64,000 bases of DNA from Saccharothrix sp. HUAS TT1 (lineage in GTDB: Bacteria; Actinomycetota; Actinomycetes; Mycobacteriales; Pseudonocardiaceae), in assembly GCF_040744945.1 (NCBI RefSeq), contig NZ_CP160453.1, positions 6,758,001-6,822,000 of the forward strand, given 5' to 3'. Numbering within the stretch: the first letter of the stretch is position 1; the number at the start of each line of letters is the position of its first letter. Below the pieces are notes generated by a model that saw nothing but the letters and a program-made list of their open reading frames with translations, was not told the DNA's origin and made no database searches. A program made the translations under genes and the position numbers. Below are positions 1 to 64,000 of this stretch, piece after piece.

Positions 1-1001
1 CTGGTGGTCGACACCACCTGCTCGGCGGCCTGCCTGCGCTCGGGCTCGTAGGTGTCCAGCACGGCCTCGCCCAGCTTCCCGGTGACGACGCCCGCCAGCT
101 TCCAGGTGAGGTTGTGCACGTCCTGCAGGCCCAGGTTCAGGCCCTGGCCGCCCAGCGGCGAGTGGGTGTGCGCCGCGTCACCGACCAGGAAGCACCGGCC
201 GAGGCGCAGCCGCGCGGCGATCCGCTCGGAGCTGCTGAACGTGGTCAGCGTGTCCAGGTCGCGGACCACCAGGCCGCCGGGTCCGCGCTCGTCCAGCAGG
301 GACTGGACGAACTCCGGCGACAGCTCGGCGTCCGCCGGGATCGCCGCGGACACCCTGGTCCGGCCGCCCGCCATCCGGGCGAACACCAGCGAGCCGGTCC
401 GGCCGAGGAAGTAGTGCACCGCCCCGGCGTCCAGCGGACCGTCGACGCGCCCCTCGGCGAGCAGCAGCGTGGCGCCGACCCGCTCACCGGGGAAGTCGAC
501 GCCCAGCCGCTCCCGGACGGTGCTGCGCACGCCGTCGGCGGCGATCAGCCAGTCGGCCTCGACCACCTCGACGCCGCGCGGGCTGTCGACCTTGACGGTG
601 ACCGAGTCCGCGCCGTTCACCACGTCCACGACCCGCAGCCCGCGTTCGACCACGCCGCCGAGGGCGGCGAAGGTCTCCTCCAGCAGCCGGCTCGTCTCCT
701 CCTGCCGCAGCAGCAACGGCTCGTTGCGGCGGCCGAGCACCACGTCCAGCCTCTTGCGGCCGGCGAGGTGGTAGGCCATGGTCCGCACCTTGACGCCGCG
801 CTCCAACGCCTCGTCCAGGAAGCCGAGGCCCCGGAAGATCTCCAGCGCGGGCGGCCACAGCTGGATGGCCCGGGAGCCGGTGTGCGGCTCCTCGGACGCC
901 TCCACGACGCGCACCGGGACACCGGCGCGCAGCAACTCGCAAGCCGCCGTGAGCCCGCACGGGCCCGCACCGACGATCAGGACGCTGGTCCTGTCCACCA
1001 T
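1..1001 (-). CDS. FAD-dependent aromatic-hydroxylase-type monooxygenase (C-terminus cut by window edge)
   Basis: A class A flavoprotein monooxygenase of the PHBH/aromatic polyketide hydroxylase type, expected to hydroxylate or epoxidise the polyketide product using NAD(P)H and O2. Visible motifs are an N-terminal GAGPCG dinucleotide-binding loop (about residue 11), the DG motif (ADGVRSTVRERLG, about 152-165) and the second FAD/ribityl motif GDAAHTHSP followed by GGQGLN (about 272-287). The ATG at 1001 has a GGAGGAG ribosome site. The reading frame is open to base 1, so about 333 residues are present and the C-terminal part lies outside. It starts 55 bp after the stop of the last PKS gene on the same strand, so it is probably co-transcribed as a tailoring enzyme. 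Substrate is not known; a role on the pyrone or dienyl chain is inference. Confidence 0.85.
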   Translation of the reverse strand, partial: MVDRTSVLIVGAGPCGLTAACELLRAGVPVRVVEASEEPHTGSRAIQLWPPALEIFRGLGFLDEALERGVKVRTMAYHLAGRKRLDVVLGRRNEPLLLRQEETSRLLEETFAALGGVVERGLRVVDVVNGADSVTVKVDSPRGVEVVEADWLIAADGVRSTVRERLGVDFPGERVGATLLLAEGRVDGPLDAGAVHYFLGRTGSLVFARMAGGRTRVSAAIPADAELSPEFVQSLLDERGPGGLVVRDLDTLTTFSSSERIAARLRLGRCFLVGDAAHTHSPLGGQGLNLGLQDVHNLTWKLAGVVTGKLGEAVLDTYEPERRQAAEQVVSTT

Positions 1002-1056
1002 TCGCTCCTCCGTCACGCGCTCGTCCGATCCACCGCCGCGGGCTGCCGCCCCGGCC

Positions 1057-4000
1057 TCACGCATTCGCCCGGTCCGCCACCGAGGCCAGCCACTCCGCCG
1101 CCGCCTTCGCGGCCGTCGCGGCGTGCTCCTCGATCACGCTGAAGTGGTCGCCGGGCACGTCCAGCGCCTCGTGCGGCAGCGACCAGTGGGCCCGCCAGTC
1201 ACCCGTGCCGGACCACCCGGCGGGCGGCTCGCCCGCCCGCAGCAGCGCGACCGGCGCGCGCAGGCCGCGAGGGCGCCAGCCGTCCAGCAGCCGCAGGTAC
1301 CCGCCCATCGCGGTCAGCCGCACCGGGTCGGCGGGCGCCAAGCCGCCCATCCGCTCGGCCATCCCGCCGAGCAGCGCGGGCGCGACCTCGGTCAGCGGTC
1401 CTCCGCCGACGTCGTAGGCGTCGATCAGCACCAACCCGGTCGACGCCAGGCCGTCGGCCTCCAGCCGCTCGGCCACGGCGGCGGCCAGCGGCGCGCCGGA
1501 CGAGTAGCCGACCAGCGCGAACGGCTCGTCGCCGACGTGCGCCCGCACGGCCTCGGCGCAGGCGTCCACCAGCGCCGCCAGGGAAGCCGGCAACCGCTGG
1601 CCGCCGGTGTAGCCGGGCGGCAGCACCGCGGCCACCTCCCGCACACCGGCGAACGGGGCGGCGAAGCGCGCGTACTGGTGCGCGCCGGCGGTGGCCAGCA
1701 CGGTCGGGAAGCACACCAGCCGAGGCGACTCGGCGCCCCTGGTGAGCGTCACGACCTCGGGCCGGTCGGCCGGTGACGGCGCCGAGAACGTCTCCCGGAA
1801 CGACGCCGCCACGCCCATCAGGTCGGCGAACTCGGCCACCCGCCCCTCGGCCGCGGCGCGGGCGAACAGGTCGGTGATCAGGTCGGCGGGCCGCTCCCGC
1901 GCGCCGTCCACCGTGGACAGCACGTGCTTGGCCAGCGCCTCCGGCGTGCGGTGGTCGGCCAGGTCGCGCGGTGCGATGCGGGAGCCGACCGCCGCGTTGA
2001 TCCGGTTGCGCAGCCCCACCGCGGACACCGAGTCCATCCCCAGCTCCAGGAACGGCCGGCGCGGGTCGACCGACTCCGCGTCGCCGTAGCCGAGCAGCGC
2101 GGCGACCTCCGCGCGGACCACGTCGAGCACCAGCGCCTCCCGGTCGGCGGCCGGGGTCGCGGCGAGCCGGTCCGCCGCGGACCCCGGGCGCTCCACCTCG
2201 TCGGCCGCGGGGCGCGCCTCGGGCAGGTCGCCGAGCAGCGGCGTCGGCCGGGCGCCGGTGAACGCGCGCCGGTAGTCGGCCCAGCGGACGTCCAGCACGA
2301 TCGACGTCGGCTCGCCGGCCGCGAGCGCCCGGTCCAGCGCGACGAGGGCGGCGGCCGGGTCGATCGGCGGCAGCCCCCGCCGGTCCAGCCGCGCGCCGCG
2401 CTCGGCGTCGCCGTCGGCCACCGGGCCCCACGCGACGGACGTGGCGGGCAGCCCGAGGCCCCGGCGGTGCACGGCCAGCGCGTCGAGCTGCGCGGCGGCC
2501 GCCGCGACCGCTCCGAGGCCGACCCAGCACGGCACGCTCGCGGCGGCCGAGGAGAACAGGACGAACGCCTTGAGGTCGTGGCCCCGGGTCAGCTCGTGCA
2601 GGTTGCGCGCGGCGGTCACCCTGGTGTGGGCGACCTCGGCCAGCTGCCCCGGCGCCAGGCGGTCGAGCGCCGCTTCCCCCGGCCGGTCCGCGGCGTGGAC
2701 CACGGCGGTCAGCGGGTGCTCTGCGGGCACCGACGCCAGCGCCGCGCCGATCGCGTCCCGGGACGTGGCGTCACCGCTCACGGCGGTCGCGCCCAGCTCG
2801 GCCGCCAGGTCCGGCGCCGCGCCCAGGAGCACCAGGTGGCCGACGCCCGCCGCGACCAGCGCCCTGGCCGTGGCGACGCCCAACGGCGTGTCCGCGCCGG
2901 TGAGCAGCACCGTGCCGTGGTCCGCCCACGTCCAGTCGGCCGCCGGGCGGATCGCGCGGACCAGGCGCCTGCCGTAGAGGCCGGCCGGGCGGATCGCCAC
3001 CTCGTCCTCGCCGTGGCCGCCCGCCAGCACGGCGACCAGCCGCGCGGCGGCCCGGTCGTCCAGGGTCGGCGGCAGGTCGATCGCACCGGCCCAGCGGTCG
3101 GGCTGCTCCACCGCGGCGGCCTGCGCCAGGCCCCACACGGCGGCGAGCTCGGGCCGGTCGAGGCGGTCGCCCTCGTCCACGGACACCGCCGACGTGGTCA
3201 CCGACCACAGCGGCGCGCGGGTTCGGGCCAGCACCGCCACGGTGTCCTCGGGCGACAGGTGCACGCCCACGACGCCGGCGGCGTCGACGTGACCGCCCAG
3301 CGAGGCGACGTCGGTGGCGACGACGTCCGCGCCGGCGGCGCGCAGCACCTCGGCGACCCGCTCGTGGTCGCCCAGGACCAGCCAGGTGCCGGACAGCCTC
3401 GCCCCGGCCGGGTCGCGCAGCGCGCGCCACCGCGAGCGGTAGCGCTGACCATCCACGGTGGACTGTCGGGCGCGGCGGCCAGCCAGCGCGGGGAGCACCG
3501 CGCGGAGGGGTTCGGTGTCGGTCAGGCCGATGGCGCGGGCCAGCCCGTCCACGTCGCCGCTCTCCACCGCCGACCAGAACTCGCCGTCCACCGGCTGGTC
3601 GCCCGCGGTCGCGATCGGTTCGTCCACCCAGTACCGGCGGCGTTGGAACGGGTACGTCGGCAGGTCGACCCGGCGCGCGCCCGACCCGGCGAACACCTCC
3701 GGCCAGCGCACCGGCACCCCTCGCGTCCACGCCTCGGCCAGCGACGTCCGGAACCGGGCCGGACCGCCTTCGCCGCGGCGCAGCGTGCCGACGACGACCG
3801 CTTCGGCGTCGACGGCCGCGACCGTGTCCTCCAGCGACGGCACCAGCACCGGGTGCGCGCTGACCTCCACGAAGACGTCGAACCCGTCGGCGATCATGGC
3901 CCGGACCACGGGTTCGAGCCGGACCGGCCGGCGGCAGTTGGCGTACCAGTAGTCGGCGGTCAGCTCGGAGCCGTCGAGCACCGCGCCGGTCACCGTGGAG

Positions 4001-6369
4001 TACATCGGGACCAAGCCCGCCCGCGGTCGCACGGCGCCGAGCAGGTCGATCATCCGCTCGCGCAGCGGCTCGACCTGGGCGGAGTGCGAGGCGACCGAGG
4101 TGGGCAGCACCTTCGCCCGGAAACCGGCCTCGACCAGGGCGGCGACCAGCTCGGCGACCGGGCCCTCCTCGCCCGAGACGGTGGTCTGGGCGGGCCCGTT
4201 CAGCCCGGCGACGGAGATCCGGTCGCCGTGCGGCGCGAGGAAGGGCGCGAGGTCGTCCGCCGACGCGACGACGGACGCCAGCGACCCCTTGCCGGTCAGC
4301 TCCTCGGTGAACATCCGCGAGCGCAGCACCACGATCCGGACCGCGTCCGCCAGGCTGAGCGCGCCGGCCGCGCAGGCCGCCGCGATCTCGCCCTGCGAGT
4401 GGCCGACGACGGCGTCCGGCTCCACGCCGTGCGCCCGCCACAGCTCCGCGAGCGCGACCATGACCGCGAACAGCACCGGCTGCACCACTTCCAGCTGGTC
4501 GTAGCCGGGGGCGCCGGGCGCTTGGCGCACCACGTCCTCCACGGACCACGCCACGTGCCGCTCGATCTCCGCCGCGCACTCCCGCAACCGCCGCGCGAAC
4601 ACCGGTTCGGCGTCCAGCAGCTCGACCGCCATCCCCGCCCACTGCGCGCCCTGGCCGGGGAAGACGAGGGCGACCTTGCCTACCGGCCGCGCCACCCCGG
4701 TCACGACGCCGCTCGGGGCCACCCGGCCGTTCGCCAGGCCGTCCAGGGCGTCGTGCGGCGGCTCGGACCCGTGCCCGACGACCACGGCCCGGTGCGTCAG
4801 GGCGGCCCGCGTGGTGGCCAGGGAGAAGCCGAGGTCGAGCACCGACGCCGACGGCAGCGCGTCGCGGATCGCGGCCGCCTGCGCGCGCAGGGCCGGCTCG
4901 GAACGCGCGGACAGCGGCAACGGCACCGCCGAGGACGGGACGCCCTCGGCCACCGGTGGCAGGTCGCCGTCCGCCGCCGGTTCCGGCTCGGCCTGTTCCA
5001 GCACCACGTGCGCGTTGGTGCCGCTCATCCCGAACGCCGACACGGCGGCCCGCCGCGGCCGGTCCCGGTCCGGCCACGGCACGGCGCCCGTCACCAGCTC
5101 GACACCGCCGCCCGACCAGTCCACCTCCGGTGTCGGCTCCTCGACGTGCAGGGTGCGCGGCACGACGCCGCGCCGCATCGCCATCACCACCTTGATCACC
5201 CCGGCCAGGCCGGCGGCGGCCAGGGTGTGGCCGATGTTGGACTTGATCGACCCGAGCAGCAGCGGGTGGTCGGCCGCCCGGCCCTGCCCGTAGGTGGCGA
5301 TCAGCGCCTGCGCCTCGATCGGGTCGCCCAGCCGCGTGCCGGTGCCGTGCGCCTCGACCACGTCCACGTCGTCCGCCGTCAGCCCGGCGTCGGCCAGCGC
5401 GTCCCGGATCACGTTCTGCTGCGACGGGCCGTTCGGCGCGGTCAACCCGTTGGACGCGCCGTCCTGGTTGACCGCGCTCCCCCGCAGCACCGCCAGCACC
5501 CGGTGGCCGTGGCGCCGGGCGTCGGACAGCCGCTCCACCACGAGCATCCCGACGCCCTCGGAGAACGAGGTGCCGTCGGCGGTGGCGGCGAACGACTTGC
5601 ACCGGCCGTCCGCCGCGAACCCGCCCTGCCGGCTGAAGTCCACGAACCCCTCGGGCGTGGCCATCACGGTCACGCCGCCGACCAGCGCGAGCGAGCACTC
5701 GCCGCGGCGCAGCGCCTGGCTCGCCAGGTGCAGCGCGGTCAGCGACGACGAGCACGCCGTGTCCACGGTGACCGCGGGCCCTTCGAGGCCGAACGCGTAG
5801 GCGACCCGCCCGGACACGACGCTGCTCGCGATGCCGGTCATCCGGTACGGCTCGACGTCCGACGACGCCCTGGTGAGCACCTGGGCGTAATCGTCGGTCA
5901 CGCGGGCCGCGTAGACGCCGGTCCGGCTGCCGCGCAACGACGTCGGGTCGACGCCCGCGCGTTCCAGCGCCTCCCACGCCGCCTCCAGGAACAGCCGCTG
6001 CTGCGGGTCCATCGCCAACGCCTCCTTCGGGGAGATCCCGAAGAACCCGGCGTCGAAGTCGGCCGCGTCGGGCAGGAAGCCGCCGTGCCTGGTGTAGGTC
6101 TTGCCGGGCACGCCCGGCCGCGGGTCGTAGAGCCCGTCCACGTCCCAGCCGCGGTCGGTGGGGAACCCGGAGATGACGTCCGCGCCCGCCTCGACGAGGT
6201 CCCACAGGTCCTCGGGTGAGCCGACGCCGCCGGGGAACCGGCAGGCCATGCCCACGATCGCGATCGGCGCCGTGGCCTCGCGCTCCAGCTCCCGCACCCG
6301 GTTGCGCGACTCGGTCAGCTCGACCGTGACGCGCTTGAGGTATTCCCTGAGCTTCTTGTCGTCCGACAT
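1057..6369 (-). CDS. Type I PKS, final module 4 with thioesterase (KS-AT-KR(inactive)-ACP-TE)
   Basis: Last extension module and release step, 1770 aa. The N-terminal coiled-coil docking segment (1-33) is of the kind that pairs with the [13 protein letters not shown] tail found on the preceding protein. KS about 34-460 has Cys206, His341 and His381. AT about 565-870 has the GHSQG nucleophile Ser658 and the VASH motif (759-762), which in known ATs goes with methylmalonyl or other branched extenders, not malonyl. KR about 1147-1320 looks dead: the cofactor loop reads TGADTPLG, the Tyr position is Val1288, the Asn position Ala1292, and the Lys position Arg1250. ACP Ser is 1447 (GMDS). TE about 1545-1770 carries GYSSG (Ser1623) and a C-terminal GDHFS His. 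The ATG is 10 bp from the upstream stop, with a GAGGGG ribosome site overlapping that stop. No DH or ER is seen. Confidence 0.95.
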
Positions 6370-6379
6370 GTGCCGCCCC

Positions 6380-16132
<9,753 letters not shown>

Positions 16133-16153
16133 GGTGCGTTTCCCTCCGGTGGT

Positions 16154-16181
16154 GTGCTCGGTGCTCGGTGCTCGGTGCTCA
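16154..16181. repeat. Four tandem copies of a 7-bp unit between PKS genes
   Basis: GTGCTCG occurs at 16154, 16161 and 16168, and GTGCTCA at 16175-16181. The last copy contains the stop codon of the loading-module PKS; the next PKS starts 22 bp to the left. Copy-number change would alter only the spacer length. Confidence 0.8.
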
Positions 16182-19100
16182 GGCGTCGGCTTCGCCGCGG
16201 GCGAGGCGGAGCAGGTCGGCGACGTCCATGTCGTCGATGCCGTCGGCGGACGGGGTCGGCGTCGGGGGCGGGGGCGCGGGCGCTTCGAACTGCTCCTGCT
16301 CCTCCTCGGCGGTGAGCAGCGCGACGAGCGCCGCGGGCGTCGGGTGGTCGAAGACCAGCGTCGCGGGCAGGCGCAGCCCGGTCGCGGCGTTGAGGCGGTT
16401 GCGCAGCTCCAAGCCGATGAGCGAGTCGACGCCCAGCTCCTTGAAGCCGCGCCGGAGGTCGAGCACGTCGTCCGGGCCGTGCTCCAGCACCGCCGCGACG
16501 ACCGTGCGGACGATGTTCTGCGCGGCGACCCCGCGCTGCGGACCGGTCAGCTCGGTGAGCCGGACGGCCGGCGCGGCGCGGCGGGCGGGCGCCGGCGCCC
16601 GCCGGACCAGGCCGCGCAGCAGCGGTTCCGTCGAGTCCGATGTGGACAGCTGACCCAGCGGGACCACCACGGCGTCCTCGACGGCCAGCGCGGCGTCGAA
16701 CAGCGCCAGGCCCTCGTCGTCGGACACGGCCGTCATGCCGATCTTCGCCAGCCGGTTCAGCGACGTCCGGTCGAGCGCGCCCGCCATGCCGGCCTCGGCC
16801 CACGGCGCCCACGCCATGGAGGTGGCGACCAGGCCGTGCGCCCGGCGGTGCGCCGCGAGCGCGTCGAGGAAGGCGTTCGCCGCCGCGTAGTTCGCCTGGC
16901 CGGCGGCGCCGAACACGCCCGAGGCCGAAGAGAACAGCACGAACGCGGCGAGGTCGCCGGTCAGCTCGTGCAGGTGCCAGGCCGCGTCCACCTTCGGCCG
17001 CAGCACGGTGTCGACCCGGTCCGGGGTCAACGCGCCGACCACGCCGTCGTCCAGCACGCCCGCGGTGTGCACGACACCCGTCAGCGGGTGGTCGGCCGGG
17101 ATCGCGGCGAGCAGCGCGGCGAGCGCGTCCCGGTCGGCGACGTCGCAGGCGACCAGGTCGACGTGCGCCCCGAGCCCGGTCAGCTCGGCGACCAGCCCGG
17201 CCGCGCCCTCGGCCGCCGGGCCGCGCCTGCCCGTCAGCAGGAGCCGGCGCACGCCGTGCGCGGTGACGAGGCGGCGGGCGACCAGCGCCCCGAGCGCGCC
17301 CGTGGCGCCGGTGACCAGCACCGTGCCGTCGCCCAGGGCCGGGAGCTGCCCGGGGCGGGTGGCGCGGGACAACCGGGGCGCGTGGGCGACACCGGCGCGG
17401 ACCGCCACCTGCGGCTCGTCGTCGGGCAGCGCGGTGGTGTGCACGGCGGCCGGGTCGTCCACGTCGAGCAGGGCGAACCGGCCCGGGTTCTCGCGGAGCG
17501 CGCTGCGCACCAGGCCCCAGACGGCCGCTCCGGGCAGGTTGGTCACGTCGTCGCCGGCGGCGCCCCTGGTGGCGAGCACCAGCCGGGAGTCGGCCCGGCG
17601 CTCGTCGGCCAGCCAGGCTTGGACGAGGGCGAGCGCTCGGTGGGTGGCGTGCCGGACGGCGTCCGGGGTGGGCGCGTCGGGGAGGTCGAACAGCGGCGCC
17701 ACGACGACCGGCGCGGTTGCGGCGGAAGCCAGGTCGGCGTCCTCGGCCAGCACCAGCCGGTCGGGCGTGGTGGCGGGCGTCGGCAGCGGGGTCCACTCCA
17801 GGGTGAGCGGGGTCCGGGTGGTGGCGAGGCGGGAGTGCGGGACCGGGCGCACGGCCAGCGACTCGACCGTCGCGATCGGCGCGCCGGCCTCGTCGACGAC
17901 CCGGATCGCCACCGCGTCCGCACCGGCACGGGTGAGCCGCGCCCGCACAGCGCGCGCCCCTGCCCCGTGCACCGTGACGCCGCTCCACGCGAACGGCAGC
18001 TTCACCGCGCCCTCGTCGGTGAAGAAGCCGAACGCCCCCGCGCCGTGCAGGACGGCGTCCAGCAGCGCCGGGTGGATCCGGTAGGCCGAGCCGTCCACGT
18101 CCTCGGGCAGCGAGACCTCGGTGAACACCTCTTCGCCCGACCGCCACGCGCGCCGCACGTTGGCGAACGACGGGCCGTAGCGCAGACCGGCGGCGTCGAG
18201 CCCGTCGTAGAGCTCCTCGACCGGCACCTCCTCCGCCCCCGCCGGCGGCCAGGTGACCGGCTCGACCGCCGTCGGCACGTCGTCGGCCAGGTAGCCGGTG
18301 GCGTGCCTGGTCCACTCGTCGCCGGACGTCGAGTGCACGGTCACCGAGCGGCGACCGTCCGCCTCGGGCGCGCCGACCGCGACCTGCACCCGCGCCTCAC
18401 CGGCCGAGCCCAGCGGCAGGGGCGCTTCGAGCAGGAGTTCGGCGACGCCCGCCAGGCCGACGGCGTCCGCCGCCCGCGCGGCCAGCTCCAGGAACAGCGT
18501 GCCCGGCGCCAGCACGGTGTCACCGACGACGTGGTCGGCCACCCACGGCTGCCCGGCCGTCGACAGCACACCGGTGAACAGCAGCCCGCCGGTGCCCGCC
18601 ACGTCGACCGCCGCGCCCAGCAGGGGGTGCTCCGCGGGTCGCAGGCCGAGCGCGGACGCCGAGCCGGGCGGGTCGACGCGGTCCAGCCAGAACCGCTTGC
18701 GCTGGAACGGGTAGGTCGGCAGGTCGGCCAACCGCGCGCCGCTGCCGGCGAACCACGCGGGCCAGCGCACGTCGTGCCCGAGGACGTGCAGGCGGCCCAC
18801 CGCGCCCAGCACGGCGGACACCTCCGGCCGGCCCTTGCGCAGCGACGGGATGAACTCGGGACCGCCTTCGTCACCGGACAGCGCGCTGTGGCGGCCGGCG
18901 GCGGTGAGCACGCCGTCCGGGCCCAGTTCGAGGAACGCCGTGACGCCCTCGGCCTGCAACGCGCGCACCGCGTCGTGGAACCGCACGGCCTGCCGCGCGT
19001 GGTTGACCCAGTAGTCCGGGCTCGACATCTCGTCGCCGATCCGCTTGCCGGTCACCGTCGACACGACCGGGATCACCGGGTCGTGGAACGACAGCCCGGA

Positions 19101-22100
19101 CAGCACCGCGCGGAACTCGTCCAGCACCGGCTCCATCAGCGGCGAGTGGAACGCGTGGCTCACCCGCAGCGCCTTGGTGCGCGCGCCCGCCCCCGCCGCG
19201 CGGTCGGCGACGTCGGCGACGGCCTCCGCCGCGCCGGACACGACCACGGCGGACGGCCCGTTCACCGCGGCGATCGACACCCGCCCCGGCCACGGCGCCA
19301 GCAGCGGCGCCACCGACTCCTCGGTGGCGGCGATCGCCACCATCGCACCACCGGGCGGCAGCGACTGCATCAACCGGCCGCGCGCGGCGACCAGCGCCGC
19401 CGCGTCGGCGAGGGAGAGCACACCGGACACGTGCGCCGCCGCGATCTCGCCGACCGAGTGGCCCGCCAGGAAGTCCGGTCGCACGCCCAGGTGCTCGACC
19501 AGCCGGAACAGCGCCACTTCCAGCGCGAACAACGCGGGTTGCGTGTAGACGGTCGCGCCTAGGAGGTCGGCGTCCGGCGTGCCGTCCTCGGCGAACAGCA
19601 CCTCCCGCAACGGCCGCTCGACGTGCCCCTCCAGCCACACGTCGACCTGCCCGCACGCCTCGTCCAGCGCGGCGGCGAACACCGGGTGGTCGCGGTGCAG
19701 CTCCCAGCCCATCCGGGGGCGCTGGCTGCCCTGCCCGGTGAACAGGAACGCGGTCCGCACCCCGGACCTCGCCCCGCCGACGACGGCGTCGTCGCCTTCG
19801 GCGACCGCGACCAGGCCGCGCCGCACGTCGTCGACGGTCGAGCCGACCACGACGGCCCGGTGCTCCAGGGGTGAACGGGTGGCGAGGGTGTGGGCGAAGT
19901 CCACCGGGTCCGACCCGGTGATCGACTCGGCGAGCCGGGCGGCGTGCGCGCGGAGCGCCGTTCCGCTGCGCGCGGACAGCACCACGGGCACAGCGGGCAG
20001 CGGTGCGCGTTCGGCGACGTCCTCGGCGGGCGGCTCCTCCACGACGACGTGCGCGTTGGTGCCGCTGATGCCGAACGACGACACACCCGCGCGACGCGGC
20101 CGGTCACCGGCCGGCCACCCGACGGGCTCGGTCAGCACCGAGACGGCGCCGCTGTCCCAGTTCACCAGCGGAGACGGCTGGTCCACGTGCAGGGTGCGCG
20201 GCAGCACGTTGTGCCGCATCGCCATGACCACCTTGATCACACCGGCAATGCCCGCCGCCGCCTGCGTGTGACCGATGTTCGACTTGATCGACCCCAACCA
20301 CAGCGGACGATCCCGGTCCTGCCCGTAGGTCGCCAGGAGTGCCTGGGCCTCGATCGGGTCACCCAACCGCGTGCCCGTGCCGTGCGCCTCCACCACGTCA
20401 ACATCCGAAGTGGACAGTCGAGCGTCGGCCAGCGCCCGGCGGATCACCCGCTCCTGCGAAGGTCCGTTGGGTGCGGTCAGACCGTTCGAGGCGCCGTCCT
20501 GGTTGACCGCAGAACCACGCACCACAGCCAACACCCGATGACCATTGCGGCGAGCATCCGACAAACGCTCCACCAGTAGAACGCCGACACCCTCGGCCCA
20601 ACCCGTGCCATCAGCAGCAGCCGAAAAAGCCTTGCAACGACCATCAGCGGACAACCCACGCTGACGCGAGAACTCCACGAACGTGAACGGCGACGACATC
20701 ACCGTCACACCACCCACCAACGCCAACGACGTCTCACCCGACCGCAACGAACGCACCGCCAAGTGCAACGCCACCAACGACGACGAACACGCCGTGTCCA
20801 CCGTCACCGCAGGACCCTCGAACCCGAACGAATACGCCACCCGACCCGACGCCACACTGCCCGCCGACCCGGTCATCCGGTGGCCCTGCAGGTTCGTCGG
20901 CAGCCGGTCGTAGCCGTCGCCGTAGTCGTGGTACATCAAGCCCGCGAACACACCCGTGTCCGAACCCCGCAACGACCGGGGGTCGACACCCGCCCGCTCC
21001 AACACCTCCCACGACGCCTCCAGCAACAACCGCTGCTGCGGGTCCATCGCCAACGCCTCGCGCGGCGAAACGCCGAAGAACTCCGCGTCGAAGTCACCGA
21101 CCCCGGCCACGAACCCGCCGCCGGCCGCGTAGGACGTCCCGGCGTGCTCGGGATCGGGGTGGTAGAGGTTCGCCAGGTCCCAGCCCCGGTCGGTCGGGTA
21201 GCCGGAGATCGCGTCCCGGCCGTCGGCGACCAGCGACCACAGCTCCTCCGGCGAGTTCACCCCGCCCGGGTAGCGGCAGCTCATGCCGATGATGACGATC
21301 GGGTCGTCGTCCGGCGGCGCGGTCGGCGCCTGCGCCACGGCGCCGGTCGCGCCGCTCAGGAAGGCGATCACGGCGTCCGGTGTGGGGTGGTCGAAGACCA
21401 GGGTCGACGGCAGGCCGCGGCCGATGACCTCGCTGAGCCGGTCGCCCAGCTCGACGCCCATGATCGAGTCGAAGCCGAGGTCCTTGAACGGCTTGGTGGT
21501 GTCCAGCTCGCGCGCCGAGGTCAGGCCGGCAATGGCGGCGACCTCGGCGCGCACCACGTCGGCGACCTGCTCGGCGGTGTCCCGTACCGCCGACGGGACG
21601 GACCGGTCGGCCGGTTCGGCGACCGGTGCGTGCGCGTCGGCGGCGCGGCGGGGTTCCGGGACCGCCGAGGTCGGGCCGTCCAGCCAGTGGCGGCCTCGCT
21701 GGAACGGGTAGGTGGGCAGCGGGACGCGCCGGCCGCCCGCGTCGGCGAGCACCGCGGTCCAGTCGACGTCGACCCCGGCGACGTGCAGCCGGGCCGCCGC
21801 GTCCAGCAGCGCCTCGGTCTCCGGCCGCTTGGCCGTGGACGAGCCGATGAACAGGCGCCCGTCACCGACCACGCTGTCGCGGGCGGCGCCGGTCAGCACC
21901 GCCTCGGGGCCGACCTCCACGAACACCTCGGCGCCCGCCGCCTCCGCCGCGCGCACCCCGTCCCGGAACAGCACCGCGTCCCGCACGTGCCGCACCCAGT
22001 GCTCCGGATCGGCCAACTCGCCCGACGCCAGCCGACCGGTCAGGTTCGACGCGATCGGGATCCGCGGCGCGTCGAACGCCAGCCCGCCGACGACCGCGCG

Positions 22101-24269
22101 GAACTCGTCCAGCATCGGGTCCATCAGGGCCGAGTGGAACGCGTGGCTCACCGCGAGCCTGCGCACCCGCCGACCGCGCTCGGCCCAGCCGGCGGCCACC
22201 TCGGCGACCGCGTCCTCGACGCCGGACAGCACCGTGGCGCGCGGCCCGTTGACGGCGGCGACCTCCGCGCCCGGCGCCAGCGTGGGGCGCACCTCGTCCA
22301 CCGACGCCTCGACCGCGACCATCGCGCCACCGGGCGGCAGCGCCTGCATCAGCGCGCCGCGGGCGGCGACCAGCCGGCAGGCGTCGGCCAGCGCGAGCAC
22401 GCCGCTGACGTGCGCCGCGGCGATCTCGCCGACCGAGTGGCCGATCAGGACGTCCGGGCGCAGACCCCACGATTCGAACAACCGGAACAATGCGACTTCG
22501 AAGGCGAACAATGCGGGCTGGGTGAACTCCGTCCGGTCCAGCCGGTCGGCCCCCGCGAATTGGCCGGACATGACGTCGCCCAATGTCGCCAACGCGGGTG
22601 GGAACTCCGCCAGCACCGCGTCCCGGGCGGCGCGGAAAACCGGGAAATCGGCGGCCAGGCCGACGCCCATGCCGGTCCGCTGGCTGCCCTGCCCGGAGAA
22701 CAGCACGGCCAGGCCGCGCGGCTTGGCCTGCCCGGTGTGGGTGCCCGGCGCGCGCCGGCCGGCGGCGAGGGCGGCCAGCCGCTCGCGCAGCTCGGTCCGG
22801 TCGTGGGCGGGCAGGACGGCGCGGTGCGCGAACGTGGACCGGGTGGTGGCCAGCGAGTGCGCGAGGTCGACCGGCGTCACGCCGGGGGTCGCGTCGACGT
22901 GGTCGAGCAGCCGCGCGGCCTGGGCCCGCAACGCTTCGGCGCTGTGCGCGTGCAGCGCGAGGGGCACGACCGCGGCGGTCGGAGCGGGCGTCGCGCCGGG
23001 CGCGGCCTCGGCGGCCGGCTCGTGGCCGCTGAGCACGACGTGGCAGTTGGTGCCGCCCATCCCGAACGACGACACGCCCGCGACCGGCAGGTCCCCGGCC
23101 AGCTCGGCGGTCTCCACGACCACCCGGACGCCCAGCCGGTCGAAGTCGATCGCCGGGTTCGGCCGCTCGAAGTTCAGGCTCGGCACCACCATCCGGTGCT
23201 CGACGCACAGCACGGCCTTGATCAGGCCCGCGACGCCCGCCGCGCCCTCCAGGTGGCCGATGTTGGTCTTCACCGAGCCGACCAGCAGCGGGTCGTCGGC
23301 CGGCCGCCCGGCGCCGAGCACCGCGCCCAGCGCCGCCGCCTCGACCGGGTCGCCGACCGGCGTGCCGGTGCCGTGCAGCTCGACGAACCGCACCAGCGCC
23401 GGGTCGACGCCGGCCGCCCGGTACGCCCGGCGCAGCACGTCCTCCTGCGCGCCCTGGCGCGGGGTGGTCAGCGAGTCGCCACCGCCGTCGTTGTTGACCG
23501 CGCTGCCCCGGATGACCGCCCGCACGTGGTCGCCGTCGGCGAGGGCGTCCCGCAGCAGCTTGAGCACGACCACGCCGCCGCCCTCGCCGCGCACGTACCC
23601 GTTCGCCCGCGCGTCGAAGGTGTAGGCGCGGCCCTCGGGGGACAGCCCGCCGAACCGCTCGGCGGTCCGGAAGCCCTCCGCCGCCAGGTTGAGGCCGACG
23701 CCGCCCGCGAACGCGACCGAGCACGCGCCCGCGCGCAGGTCCTGCACCGCCGTGTGCACCGCGACCAGGGACGACGACTGGCCGGAGTCGACCACGACAC
23801 TCGGCCCGCGCAGGCCGAGCACGTAGGACACCCGGTTGGCGATCATCCCCCGGTTCAGGCCGGCCAGCGTGTGCGACGTGATCGCGCCCCGGTCGTGCGC
23901 CAGCTGGGCGTAGTCGCTCGCGATGGCGCCCACGTACACGCCCGCGTCGACGTCCCGGAGCCGCCGCGCGGTCAGCCCGGCGTCCTCGGCGGACTCCCAG
24001 GCCAGCTCCAGCGCCAGCCGCTGCTGCGGGTCCATCGCGGCGGCTTCGCGCGGTGAGATCCGGAAGAACGCGGGGTCGAACCCGTCGACGTGGTCGAGGA
24101 AACCGGCGCGGAACCCGGTGACGTCCTCCGGGCGTCCCGGCGGCGCCTCGGCGACGGCGTCCCGGCCGCCGGTGAGCAGCCGCCAGAAGGCGGCCGGGCT
24201 GTCCGCGCCGGGAAGCCTGCACGACAGCCCGACGACAGCGACGGGTTCGACCGCAGATTCACTGGGCAT
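16179..24269 (-). CDS. Type I PKS, loading module and module 1 (KSQ-AT-ACP / KS-AT-DH-KR-ACP)
   Basis: First protein of the line, 2696 aa, with no N-terminal docking helix, as expected for a loading protein. The first KS has Gln164 in place of the active Cys (DSGQSSS), the KSQ form that decarboxylates malonyl-ACP to an acetyl starter. AT0 has Ser612 and HAFH 709-712 (malonyl). ACP0 Ser935. Module 1: KS Cys1161 and His1296; AT Ser1605 with HAFH 1705-1708 (malonyl); DH His1913 and Asp2071, with Asp1917 where HxxxGxxxxP normally has Gly; KR with TGATGALG (2320-2327), LDD (2406-2408), Tyr2461 and Asn2465; ACP Ser2616. The C-terminal tail ([12 protein letters not shown]) is a docking tail matching the N-terminal helix of the next protein. 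ATG at 24269 has an AAGGAAAG ribosome site. Confidence 0.95.
20589..21095. repeat. KS gene-conversion tract, copy in module 1
   Basis: Partner of the tract at 10324-10829, in the KS of module 1. The divergent stretch between the two matching blocks encodes the module-specific KS loop ([13 protein letters not shown] here, [12 protein letters not shown] in module 3). Confidence 0.85.
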
Positions 24270-24382
24270 GTCTTTCCTTACGTCCGGATCGCCCCAAGGC
24301 GGAACGGCGTGCGGAACCGACTCCGAATTCCACGGCGAGAATTTGTCGAGTCGAATTGACCGGCGACGCCCGTGGGCCCAAC

Positions 24383-24426
24383 GTTATGCACGGCCGGGAA
24401 CAGCGCCAACCCCTCAGCCACCCCTA
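24383..24426 (-). promoter_or_regulatory. Promoter region of the PKS operon with 11-bp-spaced heptamers
   Basis: On the minus strand, TAGGGGT (24426-24420) and GAGGGGT (24415-24409) are direct repeats at exactly 11-bp steps. A -10-like CATAAC (24388-24383) follows 20 bp further on. The layout resembles AfsR/SARP operators, although the gap to the -10 is longer than the roughly 8 bp of classical SARP promoters. Similar repeats precede other units of this cluster. Confidence 0.5.
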
Positions 24427-24491
24427 GCCGGCAGCGCCCGGGGCAAAGGGGAGGTGGTAGGGGTGAATTGATCGAAAGGGGAATGGAGAAA

Positions 24492-24531
24492 GCCACCCGC
24501 GAGGCACCTGGGCAGGTGCGACGCGGGTGGC
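24492..24531 (-). terminator. Hairpin terminator after the LuxR-type regulator
   Basis: Nested inverted repeat: GCCACCCGC (24492-24500) pairs with GCGGGTGGC (24523-24531), and GCACCTG (24504-24510) pairs with CAGGTGC (24513-24519). There is a small internal mismatch loop and no U-tract. It lies 20 bp past the regulator stop and separates it from the PKS promoter. Confidence 0.6.
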
Positions 24532-24551
24532 CGGTGAGGGGTGGTGCGGTG

Positions 24552-27371
24552 CTAGCTGGCGCGGACGCCCAGTTGCTCGACCGCGAGGTCGGCGGGCAGG
24601 TCGGACCGGCTCTTGACGTTGAGCTTGCGGTAGACCCTGGTCAGGTGCTGCTCCACGGTGCTGACCGTGATGAACAGCCGGGCGGAGATCTGCCGGTTGC
24701 TCAGGCCGCGCACGGCCAGTGCCGCCACCCGCGTCTCCGCGTTGGTCAGCAGCTCCGCCACCGGGTGCCCGGACGGGATGTCCTCGGCGGGCTCCTCGGC
24801 CTCCGGGTCGACCACCACCGCCTCGGCGCCCGTCGCGCGCAGGACCGTGCCCGCGTGCCAGTCGAGCAGGCGCGCCTTGCTCTCCTGCCCGACCGCGCGC
24901 GTCGCCGCCGCCAGGTCGGACAGCACCCCGGCGAGCTCGATCGGCGTGGCCGAGCCGCGCAGCAGCTCGGCCGCCTGCTCCAGCAGGTCGCGCCGCTGGT
25001 GCACCGGGCTGCACGAGGCCATCGCCCACAGCGACTCGGCGAGCAGCCGGTGCTCGTGCGGCCGGCACAGCTCCAGCTGCGCCGCCGCCAGCGCCCGCGC
25101 CTGCTCGACGCGCCCCAGGGCGAGGGCGGCCCGCGCCACGTCACCGCGCCAGGGGAACAGCGCGGGCACGTCGCAGTCCCACTCGGTGACGCGGTCGCCG
25201 ATCGTGGTGAAGTCCTCGAACGCGAGTTCCGGCTGGTTGACCGCCAGGTGGTAGCGGCCCCTGGCCCGCAGGTAGCCCATGCCGAGCGGCGACTCGAACA
25301 CGCCGGCCGACAGCGGCACCCGCAGCAGCTCGGCCGCCCGGTCGTGCCGCCCGGTCAGCGCGCACACCCGCAGCAGCACGCCCAGCGGCTGGCCGACGCC
25401 GACACCCCAGTGCTCGGGCGGCACGATCGAGAACGCCGCCTCCGCCTGCCGGCCCGCCTCGGTGACCGCGCCGCGCCGCAGCGCGAGTTCCGCCCGGCCC
25501 GCCGCGAAGGCCGCCCGCCGGAACCGCGACGGGTTGGCGTCCACCTCGGCCTGGAAGCCGCGCGCCCAGCGGTCCGCCGCCGTCACGTCGTCCGCCGCGG
25601 CGAGCGCGAACAGCGCGACCACCACCTCCACCGCGGACCCGGTGTCCACCTTGGACATCTGGAGCAACCGCTTGGCCGCCTCGGTGGTCCTGGCCGACGG
25701 GCCGGAGGTGAACATCTCCCACATCAGCTGCGCGGCCTGCTTGCCCGGGTAGGTCAGCGGCACGGCCGGCGCGTGCCGGTCGGCCGGCTCGACCTCGACC
25801 GAGGCCGGGTGGACGACCGCCAGCCAGGTGCGCAACCGGTCCACCACCGCGGCCGTGTCGGCGTCGCCCTCCTGCCACGACGCGGCGACGGTGCGCAGCG
25901 TCTCCTGCGCGCCCGCGCGGTCGCCCAGCGCGATCTGCAGCACGCCGACCTGGCCCGCGTGCTGGCCGTACAGCGTGCCCGACCGGATGGACCGCATCAG
26001 GGCGGGCACCCGGCGCGCCGCCGCCGAGGTGTCCAGGTGCAGCTCGACCCTGGCGAGCATGGCCGAGGTGACCACGCTCGCCGGGTGGTCCGGGTCGCAC
26101 CGGGCGGCCAGCCGCAGCAGGTCGAGCGCGCGCTCCAGGTCCTCGCCCGCCAGCGCGTGCTCGGCCGCCTCGTGCAGCACGGGCAGCGCGTACCCGCGGC
26201 CGACGTGGTCGGCGGCCAGCAGGTGCTCGGCCACCACCGACGACGGCGCGTTGTGCTGCACCAGCAGGTCCGCCGCCTTGCGGTGCAGCTCGACCCGCTC
26301 GTCCTGGGTCATCGCCCGGAGCACCGCCTCCGCGCCTTCGGGGTGCCGAAACCGGACGCCGTCGACCACGCCGAGCATGTCGAGCGCGTCGAGGGTGCAG
26401 CGGGTGGTGCCCAGGTCGAGGCCGACGAGCTGGCTCAGCAGCCGCTCGGTGACCGCGTCGCCGAGCACCGCGATGCCGCGGGCCACCGCGAGCCCGACCG
26501 GGTCGCTGCGGTAGAGCCCGCACAGCAGCGCCTTGCCGTAGCGGTTGCCCACGACGACGTCGTGCTCGCCGTCGGCGGATGCCCGGTTGTCCTCCACCAG
26601 GCCCCTGGTGAGCTGCGGGTTGCCGCCGGTGATGGCGTGCACGTCCGCGGCCCACCGCTGCGCCGCGGGTCGGCCGAACTCCTGGTCGAGCAGCGCTTCG
26701 ACGCCGCGCGGCGTCAGCGGTTCCAGCGGCACCGACACCGAGTACGGCGCCGGCGGGATCTCCGCCTGGAACGAGAGGTCGAGCAGCTGGCTGCCGTCCG
26801 GCGCGGCGAGCACCACCAGCAGCCTGGCCGACCGCACCCGGCGGACGAACGCCGACAGCACGCGCAGCGACGGCGTGTCCGCGTGGTGGATGTCGTCGAT
26901 GGCGACCACCAGCGGGCCGCCCGCCGACGCGTGCTCCACCAGCTCGTGCAGCGCCAGGTGCACCCGGTGGAAGATGCGCCCGGCGATCGGCGAGCTGCCG
27001 TCCTGGGACAGCACCGCGGACAGGTTGTCGTTGACCAGCGGCACGACGTCCGCGGCCGAGTGGTACGGCAGGTCGGCGGACCGGAACAGCTGGGCCAGGA
27101 CCCCGAAGGGGACCGCCTGCTCGGTGCGGAAGGCGGTCGCCGACACGTGCGCGGCGCCCGCCGCGACGGCCTGACCGGCGAACGCGTGCAGCAGTTCTGA
27201 CTTGCCGAACCCGGCCGGGCCCGAGACCACGGCCATCCTGGTGTTGCCCCACCGGGCGGCGGCCAGCAGGTCGTGCAGCACGGACAGCTGCCGTGCGCGG
27301 TCGTGCAAGGTCGGTTGTGCGACTTCGATTCCGGCTGGTTGTTGCCAGCGTAACAACGCGCTCTTGCCCAT
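24552..27371 (-). CDS. LuxR-family LAL transcriptional regulator
   Basis: Large ATP-binding LuxR (LAL) regulator, 939 aa, a class that commonly acts as pathway-specific activator of modular PKS clusters. Walker A is GPAGFGKS (51-58) and Walker B is LVVAIDD (Asp159-Asp160). A long alpha-helical, TPR-like middle follows, and a LuxR HTH fills the last 65 or so residues (TRVAALAVRGLSNRQIS through VEQHLTRVYRKL). The ATG at 27371 is supported by GGGGGAG about 6 nt upstream. It sits between the exporter gene and the first PKS gene, on the same strand. A hairpin follows its stop, so it is probably transcribed separately from the PKS genes. Which promoters it binds is unknown; the AGGGGT-type repeats in this cluster are candidates. 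Confidence 0.9.
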   Translation of the reverse strand: MGKSALLRWQQPAGIEVAQPTLHDRARQLSVLHDLLAAARWGNTRMAVVSGPAGFGKSELLHAFAGQAVAAGAAHVSATAFRTEQAVPFGVLAQLFRSADLPYHSAADVVPLVNDNLSAVLSQDGSSPIAGRIFHRVHLALHELVEHASAGGPLVVAIDDIHHADTPSLRVLSAFVRRVRSARLLVVLAAPDGSQLLDLSFQAEIPPAPYSVSVPLEPLTPRGVEALLDQEFGRPAAQRWAADVHAITGGNPQLTRGLVEDNRASADGEHDVVVGNRYGKALLCGLYRSDPVGLAVARGIAVLGDAVTERLLSQLVGLDLGTTRCTLDALDMLGVVDGVRFRHPEGAEAVLRAMTQDERVELHRKAADLLVQHNAPSSVVAEHLLAADHVGRGYALPVLHEAAEHALAGEDLERALDLLRLAARCDPDHPASVVTSAMLARVELHLDTSAAARRVPALMRSIRSGTLYGQHAGQVGVLQIALGDRAGAQETLRTVAASWQEGDADTAAVVDRLRTWLAVVHPASVEVEPADRHAPAVPLTYPGKQAAQLMWEMFTSGPSARTTEAAKRLLQMSKVDTGSAVEVVVALFALAAADDVTAADRWARGFQAEVDANPSRFRRAAFAAGRAELALRRGAVTEAGRQAEAAFSIVPPEHWGVGVGQPLGVLLRVCALTGRHDRAAELLRVPLSAGVFESPLGMGYLRARGRYHLAVNQPELAFEDFTTIGDRVTEWDCDVPALFPWRGDVARAALALGRVEQARALAAAQLELCRPHEHRLLAESLWAMASCSPVHQRRDLLEQAAELLRGSATPIELAGVLSDLAAATRAVGQESKARLLDWHAGTVLRATGAEAVVVDPEAEEPAEDIPSGHPVAELLTNAETRVAALAVRGLSNRQISARLFITVSTVEQHLTRVYRKLNVKSRSDLPADLAVEQLGVRAS

Positions 27372-27663
27372 GTTCTACTCCCCCAAGCGTCAAAACAGGG
27401 TCAGTGCACTCGGCGTCGCCTCACATCGTGCATTCGACTGCAGCGTCGCGGACGAAAGCCCCAGTATTCGCGCCGGTGCCCGAACCCCCTAATGCACAAC
27501 ATGGCACCACCGGGCCTCGCGGTCAACGGGTAACACACTGCCACCAATGGCGGTTGCGCCGCCCAGGGGGTTACCGACCAGCACATTCAGTGATACCGGG
27601 AAACGCCGATTCGGCACATCCCCGGGCGGGAATGCACCGAATCGACAGGACACCGGCCTATTG
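27372..27663. other. Intergenic region upstream of the LuxR-type regulator
   Basis: About 290 bp without a supported gene. On the minus strand a single TTAGGGGGT (27492-27484) lies 15 bp before a -10-like AATACT (27468-27463). This is a plausible promoter for the regulator and a possible single copy of the cluster motif. The exporter terminator occupies the right end. Confidence 0.4.
27607..27644 (-). terminator. Hairpin terminator after the MFS exporter
   Basis: CGATTCGG (27607-27614) pairs with CCGAATCG (27637-27644). Inside it, ATCCCCG and CGGGAAT extend the stem with one mismatch. It lies 20 bp past the exporter stop. Confidence 0.55.
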
Positions 27664-29241
27664 TTATGCGCTGCGCTCCTCGACGGCGCCGACGGTGTCG
27701 GGGACCGACTCCTCGCCGGCCTCCGCCGCGCCACCTGCGGATCGCCGAAGCACCGCGAGCACGAGCACGGCCAGCACCGCCGTGATGCCCGCGTTGATCC
27801 ACGAGGCCACGTTGAGCCCTTCGGTGAACGCGTCGCGCGCCGCGTTCAGCAGGTCGGGCAGCCCGGCCGCGGCCTCGTTCGCGGTGGCCACCGAGTCGCG
27901 CACCGCCTCGGCCGACTCCGCGTCGAGGTCGGCCGGGATCGCGCCCTCGACCTGGCTGCGGTAGACGGCCGTGCCGACGGTGCCGACGGTGGCCACGCCG
28001 AGCGCCACGCCGAACTCGGAGCTGGCCTCGGACATCGACGCGGCCGAACCGGCCTTCTCCGGCGGCGCCGAGCTGACGACGAGGTCGGTGCCGAGCACCA
28101 GCAGCGAGCTCGTGCCGATGAACGCGACGGTGACGCCGGTGATCAGCAGCGGCAGCCCGGAGACGCGGTCCACCTGCGTCATCAGCAGGTAGCCGACGGT
28201 GGAGATGCCCATGCCGATGGCGACCACGACGGCCGGCGACATGCGGCGCACCAGCACCGGCGTCGCCATCGAGCCCGCGACCATGCCGACCGCGGACGGC
28301 AGCATCCACAGGCCCGCCCGGATGGGCGACATGCCCTGCACCGACTGGAGGTACTGCGTGTAGAACAGCACCGCGCCGCCGACCGTGGCCATGCACAGCA
28401 GCAACGTCACCAGCGCCGTGCTGAACGCGCGGTTGGAGAACAGCCGCAGGTCCATCAGCGGGTCGTCCAGGCCGCGCTGCCTGCGCACGAACACCACGCC
28501 GAACACCAGGCCGACGACGATGGCGGCGACGGGCACGGCCTGCAGGCCGTCCTCGGCGAGCTTCTTGATGCCGTAGATCACCGGGAGCACGGCCAGCAGC
28601 GACAGCAGCACGCTCACCAGGTCGAGGCGACCGCTGTCCGGGTCGCGGTACTCCGGCAGCAGCAGCGGGCCGAGCACGACGAGCAGCAGCATCACCGGGA
28701 CGCCCAGCAGGAACACCGAGCCCCACCAGAAGTTCTCCAGCAGCAGGCCGCCGACCAGCGGGCCGATCGCGGTGCCGACCGAGAAGCACATCATCCACAC
28801 GCCGATGGCGGTGCCGCGCTGCCGGTCGTCGCGGAACATCGTGCTGATCAGCGCCAGCGTCGACGGCATCAGCGTCGCGCCCGCCACACCGAGCAGCGCC
28901 CGCGCCGCGATCAGCAGCTCGGCGCTGTTGGCGTAGGCGGCCAGCGCGGACGCGATGCCGAACGCCACGGCGCCGATGAGGAGCAGCTTGCGCCGACCGA
29001 TGCGGTCGCCGAGCGTGCCCATGGTGAGCAGGAAGCCGGCGATCATGAACCCGTAGATGTCCATGATCCACAGCAGTTGGGAGCTGCTGGGCTGGAGGTC
29101 CGCGCCGAGGTGCGGCACGGCCAGGTACAGCACGCTCATGTCGAGGGCCAGCAGCAGGGTGGGCAGTGCCAGGACGACAAGCCCCACCCACTCGCGGGCG
29201 CCTGCCCGGTCGGGTGCCTCGGGCGGGGTGGTGGATGACAT
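27664..29241 (-). CDS. MFS drug exporter, DHA2 (14-TMS, EmrB/QacA) family
   Basis: Integral membrane proton-driven exporter, 525 aa, likely exporting the cluster product and giving self-resistance. The first helix carries the family motif in the form LDMSVLYLAVP (usual form LDxTVxNVALP). The loop 2-3 motif A reads GTLGDRIGRRKLLL. Motif C-like GTAIGPLVGGLLLE lies in TMS5. About 14 hydrophobic segments can be counted, and the C-terminal tail is acidic. The ATG at 29241 has an AGAAGGA ribosome site. It is transcribed away from the large AfsR/SARP-type regulator across a 219-bp shared promoter region and ends in a hairpin. Substrate assignment rests on context only. Confidence 0.9.
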   Translation of the reverse strand: MSSTTPPEAPDRAGAREWVGLVVLALPTLLLALDMSVLYLAVPHLGADLQPSSSQLLWIMDIYGFMIAGFLLTMGTLGDRIGRRKLLLIGAVAFGIASALAAYANSAELLIAARALLGVAGATLMPSTLALISTMFRDDRQRGTAIGVWMMCFSVGTAIGPLVGGLLLENFWWGSVFLLGVPVMLLLVVLGPLLLPEYRDPDSGRLDLVSVLLSLLAVLPVIYGIKKLAEDGLQAVPVAAIVVGLVFGVVFVRRQRGLDDPLMDLRLFSNRAFSTALVTLLLCMATVGGAVLFYTQYLQSVQGMSPIRAGLWMLPSAVGMVAGSMATPVLVRRMSPAVVVAIGMGISTVGYLLMTQVDRVSGLPLLITGVTVAFIGTSSLLVLGTDLVVSSAPPEKAGSAASMSEASSEFGVALGVATVGTVGTAVYRSQVEGAIPADLDAESAEAVRDSVATANEAAAGLPDLLNAARDAFTEGLNVASWINAGITAVLAVLVLAVLRRSAGGAAEAGEESVPDTVGAVEERSA

Positions 29242-29382
29242 CGTGAATCCTTCTGTTCCTCGGCTGACCGCCGCGGTTGGCGCGGCCGTTCGGTGGGTAC
29301 CACCGGCGTGGGTCGCGCCCACGACGGGTGCGCGCACAACCGGTTCGCGGTACCGCTGGGCCAGCGTGGCCGAAGTGCCTTT

Positions 29383-29395
29383 CGGGGGAACCCCG
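29383..29395. promoter_or_regulatory. Possible operator between exporter and AfsR-type regulator genes
   Basis: Inverted repeat CGGGG-GAA-CCCCG in the divergent promoter region. A 10-bp perfect palindrome, GCGGTACCGC, lies just to its left (29347-29356). Either could be a regulator binding site; nothing in the sequence says which regulator. Confidence 0.3.
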
Positions 29396-29423
29396 GCCGC
29401 CTTTCGGTGATCTTGCGGAATCC

Positions 29424-29461
29424 TTGCGACGACCACGTGATCACCCGCTAGCGTGGAATCA
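29424..29461 (+). promoter_or_regulatory. Promoter of the AfsR/SARP-type regulator, probably giving a leaderless transcript
   Basis: A -35-like TTGCGA (29424-29429) and a -10-like TAGCGT (29449-29454) are 19 bp apart. The ATG begins only 6 bp after the -10 box, so transcription would start at or next to the start codon. No clear ribosome site lies upstream of the ATG. Confidence 0.45.
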
Positions 29462-32400
29462 TGCGTTTCGGACTTCTCGGACCCCTCTCCGTCCGGGGAG
29501 ACGACGGCGAGCCGGTGCGGGTGCCGGAGCGCAAGGTCCGCGTCCTGCTCGCCGCGCTGCTGCTCGGCGAGGGCCGCACGGTCTCCACGGCTCGGCTGGT
29601 CGAGGCGCTGTGGGGTGACCGGCACCCGGTGAACCCGACCGCCGCGCTGCAGACCAAGGCGTCCCACGTGCGCCGGTTGCTGGACGTGTTGACGCCGGGC
29701 GGCCGGGAACGGCTCATCACCGAACCCTCGGGCTACCGGCTGGCGCTGGAGCCGGGCGCCGTCGACGCGGAGGTGTTCGCCGAGCTGACGGCCAGGGCGT
29801 ACGCGAGCGAGGACCCGCAGGTCAAGGCGGCGGTGCTGGCCGACGCGCTGGCGCTGTGGCGCGGTCCGGCGCTGGTCGACTTCGTCGACGACGACTTCGC
29901 CCGCGCGGCCACCGCGCGGTTGGAGGAGCTGCGGCTCACCGCGGTCGAGGAGCGGGCCGAGGCGCGGTTGCGGCTGGGCGAGCACCGCCTCCTCGTCGGC
30001 GACCTGGACGACCTGGTGGTGCTGCACCCGTTCCGGGAACGGCTGCGCGCCGCGCACCTGCTGGCCCTGTACCGGTCGGGCAGGCAGAGCGCCGCGCTGA
30101 CCGAGTTCGCGGCGCTGCGCGCCCGGCTGCGCGACGAGTTCGGCCTGGACCCCGGCGACGGCCTGGTCGCGCTGCACCGGGCGATCCTGACCCGCGACCC
30201 GGCGCTCGACTCGCCCGCGGCGCCCGCGACGTCGGTCGCCCGGCCGCGGCACAACGTGCCGGTGCCGCTGACCGAGCTGGTCGGCCGCTCGACGGCGGTG
30301 GACGCGGTGCGGCGGCTGCTGGCCACGAACCGGCTGGTGACGCTCACCGGGCCGGGCGGTGTCGGCAAGACCAGGCTGGCCGTGGAGGCGGCGAACCAGC
30401 TGGTGGACGAGTTCGCCGACGGCGTGTGGCTGGTGGAGCTGGCCGAGCGCAGGCACCGGGGCGTGCCGGCGTCACCACCCGAGTTGGCCGAGGTCGCCGA
30501 GGTGGTGGCGGGCGCGCTGGACGTCCGGGACGACGCCAGCGGCGCGGGCCTGCTCACCGACGGGCCGCCGATCGACCTGCCCGCGCGGCTGAGCGCGGCG
30601 GTGCGGCACAAGCGGATGCTGCTGATCCTGGACAACTGCGAGCACCTGCTGGAGCCGGTGGCCGAACTCGCCGCGACGCTGCTGCGCGCGGGCGCGGACC
30701 TGAAGGTGCTGGCGACCAGCCGCGAACCGCTCGGCCTGGCGGGCGAGGTGCTGTGGCCGGTGCCGCCGCTGGACCTGCCGGGCAGCACCAGGCAGGTCGA
30801 GCGGCTGCGCGAGAGCAGCGCGGTGCGGCTGTTCGTGCAGCGGGCCGCGGCGACCGCGCCGGGGTTCGCGCTGACGGCGGAGAACGCCGAGGCGGTCGCC
30901 TCGGTCTGCGCGAAGCTCGACGGCATCCCGCTGGCGCTGGAGCTGGCCGCCACCAGGGTCCGCGCCCTGGACCCGGCCGAGCTGGCCGCCCGGCTGGACG
31001 ACCGGTTCCGGGTGCTCGACAGCGGGCTGCGCGGCGCGCCGGCCCGGCAGCAGACGCTGCGCGCGGTGATCGACTGGAGCTGGGACCTGCTCACCGCGTC
31101 CGAGCGGACCGCGTTGCGCAGGCTCGCGCTGCTCAGCGGCGACTGGACGGTGGAGGCGGCCGAGGCGGTGGCCGGTTTCGGCGAGCTGGCGCCGCGCGCG
31201 GTGCTGCCGCTGCTGGCCCGGCTGGTGGACCGGTCGCTGGTGGCGACCGCGCAGACCGGCGCGGGCACCCGCTACCGGCTGCTCGGCTCGGTGGCCGCGT
31301 ACGCGCTGGAGCGGCTGCGGGAGGCGGGCGAGGCGGACGCCGTGCTGCTGCGGCACGACGAGTACTACACGGCGCTGTGCGAGCGGGCCGAGCCGCACCT
31401 GCGCGGCCACGAGCAGCAGAAGTGGATCCGCGGGCTCGACGCGGACAACGCCGGCGTCCGCTCCGCGCTGGAGAGCGCGGTGCGCCGCCGGGACGCGCCG
31501 ATGGCGTTGCGCCTGGTCAACGCCCTGTCCTGGTACTGGGTGCTGCGCGGCAGGCTGGGCGAGGCGCACCGGTGGGCCGGTTGCGCGCTCGACCTGGCGA
31601 CCGAGGCGGACGCGGCGGCGGCCAACGTGGCGGCGTGGCGGCTCGGGATCGCGATGCTGGTCGGCGCGGACCCCGGCGGCCGGGACCGGGCGGACGAGGT
31701 GCTGCGCCGGTTCGACCGGCTCGACCACCCGCGGTGCCGGGCGCGGGCCGAGTGGTTCCTGGGCTTCGCGCACCTGACCACCGGCGGCATCGAGGACAGC
31801 GAGGCGCTGGTGCGCAGCGCGTACGTCCGGTTCCGCGAGAGCGACGACCGCTGGGGCACGGCGGCGGCGCTGACCACGCAGAGCCTGCACGCGCTGTTCC
31901 GGGGCGACCTGCGGGCGGTGCGGCGGCACGGCGAGGCCGGGTTGGCGCTGTTCAGCGAGCTGGGCGACCGCTGGGGCCGGCTGCAGGCGGTGGACGCGCT
32001 GGGGTCGCTGGCCGCGATCAGCGGCGACTACGTCGCGGCGGGCAGGCTCGACCGGGACGGCCTGCGCACCGCCGAGGAGCTGGGGCTGTGGACCGAGGTG
32101 TCGCACAGCCTGTCCCGGATGGGCCGGGTGGCCCTGCTGACCGGCGACTACGCCCAGGCCGACGAGCTGCACGAGCGGGCCAGGCGGCTCGCGGCCGAGC
32201 AGAGCAACCGGCTCGGCGAGCTGTTCGCCGAGATGGGCCTGGCCCTGGGCGCGCGCCGGCGCGGCGACTTCGAGCTGGCCGAGCGCAAGCTGCGGGCCCT
32301 GATGCGGTTCACCCCGGACCGCACCCCCGACCACGGCGACGCGCTGCTGCTCGCCGAACTGGGCTTCGTCGCCGAGCAGCGCGGCGCGGCCGACGAGGCG

Positions 32401-32739
32401 CTGCGCCTGCACCTGGACGGCTACGAGGCCGCGCGGGCGACCGGCGACCCCCGCGCGGTGGCCCTGGCGCTGGAGGGCCTGGCGGGCGCGCGCGCCGCGG
32501 CCGGCGCGTTCCGGGACGCCGCGCGGCTGCTCGGCACCGCCGACGCCACCCGGACCTCGGTGCACGCCCCCCTGCCCGAGGCGGAGCGCCAGGACGTCAT
32601 CCGGATCGGCGCGGCCGTCCGGGCGGGCCTGGCCGACGACGAACGGGTCGCCGCCCTCCGGCACGGCGCCGACCTCACGCCCGACGAGTCGGTGCGGCTG
32701 AGCTGCCCGCAGCCGGCCGACGCGCGCACCGCGACCTGA
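29461..32739 (+). CDS. AfsR/SARP-family regulator (winged helix-BTAD-NB-ARC-TPR)
   Basis: Large multidomain transcription activator, 1092 aa. An OmpR-like winged helix lies at about 1-95 (starting MRFGLLGPLSV, with the RKVRVLLAALLL helix). The bacterial transcriptional activator domain is at about 96-240. An NB-ARC ATPase follows with P-loop GPGGVGKT near residue 297 and LLILDNCEHLLE as Walker B. The C-terminal 450 residues are TPR-like repeats. This is the architecture of AfsR-type SARPs, which bind heptamer direct repeats at 11-bp steps. Such repeats are found upstream of several transcription units here, so this protein is a good candidate to bind them (inference). It is read divergently from the exporter gene, and its start appears leaderless. 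Confidence 0.92.
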   Translation: MRFGLLGPLSVRGDDGEPVRVPERKVRVLLAALLLGEGRTVSTARLVEALWGDRHPVNPTAALQTKASHVRRLLDVLTPGGRERLITEPSGYRLALEPGAVDAEVFAELTARAYASEDPQVKAAVLADALALWRGPALVDFVDDDFARAATARLEELRLTAVEERAEARLRLGEHRLLVGDLDDLVVLHPFRERLRAAHLLALYRSGRQSAALTEFAALRARLRDEFGLDPGDGLVALHRAILTRDPALDSPAAPATSVARPRHNVPVPLTELVGRSTAVDAVRRLLATNRLVTLTGPGGVGKTRLAVEAANQLVDEFADGVWLVELAERRHRGVPASPPELAEVAEVVAGALDVRDDASGAGLLTDGPPIDLPARLSAAVRHKRMLLILDNCEHLLEPVAELAATLLRAGADLKVLATSREPLGLAGEVLWPVPPLDLPGSTRQVERLRESSAVRLFVQRAAATAPGFALTAENAEAVASVCAKLDGIPLALELAATRVRALDPAELAARLDDRFRVLDSGLRGAPARQQTLRAVIDWSWDLLTASERTALRRLALLSGDWTVEAAEAVAGFGELAPRAVLPLLARLVDRSLVATAQTGAGTRYRLLGSVAAYALERLREAGEADAVLLRHDEYYTALCERAEPHLRGHEQQKWIRGLDADNAGVRSALESAVRRRDAPMALRLVNALSWYWVLRGRLGEAHRWAGCALDLATEADAAAANVAAWRLGIAMLVGADPGGRDRADEVLRRFDRLDHPRCRARAEWFLGFAHLTTGGIEDSEALVRSAYVRFRESDDRWGTAAALTTQSLHALFRGDLRAVRRHGEAGLALFSELGDRWGRLQAVDALGSLAAISGDYVAAGRLDRDGLRTAEELGLWTEVSHSLSRMGRVALLTGDYAQADELHERARRLAAEQSNRLGELFAEMGLALGARRRGDFELAERKLRALMRFTPDRTPDHGDALLLAELGFVAEQRGAADEALRLHLDGYEAARATGDPRAVALALEGLAGARAAAGAFRDAARLLGTADATRTSVHAPLPEAERQDVIRIGAAVRAGLADDERVAALRHGADLTPDESVRLSCPQPADARTAT

Positions 32740-32964
32740 GACCGACCGCCGGTCGCCCCCGATCGCACCCGGTCGAGGAATTTCCGGACCCCTCCGCGGC
32801 GCATAGGGGTGGTACCCCTTGGGAAACAGCGGGGTTGCCCATAGGGGCGGGCCGCTCGTAACGTCGAGTCGCCGGTTCCGAATCACGCCTTCGGCCCATT
32901 CCCGCGCGACTGCGGAGCGATTCGGCCACTTCACACTTTCACGATTGGACTTGGGGTAGCCACG
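32740..32964 (+). promoter_or_regulatory. Promoter region of the KAS III-like/ACP operon with AGGGGT motifs
   Basis: 225 bp with no gene. TAGGGGT (32804-32810) and ACCCCTT (32814-32820) form a compact inverted repeat. GCGGGGT (32829-32835) lies 23 bp before a -10-like TAACGT (32859-32864), the same distance as in the other motif-bearing promoters of the cluster. TAGGGGC (32842-32848) and ACCCCTC (32788-32794) are further copies. The leader to the ATG at 32965 is about 95 nt. Confidence 0.45.
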
Positions 32965-34017
32965 ATGAAATGGTCCGATGTGCACCTGCGCGGCTCGGCG
33001 ATGTGGCTGGGTCGCGCCGAGGACGTCCGCGACGCGGTCGCCGCCGGGCGCTACGACGCGGACGAGGCGATCTCCGACGACCTCGCCGGTGTCCGGATCG
33101 CCGACGAGGGCGACGTGCCGGTCGAGATGGCGGTGACCGCCGCCCGCGGCGCGCTGGAGCGCTCCGGCGTGTCGCCCGAGCAGGTCGAGCTGATCCTGCA
33201 CGCGCACGTCGGCCACCAGGGCGTCGACCAGTTCGCGCCCGCCTCCTACGTGCAGGGCCAAGCCGTGCCCGGCCGGGCGAACGCGGTGGAGATCCGCCAG
33301 GCGTCCAACGGCGGCATGGCGGCGCTGCACCTGGCCGCCGCGTACCTGTCCGCCGCGTCCGGACCGGCCGCGGCCCTGGTGACCACGGCCGACAAGTTCC
33401 CCGAGCCCGCCTGGGACCGCTACCGCGCGGACAACGGCCTGATCCTGGCCGACGGCGCGACGAGCCTGGTGCTGTCCCGGGAGCCCGGCCTGGCCAGGCT
33501 GCTGTCCTCGGTCATCATCGGTGACGCCACGCACGAACAGCTCTACCGCGGCGAGGGGCCGTGGACCGGTTACCCGGGCGAGAGCGGCTGGCCGGTGGAC
33601 CTGCGCGAGCGCAAGGAGCAGTACTTCGCCAAGGGCGCCGACCTGCTGACCGTGATCGGCAGCATCACCCGGCACCAGGAGGAGTCGCTGCTCACCGCGC
33701 TGGACGAGGCCGAGGTGAAGGTCGACGAGGTGGCCCGGTTCGTGTTCCCGCACGTGGGCCGCATCCTCCAGGACTGGGAGTCGCGCAAGGCGCTCGGCAT
33801 CGACGAGTCGCGCACCACCTGGCCGTGGGGCCGCACGGTCGGCCACCTCGGCGCGGGCGACCAGATCGCCGGGCTGAACCACCTGCTGGAGACCGGCGAG
33901 GTCGGCGCGGGCGACAAGGTCGTGCTGTGCGGCGTCGGCAACGGCTGGGCCTACTCCGCCGCGGTCGTGGAGATCACGCAGGACCCGACGTGGGCGAACG
34001 CGCCCGCGGGCAGCTGA
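32965..34017 (+). CDS. KAS III-like acyltransferase with Ser at the active-site Cys position
   Basis: Thiolase-fold protein of 350 aa in the actinomycete KAS III-like group that includes CerJ/ChlB3-type acyltransferases and DpsC-type starter enzymes. The residue at the FabH cysteine position is Ser114 (RQASNGGM). His263 (FPHVGR) and the VGHLGAGDQ segment (His294, Asp299) fall near the FabH His and Asn positions by hand alignment. The enzyme is therefore unlikely to be an ordinary condensing enzyme; acyl transfer from a carrier protein is more likely. The ACP gene follows after 12 bp and is probably its partner. I infer that it moves the aminoacyl group made by the neighbouring genes to an acceptor. 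The start at 32965 has a weak TTGGGG ribosome site. Confidence 0.85.
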   Translation: MKWSDVHLRGSAMWLGRAEDVRDAVAAGRYDADEAISDDLAGVRIADEGDVPVEMAVTAARGALERSGVSPEQVELILHAHVGHQGVDQFAPASYVQGQAVPGRANAVEIRQASNGGMAALHLAAAYLSAASGPAAALVTTADKFPEPAWDRYRADNGLILADGATSLVLSREPGLARLLSSVIIGDATHEQLYRGEGPWTGYPGESGWPVDLRERKEQYFAKGADLLTVIGSITRHQEESLLTALDEAEVKVDEVARFVFPHVGRILQDWESRKALGIDESRTTWPWGRTVGHLGAGDQIAGLNHLLETGEVGAGDKVVLCGVGNGWAYSAAVVEITQDPTWANAPAGS

Positions 34018-34029
34018 GGAGGCCGCACC

Positions 34030-34278
34030 ATGATCACGCACCCGAACGGCACGGTCCGCGAGTTCATCACCGCCCGCTACCCGCAGGCCGAGATCGCCGA
34101 CGACGACGACATCTTCGCGCTGGGCTACGTGAACTCGCTGTTCGCGATGGAGCTGGTCCGGTTCGTGGAGCGGACCTTCAAGATCAGCGTCCCGGAGAAC
34201 GAGCTGCGGCTGGACAACTTCCGCACCATCGACTCGATCGTGGAGCTGGTCCGGCGCGAGTCGCCGGCCGCGGACTGA
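34030..34278 (+). CDS. Free-standing acyl (aminoacyl) carrier protein
   Basis: Carrier protein of 82 aa. The phosphopantetheine site reads GYVNSLFAMELV, with Ser36; Asn replaces the usual Asp of the DSL motif. As far as I recall, the NSLFA form also occurs in carriers used for methoxymalonyl- and related ACP-bound building blocks. A ribosome site is visible in GAGGAGG, 12 bp after the KAS III-like gene, so the two are co-transcribed. The free-standing adenylation domain at 37144 is the most likely loading enzyme, since no other free carrier is present in the window. A strong bidirectional terminator follows. Confidence 0.9.
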   Translation: MITHPNGTVREFITARYPQAEIADDDDIFALGYVNSLFAMELVRFVERTFKISVPENELRLDNFRTIDSIVELVRRESPAAD

Positions 34279-34380
34279 CCCGACCACCGCGCCCCGGGCG
34301 TGGTCTCTCGCACACCCCCAGGTGCGACGACACCACTCTCGGGCGCGGCCCGTCGCTCCACTCCCCCAGGGCGCGACGGC

Positions 34381-34419
34381 GAAGTCCCCCTCGGTGCTGA
34401 TCACACCGAGGGGGACTTC
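34381..34419. terminator. Bidirectional hairpin terminator between the ACP and radical-SAM genes
   Basis: Perfect 16-bp stem: left arm 34381-34396 (begins GAAGTCCC), right arm 34404-34419 (ends GGGACTTC), loop CTGATCA. TTTGTG follows on the plus strand. It sits between two genes converging on it. Confidence 0.85.
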
Positions 34420-34434
34420 TTTGTGCTCGGGGGG

Positions 34435-35754
34435 TCAGACCTCGTCGAACGGGAAGCGGTCGGCGAACGCGGGCTTGAGGTCGTCCAGCCACACCGCCGC
34501 CGGGTCGTACTCGGCGAAGAACGGCTTGCCGACCAGCTCGGCGTCGCGGGCCTGGATCATCCGCAGCGCGAACACCCGCTCGCCGTTCAGCTCCAGCACG
34601 CCGTCCACGCACACCTTGCCCGGCGTGGCGGACATCGACGGCCCGCGCACGGTGCGCGCCAGCCCGGAGACGTTGCGGTAGGCCTCGCGGAACACGTCGT
34701 AGGCCCGCGCCAGCGGCACCGCGAAGTAGTCCCGCGGGCCGGTGTCGCGCTCGACGAACATGTAGTACGGCACCATGCCCAGCGCGACCTGCTTGCGCCA
34801 CATGGCCTCCCACACGGCCGGGTCGTCGTTGATCGAGCGGATCAGCGGCGCCTGGGTGCGGATGACCGCGCCGGTCTCGCGCACCCGCCGGACGGCCTCG
34901 GCCACCACCGGCGGCTCCAGCTCGCGCGGGTGGGTGAAGTGCGCCATGAACGCGAGGTTCCGGCCGGACGCCACGACGTCGGAGAACAGCCGCAGCGTCT
35001 CGTCGGCGTCGGCGTCGGTGACGAACTTGTACGGCCAGTACGCCAGCGACTTGGTGCCGATCCGGATCGACTCGACCTGGTCGAGCTCCAGCAGCGGCTC
35101 GACGTAGCGGCGCAGCACCGCGGCGGTCATGATCATCGGGTCGCCGCCGGTGAACAGCACGCTGGTCACCCGCGGGTGCGCGCGCAGGTGGTCGCGCAGC
35201 TGGTCGACGTCGTCACCGGCCATCTTCAGGTCCGGCTCGCCGACGAACTGCGCCCACCGGAAGCAGTACGTGCAGTAGGCGTGGCAGGTCTGGCCCTGCT
35301 TGGGGAAGAACAGCACGGTCTCGTCGTACTTGTGCTGCACGCCCGACAGCGGCCCGTCGTCCGAGCTGGGCACGTTCAGCTGCAGCTGGCCCGCCGGGTG
35401 CGGGTTGAGCTTGGCCCGCACCCGGTTCGCCGCCCGGGTCAGCTCGCCGATCGGCGCGTCGCGGCGCAGCAGCTCGGACAGGTGGGCCACGTCCGCCTCG
35501 GGCAGCATGTCGGCCTGCGGGAACACCAGGCGGTAGATCGGGTCGTCCGGCGCGGCGGACCAGTCGATCAGGTCCTCGACCACGTAGCTGTTGGTGCGGA
35601 ACGGCAGCACCGCGGCCACCGCGCGGGCCGCCAGCCGCTCAGGCCCGGACAGCCCGGCCCTGGCGAGCAGGCCGTCGAGCTGCTTGACCGTGTAGACCTG
35701 GAACCTGCGGCGACCGACGTCCTCTGTGGACGCCCGGTCGTTGACCAAAGTCAC
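34435..35754 (-). CDS. Radical SAM aminomutase-like enzyme (KamA family)
   Basis: KamA/lysine 2,3-aminomutase-fold protein of 439 aa, expected to bind a [4Fe-4S] cluster, S-adenosylmethionine and PLP and to move an alpha-amino group to the beta carbon. The cluster motif is CHAYCTYC (Cys157, Cys161, Cys164). TGGDP follows as the SAM-binding motif, and Lys380 in ATPGK aligns with the PLP lysine. The two Asp residues that hold the lysine side chain in clostridial lysine 2,3-aminomutase are not present: by hand alignment the first position is Arg336 (FVERDTG) and the second is not acidic. The substrate is therefore probably not lysine. GTG at 35754 is chosen because AAGGAG lies 5 nt upstream; a GTG 24 bp earlier lacks such a site. 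It follows the aminotransferase gene after a hairpin-bearing gap. Confidence 0.85.
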   Translation of the reverse strand: MTLVNDRASTEDVGRRRFQVYTVKQLDGLLARAGLSGPERLAARAVAAVLPFRTNSYVVEDLIDWSAAPDDPIYRLVFPQADMLPEADVAHLSELLRRDAPIGELTRAANRVRAKLNPHPAGQLQLNVPSSDDGPLSGVQHKYDETVLFFPKQGQTCHAYCTYCFRWAQFVGEPDLKMAGDDVDQLRDHLRAHPRVTSVLFTGGDPMIMTAAVLRRYVEPLLELDQVESIRIGTKSLAYWPYKFVTDADADETLRLFSDVVASGRNLAFMAHFTHPRELEPPVVAEAVRRVRETGAVIRTQAPLIRSINDDPAVWEAMWRKQVALGMVPYYMFVERDTGPRDYFAVPLARAYDVFREAYRNVSGLARTVRGPSMSATPGKVCVDGVLELNGERVFALRMIQARDAELVGKPFFAEYDPAAVWLDDLKPAFADRFPFDEV

Positions 35755-35826
35755 TGGCACTCCTTGGGATCGGTGCACCCGACCGCGGGCGGGAACCGCG
35801 CCGGCGTCGTCGACGGCAGGACGAAT

Positions 35827-35856
35827 CCGCGGTCACCACCTCGGTGGTGACCGCGG
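35827..35856 (-). terminator. Hairpin between aminotransferase and radical-SAM genes
   Basis: Perfect 14-bp arms, 35827-35840 (CCGCGGTCACCACC) and 35843-35856, with a 2-base spacer. It is 34 bp past the aminotransferase stop and 72 bp before the radical-SAM start, so it may terminate or attenuate read-through. Confidence 0.6.
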
Positions 35857-35890
35857 CACCCGTGGTGCGGACGTCACTGCCCGGAACGGG

Positions 35891-37147
35891 TCAGCGGCAC
35901 AACTTCGCGAAACTCTCCTCGATGCGGGCGAGGACCCCCGAGACGTGCCGGACGGCCAGCGGGTCGCCGGCGTCCAGCGCCTCCTGCTGCTGGTCGGGGG
36001 TGTCGCCGTAGAGCTGGCTGGTGGCGATGCGGAACCGCAGCGCCGCCGGGTCGTCGCCGAGCAGGTCGCCGGACAGCACCGCGATGCCGAACTCGTCCAT
36101 CAGGTGCTGCTGGAGCGACTTGGCGTCGGTGATGCCGCGCAGCGCCAACGACTCGCGCACCGGCTCGAAGTCCGGGTAGAGGTAGAAACCCGCCGTGGGA
36201 CGGCGGCAGCTCGCGCCCGCGGCGATCAGGCTCTCGTACACGGCGTAGGCGACGCGGCCGTGCAGCCGGGCGCTGCGCTGCAACCGCGCCACCAGCTCCG
36301 GCGGCTCGGCGAACGCGTACGCGGCGACGTCCTGCATGGGCGCGGCCAGCGACGACCAGACCTCGCTGGCGATCGACGTGACCTTCGCGCGGATCAGGTC
36401 GCCCTCGGGGCTCGGGGGGAACCGCACCGCGCCGACGCGCCACCCGCCGAGCGCGAGGTTCTTGCTCAGCCCGGTGGTGATGGTGGTCCGCTCGGGCGCC
36501 ACCGCCGCGGGGCTGAGCACCACCGAGGCCGGGTCGTGGACCAGGTCGCGGTAGATCTCGTCGGAGAGGATGTGGAGGTCTTCCTCCCTGGCCACCTCGG
36601 CGAGCGCGGCGACCAGCTCGGGCGGGGCGAGGGTGCCGGTGGGGTTGTCCGGCAGGGTCAGGATGAGGATGCGCGGGTCGTGGCCCGCGCGCCGGGCGGT
36701 GTGCACGGCCTCGCGCAGCACGTCCGGGTCGGGGACGCCGCCGTAGTCGGGGTGGATCGGCACCTCGATCACGGTCTTGCCCGCCAGCCTGGCCTGCGGC
36801 GCGTAGGTGTTCCACGCCGGGCACGGCAGCAGCACGTCGCCGGGCACCGCGAGCTGGACCGCCCACAGCAGCGGCTTGCTGCCCGGCGCCAGCACCACCT
36901 GCTCGGCGTCGGTGGGCAGGTCGCGCCGGTCGAAGTACCCGGCGACCGCGTCCCGGCTCGCCTGGTCGCCCGCGACCGGGCCGTAGGAGATGCGGCGGGC
37001 GCCGCGGGCCAGGTGCTCGGCCAGCGGCGGGAACACCGGCAGGCGGGACTCGCCGAAGCCGAGGTGGACGATCGACTCGCCCTGGGCGCGGCGGCGGTTG
37101 ACGAGCTGGTCCAGCGCCAGGTTGGGCGCGATGGCGGGGCCGGTCAC
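35891..37147 (-). CDS. PLP-dependent class I/II aminotransferase
   Basis: Fold-type I aminotransferase, 418 aa. Visible sites are PDNPTGT (Asn168), SDEIYRDL (Asp196), the Schiff-base lysine Lys229 in GLSKNLALGGWR, and Arg371 or a nearby Arg in LRFRIATSQ for carboxylate binding. GTG at 37147 overlaps the TGA of the adenylation gene by 4 bp (GTGA), a sign of translational coupling, so the two proteins are probably needed together. It may provide or modify the amino acid that the adenylation domain activates, or remove or install an amino group on the polyketide. Substrate is not predictable by eye. Confidence 0.9.
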   Translation of the reverse strand: MTGPAIAPNLALDQLVNRRRAQGESIVHLGFGESRLPVFPPLAEHLARGARRISYGPVAGDQASRDAVAGYFDRRDLPTDAEQVVLAPGSKPLLWAVQLAVPGDVLLPCPAWNTYAPQARLAGKTVIEVPIHPDYGGVPDPDVLREAVHTARRAGHDPRILILTLPDNPTGTLAPPELVAALAEVAREEDLHILSDEIYRDLVHDPASVVLSPAAVAPERTTITTGLSKNLALGGWRVGAVRFPPSPEGDLIRAKVTSIASEVWSSLAAPMQDVAAYAFAEPPELVARLQRSARLHGRVAYAVYESLIAAGASCRRPTAGFYLYPDFEPVRESLALRGITDAKSLQQHLMDEFGIAVLSGDLLGDDPAALRFRIATSQLYGDTPDQQQEALDAGDPLAVRHVSGVLARIEESFAKLCR

Positions 37148-38748
37148 GCGGTGCTCCCCTCGGTGGCGGCGAACCTCGCCGCGAGGCCCTTGCGGTCGAC
37201 CTTGCCATTGGTGGTGACCGGCAGCTGCTCCAGCACGTGGATCTCCTGGGGGATCATGTACTCCGGCAGCTCCTCCGCGCAGTGCGCGCGCAGCTGCACC
37301 TTGTCGAACGCGCGGGACTCCGAGTCCATGGTGATGAAGGCGCTGAGCACCGGCTCGTCGCCGGGGCCGTCGAGCAGCAGCACGGCCGCCGCCGCCACGC
37401 CGGGGTGGTCGAGCAGCTTGCGCTCGACCTCGCCCAGCTCGACCCGGTTGCCCTGGATCTTGACCTGCGAGTCGATCCGGCCGCCGAAGTACAGCTCGCC
37501 GTGCGCGCCGCGGCGGGCGAGGTCGCCGGTGCGGAACGCGAGCTGGCCCGAGCGCGGGTTGAGCGGGTCCGGGACCAAGGCGCGGGACGTGGCCTCCGGG
37601 TCGCCCCAGTAGCCGAGGAACAGCGCGGAGCTGCGCAGGTAGATCTCCCCCACGCCGCCCGGCTCGCGGACCGGCCTGCCGTCCTCGTCGATCAGGATCA
37701 TCTCCGCGCCGGGGTGGGCGAAGCCGATGGACGTCATGCCCGCGTCCTCGGGCAACGGCCGCGGCACGTCGGTGAACGAGGCCGCCATCGACTCCGTCGA
37801 GCCGTAGCAGTTGACGATCCGCGCGCCCGGCAGCAGCGACTGGAGCTGGCGCAGCTCGGGCAGCGGGAACTCCTCGCCGGAGTACAGCACGCCCTTGATG
37901 TCCAGCTCCGCCAGCAGTTCCGGCTCGTGGCGCAGCACCGGGCGCCAGATCGACGGCGCGCCGTCCACCTGGGTGACGCCCGCGTCGCGGAGGAAGCGGA
38001 GGAACCGGCGCGGCCAGTACAGCCGGTCGCGCGGCACCGGCACGACCGTCGCGCCGCTGCCCAGGGCCAGGCCGATGTCCAGCAGCGAGAAGTCGAACTG
38101 CAGCGGCGAGGTGGTGGCCACGCGCGCGTCGGAGTCGACGATGCCGTGGTAGAGCATGCCGCGGTAGAACGACGTGACGCCGCGGTGGCTCATCACCACG
38201 CCCTTCGGCCTGCCCGTGGTGCCGGACGTGAAGATGATGTAGGCCGGGTCGGTGCTCACCGCCTCGCGGCGGGACCTCGGCCGCGGCGTCGGCTTGCGGT
38301 GCAGTTCGAGCAGGTCCGGGCCGAACACGCCGGCGCCGACGTGCTCCGGCACGTCCTCGCGGCCACCGCCGACGGCCTGCAGGTGCAGCGCGGGCTCGGC
38401 GGCCTCGATGATCGCTTCCAGGCGCTTGGCCGGCGCCTGCGGGCTGACCGGCACGAACGTCAGGCCGAGCGACGAGCAGGCGATCACCAGCGCGATGGCC
38501 GACGCCGAGGTGTCGGACTCGACCACCACCCGGTCGCCCATCTCCAGGCCCAGCTCGCCGAGTTCGACGGCGTAGGCGAACACCTGCCGCTCCAGCTGGC
38601 GGTACGTGACCGTGCGCAGTTCGTCGGCCCCCGCCGCTTCCACCACCGCCGGCCGGTCCGGCGAAGTGGCCGCCGCCGCCAGCAGGAACTCGTGGAAGAA
38701 TTCTTTCGGGTATTGCGGGAAGGCGGAGCCCTGCGGAGTCGAGGTCAT
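37144..38748 (-). CDS. Free-standing amino-acid adenylation enzyme (NRPS A domain)
   Basis: ANL-superfamily adenylating enzyme, 534 aa, with no fused carrier. Core motifs: FTSGTTGRPKG (A3, 173-183), LQFDFSLLD (A4, Asp219), NCYGSTES (A5), FRTGDLARR (A7), KIQGNRVELGEVE (A8) and NGKVDRKGL (A10 lysine near residue 514). Asp219 aligns with the NRPS Asp235 that holds the substrate amino group, which points to an amino acid rather than a simple acid. My hand-read pocket code is D-F-L-S-L-S-C-A-A-K, which I cannot assign. ATG at 38748 has a GAAGGAAG ribosome site. It is coupled to the aminotransferase gene. The free ACP at 34030 is the likely acceptor. Confidence 0.9.
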   Translation of the reverse strand: MTSTPQGSAFPQYPKEFFHEFLLAAAATSPDRPAVVEAAGADELRTVTYRQLERQVFAYAVELGELGLEMGDRVVVESDTSASAIALVIACSSLGLTFVPVSPQAPAKRLEAIIEAAEPALHLQAVGGGREDVPEHVGAGVFGPDLLELHRKPTPRPRSRREAVSTDPAYIIFTSGTTGRPKGVVMSHRGVTSFYRGMLYHGIVDSDARVATTSPLQFDFSLLDIGLALGSGATVVPVPRDRLYWPRRFLRFLRDAGVTQVDGAPSIWRPVLRHEPELLAELDIKGVLYSGEEFPLPELRQLQSLLPGARIVNCYGSTESMAASFTDVPRPLPEDAGMTSIGFAHPGAEMILIDEDGRPVREPGGVGEIYLRSSALFLGYWGDPEATSRALVPDPLNPRSGQLAFRTGDLARRGAHGELYFGGRIDSQVKIQGNRVELGEVERKLLDHPGVAAAAVLLLDGPGDEPVLSAFITMDSESRAFDKVQLRAHCAEELPEYMIPQEIHVLEQLPVTTNGKVDRKGLAARFAATEGSTA

Positions 38749-38844
38749 TCGATTCTTCCTTCGCGCCGACGCGACCGTGGGAATTTGTTTCCCCGATTTT
38801 TCTACCACGGGCCCGGATAGCCGGACCACGGTGCCGCGGCGAAT

Positions 38845-38919
38845 GAGGGGTGCTAGGGGGGCGTTTTCGCAACCCCGACCACCCCTATTTCGACCGAGGG
38901 GTGGGACAGGGGTCCCCTA
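38845..38919. promoter_or_regulatory. AGGGGT-type operator array upstream of the adenylation operon
   Basis: An imperfect inverted repeat has 15-base arms, 38845-38859 (starts GAGGGGT) and 38873-38887 (ends ACCCCTA), with 12 of 15 positions pairing. Two more copies, GAGGGGT (38896-38902) and CAGGGGT (38907-38913), are direct repeats at 11-bp steps. A -10-like TAGCAC on the minus strand (38855-38850) would start the adenylation transcript, with a leader of about 100 nt. Confidence 0.45.
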
Positions 38920-38924
38920 CACGC

Positions 38925-38961
38925 GAGCAGGCCACCGGCTGTGGGAGCCGGTGGCCTGCTC
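38925..38961 (-). terminator. Hairpin terminator at the end of the CCR-to-SnoaL operon
   Basis: Perfect 16-bp stem: 38925-38940 (begins GAGCAGGCC) and 38946-38961, loop GTGGG. It starts 15 bp past the SnoaL-like gene stop. It separates this operon from the adenylation promoter. Confidence 0.8.
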
Positions 38962-38976
38962 GGTGACCCTGGAAGG

Positions 38977-39327
38977 TCAGTCGAAGTACCCGTAGACCTG
39001 CTGGAACTTGCCCTCGGCGACGATCACGGCGTCGTAGCCGGTGGCGACCGGGTCGCCGCCGGGCACGCCGAGCCGCCACGTGAACAGCAGCGTTTCGTGG
39101 TGCACGCTGACCACCTTGACCAGGTCGAACATCAGGTCGCCGAACGCCGCGCGCTCAGCGGTCAGGTGGGTGACCAGGTTCTCGACGCCCGTCACGTCGG
39201 CCTGCGGGTCGGTGTAGCGACCGGTCTCGGTGAACACCTCGCCCAGCAGCGACCGCCGGGTGTCGAGGTCGGTGGTGTTCCACGCCTCGATGTACTTCTT
39301 CACCAGTCCGTCGACGTCAACGCTCAT
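38977..39327 (-). CDS. SnoaL-like (NTF2-fold) protein
   Basis: Small NTF2-fold protein of 116 aa. The start is typical of the SnoaL family (VKKYIEAWNTTDLDTRRSLL), with a beta-rich second half. Relatives act as polyketide cyclases, isomerases, hydroxylases or epoxide hydrolases. In polyether and similar pathways, SnoaL-fold proteins work after flavin epoxidases, and a flavin monooxygenase is present at the left end of the window. It is the last gene of the operon that begins with CCR, 60 bp after the first-listed P450. Its reaction here is unknown; ring closure or opening after oxidation is inference. Confidence 0.75.
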   Translation of the reverse strand: MSVDVDGLVKKYIEAWNTTDLDTRRSLLGEVFTETGRYTDPQADVTGVENLVTHLTAERAAFGDLMFDLVKVVSVHHETLLFTWRLGVPGGDPVATGYDAVIVAEGKFQQVYGYFD

Positions 39328-39387
39328 CTCGGGTGCTTCGCCCTTTCGTGCTGATTGGAGTGCGCGATCGAGCCTACCGGAAATCGG

Positions 39388-40626
39388 TCAGCCGAAGCGC
39401 CGCTCACCGAACACGACCGGGAGTTCCGTGTAACTGCGGATCGCCAGTGCGCCATTCGAGGGAGGCGCGTCGGTGGTCGGGGTCAGCTCGTACTTCACCA
39501 ACTCGGAGAGCGCCACCTGGGTGAGCAGGCGGGCGACCGGCGCGGCGACGCAGAAGTGGATGCCGTGGCCGAAGCCGACGTTGCGCTTGACCGGCCGGGA
39601 CAGGTCGAGCTCGTTCGGGTCGGCGAACGCCCGCGGGTCGCGGTTGGCCGCGCCGAGGAGCATGTAGACCTCCTGGCCCTCGGCCAGCTGGTGGCCCGCG
39701 ATCTCGACCGGCCGCAGCGCGGTCCGGTTGACGATCTGCACGGCGGTGTCGAACCGGATCAGCTCCTCGACCGCGTCGGCGACCTTGTCCGGGTTGGCCC
39801 GGAACCACGCGAGCTGGTCCGGCCTGCTCAGCAGCGCGTGCGTGGCCAGGCCCATCATCGCCTGCGGCGCGCTGAACCCGGGCAGCATGATGTTCATCGC
39901 GGTGGTGATCACCTCGATGCCGGTCAGCCGGTCGCCCTGCTCCTCCGCCTGGACCATCTCGGTCATCAGGTCCTCGGCCGGCTGCTCCCGGCGCAGGTGC
40001 ATCAGGTCCTTGCTGAGCTTGCCCATCCAGTCGCGCAGCCGGTTGCGGGCGTCGACCGACTCCTGCGGCAGGGTGTACTCGGGGTCGAGGCCGCGACCGC
40101 CGTCGGTGGCCATCTCGATCGACTCGGCCAGGTACTCCTCGGGCACGCCCATCAGGGTGTTCATCCCGAACGCGCCGAGCGGCCGGAAGATCGTCGGCGC
40201 GAGGTCGACCACGCCGCCCTTGCGCTGCGCCTCGGCGATCAGGCCGGCCACGTACTCGGTCGCCTTCGGCCGGACGCGCTCGACCAGCCGGGGCGTGAGC
40301 GACTTGGACACCAGGCTGCGGATCCGGGTGTGGTCCGGCGGGTCCATGAACATGAACGCCCGCTGCGGGCCCTCGTCGGTGGGCATCATGCCCTCGGTGG
40401 CCCCGGAACCGTTGCCGCGGCCCAGGTGGGGGTGGCGCAGCGCCTCCGACACCTCGTCGAAGCCGAGCAGCGCCAATCCGATCTTGGTCTTCACCACCGG
40501 CCCGTGCGTCTCGCGGATCCGGTCGAACACCGCGTAGGGGTCGTCGTGGAAGCTCGGGTCCCACGGGTCGTACGGCAGGACGTCGGGCAGGTCTTCGTCG
40601 CTGGAGAGGACGGACGCCTCGGTCAT
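39388..40626 (-). CDS. Cytochrome P450 (I-helix lacks acid/Thr pair)
   Basis: Bacterial class I P450, 412 aa, soluble. The heme loop is FGHGIHFC with Cys359. The K-helix ExxR is Glu288-Arg291. The I-helix, where most P450s have AG-x-E-T-T, reads PGFSAP (249-254), so the conserved acidic residue and threonine are both missing. P450s without this threonine exist (P450eryF has Ala), often using substrate-assisted proton delivery. ATG at 40626 has an AGAGGAAG ribosome site and lies 12 bp after the second P450 gene. Probably oxidises the polyketide or its side chain; needs a ferredoxin and reductase encoded elsewhere. Confidence 0.9.
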   Translation of the reverse strand: MTEASVLSSDEDLPDVLPYDPWDPSFHDDPYAVFDRIRETHGPVVKTKIGLALLGFDEVSEALRHPHLGRGNGSGATEGMMPTDEGPQRAFMFMDPPDHTRIRSLVSKSLTPRLVERVRPKATEYVAGLIAEAQRKGGVVDLAPTIFRPLGAFGMNTLMGVPEEYLAESIEMATDGGRGLDPEYTLPQESVDARNRLRDWMGKLSKDLMHLRREQPAEDLMTEMVQAEEQGDRLTGIEVITTAMNIMLPGFSAPQAMMGLATHALLSRPDQLAWFRANPDKVADAVEELIRFDTAVQIVNRTALRPVEIAGHQLAEGQEVYMLLGAANRDPRAFADPNELDLSRPVKRNVGFGHGIHFCVAAPVARLLTQVALSELVKYELTPTTDAPPSNGALAIRSYTELPVVFGERRFG

Positions 40627-40638
40627 GGACTTCCTCTT

Positions 40639-41928
40639 CTACTTCCTGGTGGACGGCTCGGACGCGTTCGCGGGAACCAGTTCGACCGGCATCCGGAGGA
40701 TCACGGTGTGCTTGTTGTTGGGCGCGTGGACGACCGGGCCGGTCAGCCTGATCTCCTCGACCCGGTCCAGCAGCGCTTCCAGTGCGATCCCGATCTGCCG
40801 ACGCGCGACCTCGGCGCCGAGGCAGGCGTGCCGCCCCGCGCCGAAGGACAGGTGGGGGTTGGGGTTCCTGGTGATGTCCACGGTGGCGGGGTCGGCGAAC
40901 GCGGCCTCGTCCCGGTTGGCCGACGGCCACCAGAAGGTCACCTTCTCCCCTGCCCGGATCACCTGGTCGTGCAGCTCGACGTCACGGGTGGCGGTGCGCC
41001 GGTTGTAGGGGTTCGGCGGGTTCCAGCGCAGCACCTCCTCGATCGCGGTGGGCAGCAGCGAGCGGTCCTCGCGCAGCAGGCGCCACTGCTCGGGGTGCTC
41101 GGCGAAGGTGAGCACGGCGCCCGCGAACGTGTTGCGCGGCTGCTCCAGCCCGGTGATGAACATCAGGGCGAGGTTCGCCTCGCGCTCCCGGTCCGTCATC
41201 GGCCCGCCCTCGGCCAGCTCGCCGCGGGCCAGGGCCGAGCCCAGGTCGACGGCCCGGTCGTCGCGGCGCGCGGGGACGAAGTCGGTGAAGTACCGCTGCA
41301 TCTCCTGGAAGGTGGCGCGGGAGAAGTCGTCCACCACACCGGTGCGCCGGTTGACGAAGCCGAGCACGTCGGCGCCCCACCGCTCCAGCAGCGGCCAGTC
41401 GGCCTCGGGCACGCCCAGCACGGTCGCGATCGCGCGGACCGCGTACAGCTCGCTGACGTCGGTCATGAAGTCGACCCGGCCCGCGCGCACGGCGCCGCCG
41501 ACCAGCGCGTCGGCGAGGTCCGCGAACCGCTCGGCGTAGCGGGCGGCGGCGGGCCCGGCCATCGCCGGCGCGAGCACGTCCTTCATCCGCGCGTGCCGCG
41601 GGTCGTCCATCATGCCGATCAGCACGCCGGCGAGCACCCCGGCGGGCAGGTCTTCGAGGTGCGAGCCGCCACCGGCCCGACCCGGCCCGCCCTGGGTGGA
41701 GAACACCGGGTCCGACGCCGCCGCCACGATGTCGGCGTGCCGGGTGAGCACCCAGAACGGGTCGCCGTCCGCGGAGGTGCCCGGCGGGTGCCGGAGCACC
41801 GGCGCCTCCCGGCGGAGCCGGGCGAACACCTCGTGCGGCACGCCGTCGGCGAACCTGGTGTGGTCGGTGAGGTCGAACCCGTCGAGCACTTCGGGCAACG
41901 CTGCCGTGCCGACGTCTACCGCGGACAT
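40639..41928 (-). CDS. Cytochrome P450 (CYP124/125-like I-helix, Thr replaced)
   Basis: Second P450, 429 aa. The heme loop is FGAGRHACLG with Cys369; ExxR is Glu298-Arg301; the PERF-like region reads WNPPNPYNR. The I-helix reads TGLEQPRNT (259-267). It resembles AGNETTRNT of the CYP124/125-like group, but Gln263 and Pro264 replace the two threonines, while Glu262 is kept. The start has a GGAGGCG ribosome site, 25 bp after the acyl-CoA dehydrogenase-like gene. The neighbouring P450 also lacks the threonine, so the pair may share a peculiarity of substrate or reaction. Function within the pathway is not known. Confidence 0.9.
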   Translation of the reverse strand: MSAVDVGTAALPEVLDGFDLTDHTRFADGVPHEVFARLRREAPVLRHPPGTSADGDPFWVLTRHADIVAAASDPVFSTQGGPGRAGGGSHLEDLPAGVLAGVLIGMMDDPRHARMKDVLAPAMAGPAAARYAERFADLADALVGGAVRAGRVDFMTDVSELYAVRAIATVLGVPEADWPLLERWGADVLGFVNRRTGVVDDFSRATFQEMQRYFTDFVPARRDDRAVDLGSALARGELAEGGPMTDREREANLALMFITGLEQPRNTFAGAVLTFAEHPEQWRLLREDRSLLPTAIEEVLRWNPPNPYNRRTATRDVELHDQVIRAGEKVTFWWPSANRDEAAFADPATVDITRNPNPHLSFGAGRHACLGAEVARRQIGIALEALLDRVEEIRLTGPVVHAPNNKHTVILRMPVELVPANASEPSTRK

Positions 41929-41953
41929 CGTCTCGCCTCCGGTCGGGGTCTGG

Positions 41954-43615
41954 TCAGATCCGGTCTAAGAGTTCGGCCGCCGTGCCCGCGAGCACGTCCG
42001 CGCCGACCGCCGCGAAGTCGGGTTCGTCCCGCTCCGCCAGCTGCCGCCACCACCCCGCCAGCCGCTCGCGGGCCGCGTCGCCGTGCACCTCGGCCAGCCG
42101 CTGCGCGGCGGCGTCCCGCTCACCGTCCACCCTGGACAGGACGGCGACGAGGCCGAACAGCTCGCCGGCGATCGCGCCGAGCGCGGTGACGGTGTGCTGG
42201 CGGGCGAACAGGTCGGCGCGGTCCGGGTGGTCCGCGACCAGGCGTTCGGTGGTCTCGTGGAGTTGGGCCAGTTGCGCCGCGGCCTCGGCCAGGTGCGCCC
42301 GGTTGAGGGCGGACAGGTCGGCGTCGAGCGCGGTCGCGGCGGGCTTCGGCGCGGGTTCGCCCCGGTCGTAGCGGCGGCCGAGGGCCAGCCTGGCGACCTG
42401 CTCGTCCAGCCGGAAGTCGATGTTGCCCGCCACCCGCAGGCCGCGGGCGTCCCGGAGCGCGCGCTCCACCGGCGACGGCGTCGCGCCGCGCCTGGCCTTG
42501 CTGGCCGCGGTCTCGAAGCCCTCGCCGCCGAGCAGCGACACCGTGCGGTCCACCGCCCGCCAACCGGCCCGCACGCACAGGTTCTTGGCGACGAACCGCT
42601 CCCACCAGCGGTCGGTGAGGCCGTCGGAGGCCAGGCTCCACCGGATCGCCGAGTCGATCGCGAACGCGTCGGCCGCGGTGGCGGCGAGCATCCGCCGGAC
42701 GTGGTCGTGCGCGACCAGCTCGCGGCCGTCCACCCGTCGCCGGGCGACGAACTCGCGCGACCACTCCAGGCAGGAGCGGGCGATGGCGAGCGCGGGCGCC
42801 CCGGTGAACAGCAGCCTGCCGACCAGCGCGACCATGGCGACCGAGCCGGGCATCCCGACGCCCTCGCCCTCGACCCAGACGTGCTCGGCGGGCACGTGGA
42901 CGTCGTCGAACTCCAGCCACCCGTTCGGCAGGCCCCTGCTGCCCATGAACTCCAACCGCGACCGGACCCGGAACCCCGGCGAGGCGGTGTCGAAGTAGCA
43001 GATGCCCACCCGGCGCTCGTCGCCGTCGACCACCAGCACCGACGCGCCGAGCAGGTCGGCGACCGGACCGTTGCCGATGAACAGCTTCTGCCCGCGCAGC
43101 AGGTAGCCGCGGCCGTCCGGCGTCGGGGTGGCGGTGAGGCCGGGCCGGCTGTTGTTCTGCCCGGCGGGCTCGGTGTCGGCGAACCCGGACAGCGCGCCGT
43201 CCGCCAGCCTGGCGCGCACGAAGTCCGCCAGCGGGCCCTCGGGCAGCGCCCGCAGCAGGGCCGCCGCGCCGACGCCGTTCTGCACGCCCAGCACCTGGCC
43301 GACCGGGACCGACCAGCGCGCCGCCCGCTCGATCACCCGGAACGCGCCCTGGTAGGACAGGCCGAGCCCGCCGAGCTCCTTGTCGTTGGCCAGCAGCAGC
43401 CAGCCCCGCTCGCGGAACCCGTCGACCAGGCCGTCCGGCAGCGCGCCGGTCCGGTCGACCTCGCCCGGGTCGACGACGGCGGCGACGTGCGCGCCGACCT
43501 CCTCCACCAGCGCGTCGGCCGAGCGGTCCGGTTCCGGGAACGCGCGCAGCGCGGCCCAGTCCAGCACACCGGTGTCGACGCTGTCGAAGAACGTCGGCAG
43601 CACGCCGTCAGCCAT
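41954..43615 (-). CDS. Acyl-CoA dehydrogenase-like flavoprotein, long form
   Basis: ACAD-fold FAD protein of 553 aa, about 150 longer than the usual 380-400 because of a helical C-terminal extension (about 430-553). ACAD motifs visible: GLSYQGAFRV, SGFADTEPAG (FAD/substrate loop), GNGPVADLL, and VSLLGGEGFETA with PSPVERALRDARG. At the position of the MCAD catalytic Glu (in YEGT) the sequence reads AGNI, so the usual base is missing by hand alignment. It might desaturate the alkylmalonyl precursor, as TcsD-type enzymes do in FK506 biosynthesis, or act as a flavin oxygenase of ACAD fold. ATG at 43615 (AAGGGAG ribosome site) is preferred to a TTG 18 bp upstream. It is 24 bp from the dehydrogenase gene. 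Confidence 0.85.
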   Translation of the reverse strand: MADGVLPTFFDSVDTGVLDWAALRAFPEPDRSADALVEEVGAHVAAVVDPGEVDRTGALPDGLVDGFRERGWLLLANDKELGGLGLSYQGAFRVIERAARWSVPVGQVLGVQNGVGAAALLRALPEGPLADFVRARLADGALSGFADTEPAGQNNSRPGLTATPTPDGRGYLLRGQKLFIGNGPVADLLGASVLVVDGDERRVGICYFDTASPGFRVRSRLEFMGSRGLPNGWLEFDDVHVPAEHVWVEGEGVGMPGSVAMVALVGRLLFTGAPALAIARSCLEWSREFVARRRVDGRELVAHDHVRRMLAATAADAFAIDSAIRWSLASDGLTDRWWERFVAKNLCVRAGWRAVDRTVSLLGGEGFETAASKARRGATPSPVERALRDARGLRVAGNIDFRLDEQVARLALGRRYDRGEPAPKPAATALDADLSALNRAHLAEAAAQLAQLHETTERLVADHPDRADLFARQHTVTALGAIAGELFGLVAVLSRVDGERDAAAQRLAEVHGDAARERLAGWWRQLAERDEPDFAAVGADVLAGTAAELLDRI

Positions 43616-43639
43616 GACTCCCTTTCCGGACAAAGCGGT

Positions 43640-44524
43640 TCAGCTCGCGTACTCGTAGAAGCCGCGCCCGCTCTTGCGACCGAGGAAACCGCCCTCGATC
43701 ATCCGCAGGAGCAGGGCGGGTGGCGCGTGCAGCGGCTCTTTCGTCTCCTCGTACATGGCGTGGCCGACAGCGGCGATCGTGTCCAGGCCGATCAGGTCGA
43801 CCAGCGCGAGTGGACCCATCGGGTGGCCGCAGCCCTGCGTCATGCCCCGGTCGACGTCCTCCGCACCGGCCACACCGACCTCGACCATCCGCACGGCGGC
43901 CAGCAGGAACGGCACGAACAGCGAGTTCACCACGAACCCGGCCTGGTCCTTGGCGTGCACCACCTGCTTGCCGAGCCCGTCCACCAGGAACGCGGTGGTC
44001 CGGGCGGTGGTGGCGGCCGACGTGCGCAGCGAGGCGACCACCTCGACCAGCGGCATCACCTGGACCGGGTTGAACAGGTGCACCCCGATCACCCGGGACG
44101 GGTCGGCGGTGGCGCGGCCGAGCTTCATGATCGGGAGGGACGACGTGTTCGACGCGAGCACCGCATCGGGGTCCTCCACCACCGCGTCCAGCGTGGCGAA
44201 CACCTCGACCTTCTCCGGCAGGCTCTCGGCGATCGCCTCCAGCACGAACTCGCGGTCGCGCAGGTCCTTGAGGTCGGTGGTGAACGCGACCCGGCCGAGC
44301 ACGTCGACCCGCTCGGCCTCGGAGATCTTCTCCTTGCGCACCAACCGGTCCAGCGACCGGCCGAGCCGCTCCCGGCCGCGGTCGGCCGACTCCTGGCTCG
44401 ACGCGGCCACCAGGACGTCCAGGCCGCGGCGCGCGCAGATCTCGGCGAAGCCCGCGCCCATCTGCCCGCAGCCGACCACGCCGACCCGCCGCACGCCGGT
44501 CGCCCCCGGGGCGGCCCCGGTCAC
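43640..44524 (-). CDS. 3-hydroxyacyl-CoA (3-hydroxybutyryl-CoA) dehydrogenase
   Basis: NAD(P)-dependent 3-hydroxyacyl-CoA dehydrogenase, 294 aa, normal length. A Rossmann loop VGVVGCGQMGAG lies near the N-terminus, followed by SNTSSLPI, the catalytic-His segment GVHLFNPVQVMPLVE and the C-terminal domain ending GRGFYEYAS. GTG at 44524 overlaps the KAS III TGA by 4 bp. In the CCR-KAS III-dehydrogenase set known from isobutylmalonyl-CoA pathways (ansalactam, divergolide) this enzyme reduces the 3-oxoacyl-CoA made by KAS III, so that after dehydration CCR can carboxylate the enoyl-CoA. The dehydratase is not encoded here and may come from primary metabolism. Confidence 0.92.
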   Translation of the reverse strand: MTGAAPGATGVRRVGVVGCGQMGAGFAEICARRGLDVLVAASSQESADRGRERLGRSLDRLVRKEKISEAERVDVLGRVAFTTDLKDLRDREFVLEAIAESLPEKVEVFATLDAVVEDPDAVLASNTSSLPIMKLGRATADPSRVIGVHLFNPVQVMPLVEVVASLRTSAATTARTTAFLVDGLGKQVVHAKDQAGFVVNSLFVPFLLAAVRMVEVGVAGAEDVDRGMTQGCGHPMGPLALVDLIGLDTIAAVGHAMYEETKEPLHAPPALLLRMIEGGFLGRKSGRGFYEYAS

Positions 44525-45516
44525 GACGACCACCGGATCAGGCCGGTGCCGACCGACATGCCGCCGCCGAACGCGGCCAGCAGCACCAGGTCGCCGTCGG
44601 CGATCCGGCCCGACTTGACCGCGTCGTCCAGCGCCACCGGCACCGAGGCGCTGCCGACGTTGCCGTACTTCTCGACCACGCGGTGGGTGTGCGCGCTGCC
44701 GAGGCCGCAGCGCTCGACCAGGTCGTGCAGCAGCACGCCGTTGGCCTGGTGCGGCACGAAGCAGTCCACGTCGTCGGCCGTCACGCCGGTGCGGGCGAGC
44801 TGCTTCTCCAGCGCGGGAGGCACGTTGTCCATCACGAAGTCCCGCACGCCGCGCCCCTGCATGGTGAAGAAGTGCCCGCCGTCGGTGACGGTCCGCACCG
44901 TGGTCGGGTGCCGGCTGCCGCCCGCCTCGACCTTGATCAGGTCCTGGGCCTCGCCGAAGCTGCTCAGCTCGACGTCCAGGAAGCCGCGCCCGTCCGCCAC
45001 CTCGCCGACCACCGCGGCGCCCGCGCCGTCGCCGAGCAGCACCGACGTGCGCCGGTCGCCGAAGTCGAGGATGCGCGAGTACACGTCGGCGCCGATCACC
45101 AGCGCGTGCGAGCCGGGCTTGGCGGTGACCAGCGCGCGGGCCAGTTCGAGGCCGTAGACGAACCCGGCGCAGACCGCGTTGATGTCCAGGCAGGCCGCGC
45201 CCTGCGCGCCGATGAGGTGCTGCACGAGGGTCGCGGTCGGCGGCTGCGGGTAGTCGCCGGTGGAGGTGGAGACGATCACGTGGTCGATCCGCTCGACCGG
45301 GATGCCCGCGTGGTCGAGGGCCCGGCGCGCGGCGTGCGCGGCCAGGTCGGACGTCGCCTCGTCGGCGGCGGCCCAGCGGCGGGTCTCGATCGCGGTCTTG
45401 CGGACGATCCACTCCGGCGGCGCGTCCGGCACCAGCCGGTGGACCTCCTCGTTGGTGACGACCCGCTCGGGCACGTAGGACCCGGTGCCCAGGATGCCGA
45501 TGGCCACGGCGCTCAC
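44521..45516 (-). CDS. Beta-ketoacyl-ACP synthase III (FabH-type) for extender-unit synthesis
   Basis: KAS III of 331 aa with a full catalytic triad: Cys116 (AVCAGF), His256 (PHQANG) and Asn286 (KYGNVGS). It should condense an acyl-CoA with malonyl-ACP or -CoA to a 3-oxoacyl thioester. Its place between CCR and the 3-hydroxyacyl-CoA dehydrogenase, with 4-bp overlaps on both sides (GTGA), argues that it starts a dedicated alkylmalonyl-CoA route and is not the primary-metabolism FabH. The acyl-CoA primer is unknown; isobutyryl- or another short acyl-CoA is plausible. It should not be confused with the Ser-type KAS III-like protein at 32965. Confidence 0.92.
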   Translation of the reverse strand: MSAVAIGILGTGSYVPERVVTNEEVHRLVPDAPPEWIVRKTAIETRRWAAADEATSDLAAHAARRALDHAGIPVERIDHVIVSTSTGDYPQPPTATLVQHLIGAQGAACLDINAVCAGFVYGLELARALVTAKPGSHALVIGADVYSRILDFGDRRTSVLLGDGAGAAVVGEVADGRGFLDVELSSFGEAQDLIKVEAGGSRHPTTVRTVTDGGHFFTMQGRGVRDFVMDNVPPALEKQLARTGVTADDVDCFVPHQANGVLLHDLVERCGLGSAHTHRVVEKYGNVGSASVPVALDDAVKSGRIADGDLVLLAAFGGGMSVGTGLIRWSS

Positions 45517-46865
45517 CTCTCGCCCAGCGCGGGTGTCATGCCGCGCAACGGGTTCAGCCGGTCCTCGCCGATCAGCGCCCGCAGCTCCGGGTCGGTGACG
45601 CCGAGCCCCGGCTCCGGCGCCATGCACAGCACCGCGACCTTCCCGATGTGCCGGTTCTCCTGCACCACGCGGGTCGCCTCGGCGACCTCGGACAGCGGGT
45701 ACACCGCCGACAGCGTCGGCACCACCCGGCCGCTCTGCACCAGCCGGTTGGCCTCCCACTGCTCCTGGAGGTTCGCCACGTGGCTGCCGATCACCCGCTT
45801 GAGCTTCATCCACAGGTAGCGGTTGTCGTAGACGTGCTGGTAGCCGGTGCTGGAACCGCAGGTCACCACCACGCCGCCGCGGCGGACGACGAACACCGAG
45901 AGGCCGAACGTGGCGCGGCCGACGTGCTCGAAGACGATGTCCGGGTCGCGGCCGGCCCGGTCGCGGATGAGCGAGCCCAGCCGCTTGCCGACCTCGACCA
46001 CCCGGTCCGGGTCGTCGCCGAGGTCGTCGGTCAGGCCGAACTCCTCCCGGTTGATCACGATGTCGCAGCCGAGCCTGCGCAGCACCTCGGCCTTGCGCTC
46101 GGAGCCGACGACCCCGACCGGGATGCCGCCGCCGTTCTTCACGTACTGGACCGCGTACGCGCCCAGGCCGCCGGCCGCGCCCCAGATCAGCACCACGTCG
46201 CCCTGCTTCATCCGGGCGCCGCGGTCGCTCACCAGCATCCGGTAGGCGGTGCCCGCGCACAGCGGGTTCGTCGCGGCTTCCTCCCACGTCAGGTGGCCGG
46301 GCTTGGGGATCAGCTGGCTCGCCCGCACCACCGCGTACTCGGCGAGGCCGCCGAAGTTCGTCTCGAAGCCCCAGGCGCGCTGCTCGGCGCCCATCATGCC
46401 GTCGGCGTGGGTCGCGGGCTCCTGGTCGTCCACGTAGGCCGGGCTGACCACCACGTGGTCACCCGGCTTCCAGTGCCGCACCCCGGAGCCGACCCGCGCC
46501 ACCACTCCGGCGCCGTCGGAGCCGACCACGTGGTGGGGCAGGTCGTGCCGGGTCGCCCAGCCGCCCTGGCGGGCGAACTGCTTGAGGAAGCGGAACGTCG
46601 GGATCGGCTCGAACATCGCCGACCACACGGTGTTGTAGTTGACCGCGCTCGCCATCACCGCGACCAGCACCTCGTCCGGCGCCAGTTCCGGCATCGGCAC
46701 CGGGCCGACGCGCAGCGACTTGCGCACGTCCTTGTCCTCGACACCGCGGAACATGTCGCAGTCCTCGACGCGGAGGTGCGCCGCCACGTAGTCGTCCGGC
46801 ACCGGCGTGCGCGCGATCTCCTCGGGCGCCGCGCCGCGCAGCAACACTTCGGACAGTGAGCTCAT
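45513..46865 (-). CDS. ccr: Crotonyl-CoA carboxylase/reductase
   Basis: NADPH-dependent reductive carboxylase of the MDR superfamily, 450 aa, full length. It turns an alpha,beta-unsaturated acyl-CoA plus CO2 into an alkylmalonyl-CoA. The four CO2-binding residues known from the Kitasatospora setae enzyme (Asn81, Phe170, Glu171, His365) are present here as Asn78, Phe167, Glu168 and His362. The NADPH loop is WGAAGGLG. The segment GYQHVYDNRYLW differs from the more usual GYTHEYDNRYLW, possibly reflecting a different acyl chain. ATG at 46865 has an AGAGGCGG ribosome site. It is the first gene of the minus-strand operon. The VASH-type AT of the last PKS module is the likely user of its product. 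Confidence 0.93.
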   Translation of the reverse strand: MSSLSEVLLRGAAPEEIARTPVPDDYVAAHLRVEDCDMFRGVEDKDVRKSLRVGPVPMPELAPDEVLVAVMASAVNYNTVWSAMFEPIPTFRFLKQFARQGGWATRHDLPHHVVGSDGAGVVARVGSGVRHWKPGDHVVVSPAYVDDQEPATHADGMMGAEQRAWGFETNFGGLAEYAVVRASQLIPKPGHLTWEEAATNPLCAGTAYRMLVSDRGARMKQGDVVLIWGAAGGLGAYAVQYVKNGGGIPVGVVGSERKAEVLRRLGCDIVINREEFGLTDDLGDDPDRVVEVGKRLGSLIRDRAGRDPDIVFEHVGRATFGLSVFVVRRGGVVVTCGSSTGYQHVYDNRYLWMKLKRVIGSHVANLQEQWEANRLVQSGRVVPTLSAVYPLSEVAEATRVVQENRHIGKVAVLCMAPEPGLGVTDPELRALIGEDRLNPLRGMTPALGER

Positions 46866-47150
46866 AGCCGCCTCTCGGATTACCGGAGCACAATCAGCCC
46901 GCGGCGGCGGATGACCGCCGGTCGGGGCGCACCGGTGCGTCAGCACGGATGCGGATCGGTGCCACCGAAGCTAGCCACGGCCCCCGGGGCCGACCACCCC
47001 TCTCCGGCCCCTGTTCGGGGTCGTCGGGGGGCACAGGGGTCGGTCCGGGGTGGTGCTGGGGTTGCCGCCGTCACGCGCCGGCGGCCATATTCCGAAACGC
47101 CGGGCGACCGGTGCACGGACCACCTGACCAGCGTCACGACCGGGGGACAG
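46866..47150. promoter_or_regulatory. Divergent promoter region between CCR operon and carboxylase gene
   Basis: Two arrays of the cluster heptamer point in opposite directions. Toward CCR (minus strand): CAGGGGC (47013-47007) and GAGGGGT (47002-46996) at 11-bp steps, then 22 bp to a -10-like TAGCTT (46973-46968). Toward the carboxylase (plus strand): CAGGGGT (47034-47040), CCGGGGT (47045-47051) and CTGGGGT (47056-47062), again at 11-bp steps, then 23 bp to a -10-like CATATT (47086-47091). This is the clearest example of the motif in the window. Confidence 0.6.
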
Positions 47151-48575
47151 ATGACGGCGCAGACCTTGGCCGCGCAGACCGGATCAGCAGACCTCCAGGC
47201 CGATTTCCGAGCACCCGCCGTGCGGCTGGGCCGCCTCTTGGACCCCGGTTCCGCGACGCCCCTGCACGCGCCGGACGACAGCGGGGTGACCGCGGTGCGC
47301 GGCCGGGTCGACGGCGCGCCGGTGATCGCCTACTGCACGGACGCCACCAGGATGGGCGGCGCGCTGGGCGCGGCGGGCGCCCGCCACATCGTGACCGCGA
47401 TCGACACCGCGGTGGTCGAGGGCGCGCCGGTGATCGGGCTGTGGCACTCGGGCGGCGCGAAGCTCGCCGACGGCGTCGAGTCGATGGACGGCGTCGGCCG
47501 CATGTTCGCCGCCATGACCCGGGCGTCCGGCGTGGTGCCGCAGGTCTCGCTGGTCCTGGGCCCGGCCGCCGGCGCCGCCGCGTACGGGCCGGCCCTGACC
47601 GACGTCGTCGTGATGTCCGAGGACGCGCGGCTGTTCGTGACCGGGCCGGAGGTGGTGCGCTCGGTGACCGGCGAGGTGATCGACATGGACGGCCTCGGCG
47701 GCCCGGTCGCCCACGGCCGCAAGTCGGGGGTGGCGCACCTGGTCGTCCCCACCGAGGCCGAGGCGTACCTGCGGGTCCGCCGGCTGGTCGGGTTCTTCAC
47801 CCACCCCGGCGCGGTCGACCCGACGCCCGAGCCGGACCACGACCTCGCCGCCCTGCTGCCGGAGTCGGCCAGGCGCGCCTACGACGTGCACCCGGTCGTC
47901 ACCGGCCTGCTGGACGACGGCGTGTTCGAGGAGCTGCAGGCCACGTGGGCGCCGAACGTGGTCGTGGGCCTCGGCCGGCTGCGCGGCCGGTCGGTCGGCG
48001 TGGTCGCGAACAACCCGCTGCGCAAGGGCGGTTGCCTGGACTCGCTGTCGGCCGAGAAGGCCGCCCGGTTCGTCCGGATGTGCGACTCCCTGGGCGTGCC
48101 CCTGGTGGTGCTGGTCGACGTGCCGGGCTACCTGCCGGGCGTCGGCCAGGAGTGGGGTGGCGTGGTCCGGCGCGGCGCGAAGCTGCTGCACGCCTTCGCC
48201 GAGTCGACCGTGCCGCGGGTGACGCTGATCCTGCGCAAGTCCTACGGCGGCGCCTACATCGCCATGAACTCCCGCTCGCTGGGCGCCACGGCGGTCTTCG
48301 CCTGGCCGGGCGCCGAGGTGGCGGTCATGGGCACCGAAGCGGCCGTCGGCATCCTGCACCGCAAGAAGCTGGCCGCCGTGGCGGAGTCGGAGCGGGAGGC
48401 GTTGCGGGCGCGGCTCGTCGAGGAGCACCAGCGCATCGCGGGCGGCGTGGACCGCGCCCTGGCGCTCGGCGTCGTGGACGAGGTCATCCCACCCGGCCAG
48501 ACCCGTGCCCGGCTGGCCGGGGCGCTGGCCGACGCGCCCGCGGGTCGGGGCGGCCACTCCAACATCCCCCTGTGA
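47151..48575 (+). CDS. Acyl-CoA carboxylase carboxyltransferase (beta) subunit
   Basis: PccB/AccD-type biotin-dependent carboxyltransferase, 474 aa. It transfers CO2 from biotin to an acyl-CoA (acetyl-, propionyl- or a longer one) to give malonyl- or alkylmalonyl-CoA. Typical segments are the glycine-rich oxyanion regions GPAAGAAAYGPALTD (N-half) and LRKSYGGAYIAMNSRSLGA (C-half), plus FVTGPEVVRSVTGE and WPGAEVAVMGTEAAV. The N-terminus is somewhat short before the crotonase-like core. No biotin-carrying alpha subunit is in the window, so a housekeeping one must be shared. ATG at 47151 follows GGGGGA. Its promoter carries the cluster motif, tying it to the pathway as a precursor supplier. Confidence 0.92.
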   Translation: MTAQTLAAQTGSADLQADFRAPAVRLGRLLDPGSATPLHAPDDSGVTAVRGRVDGAPVIAYCTDATRMGGALGAAGARHIVTAIDTAVVEGAPVIGLWHSGGAKLADGVESMDGVGRMFAAMTRASGVVPQVSLVLGPAAGAAAYGPALTDVVVMSEDARLFVTGPEVVRSVTGEVIDMDGLGGPVAHGRKSGVAHLVVPTEAEAYLRVRRLVGFFTHPGAVDPTPEPDHDLAALLPESARRAYDVHPVVTGLLDDGVFEELQATWAPNVVVGLGRLRGRSVGVVANNPLRKGGCLDSLSAEKAARFVRMCDSLGVPLVVLVDVPGYLPGVGQEWGGVVRRGAKLLHAFAESTVPRVTLILRKSYGGAYIAMNSRSLGATAVFAWPGAEVAVMGTEAAVGILHRKKLAAVAESEREALRARLVEEHQRIAGGVDRALALGVVDEVIPPGQTRARLAGALADAPAGRGGHSNIPL

Positions 48576-48583
48576 GGCGACCC

Positions 48584-48865
48584 GTGACCGGCCACCACCT
48601 CATCGCCCTGCGCGCCCTGGTCGAACAGGCCAGGACCCACACCGCGGCCCTGCGCCGGCACTCCGCCCACCCGGCGGTCCGCCGCCTGGTCGGCGACGTC
48701 GAACGCCTGGCCGCGGACGTCGACGAAGCCGCTTCCAGCCTGCCCGTCACCGCTCGTGACCTGGACCGCGAGGTCGTCGTGGTGCCGGACACCCCGTACG
48801 ACCCGGCGCTCTGGCACGGGGCGGACGACGAGGGCGTGGGTGGTCACCGCCGGCACGACGGCTGA
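48584..48865 (+). CDS. Small uncharacterised protein downstream of the carboxylase
   Basis: 93-aa protein, probably translated from GTG at 48584 with a GAGGCG ribosome site, 8 bp after the carboxylase stop. The first 60 residues look like an amphipathic helix pair rich in Ala, Arg and Leu; the tail reads VVVVPDTPYDPALWHGADDEGVGGHR. I do not recognise a family; it is not the AccE/PccE epsilon subunit by eye. The tight spacing suggests co-expression with the carboxylase, possibly as an accessory subunit (inference). A hairpin terminator follows. Confidence 0.6.
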   Translation: MTGHHLIALRALVEQARTHTAALRRHSAHPAVRRLVGDVERLAADVDEAASSLPVTARDLDREVVVVPDTPYDPALWHGADDEGVGGHRRHDG

Positions 48866-48924
48866 CACGCCGGCACGCGAAGCGCGCGCCCCGAACAGTA
48901 CCGTCGACAGTGGACCGCCGAGCG

Positions 48925-48955
48925 CGGCCTCCGCCGCGAACCACGGCGGAGGCCG
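48925..48955 (+). terminator. Hairpin terminator after the carboxylase operon
   Basis: Perfect 12-bp arms CGGCCTCCGCCG (48925-48936) and CGGCGGAGGCCG (48944-48955) with a 7-base loop, about 60 bp past the small gene. I take this as the right end of the biosynthetic cluster. Confidence 0.65.
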
Positions 48956-49003
48956 TCCTGTGCGACCCTGGTACCAGGACGAGTCGACGGGAAGGCGGCC
49001 AGC

Positions 49004-49276
49004 GTGATCATCTTCGGCTTGCGGACCAAGGTGTTCGCCCTGGCGATGCTGGCCCTGCTGTGCCCGCGGTGCGGCAACCGGTCGGCGCACCCCCTGCACA
49101 GGGCGGTCACCAAGTTCACCCTCTTCTTCGTCCCGCTGATCCCGGTGAAGACCAGGTACACCACGCAGTGCACGTTCTGCGGCCTCACCAACCGGCTGGC
49201 CAAGGACCAGGCGACGCAGCTGCTCCGGCAGGCGGACGTCCAGCGCGGGCCGTCGCAGGGCGCCACGTGGCACTAG
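49004..49276 (+). CDS. Small zinc-ribbon protein
   Basis: 90-aa protein with two CxxC pairs, CPRCG (near residue 20) and CTFCG (near residue 56), forming a zinc ribbon. They are separated by a hydrophobic stretch (KFTLFFVPLIPVKTRY). Proteins of this kind (zinc-ribbon family 15-like) are common in actinomycetes and have no assigned role. GTG at 49004 has a GGGAAGG ribosome site. Its stop overlaps the stop of the facing gene by a few bases. Confidence 0.75.
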   Translation: MIIFGLRTKVFALAMLALLCPRCGNRSAHPLHRAVTKFTLFFVPLIPVKTRYTTQCTFCGLTNRLAKDQATQLLRQADVQRGPSQGATWH

Positions 49277-49905
49277 TCCCGCCCGCGGGGTGAGGACGAG
49301 TCCGGCACGTGCACCCAGCCCTGCCTGGGCTCGGACCCGATCTGCACGTTCACGTACGGCGCGAAGGCCGACGGCGCGATCCCCTCGTAACCGTGGTGGA
49401 CCACGGCCCGGTACAGGTCGTCGGAGACGACGAGCACCAGGGGTTCGGCCGTCTCCCGCAGCGCCAGCTTGAGCCGGGGCGCGTCGAGCAGGCGGCACGA
49501 GACGTCCAGCAGCTGGCCGTACTGGCCGCGCTCGTCGTAGTGCACCTCGCCCGCGTGCACCACGGCCCGCAAGCGCAGCGGCAGGTCCGGCCGGCGCGCG
49601 TTGTGCAGCGCCAGCAGGCCGCTCAGCTCGGGCACCACCGAACCCAGCAGCAGCGTCTTCGGCAACCGGTCCGACGGCCGGATGAGCACGAGCACGCCGT
49701 CACCGAGGTCCACCAGCCGGTCGATGTCGTCCTCGCCGACGCCGTGCGCCGCCATGGCGTCCAGCAGGACGTCGTACATCACCTGCCGCAGCGCCGCCTT
49801 CTCCCGGTTGCCGCGGGCCGTTGAGCCCTCCATGTCCACACCGAGCGCGATGCGGTACAGCGGGTGTCGTGCAGTCGCGTTCACCATGCCGGAAACCCTG
49901 CCCAT
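49273..49905 (-). CDS. Class III nucleotidyl-cyclase-like domain protein
   Basis: 210-aa stand-alone protein resembling a class III adenylate/guanylate cyclase homology domain. Visible are an N-terminal strand with ALGVDMEGST (metal-binding Asp region), LVDLGDGVLVL in the middle, and RLRAVVHAGEV. Related short proteins are frequent in actinomycetes and usually of unproven activity. Not all cyclase catalytic residues can be confirmed by eye. A start at 49905 is assumed; the ATG at 49887 (MVNATARHP) is an alternative. It ends tail-to-tail with the zinc-ribbon gene, overlapping by 4 bp. Confidence 0.6.
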   Translation of the reverse strand: MGRVSGMVNATARHPLYRIALGVDMEGSTARGNREKAALRQVMYDVLLDAMAAHGVGEDDIDRLVDLGDGVLVLIRPSDRLPKTLLLGSVVPELSGLLALHNARRPDLPLRLRAVVHAGEVHYDERGQYGQLLDVSCRLLDAPRLKLALRETAEPLVLVVSDDLYRAVVHHGYEGIAPSAFAPYVNVQIGSEPRQGWVHVPDSSSPRGRD

Positions 49906-49951
49906 CCCCGTTTCCCGGGAACAAGCAGTGCGCCGTCCCGCGTTTCCGGGT

Positions 49952-50620
49952 TCACCCCGGGGAGTCGCCGATGCCGTGCTGCCTGGCCTTCTCCACCAGC
50001 TCGTGCCGGGTGCGCACCTGCAGCTTGCCCTGGATGTCCAGCACGCGGTTGGCGACGGTCTTCGCGGTTAGTCGCATCTCGCCGGCGATCTGGGTGTTCG
50101 TCAGGCCCCTGACCGCCAGCCGCAGGGTCTTGTACTCGGCCCGGGTCAGGTTCAGCGGCAGCTCGCCGTCCGCGGCGGCCACCGGCATGGTCAGCAGGGC
50201 CCGCCCGACGCGCGGGTCGAACACCATCTTGCCCTCGGCGACGGCGCGCACCGCCTGAACCAGGGCCTTCTCCTCCTTGCGGAGGTAGCCGTGCGCGCCG
50301 GCCTTCACGGCCGCCAGGACGTGCTCCAGCTCCTCGTGCATGGACAGCACCAGCACCTTGCTCTCGGGCGCCACCTCGGCGATGCGGCGGATCACGGCGG
50401 CCCCGCACAGCACCGGGTCGGCGTCCGGGGCGAGCGGGATCCTGAGGTCCAGGACCACCACGTCGGGCAGCTCCCGCTGGGCGGACGCGACGGCGTCCTC
50501 GGCGTTGCCGGCGTCCCCCACCACGACGATGTCCGGGGCGCCCTCCAGCTCGCCCCGGACCCCCTTGAGGAAGATCGGGTGGTCATCGACCAGCAGCACC
50601 CGGTACTCGCTCTGCGTCAT
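49952..50620 (-). CDS. NarL/FixJ-family response regulator
   Basis: 222-aa two-component response regulator. The receiver domain (1-125) has the acidic pair Asp12-Asp13, phospho-acceptor Asp58 (VVVLDLRIP) and Lys in GYLRKEEKA. A LuxR-type HTH (about 155-215) carries LTRAEYKTLRLAVRGLTNTQIA. The gene follows its probable sensor kinase on the same strand after 61 bp. There is no direct tie to the biosynthetic cluster. Confidence 0.92.
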   Translation of the reverse strand: MTQSEYRVLLVDDHPIFLKGVRGELEGAPDIVVVGDAGNAEDAVASAQRELPDVVVLDLRIPLAPDADPVLCGAAVIRRIAEVAPESKVLVLSMHEELEHVLAAVKAGAHGYLRKEEKALVQAVRAVAEGKMVFDPRVGRALLTMPVAAADGELPLNLTRAEYKTLRLAVRGLTNTQIAGEMRLTAKTVANRVLDIQGKLQVRTRHELVEKARQHGIGDSPG

Positions 50621-50681
50621 GTAGCGCTCCCAGCGCGTGCGCGACGCGGCGGCTGCGCCGACGCCGCGCCACCCGCGCAGC

Positions 50682-52643
50682 TCAAGTCATCTCGAAGGGT
50701 ATGAGGGCGGTGATGCGGGTGCCGGGCGCCAGGTGGTCGACGGAGAAGTCGCCACCGAGCCCGGTGCAGCGCTCCTTCATGGACGCCAACCCGATCCCGA
50801 ACGGCAGTTCCTCGGGCATCCCCCGGCCGTCGTCGGCCACGCTGACCTCCAGGGCGGAACCGTTGCGCGTCAAGGAGATCCGGCACTGCGCGGCTTCCGC
50901 GTGGCGGACGACGTTGAGCAGCGCCTCACCGGCGATGAGGAACGCGGCCCGGGCCACGGCGGGCGGCACGTCGTCGAGCCTGCCGGTCGCGGTCACGTGC
51001 ACCTCCACGTCGTCGGCGAAGCTCTCCGCGCGCCGGCGGACCGCCTGGGCCAGGTTCGGCCCGAGGTCGAGCGCGCGGGCGTTGCGCACGACCTGCCGCA
51101 CGGTGCCGGTGAGCGCTTCCAGGTCCTCCACGGCCTCCTCGATCAGCGCGCGGGCGCGGGAGCCGGTCTGGTCCAGCGTCCGCAGCGCCACGCCCATCTG
51201 CTTGCCGATGCCCACCACGCTCGGTCCGATGTAGTCGTGCAGGTCGTTGCCGATCCGGCGCAGCTCCTCCCGCCGCTCGCGCTCGAACCGGGCGTCGGCC
51301 TCGTCCAGGGCCAGGGCCATCCGCGCCGAGTGCACCGCCGGGGCGGCCTGGCCCGCCATGTCCTCCAGCAGCCTGACGTCCCGCCGGCCGAGCGCTTCGC
51401 CCCTCGACCGGGCCTCGGCCACGAGCAGCCCGATCCTGCGGCCCTGGTGCTTGAGCACCACCGAGTGCCTGGCCGACCCGGTCGCCGCGCCGTGCACGGC
51501 CGACGGCTCGGAGTCGGGCAGGTCCAGGTGCACGGCCACGTACGGCAGCTTCAACCCCTTGCCGACCCACGTCACCACGGCGGGCAGCAGCTCGTGCCGG
51601 CGCATCGGGTGCGCGAGCGTGCGGCCGAGTTCGACCAGCGCCCCGTAGGGATCGGACCGCGCGCCGTACAGCGCGCGGTTCACCCCGCGCAGCAGCACCT
51701 TGTACAGGGGCGCGAGCGACGCGACGACCACGACGGTGGCGATCACGTTCTCGTCGGTGGGCGCCTTCATCGTGGTGACCAGGACGACGGCGGAGTACAC
51801 GCCGATCAGCAGCGCGCCCAGGAACCCGTACAGCAGGGTGCGGTGCAGGATCAGCTCGATGTCGTACAGGCCGTAGCGCATGATCGCGATCACCACGGCC
51901 ACCGGGAACGCCGCCGCCGCGGCCAGCCAGGCGCCCCACGCCTCCCCGAACGCCAGCTCCAGCCCCAGCGCGGGCACGAAGACGACCGAACCAGCCAGCA
52001 CCCACCACACGCCGCGGCGTTGGGCTCCTCGTGGCGCCCTCCACCCGCGGACCACCAGCGACGCCATCGCGGCGCACAGGGCCGCCACGAACGCGGCGAA
52101 CCCGACCGCCGCCACCGCCACCGGCACACCCCTCCGCGCGGTGCCGGTGAAGACCTGCTGCCAGAACGAGGCCGGGTCGCCCCAGGCCGCCCACCCGATG
52201 CCGATGACGGGCAGGAGCACGCCGAGCGCCGCGACCCCGACGGCGGCCCACCAGCGCCGACCGGGTGGGCGGCCCGTGGGGAACAGCAGGAGCACGACCG
52301 GCAGCAGCGAGTAGGTCGGCCACCACGCCCACGCGCCGACCCACGCCAACCAGCGCTGGTCGGGCAGCACGGTCGCGCCGACCGCCAGCGCGCCGCTCAC
52401 GCCCGTCGCGAGCAGGCACCACCCCACCGGGTTGCGCTGGGCGTGCGCGACGACCCGCTCCCCCAGCAGGCAGTACACGACGGCGATGAACCAGCTGTGC
52501 GGGTGCGACGGCGCGGCGGCCCCGCCGACGCGCAGCGCCACCGCCGCCGCGACCAGGCCGACCGCGCCGACCGCGAGCAGCCGCGCGAGGAGCGCCACCC
52601 GGCCGCGCCGCCGCTCCTCCCGCTCCTCCAACGCTCTCTCCAC
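50682..52643 (-). CDS. Sensor histidine kinase, NarL-partner (HisKA_3) type, membrane
   Basis: 653-aa membrane sensor kinase. The N-terminal half has about eight to ten hydrophobic helices (from LLARLLAVGAVGLVAAAVAL to AVVLVTTM, about residues 10-270). A GAF-like region (about 320-430) follows, then the HisKA_3 dimerisation helix with phospho-His in IGNDLHDYIGP (near residue 468), and a HATPase domain with N-box LNVVRHA and G-box DDGRGMP and GIGLASM. I chose GTG at 52643 because GGGGGGA lies 6 nt upstream; the open frame continues further up without a good start. Partner of the response regulator that follows. Signal unknown. Confidence 0.85.
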   Translation of the reverse strand: MERALEEREERRRGRVALLARLLAVGAVGLVAAAVALRVGGAAAPSHPHSWFIAVVYCLLGERVVAHAQRNPVGWCLLATGVSGALAVGATVLPDQRWLAWVGAWAWWPTYSLLPVVLLLFPTGRPPGRRWWAAVGVAALGVLLPVIGIGWAAWGDPASFWQQVFTGTARRGVPVAVAAVGFAAFVAALCAAMASLVVRGWRAPRGAQRRGVWWVLAGSVVFVPALGLELAFGEAWGAWLAAAAAFPVAVVIAIMRYGLYDIELILHRTLLYGFLGALLIGVYSAVVLVTTMKAPTDENVIATVVVVASLAPLYKVLLRGVNRALYGARSDPYGALVELGRTLAHPMRRHELLPAVVTWVGKGLKLPYVAVHLDLPDSEPSAVHGAATGSARHSVVLKHQGRRIGLLVAEARSRGEALGRRDVRLLEDMAGQAAPAVHSARMALALDEADARFERERREELRRIGNDLHDYIGPSVVGIGKQMGVALRTLDQTGSRARALIEEAVEDLEALTGTVRQVVRNARALDLGPNLAQAVRRRAESFADDVEVHVTATGRLDDVPPAVARAAFLIAGEALLNVVRHAEAAQCRISLTRNGSALEVSVADDGRGMPEELPFGIGLASMKERCTGLGGDFSVDHLAPGTRITALIPFEMT

Positions 52644-52690
52644 GACACGTCCCCCCGCTCCGAGCCTGCGAACCCCGCCCCCGCCCGACC

Positions 52691-53140
52691 TCACGACGTG
52701 CCGTTGAGCCAGTGCCAGAAGTTGTGGCACGGCGATCCCTCGTCGTGCGCCACCACGTCCCGGTAGACGAACTCGACCGCGCCCGGCACCTCCGCCCCGT
52801 CGACGGGCAGGGCCGTCCCGCCGTCGTCGCCCGCGACGTGCGAGTGCCGGTGCACCTCGATGCCCACCTCCCCCTTGGCGGTGCTCAGCGCCGCGCGCAT
52901 CGTCTCCAGGTCCGGCAGCAGCCCGGCCCCGACCAGCGCCCCGTACCGGGACTCGAACCAGACCAGCCCTTCGGCGACGCGTTCCGGGCCGACCGGCGCG
53001 GCGGTGGCGTGGGCGCCGGTGAAGTGCGGGTTGCCCACCGGCGCGAGCGCCGCGTAGAGGCGGAACACCCCGTACCACTCGGCCAGGTCCCCCAGGACGG
53101 GGTGCGAGAGCTGTCCTCGGTCTTCGGTGGGTGCGGTCAT
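52691..53140 (-). CDS. Uncharacterised 149-aa protein
   Basis: Soluble acidic protein of 149 aa with no signal peptide. ATG at 53140 has a strong GGAGGAAGAG ribosome site. The sequence contains EVHRHSHVAG and SPCHNFWHWL, clusters of His and Trp that might bind a metal or heme. I do not recognise a family. It lies 47 bp upstream of the sensor kinase gene on the same strand and may be co-transcribed with the two-component system. Confidence 0.65.
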   Translation of the reverse strand: MTAPTEDRGQLSHPVLGDLAEWYGVFRLYAALAPVGNPHFTGAHATAAPVGPERVAEGLVWFESRYGALVGAGLLPDLETMRAALSTAKGEVGIEVHRHSHVAGDDGGTALPVDGAEVPGAVEFVYRDVVAHDEGSPCHNFWHWLNGTS

Positions 53141-53752
53141 CGACTCTTCCTCCGGTTCACTGGTGTCCTCGTGCAGCCTGTCGAGCCCGGCGTCCCGGGA
53201 ACCAGGGGCGGCCGTCCCGGATTTCCGGGCGGCGCGACACGCGAATCCGACACGTCCGGACGAGGGGTTGTGAATGCGTGCGCCGATCACCGCAATCGGC
53301 GCACCTCTCCGGACCACTGGGGCTCGATACAGCCACATGATGGCCACGATCCACCGTCTTGGCAACCGCGAAAGCACCCTGCCGCAGGCCCATTACCAGC
53401 GCAAACAGCAACGAACAAGGTCAGTTGACGCAGAACGCCGGAGAACTGCTCAGCAGTCCGCTTCACCTTCACAGCGAAGAACAGCGGCGTTCCGAGCGCC
53501 CTCCGGGAGGACTTCTCCGGAAACGGTGAATTGCGGCGCGCCACTCGGCGGGATTGCCGTCCGCGTCGCCGGCCGACCGGCCGCGGCGGTCCCGGGACCC
53601 GGTGACCGGTGCGGCGGACGAGTGCTCAGCGGGGACGAGCGGTCCGAGGTGGACGGTGGGTGACCAGTGGAGCCGATCACCTCTGCCGAACTTCCGGCGC
53701 GCCGTGATCATCCCGGCTGCCCGGCCGGTCGGCCGGAGGTAGCTTGCGAGGC
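53141..53752. other. 610-bp gap without a supported gene
   Basis: Several short overlapping open frames exist on both strands, but none has a convincing start, codon bias or recognisable product. The middle part (about 53330-53530) is visibly less G+C-rich than its surroundings. A perfect 9-bp inverted repeat, TGCGCCGAT (53279-53287) and ATCGGCGCA (53295-53303), could be an operator or terminator. Confidence 0.4.
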
Positions 53753-54268
53753 ATGGAGTTCGCCGTCCACATCACGACTTCCGCCTCCGGCCGCCGGCAG
53801 GGGGCGGCGCCGACGGAGGTCGACCCGGGAGCGCTGTGCTGGTGGTGCGGGCTGGCCGTCGACCCCCGGTGGCCGACCACCCACCCGGCCGCGCCCCTCG
53901 TCGTCGCGACGACGCCGCCGTCCACGGGAACGTGGCCGGAGCACCGGTTCTGCGCCGACCCGGTCAACCGGCGGTTCGACCGGGAGGACCCGGACGCCTC
54001 GGCGCCGGTGCGCCGCGCGCGCTTGGCGTTCGCCGTGCGGCTCGCGGGGGCGGACGACCTCACACGGGCGCGCGAGTGGCGGCGGTTCCAGCGGGGTGGC
54101 GATCCGGTGCGGACGCGGGTCGCGCACCTGCGCTCGCTGCTGCGCCTCGGTGTCCGCCCGCGGGCGGCCGACCTCGTCGCCGCGGCCGGCGGACCGCTGA
54201 CCCGTCGGCTGTACCTGACGCGGGTCAACCGGTGGTCGCGTCGGGCGGAGCGGACCTGCTCGCCCTGA
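53753..54268 (+). CDS. Uncharacterised Arg-rich protein with CxxC motif
   Basis: 171-aa protein with CWWCG near residue 26 and a later HRFCAD, possibly three cysteines and a histidine binding zinc; the C-terminal half is rich in Arg. I do not recognise it. ATG at 53753 has GCGAGG close upstream, and the G/C-rich third positions are consistent with coding, so it is likely but not certain to be real. Confidence 0.5.
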   Translation: MEFAVHITTSASGRRQGAAPTEVDPGALCWWCGLAVDPRWPTTHPAAPLVVATTPPSTGTWPEHRFCADPVNRRFDREDPDASAPVRRARLAFAVRLAGADDLTRAREWRRFQRGGDPVRTRVAHLRSLLRLGVRPRAADLVAAAGGPLTRRLYLTRVNRWSRRAERTCSP

Positions 54269-54401
54269 AACCCTCCAGTGATCAACGCCGCAGAGCGCCC
54301 GCCACAGGTGTGAAATCCGCGCTAGGTGGGCACCCGGTCCTCGTAACGATCACGCCGCGTCGCAGGAGACGGCGTGGCACGAGGACAAGGAAGCACTGAC
54401 T

Positions 54402-54674
54402 GTGGGCATCCTGGGTTGGATCGTTCTGGGCCTGATCGCCGGCGCCATCGCCAAGGCCATCATGCCGGGCAAGGACCCCGGCGGCATCGTCATCACCATG
54501 CTGCTGGGCATCGTCGGCGCGATCATCGGTGGTTTCATCGGCCGCGCGATCTTCGGCTCCGACATCGGCAGCTTCTTCGACCTGAGCACCTGGCTGCTGG
54601 CCATCCTCGGCTCGCTGGTCGTGCTCGGCATCTACCACGTCGTCACCAAGCGGGGCCACCGCGCACACAGCTGA
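54402..54674 (+). CDS. GlsB/YeaQ/YmgE family membrane protein
   Basis: 90-aa protein with three hydrophobic glycine-rich helices (ILGWIVLGLIAGAIAKAI, then MLLGIVGAIIGGFIGRAIFG, then LLAILGSLVVLGIYHVV). This is the pattern of the small GlsB/YeaQ (transglycosylase-associated) membrane proteins linked to stress responses. GTG at 54402 has AAGGAAG 8 nt upstream. A terminator hairpin follows. Confidence 0.9.
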   Translation: MGILGWIVLGLIAGAIAKAIMPGKDPGGIVITMLLGIVGAIIGGFIGRAIFGSDIGSFFDLSTWLLAILGSLVVLGIYHVVTKRGHRAHS

Positions 54675-54693
54675 CGCACACCACTACGTCACT

Positions 54694-54720
54694 CGGCCCG
54701 CCGGTCCCCCCGGCGGGCCG
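54694..54720. terminator. Bidirectional hairpin terminator
   Basis: Perfect 11-bp arms CGGCCCGCCGG (54694-54704) and CCGGCGGGCCG (54710-54720), loop TCCCC. It lies between the GlsB-like gene and the converging pcaJ gene. Confidence 0.75.
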
Positions 54721-54749
54721 ACGCGTGCGCGTGCCCGGTCACCCCGGGC

Positions 54750-55409
54750 TCAGGCCGGCGGGCGGCGCAGCGGCACGACCAGCCGCTCGGCCAGCCGTTC
54801 GAAGCCGATCCCGAACGTCTCGCGCACCACCACGCCGCCGGGCCCGAGGTCGAAGGTGGCCAGTTCGGTGTAGACGCGGGACACGCAGGCCAGGCCGGTC
54901 AGCGGATAGGTGCACTCGGGCACCAGCTTCGGCGTGCCGTCCCGGCCGAACAGGGTCATCATCACGAACACCTGCTTGGCGCCGGTCGCCAGGTCCATCG
55001 CGCCACCGACCGCCGGCACCGCGTCCGGGGCGCCGGTGTGCCAGTTGGCCAGGTCGCCGGTGGCCGAGACCTGGAACGCGCCCATGACGCAGACGTCGAG
55101 GTGACCGCCGCGCATCATCGCGAACGAGTCGGCGTGGTGGAAGTAGGCCGCGCCCGGCAGTTCGGTGACCGGGACCTTCCCGGCGTTGATCAGGTCGGGG
55201 TCGACCTCGTCGCCGACGGCGGCCGGTCCCATGTTCAACATGCCGTTCTCGGTGTGCAGCACGATCCCCGAGCCGGGCGGCAGGTGGTCGGCGACCAGCG
55301 TCGGCCGGCCGATGCCGAGGTTGACGAACGAGCCCGGCGGGATGTCGCGGGCCACCAGGGCGGCCAACTGGTGCTCGGTCAGCGGTTCACCCGTGCCGTC
55401 CAGGCTCAT
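54750..55409 (-). CDS. pcaJ: 3-oxoadipate CoA-transferase, beta subunit
   Basis: 219-aa subunit of the succinyl-CoA:3-oxoadipate CoA-transferase, which activates beta-ketoadipate with CoA from succinyl-CoA. The catalytic Glu is Glu54 in HTENGML, the SENG-type motif of family I CoA-transferase beta subunits; PGSFVNLGIG lies near the N-terminus. The ATG overlaps the pcaI TGA by 4 bp. A related acetoacetate transferase (ScoB) cannot be excluded by sequence alone, but the neighbouring thiolase favours the beta-ketoadipate pathway. Confidence 0.87.
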   Translation of the reverse strand: MSLDGTGEPLTEHQLAALVARDIPPGSFVNLGIGRPTLVADHLPPGSGIVLHTENGMLNMGPAAVGDEVDPDLINAGKVPVTELPGAAYFHHADSFAMMRGGHLDVCVMGAFQVSATGDLANWHTGAPDAVPAVGGAMDLATGAKQVFVMMTLFGRDGTPKLVPECTYPLTGLACVSRVYTELATFDLGPGGVVVRETFGIGFERLAERLVVPLRRPPA

Positions 55410-56058
55410 GCGGCCACCACCCTGTTGACGTAGATGCCCGGCGTCACGACGGTTTCCGGGTCCAGCTCGCCGATCTCGACGATCTCGCGGACCTGCGCGA
55501 TCGTCGTGGTCGCGGCGGTGGCCATGACCGGGCCGAAGTTGCGGGCGGTCCGGCGGTAGACGAGGTTGCCCATCCGGTCCGCGCGGTGCGCGGCGATCAG
55601 CGCCACGTCACCGGCGATGGGGTGCTCCAGGACGTGGGTGCGGCCGTTGATCTCCCGCGTCTCCTTGCCCTCCGCCAACGGCGTGCCGACGCCGGTGGGG
55701 CAGTAGAACGCGCCGATCCCCGCCCCCGCCGCGCGCATCCGCTCGGCGAGGTTGCCCTGGGGCACCAGCTCCAGCTCGATCTCGCCCGCCCGGTACAGGC
55801 CGTCGAAGACCCACGAGTCGGACTGCCGGGGGAACGAGCACACCACCTTGCGGACCCGGCGCGCGGCGAGCAGGGCGGCGAGCCCGGTGTCACCGTTGCC
55901 CGCGTTGTTGGAGACGACCGTGAGGTCGGTGGCGCCCTGGTCGATCAGGGCCTCGACGAGCGCGACCGGCATCCCCGCCAAGCCGAAGCCGCCGACCAGC
56001 ACCGTGCTGCCGTCCTCGATCCCCGAGACGGCCTCGGCCGCGGAGCCGCAGATCGTGG

Positions 56059-56062
<4 letters not shown>
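55406..56062 (-). CDS. pcaI: 3-oxoadipate CoA-transferase, alpha subunit
   Basis: 218-aa alpha subunit, with the CoA-binding loop GGFGLAGMP (about 24-32) and VSNNAG, NLAERMRAAGAGIGAFY and GPVMATAA segments of the family. It forms the heteromeric transferase with the beta subunit and shares 4-bp ATGA overlaps with the genes on both sides, so all three are translationally coupled. The acetoacetate form (ScoA) is the alternative. Confidence 0.87.
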
Positions 56063-57270
<1,208 letters not shown>

Positions 57271-57318
57271 GCGCCCGACCGTAGGCACTCGGAACGATCG
57301 TGTCCAAGTCTCGGTTCC

Positions 57319-57350
57319 TATCAACTGATAAGCCAGGCCGATAAGATCGG
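57319..57350. promoter_or_regulatory. LysR-type operator in the pcaF/lysR divergent promoter
   Basis: Two dyads lie side by side in the 85-bp gap: TATCAACTGATA (57319-57330), a TATCA/TGATA palindrome, and CCGATAAGATCGG (57338-57350), with arms CCGAT and ATCGG. This is the expected place for binding by the adjacent LysR regulator. Confidence 0.55.
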
Positions 57351-57355
57351 CCTTC

Positions 57356-58252
57356 ATGGAACTGCGGACGGTCCGGTACTTCCTCGCCCTGGTCGAGGAG
57401 CGGCACTTCGGCCGGGCCGCCGCGCGCTGCCACATCGCCCAGCCGGCGCTCTCCCAGCAGGTCAAGCAGCTGGAGGCCGAACTGGGCGCGCGGCTGTTCG
57501 AGCGCTCGACCCGGCGGGTCGAGGTCACCGAGGCGGGCGAGCGGTTCGCCGAGCACGCCCGCCGGATCGCGGACGCCGTCGACCGCGCCGTGGACGAGAT
57601 GGCCGCGCTCGCCGGCGGCTCGACGGGCCGGGTGTCGGTCGGCTTCGTCGGCACGGCGACCTACGACGTGCTGCCCCGCCTCTCCCACCTCGTCCGCACC
57701 CGCCACCCCGGTATCGACCTGCGCGTGCGCGGCGAACTGCTCACCCCCGAACTGCTCGGCGGGCTCGAAGCGGGCGAGTACGACCTGGCGCTCGTGCGGC
57801 CGTCCGCCCACGACCGCCCCTCGATCGCCCACGACCGGCTCCGCTCGGAACACCTCGTGGCCGTCCTGCCCGAGACGCACCCGCGGGCCGGGCAGCGGGA
57901 CGTGGACCTCGCCGACCTCGCGCGGGAGACGTTCGTGGTCCACCCGTCGGGCGAGCGGTCGGCGATGCACCGCTGCGTGCTGGACGCGTGCTCGCGCGCG
58001 GGCTTCGAGCCGAAGGTGCGCGAGGTCGGTGAGACCGCGACCCTCGCCGTCCTCGTCGCGGCGGGCGTCGGCGTGGCGCTGGTGCCCGAACCGGTCCGCA
58101 GCCTGGGCCTGCGCGGCGTGTCCTACGTGCCGCTGCGCGTTCCGGTGACCATCGACCTGCTGCTGGCCCGTTCGGCGGAGCGCGGCACGCCTGCCGTCGA
58201 GCGGGTCGCGCGGCTCATCAGGACCGCGACGTCGGACGCGCCCGACCCGTGA
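57356..58252 (+). CDS. LysR-family regulator of the beta-ketoadipate operon
   Basis: 298-aa LysR-type regulator. The N-terminal winged HTH (MELRTVRYFLALVEERHFGRAA through QPALSQQVKQLEAELGARLFERS) is followed by a periplasmic-binding-protein-like effector domain (about 90-290). It is divergent from pcaF, so it probably controls pcaFIJ in response to a pathway intermediate such as beta-ketoadipate or muconate. Ends 7 bp from the facing phosphatase gene. Confidence 0.92.
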   Translation: MELRTVRYFLALVEERHFGRAAARCHIAQPALSQQVKQLEAELGARLFERSTRRVEVTEAGERFAEHARRIADAVDRAVDEMAALAGGSTGRVSVGFVGTATYDVLPRLSHLVRTRHPGIDLRVRGELLTPELLGGLEAGEYDLALVRPSAHDRPSIAHDRLRSEHLVAVLPETHPRAGQRDVDLADLARETFVVHPSGERSAMHRCVLDACSRAGFEPKVREVGETATLAVLVAAGVGVALVPEPVRSLGLRGVSYVPLRVPVTIDLLLARSAERGTPAVERVARLIRTATSDAPDP

Positions 58253-58259
58253 GCACGGC

Positions 58260-59468
58260 TCAGGGGGTGTGCCGGATCGCCACCAGGGCGATGTCGTCGG
58301 TGGCGGGCCGGTCGCCGACCAGGGTGGCCATGACCCGGACGCAGGCCGCTTCCGGCGTGACCGGGGCCACCGCCTGCCGCAGCATCTCCAGCTGCTCGTC
58401 CAGGTCCAGTCCCCGGCGCTCCACCAGCCCGTCGGTGTACAGCGCGACCAGCGCGCCGGGCGGCAGGTCGACGCGGGTGGCCCGGCGGCCGGTGATGCCG
58501 AGGTCGTAGCCGATCGGCGGGCCGAGCGGGGCGTCGACGAACGCGGTCCCCCGGTCGGGCAGGGCGAGCACGGGCGGCAGGTGGCCGGCCAGCGCCAGGT
58601 CCATCCGCGACGTCGTCCTGTCGATGACCGCGTAGGCGACCGTGGCCATGGTGTGCGCCTCGAAGTGGCTGGCCTTGCGGTCGAGCTTGCCGAGCACGTC
58701 CGCCGGGTCGGCGAACTCCAGGGCGTAGGCGCGCAGCGCGCTGCGCAGCCGTCCCATGACGATCGCGGCCGGCAGCCCGTTGCCCACCACGTCGCCGATG
58801 ACCAGGCCGATGCGGTCGCCGGGCAGGGTGAACACGTCGTACCAGTCGCCGCCGACCCCGCTGTCGGTGCCGGGGACGTACCGGGCCGCCACCTCCCAAC
58901 CCGGAGCGGTGGGCAGGCGCCCGGGCAGCAGGCTGTCCTGGAGCGTGGCGGCGGCCGCGCGCTCGGACCGCGACCGGTGCACGTGCGCCGCCATCGCGAG
59001 CCGGTCGGCCACCAGCCGCAGCAGCTCGACCTCCTCGTCGCCGAACCGGCGGGCCGTGGTGCTGCCGACGTGCAGGACGCCGACCAGGTCGCCCTGGGCC
59101 ACCATCGGCACGCCCAGCATGGCGCGCAGCCCCCGCTCCCACAGCAGGGGGTTGATCACCGTCGACTCGTCCACGTGGTCGAGCTTCACGGGTTCGCGCA
59201 GCCGGGCCACCCGGCCGGCGAAGCCGGTGCCCACCGGGATGCGGGTGCCCTGGAAGACCTCTTCCTCCAGGCCGTAGGTCGCCTTGGCCACCAGGTGCTC
59301 ACCGCTGGGGTCGGACAGCAGGACGGTGGCGGTGTCCACCACCAACAGGTCCTTGACCTGCCACAACAGCACCTCGAAGAGCTTGTCGAGGTCCAGTTCG
59401 CGCAGCGTGCTGTCGGTGACCGCCTCCAACACCCGCAGCCGCGTCTCCGCGCTCCGCGCACCGCTCAT
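58260..59468 (-). CDS. GAF domain-PP2C (SpoIIE-type) phosphatase
   Basis: 402-aa protein with an N-terminal GAF sensor domain (about 15-175) and a C-terminal PP2C/SpoIIE-like serine phosphatase domain. Metal-binding acids are seen in GVGGDWYDVF and GDVVGNGLPAA, LYTDGLVERRG, and ATDDIALVAI. Such proteins commonly act on anti-sigma-factor antagonists in actinomycete stress signalling. ATG at 59468 (MSGARSAETRL) has a GGGG-rich ribosome site; a 44-residue upstream extension in the same frame is less likely. Confidence 0.9.
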   Translation of the reverse strand: MSGARSAETRLRVLEAVTDSTLRELDLDKLFEVLLWQVKDLLVVDTATVLLSDPSGEHLVAKATYGLEEEVFQGTRIPVGTGFAGRVARLREPVKLDHVDESTVINPLLWERGLRAMLGVPMVAQGDLVGVLHVGSTTARRFGDEEVELLRLVADRLAMAAHVHRSRSERAAAATLQDSLLPGRLPTAPGWEVAARYVPGTDSGVGGDWYDVFTLPGDRIGLVIGDVVGNGLPAAIVMGRLRSALRAYALEFADPADVLGKLDRKASHFEAHTMATVAYAVIDRTTSRMDLALAGHLPPVLALPDRGTAFVDAPLGPPIGYDLGITGRRATRVDLPPGALVALYTDGLVERRGLDLDEQLEMLRQAVAPVTPEAACVRVMATLVGDRPATDDIALVAIRHTP

Positions 59469-59677
59469 CCGCCAACCCCGTCCAAGCCCCGACCGTTCAC
59501 GCGGAGTGGACGGCACGAATACCCACGGGTGCCACACAGCCGACGTCCGAAAACACCAGCCTACCCCGCAACGGTAGTGCGCCGAACGAACCAACTCCAC
59601 CCGCCGCGCCGGGCCGGGCGACGATCGGCGTCTCGGAAACCGCGATCAGGCGGGCCGGTCCCGAGTACTTTGACCGC
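59469..59677. other. Divergent intergenic region between phosphatase and MOSC genes
   Basis: 209 bp without a gene. A -10-like TACTTT (59666-59671) ends 6 bp before the MOSC GTG, suggesting a leaderless transcript for that gene. No clear operator is seen. Confidence 0.35.
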
Positions 59678-60466
59678 GTGGCAACTGTTTCCGCGCTCGT
59701 GTCGTACCCGGTCAAGGGTTGTGGCGGGGTCGCCGTGGAACGGGCCGAGGTCACCACGACCGGCCTGCCCGACGACCGGCTGTTCGCGCCGGTCGGGCCG
59801 GACGGCGGGATCGTCTGGCAGGGCGAGGCGCCCCGGCTGGCCGCGGTCCGGGCGCGGTTGCTGGACTCGGGGGCGAAGCTGGCGCTGAGCGCGCCCGGCG
59901 CCGGTGAGCTGGTGCTGGACGTGACCGAGGACGGGCCGGGCCGACCGGTGGCGGTGGAGAAGTGGCCGGGGTCCGGGGTCGACCAGGGCGACGAGGTGGC
60001 GGGGTGGCTGTCCGACGCGATCCGCAAGCCCGTTCGCCTGGTCCGCGAGCCCGCGCGGGCGAACCGGGCCCGCGGCGGGTCCGACCCGACCGCGCTGCTG
60101 GTCCTCTCGCTGTCCACGCTGGAAGACCTGAACGCGCGGATCGCGGCGCGCGGCGCGGAGCCGGTGCCGATGGACCGGTTCCGGCCCAACGTCGTGATCA
60201 GCGGCTGGCCCGAGCCGCACACCGAGGACCGGGTGGCCCGGATGGCGGTCGGCGGCGTCGAGGTCGGCTTCGGCGAGCGGGCCATCCGCTGCGCGGTCAC
60301 CCTGGTGGACCAGACGACCGGGGTGCGCGTCGGCCCGGAGCCGCTGCGCACCCTGGCCGACTACCGCCGCGAACCCGGCGGCGTGAGCTTCGGCCTGAAG
60401 GCGGCCGTGCTCGCCCCCGGCCACGTCGCCGTGGGCGACGAGGTCACCGTCACCGCGTGGCGGTGA
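59678..60466 (+). CDS. MOSC-domain protein
   Basis: 262-aa protein with an N-terminal MOSC_N beta-barrel ([13 protein letters not shown]) and a C-terminal MOSC domain with the conserved cysteine Cys205 in [15 protein letters not shown], the residue expected to bind sulfur or the molybdenum cofactor. [10 protein letters not shown] is also typical. Related to YcbX/mARC-like proteins that reduce N-hydroxylated compounds. GTG at 59678 follows a -10-like box so closely that the mRNA is probably leaderless. Confidence 0.87.
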
Positions 60467-60633
60467 CGACGCCGAGCGCCTTCCCGGCACCTCGACGTCC
60501 GGCGGTGCGCCACGCGGTGGGCCGGCACCGCGCCCGCCCTCGGGGCCGGGGCCCCGGCCCGACCGAGGTGTCATCCCGCCGGACTGCCTCTACGGTGGCA
60601 GGAGCAGGTGTGCCCGCGGTGTGGAGGATCTTC

Positions 60634-61719
60634 GTGGCTCAGACGGTTCGCGGTGTGGTGGCCAGGGGCAAGGGCGCCCCGGTCGAGGTGGTGGACGTGG
60701 TCGTCCCCGACCCCGGACCGGGCGAGGCGGTGGTGCGGGTGCAGGCGTGCGGCGTGTGCCACACCGACCTGCACTACCGGGAGGGCGGCATCAACGACGA
60801 GTTCCCGTTCCTGCTCGGCCACGAGGCCGCCGGGGTCGTGGAGCAGGTCGGCGAGGGCGTCACCGACGTCGCGCCGGGCGACTTCGTGGTGCTGAACTGG
60901 CGCGCCGTGTGCGGCGCCTGCCGGGCCTGCCGCAAGGGCAAGCCCTGGTACTGCTTCAACACCCACAACGCGTCCCAGCCCATGACGCTCGCCGACGGCA
61001 CGCCGCTCTCGCCCGCGCTGGGCATCGGCGCGTTCGCCGAGAAGACCCTCGTGCACGCGGGCCAGTGCACCAAGGTCGACCCGAACGCCTCCCCCGCCGT
61101 CGCCGGGCTGCTCGGCTGCGGCGTGATGGCCGGTTTCGGGGCCGCGGTCAACACGGGCAACGTCGGTCGCGGCGACAGCGTCGCCGTCATCGGCTGCGGC
61201 GGCGTCGGCTCGGCGGCCGTCGCGGGCGCGCGGATCGCCGGCGCGACCACGATCATCGCGATCGACCTCGACCCGCGGAAGCTGGAGTGGGCCCGCGGCC
61301 TGGGCGCGACGCACACCGTGGACGCCGGGTCCGACGACGTGGTCGCCAGGGTGAAGGAGCTGACCGGCGGTTTCGGCGCCGACGTCGTGATCGACGCGGT
61401 GGGCCGGCCGGAGACCTGGCAGCAGGCGTTCTACGCCCGCGACCTGGCCGGCACCGTCGTGCTGGTCGGCGTGCCGACCCCGGAGATGCGGCTGGAGATG
61501 CCGCTGATCGACCTGTTCTCGCACGGCGGCGCGCTCAAGTCCTCCTGGTACGGCGACTGCCTGCCGTCCCGCGACTTCCCGTACCTGATCGACCTGCACC
61601 GGCAGGGCCGGCTGGACCTCGACGCGTTCGTCACCGAGACCATCGCGCTCGACCAGGTCGAGGGGGCGTTCGCCAAGATGCACCACGGCGACGTGCTGCG
61701 CTCGGTGGTGCTGTTCTGA
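60634..61719 (+). CDS. S-(hydroxymethyl)mycothiol dehydrogenase (mycothiol-dependent formaldehyde dehydrogenase)
   Basis: Zinc-dependent medium-chain alcohol dehydrogenase, 361 aa, the family's length. Catalytic zinc ligands Cys42, His63-Glu64; structural zinc cysteines 93, 96, 99 and 107 ([15 protein letters not shown]); NAD loop GCGGVG near residue 190. The sequence is typical of AdhE2/MscR-type enzymes, which oxidise S-hydroxymethylmycothiol and reduce S-nitrosomycothiol. GTG at 60634 has GGAGGA 5 nt upstream. Its stop overlaps the start of the next gene (TGATG), the usual pairing with a metallo-beta-lactamase-fold protein. Confidence 0.9.
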
Positions 61720-62324
61720 TGGCCCGCGTCGACCACACCACGACCAGCGGCACGTTCAGCCTCGACGGGCAGACCTTCGACGTCGACAACAACGTCTGGG
61801 TGATCGGCGACGACGCCGAGTGCGTCGTCATCGACGCGCCCCACGACGTCGACGCCATCCTGGAGGTCGTGGCGGGCCGCGCGGTGCGGGCGATCCTCGC
61901 CACCCACGCCCACGACGACCACGTCCGCGTCGCGCCCGCCCTGGCCGACGCCACCGGCGCGCCCGTCCTGCTGCACCCCGACGACCTGGTGCTGTGGGAC
62001 CTCACCCACCCCGACCGCGAGCCGGACGGCGAGCTGGCCGACGGGCAGGTGGTCGAGGTCGCGGGCACGGAGCTGCACGTCCTGCACACACCGGGCCACG
62101 CCCCCGGCGCGTGCTGCTTCCACGTCCCGGACCTCAACGCGGTGTTCACCGGCGACACCCTGTTCCAGGGCGGCCCCGGCGCCACCGGCCGGTCCCACTC
62201 CGACCACGGGACCATCGTCCGCTCGATCACCACGCGGCTGCTGGTCCTGCCGCCCGACACCGTCGTCCACACCGGCCACGGCGCGGACACCACGATCGGG
62301 GCCGAGGCAGCGGCCCTCCGCTGA
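61719..62324 (+). CDS. Metallo-beta-lactamase-fold hydrolase paired with the mycothiol dehydrogenase
   Basis: 201-aa MBL-fold hydrolase with the metal motif THAHDDH (His63, His65, Asp67, His68), HTPGHAPG, GDTLFQGG and a final HTGHG. Start ATG overlaps the dehydrogenase TGA by one base. The same pair occurs in other mycothiol producers; the hydrolase probably cleaves S-formylmycothiol or a related thioester (inference from context). Confidence 0.88.
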   Translation: MARVDHTTTSGTFSLDGQTFDVDNNVWVIGDDAECVVIDAPHDVDAILEVVAGRAVRAILATHAHDDHVRVAPALADATGAPVLLHPDDLVLWDLTHPDREPDGELADGQVVEVAGTELHVLHTPGHAPGACCFHVPDLNAVFTGDTLFQGGPGATGRSHSDHGTIVRSITTRLLVLPPDTVVHTGHGADTTIGAEAAALR

Positions 62325-62416
62325 TCGGGGCGCGGGCGCGGCCGGTTAAGTCGATTGCGGTCCGCCCGGCCGGTGTCCCACGATGCACCCACCAACGGAC
62401 GAGCGGGGGACGGCAC

Positions 62417-62746
62417 GTGGTGGAGCACACCTACCGGGTCATGGTGCGCGGCAGGTTCACCGACCTCGACGACGCCGGCCGCGCGCGGCTGCTGGCCGAG
62501 GTCGAGCGGCACGGGGTGCTCACCAACGGCTTCTCCGAGCGGGGCGCGCTGTCCTACGACAAGTCCTTGGACTTCTTCAGCTTCCGCGTGCAGCTGCGCG
62601 CCGAGGTGGAGGCCACCGACCGGGCCGTGTGCGACCGCGCGCTGGCCCTCGCGTCCCGCGCCGTCGAGGAGTTCGGCGTGGACTTCCGCGACATGCGCGC
62701 CTCCGCCACCGACGTGGACCTGATCAAGGTCCGCCGCCCCCGGTAG
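62417..62746 (+). CDS. DUF6204-like protein
   Basis: 109-aa protein beginning VVEHTYRVMVRGRFTDLDD, with a SYDKSLDFFSFRVQL segment and ending in MRASATDVDLIKVRR, the pattern I associate with the actinobacterial DUF6204 family. Function unknown. GTG at 62417 has GGGGGA 6 nt upstream; a second GTG follows immediately. Confidence 0.75.
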   Translation: MVEHTYRVMVRGRFTDLDDAGRARLLAEVERHGVLTNGFSERGALSYDKSLDFFSFRVQLRAEVEATDRAVCDRALALASRAVEEFGVDFRDMRASATDVDLIKVRRPR

Positions 62747-62758
62747 TCCCCGGGCTCG

Positions 62759-63556
62759 TCAGACGTCGGTGAAGCACACCAGGGTGTTGCCGCCGTTGGC
62801 CACCAGCGACCAGTACCGGCGCGCGTCGTGGGGACCGGTGCGGCAGTGCTCGGCACCGGCGCCGGGTGGCGCGCGGTACACGGCGGCGATGATGAGCACC
62901 TTGTTGTACGGGACGGGAACCCGGGTGGCGTGGCAGTCCACCGCTGTGGAAGTCCCGATGGTCGAACCGCTGTCCCCGGACCACACGGCGAGCACGCAGT
63001 GGTCCCGCACCCACACGCGGTCGAGGCACAGGGTCGTGGTGTTGCCGGTGATGGCCGAGTGGTGGCTCCACCCGTCCTCCCCGACGCCCGTCGGGCACGA
63101 CGCGCTGCCGGTGGAGGTCACCCGGAAGACCCCGGCCAGGTAGCTGTCGCAGGGCACCGGGGCGGGCGGGACGGAAGGTGTCCAGTCGCTGCCGACCCGG
63201 TACACCGGCAGGCACACCCCCGGCTGGACCGCCCGGAACGCGTCCTCCACCGGGTCGGTCGGTTCCGGCTCGGGCACCGGCTCGGGCTCGGGCACCGGCG
63301 CCGCCCCGGTCTCCTCGCTGCCCGGGTCGCTGTCGACCTCGCTGTCGACCTCGGGAGCGGAGTCGGGGTCGAAGTCGGGCACGGGCAGTTCCCCGAGGTC
63401 GAACGGCTCCTCGGCGTCGTCGGTGGCGCTGACCGACGCCGAGCCGTGGGCCGGCGCGTCGTCGCGGTCGGGCCCGTTCCGCCGACCGCACCCCACCAGC
63501 ACCACGGCCAGGAGCGGCCAGACGAGCCAGGCCGGCCGGATCGGGTTGCCCTTCAT
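62759..63556 (-). CDS. Secreted lipoprotein, LppU-like
   Basis: 265-aa predicted lipoprotein. A basic N-terminus and a hydrophobic stretch end in the lipobox LVGC (Cys23). A long Asp/Glu/Pro-rich linker (about 45-105) contains the PEPEPVPEPEP repeats. A C-terminal globular domain follows with about seven cysteines likely forming disulfides (for example VCLPVY, VPCDSYL, LCLDRVWVRDHC), similar to LppU/SCO3897-type domains. ATG at 63556 has a GGAGGAGTG ribosome site and overlaps the upstream TPR gene's TGA by 4 bp, so the two are coupled. Role unknown. Confidence 0.8.
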   Translation of the reverse strand: MKGNPIRPAWLVWPLLAVVLVGCGRRNGPDRDDAPAHGSASVSATDDAEEPFDLGELPVPDFDPDSAPEVDSEVDSDPGSEETGAAPVPEPEPVPEPEPTDPVEDAFRAVQPGVCLPVYRVGSDWTPSVPPAPVPCDSYLAGVFRVTSTGSASCPTGVGEDGWSHHSAITGNTTTLCLDRVWVRDHCVLAVWSGDSGSTIGTSTAVDCHATRVPVPYNKVLIIAAVYRAPPGAGAEHCRTGPHDARRYWSLVANGGNTLVCFTDV

Positions 63557-64000
63557 CCCACTCCTCCGAATTCGTGGCGCAGCAGACCGGCTTCCGGTTC
63601 ACGCCCGAGCGCGCGGAGCACCTTGCCGAGCGTTGTCGCGGCGGTGCGCAGGGGAACGGCGAACGTCTCGGGCTCCGTCGCGGCCAGCTCCCGGTAGAGG
63701 GCGAGTGCCCGGCTGCCCGCGAGCGCGGCGTTCTCCAGGTCGGCGGACAGCAGGTCCCGCACCACGGCGTAGCCCCACAGCGCGCCGGCCAGGTCGGCGC
63801 GGGCGCCGTCCTCGGCCGACTCGACCGCGCGGTGCGAGTACCGCAGCGCTTCGTCCTGCCGCCTGCCCGTGGCGAGCCGCACGGCGTGGGTGACGAGGGC
63901 CCTCGTCCACCCGGAGGAGTGGGCGGCGCGGTTGGCCTCGACCAGTTCGCCGACGAGCCCGACCGCGCGTTCCGACACCACCAGCGCTTCGTCGAGCCGC
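63553..64000 (-). CDS. TPR-repeat protein (N-terminus beyond window)
   Basis: C-terminal 148 residues of a protein made of tetratricopeptide-like helical pairs (RLDEALVVSERAVGLVGEL, DEALRYSHRAVESAEDG, AALAGSRALALYREL). No start lies inside the window on this strand. Co-translated with the lipoprotein gene through a 4-bp overlap. Confidence 0.7.
   Translation of the reverse strand, partial: RLDEALVVSERAVGLVGELVEANRAAHSSGWTRALVTHAVRLATGRRQDEALRYSHRAVESAEDGARADLAGALWGYAVVRDLLSADLENAALAGSRALALYRELAATEPETFAVPLRTAATTLGKVLRALGREPEAGLLRHEFGGVG

Follow-up and report, generated by a model that had tools for sequence, protein, structure and literature searches.

Why should a polyketide cluster that makes its own starter carry genes for activating an amino acid? 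This question is raised by Saccharothrix sp. HUAS TT1, in the 64,000-nucleotide stretch of contig NZ_CP160453.1 that was analysed here and is called the window. Five intact open reading frames at 32965-38748, each with significant family matches, encode a Ser-type KAS III-like protein, an ACP, a KamA-type radical SAM protein, a PLP enzyme and an adenylation enzyme (Table 1). They confirm the gathering in 5.8 kb described by the first-pass annotation; the end point given there, 38748, falls on an ATG inside the adenylation frame. Taken together, the five genes probably, though far from certainly, form a module for 3-aminobutyrylation that has been added to a small modular polyketide pathway and acts through the four steps proposed below.

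Table 1. Features of the window, numbered from its first letter; percentages refer to relatives in the genomes named.
Position	Strand	Assignment	Evidence
3..1064	-	FAD monooxygenase-like, core gene, runs off window	60-68% in G483, G023, G002, G001
1057..6369	-	PKS 3: KS-AT(VASH)-(KR without Tyr)-ACP-TE	motif scan, Pfam thioesterase
6380..16132	-	PKS 2: KS-AT-DH-KR-ACP, KS-AT-(KR without Tyr)-ACP	motif scan, Pfam
16179..24269	-	PKS 1: KSQ-AT-ACP loading module, then KS-AT-DH-KR-ACP	motif scan, Pfam
29461..32739	+	large regulator	61% in G483
32965..34017	+	KAS III-like, Ser-type (Ser114, His294, Asp299); proposed 3-aminobutyryl transferase	PF08541/PF08545; alignment
34030..34278	+	free ACP, GYVNS motif	PF00550; 72% to G483 ACP
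34435..35778	-	KamA-family radical SAM; proposed glutamate 2,3-aminomutase (IdnL4 role)	TIGR00238 E 1.4e-34; 2A5H
35891..37150	-	aminotransferase-fold (class I/II) PLP protein; proposed beta-glutamate decarboxylase (IdnL3 role)	PF00155; neighbourhood
37144..38829 (ATG at 38748 likelier start)	-	probable beta-aminoacyl-ACP synthetase, IdnL1-like	5JJQ IdnL1 E 4e-208
38977..39327	-	SnoaL-like small protein	PF12680; 37% in G483
39388..40626	-	cytochrome P450 (a), core gene	PF00067; in G483, G023, G002, G001
40639..41928	-	cytochrome P450 (b), core gene	PF00067; in G483, G023, G002, G001
41954..43633	-	acyl-CoA dehydrogenase-like flavoprotein, core gene	PF00441/PF02770/PF02771; in G483, G023, G002, G001
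43640..44560	-	3-hydroxybutyryl-CoA dehydrogenase, extender supply	NF005875 above cut-off
45513..46865	-	crotonyl-CoA carboxylase/reductase-like dehydrogenase	PF08240/PF00107; 70-74% relatives in G483, G023, G001
46911..48575	+	acyl-CoA carboxylase beta-like protein	PF01039

Regarding the polyketide synthase, the motif DSGQSSS at residue 161 of PKS 1 and the KSQ-AT-ACP order uphold the first-pass reading of a KSQ-type loading module that makes its own starter. As expected of an alpha-pyrone PKS, the KR domains of the last two modules lack Tyr and a TE domain follows; both modules are predicted to leave ketones, and the product is likely a 4-hydroxy-2-pyrone. In G483, the third extension module has no KR motif. 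Among the other cluster genes, the regulator is presumably of the SARP type, and the FAD monooxygenase-like and crotonyl-CoA carboxylase/reductase-like proteins bear names that we assume for them.

The gene-neighbourhood comparison proposed in the first-pass annotation found the five genes again, without VinK, in an orthologous cluster of G483, a genome of another family, where they share 72-84% identity with those of the window, versus 37-70% for 14 other shared genes. Since all five occur together there, a chance gathering is unlikely. Three sister clusters (G001, G002 and G023) share the KSQ-started polyketide core but lack the aminoacyl genes, and the KSQ-AT-ACP loading module is intact in all five clusters examined, with or without them, indicating that the set is an add-on and not a starter supply. 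In the G023 genome, neither an IdnL1-like gene (E 1e-100) nor a relative of the PLP protein (E 1e-90) was found, and the best KamA match (E 1.7e-18) is not a close one. Genes in the relatives were predicted with a simple caller and named by their matches to window proteins or by inspection of the sequence. Flavoprotein relatives occur in 15 of 390 genomes at E 1e-70, including the window's own, and the neighbourhoods covered leave out those of G016, G272 and G013. Seven of these stretches (G277, G154, G021, G009, G018, G276 and G213) belong to other clusters: their flavoproteins have 41-45% identity, no PKS 1, FAD monooxygenase, KAS III or aminoacyl gene of the window was matched at E 1e-5, and their adenylation-type genes reach only 28-34%. 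In G288, the flavoprotein is accompanied by a single P450, and no PKS was matched.

The formation of a beta-aminoacyl-ACP, already suspected in the first-pass annotation, is very probable. The adenylation enzyme has 63% identity to IdnL1 of the incednine pathway and 58% to HitB; G483 aside, its nearest relatives are IdnL1 and the enzymes of macrolactam-type loci. Its pocket keeps the Asp-Phe and Leu220-type residues of IdnL1, of which the leucine selects 3-aminobutyrate; the amino acid activated is then predicted to be (S)-3-aminobutyrate. In the published incednine route, which involves IdnL4, IdnL3 and IdnL1, glutamate is converted to beta-glutamate and then 3-aminobutyrate, with idnL4 disruption reported as confirming the role of IdnL4 (PMC11284099).

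The PLP protein adjoins KamA in all 13 other loci that have both KamA and an IdnL1-like gene, which indicates that this "aminotransferase" of the first-pass annotation is more likely an IdnL3-type beta-glutamate decarboxylase, a role resting on gene neighbourhood and on its clade (support 100/100). Nine of these 13 loci also have VinK and VinM, that is, macrolactam loading sets; among the 16 other IdnL1-like loci, 3 lack both KamA and the PLP gene within the stretch covered.

The KamA-type protein has the CX3CX2C motif and the conserved GK lysine, with Arg replacing the Asp of the PYYIYQCD motif of lysine 2,3-aminomutase, and L-lysine 2,3-aminomutase 2A5H matches it at E 4e-22. Its TIGR00238 match lies under that model's curated cut-off, and the glutamate-specific model TIGR04368 gives 81 bits against a cut-off of 650 bits. 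In the KamA tree, which used 9 of 80 lone-KamA loci, its closest companions are lone KamA genes from Thermomonosporaceae and Streptosporangiaceae (100/99), and the paired genes of macrolactam loci form a separate branch (100/100); in this tree and in the PLP tree the label "macrolactam" covers 11 loci, 8 with both VinK and VinM in the stretch covered. This grouping and the low TIGR04368 score suggest that its substrate could differ. The KamA phylogeny does not support the idea that the block as a whole came from a macrolactam cluster, and the trees of the PLP protein and adenylation enzyme give no resolved donor lineage.

The KAS III-like protein has the marks of the DpsC/CerJ/ChlB3 class, namely a KAS III family sequence, a Cys or Ser nucleophile (Ser114, assigned by alignment) and a His-Asp pair. 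DpsC is its nearest solved relative (E 2e-75, 43% identity), with CerJ and ChlB3 also matched. Its gene is separated by 12 bases from that of the ACP, a pairing repeated in G483, and the KAS III proteins of the two clusters form their own supported pair (100/97). From this pairing and from the family, we infer that the protein moves the aminoacyl group. The ACP is other than the VinL type, having 17-22% identity to three VinL-type ACPs. Its NS-type motif prompted the idea of aminomalonyl- or methoxymalonyl-ACP supply by the ACP, the acyl-CoA dehydrogenase and the hydroxyacyl-CoA dehydrogenase, as did a 54% relative in another locus (L177) that lies beside genes of this kind. The idea was rejected as the main reading, since G001, G002 and G023 also have the flavoprotein and the dehydrogenase but, in the stretches examined, no relative of the ACP.

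The absence of a VinK-like AT and of a protective step, noted in the first-pass annotation, was borne out in a wider search. No VinK-, VinM-, VinJ- or VinL-like gene was found at E 1e-3 in the window and 40 kb on each side, where a VinK-like AT might have lain just outside; the one exception is the adenylation gene of the window itself, which VinM matches at 29%. In the 8.7 Mb genome, VinK has no true match, only two weak ones to the window's PKS (E 1.4e-4) and to a 4197-residue frame (E 8e-4), VinJ has none at E 1e-10, and the best match of VinM (43%) is about 0.3 Mb from the window; in seven other macrolactam-type loci, the same VinJ query picks up relatives at 63-97%. Instead of a loading ACP receiving a dipeptidyl starter, as in macrolactam synthases, the window has the KSQ-AT-ACP module, a type that we take to be absent from macrolactam PKSs.

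Considering these assignments, a four-step route can be proposed. As suggested by its family, the KamA-type protein would shift the amino group of L-glutamate, giving beta-glutamate, which the PLP protein, judging from gene pairing, would decarboxylate to (S)-3-aminobutyrate. Sequence and pocket then strongly suggest 3-aminobutyrate as the acid that the IdnL1-like enzyme adenylates and transfers to the free ACP. From there, Ser114 of KAS III may receive the aminoacyl group and pass it on, in ester, amide or C-acyl linkage, to the product of the KSQ-started PKS once this has been released or tailored. No protecting second amino acid would be used, unlike in macrolactams, perhaps because no chain extension follows. 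The transfer to the PKS product put forward in the first-pass annotation is thus the natural reading, the aminoacyl genes being accessory by the sister comparison, but its tie between KAS III and an aminoacyl donor is loosened, as a KAS III gene of 54% identity is present in G023 without any aminoacyl gene; this subfamily need not depend on such a donor and can use another.

Several other readings have to be weighed against this route. The activated acid may be another small beta-amino acid (beta-alanine, 3-aminopentanoate or beta-glutamate), which we regard as rather unlikely: the separate lineage of KamA leaves room for it, and 3-aminopentanoate is described as an alternative substrate of IdnL1 (PMC11284099), but the pocket residues agree with IdnL1 and the PLP partner is of the kind accompanying KamA and IdnL1-like genes. 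It is distinctly improbable that 3-aminobutyrate is the PKS starter, with KAS III in place of VinK loading the first PKS module towards a small lactam. The kinship of the adenylation enzyme with macrolactam-type loci and IdnL1 would suit such a role, as would DpsC, presumably a priming enzyme, being the nearest solved relative of KAS III; against this, the loading module is intact in every cluster, with or without aminoacyl genes, and the protection genes are missing, VinJ from the genome and VinM from the vicinity of the cluster.

The remaining doubts concern what KAS III transfers and to which atom. It could move another acyl group, for instance from CoA, as its G023 relative must and as CerJ does in transferring malonyl to a sugar, leaving the aminoacyl-ACP to a different, unrecognised user. 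This is unlikely, as no condensation domain or VinK-like protein was recognised in the window, and the KAS III proteins of the window and G483 stand apart as a pair, both beside the ACP gene. With a low probability, comparable to that of a different beta-amino acid, KAS III may instead form a C-C bond between 3-aminobutyryl and the beta-diketo product by a Claisen or Dieckmann reaction, as in tetronate assembly, after which the amine, perhaps aided by the SnoaL-like protein, would close a ring containing nitrogen. Condensation is ascribed to DpsC-type enzymes (PMC9573744), a nucleophilic beta-dicarbonyl is the predicted outcome of the PKS, and the SnoaL-like gene was seen only in the two clusters that have the aminoacyl set, the stretches of G001, G002 and G023 examined giving no match. 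However, His263 of the window protein, aligned to the enolization His of DpsC, is Ala in the G483 orthologue, so that plain acyl transfer fits better, and KAS III is not needed for chain release, which a TE domain can carry out. Slightly less likely still is the specific form in which the Ser-type KAS III would C-acylate the beta-dicarbonyl or pyrone from the unprotected beta-aminoacyl-ACP, and the amine, perhaps with the SnoaL-like protein, would close a six-membered tetramate-like or pyridone-type N-heterocycle by a protection-free route.

Returning to the proposed 3-aminobutyryl transfer, its parts are known, and their combination appears to be a variant not before recognised. With the incednine pathway it shares the radical SAM aminomutase family, a PLP enzyme and a 3-aminobutyrate-type adenylation enzyme, but the feed would go to a KAS III-like protein via an unrelated ACP and not to VinM, VinK and PKS loading, and the KamA lineage differs from that of the macrolactam loci compared. 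Vicenistatin-type loading (VinN, VinL, VinM, VinK and VinJ) also has a free beta-aminoacyl-ACP synthetase and a free ACP, and differs by the loading genes and ACP type discussed above. DpsC, CerJ and ChlB3 belong to the same family, the Ser nucleophile being as in DpsC and the His-Asp pair as described for ChlB3, but the donor here is predicted to be an aminoacyl-ACP. In the AFC-BC11 pathway, as far as its report describes it, the KAS III-like AfcL accepts beta-alanyl thioesters and hands them on, in the company of an adenylation enzyme and a carrier protein that are both free-standing; it differs by its Cys nucleophile and by serving peptide release in a Burkholderia lipopeptide pathway to which the relevant parts of that report ascribe no modular PKS (PMC12186527). 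Titles and abstracts yielded no recognised report of such a gene set outside macrolactams, a weak negative given that the search did not reach most subscription journals.

Genes for beta-amino acid supply have served as queries for macrolactam clusters (PMC10662134). Here, genes of this kind would serve a polyketide that is already provided with a starter by KSQ, and the sister clusters, with and without the set, allow the states before and after its gain to be compared in nature. Should the KAS III step prove right, macrolactam mining rules would need the VinK, VinM and VinJ genes, as beta-amino acid genes alone would be insufficient, and the set would be a compact, protection-free tool for attaching 3-aminobutyrate to polyketides.

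The five genes of the aminoacyl set (KAS III-like, ACP, KamA-family radical SAM, PLP protein and IdnL1-like adenylation enzyme) have intact frames and family matches, confirming that the first-pass annotation had described real genes. The KAS III-like and ACP genes both run rightward, 12 bases apart, and are faced by the leftward adenylation, PLP and KamA genes, the first two of which overlap by 7 bases, given the GTG chosen as the PLP start. The left-side regulators in the table are putatively of the SARP and LuxR types.

Position of the five-gene set and its neighbours in the window
Feature	Position	Strand	Basis
FAD monooxygenase-like gene	left side, at window edge		
SARP-type regulator	left of the five genes		
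Transporter	left of the five genes		
LuxR-type regulator	left of the five genes		
Three PKS genes	left of the five genes		
Five-gene set	32965-38829		family matches
SnoaL-like gene	downstream	-	family match
Two P450s	downstream	-	family match
Acyl-CoA dehydrogenase-like gene	downstream	-	family match
3-hydroxybutyryl-CoA dehydrogenase	downstream	-	family match
Crotonyl-CoA reductase-like gene	downstream	-	family match
Acyl-CoA carboxylase	after crotonyl-CoA reductase-like gene	+	family match

Sister clusters sharing a common core (FAD monooxygenase-like, KSQ PKS, two P450s, acyl-CoA dehydrogenase-like and 3-hydroxybutyryl-CoA dehydrogenase) occur in three genomes of the same genus (G001, G002 and G023) and in one of another family (G483). 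All five genes are found in G483, 72-84% identical to those of the window, the identity of 14 further shared genes being 37-70%. The block keeps its order, adenylation, PLP and KamA followed by ACP and KAS III on the other strand, and a SARP gene separates the two halves. Over the 80 kb of G483 that were examined, the vicenistatin-type macrolactam loading proteins VinK and VinJ find no match, and the set proposed to work without VinK does recur in that form in another family. No KAS III of the window's kind is present in the examined G001 and G002 stretches, nor anywhere in the G002 genome at E 1e-40, and at the same threshold the G001 genome holds a single relative (35% identity) on another contig; the G023 cluster has a KAS III (54%) and none of the aminoacyl genes. 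A FabH-like gene, a candidate source of acetoacetyl-CoA, adjoins the hydroxybutyryl-CoA dehydrogenase and reductase genes in the G023, G001 and G483 clusters (L213, L232 and L273), and none was seen among the window genes at 43640-48575.

The loading KSQ is found in five of five clusters, with or without aminoacyl genes, in agreement with the earlier claim that this PKS makes its own starter. Because of this, and of the sister clusters without them, the aminoacyl genes are, judging from the sequences, accessory to a polyketide started without them. Relatives of the KAS III-like protein occur at E 1e-120 in just one of the 204 genomes from the genus to which G483 belongs, namely G483, and at E 1e-80 in 12 of 386 genomes of the window's family. 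In the class, 7 genomes out of 394 carry an IdnL1-like gene at E 1e-150; the genome of the window is counted in both of the latter cases. Among the six other IdnL1-like genomes, G483 has the KAS III set, three (G072, G585 and G536) have VinK, G657 has VinM and VinL with VinK absent from the 20 kb examined, and in G444 the gene shares its 7.4 kb contig with VinM.

Regarding the PKS, motifs and Pfam matches give the order KSQ-AT-ACP, KS-AT-DH-KR-ACP / KS-AT-DH-KR-ACP, KS-AT-KR*-ACP / KS-AT-KR*-ACP-TE, where KR*, in the last two modules, is without the catalytic Tyr. Four AT domains bear the malonyl-type HAFH, and the last bears VASH. Two dehydrated units, then two ketones and a TE, suggest as predicted product a pentadienyl-substituted 4-hydroxy-2-pyrone, one double bond being less certain because the first DH carries an altered HxxxGxxxxP motif. 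Venemycin is a published precedent for a TE-released pyrone (PMC10204065).

The set could also be taken for a macrolactam loading system, whose first half is alike in the window, with its VinK-like gene lying just outside, an escape that the first-pass annotation had left. This is closed by the genome, where no VinK-like protein is found beyond two weak matches, at E 1.4e-4 (the window's own PKS) and E 8e-4 (a 4197-residue frame). No VinJ-like protein is seen in the genome at E 1e-10, and across the window plus 40 kb on each side the only VinM-like gene is the window's own adenylation gene (29%); a 43% relative lies about 0.3 Mb away, among 75 genomic matches to VinM (E 1e-3). The free ACP shares 72% identity with its G483 counterpart but only 17-22% with three VinL-type ACPs. 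As four of the defining features were looked for and not found, the set, by its gene content, falls outside the macrolactam loading systems, from which it differs in the second half, here a putative KAS III-type transfer.

The window KamA possesses CX3CX2C and the conserved GK lysine, which we take to be the PLP lysine. The Asp of the lysine 2,3-aminomutase PYYIYQCD is Arg in all 36 KamA sequences compared, the window's included, a change more in keeping with an acidic substrate than with lysine, but the score falls well short of the glutamate-specific model (81 bits against 650). The G483 protein matches the window's at 84% identity and lone KamA genes (L004-L083) at 71-77%; such lone genes are common, chiefly in Thermomonosporaceae and Streptosporangiaceae. 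In the flanks, of varying length, of all 80 lone loci kept out of at least 580 confirmed stretches, no relatives of the adenylation, PLP, ACP or KAS III proteins appear at E 1e-8.

The name aminotransferase, given earlier to the PLP protein, holds for its fold family; for its role, a decarboxylase is preferred from the KamA neighbourhood. Sixteen loci other than the window's were examined that carry an adenylation gene with 58% or more identity to the one in the window; KamA is present in 13 of them and the PLP gene adjoins it in every one of these; neither is found in the L277 (7.4 kb contig), L279 and L280 stretches. Nine of the 13 have VinK and VinM, two (L176 and L180) VinM only, L175 neither within the 20 kb examined, and the remaining one is G483. 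At L119, a P450, KamA, the PLP gene, VinK, VinM, the adenylation enzyme, VinL and VinJ lie between two PKS genes, so no other decarboxylase candidate is visible there. In incednine biosynthesis, IdnL4 is a likely glutamate 2,3-aminomutase and IdnL3 a PLP enzyme converting beta-glutamate to (S)-3-aminobutyrate (PMC11284099). Because of this pairing, the L119 content and these published roles, the PLP protein is read as a putative beta-glutamate decarboxylase in the role of IdnL3.

In a tree, a single clade (100/100) gathers 25 PLP proteins, that of the window among them, and excludes nine more distant relatives, its members being partners of KamA or, at five loci, near a LuxR gene without KamA. 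These five (L178, L179 and L184-L186) form their own clade, with some active-site stretches changed in L185 and L186. Eight loci that lack an IdnL1-like gene (L177, L183, L187-L190, L181 and L182) also show the KamA and PLP pairing: six near NRPS-type genes, L181 beside a PanC-like gene and L182 a close relative of that pair, the gene names being given by reading the sequence. Such neighbours indicate that this amino acid supply may serve still other pathways. Next to the G001 core cluster, a PLP-protein relative (L248, 5242-6525; 50%) has a neighbour 28% identical to the adenylation enzyme, a pair perhaps for another activated side group.

The closest solved relative of the adenylation enzyme is IdnL1 (5JJQ, E 4e-208; 63% identity by alignment), followed by HitB (58%). 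The substrate-selecting residue is Leu220 in IdnL1 and Gly220 in CmiS6, as stated, like the PDB codes, in PMC11253843. Placed four residues after the conserved Asp of Asp-Phe, from the alignment and an assumed tag on the crystallised chain, this position is Leu in the window enzyme, as in IdnL1, and Phe in HitB. With this Leu and the identity to IdnL1, 3-aminobutyrate is the expected substrate.

The KAS III-like protein shares 43% identity with DpsC and, according to the alignment used, 78-80% with its G483 counterpart, and it keeps Ser114, His294 and Asp299. Related Ser-type KAS III genes (L194 and L195) lie near cysteine desulfurase-looking and AMP-ligase-like genes, company reminiscent of paulomycin-type clusters. 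His263, the counterpart of the DpsC His linked to enolization in PMC9573744, is replaced by Ala in the G483 protein and by Asn in that of G023, a variation that favours a predicted acyl transfer more than decarboxylative condensation.

In the proposed pathway, KamA would convert L-Glu to beta-Glu and the PLP protein beta-Glu to 3-aminobutyrate, from which the adenylation enzyme and ACP would form 3-aminobutyryl-ACP, steps that we jointly consider highly probable. The putative transfer by the KAS III-like protein to the PKS product, at a hydroxyl, an amine or a carbon, as first suggested, is rather likely, and such chemistry is not unprecedented, since AfcL, a KAS III-like enzyme, takes up beta-alanyl thioesters and hands them on to an amine (PMC12186527). 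Of the clusters compared, only those of the window and G483, which carry the aminoacyl set, show the SnoaL-like gene, and we guess that its product may act on the aminoacylated compound. The five-gene set is real, kept in two families, and is a new arrangement of known parts.
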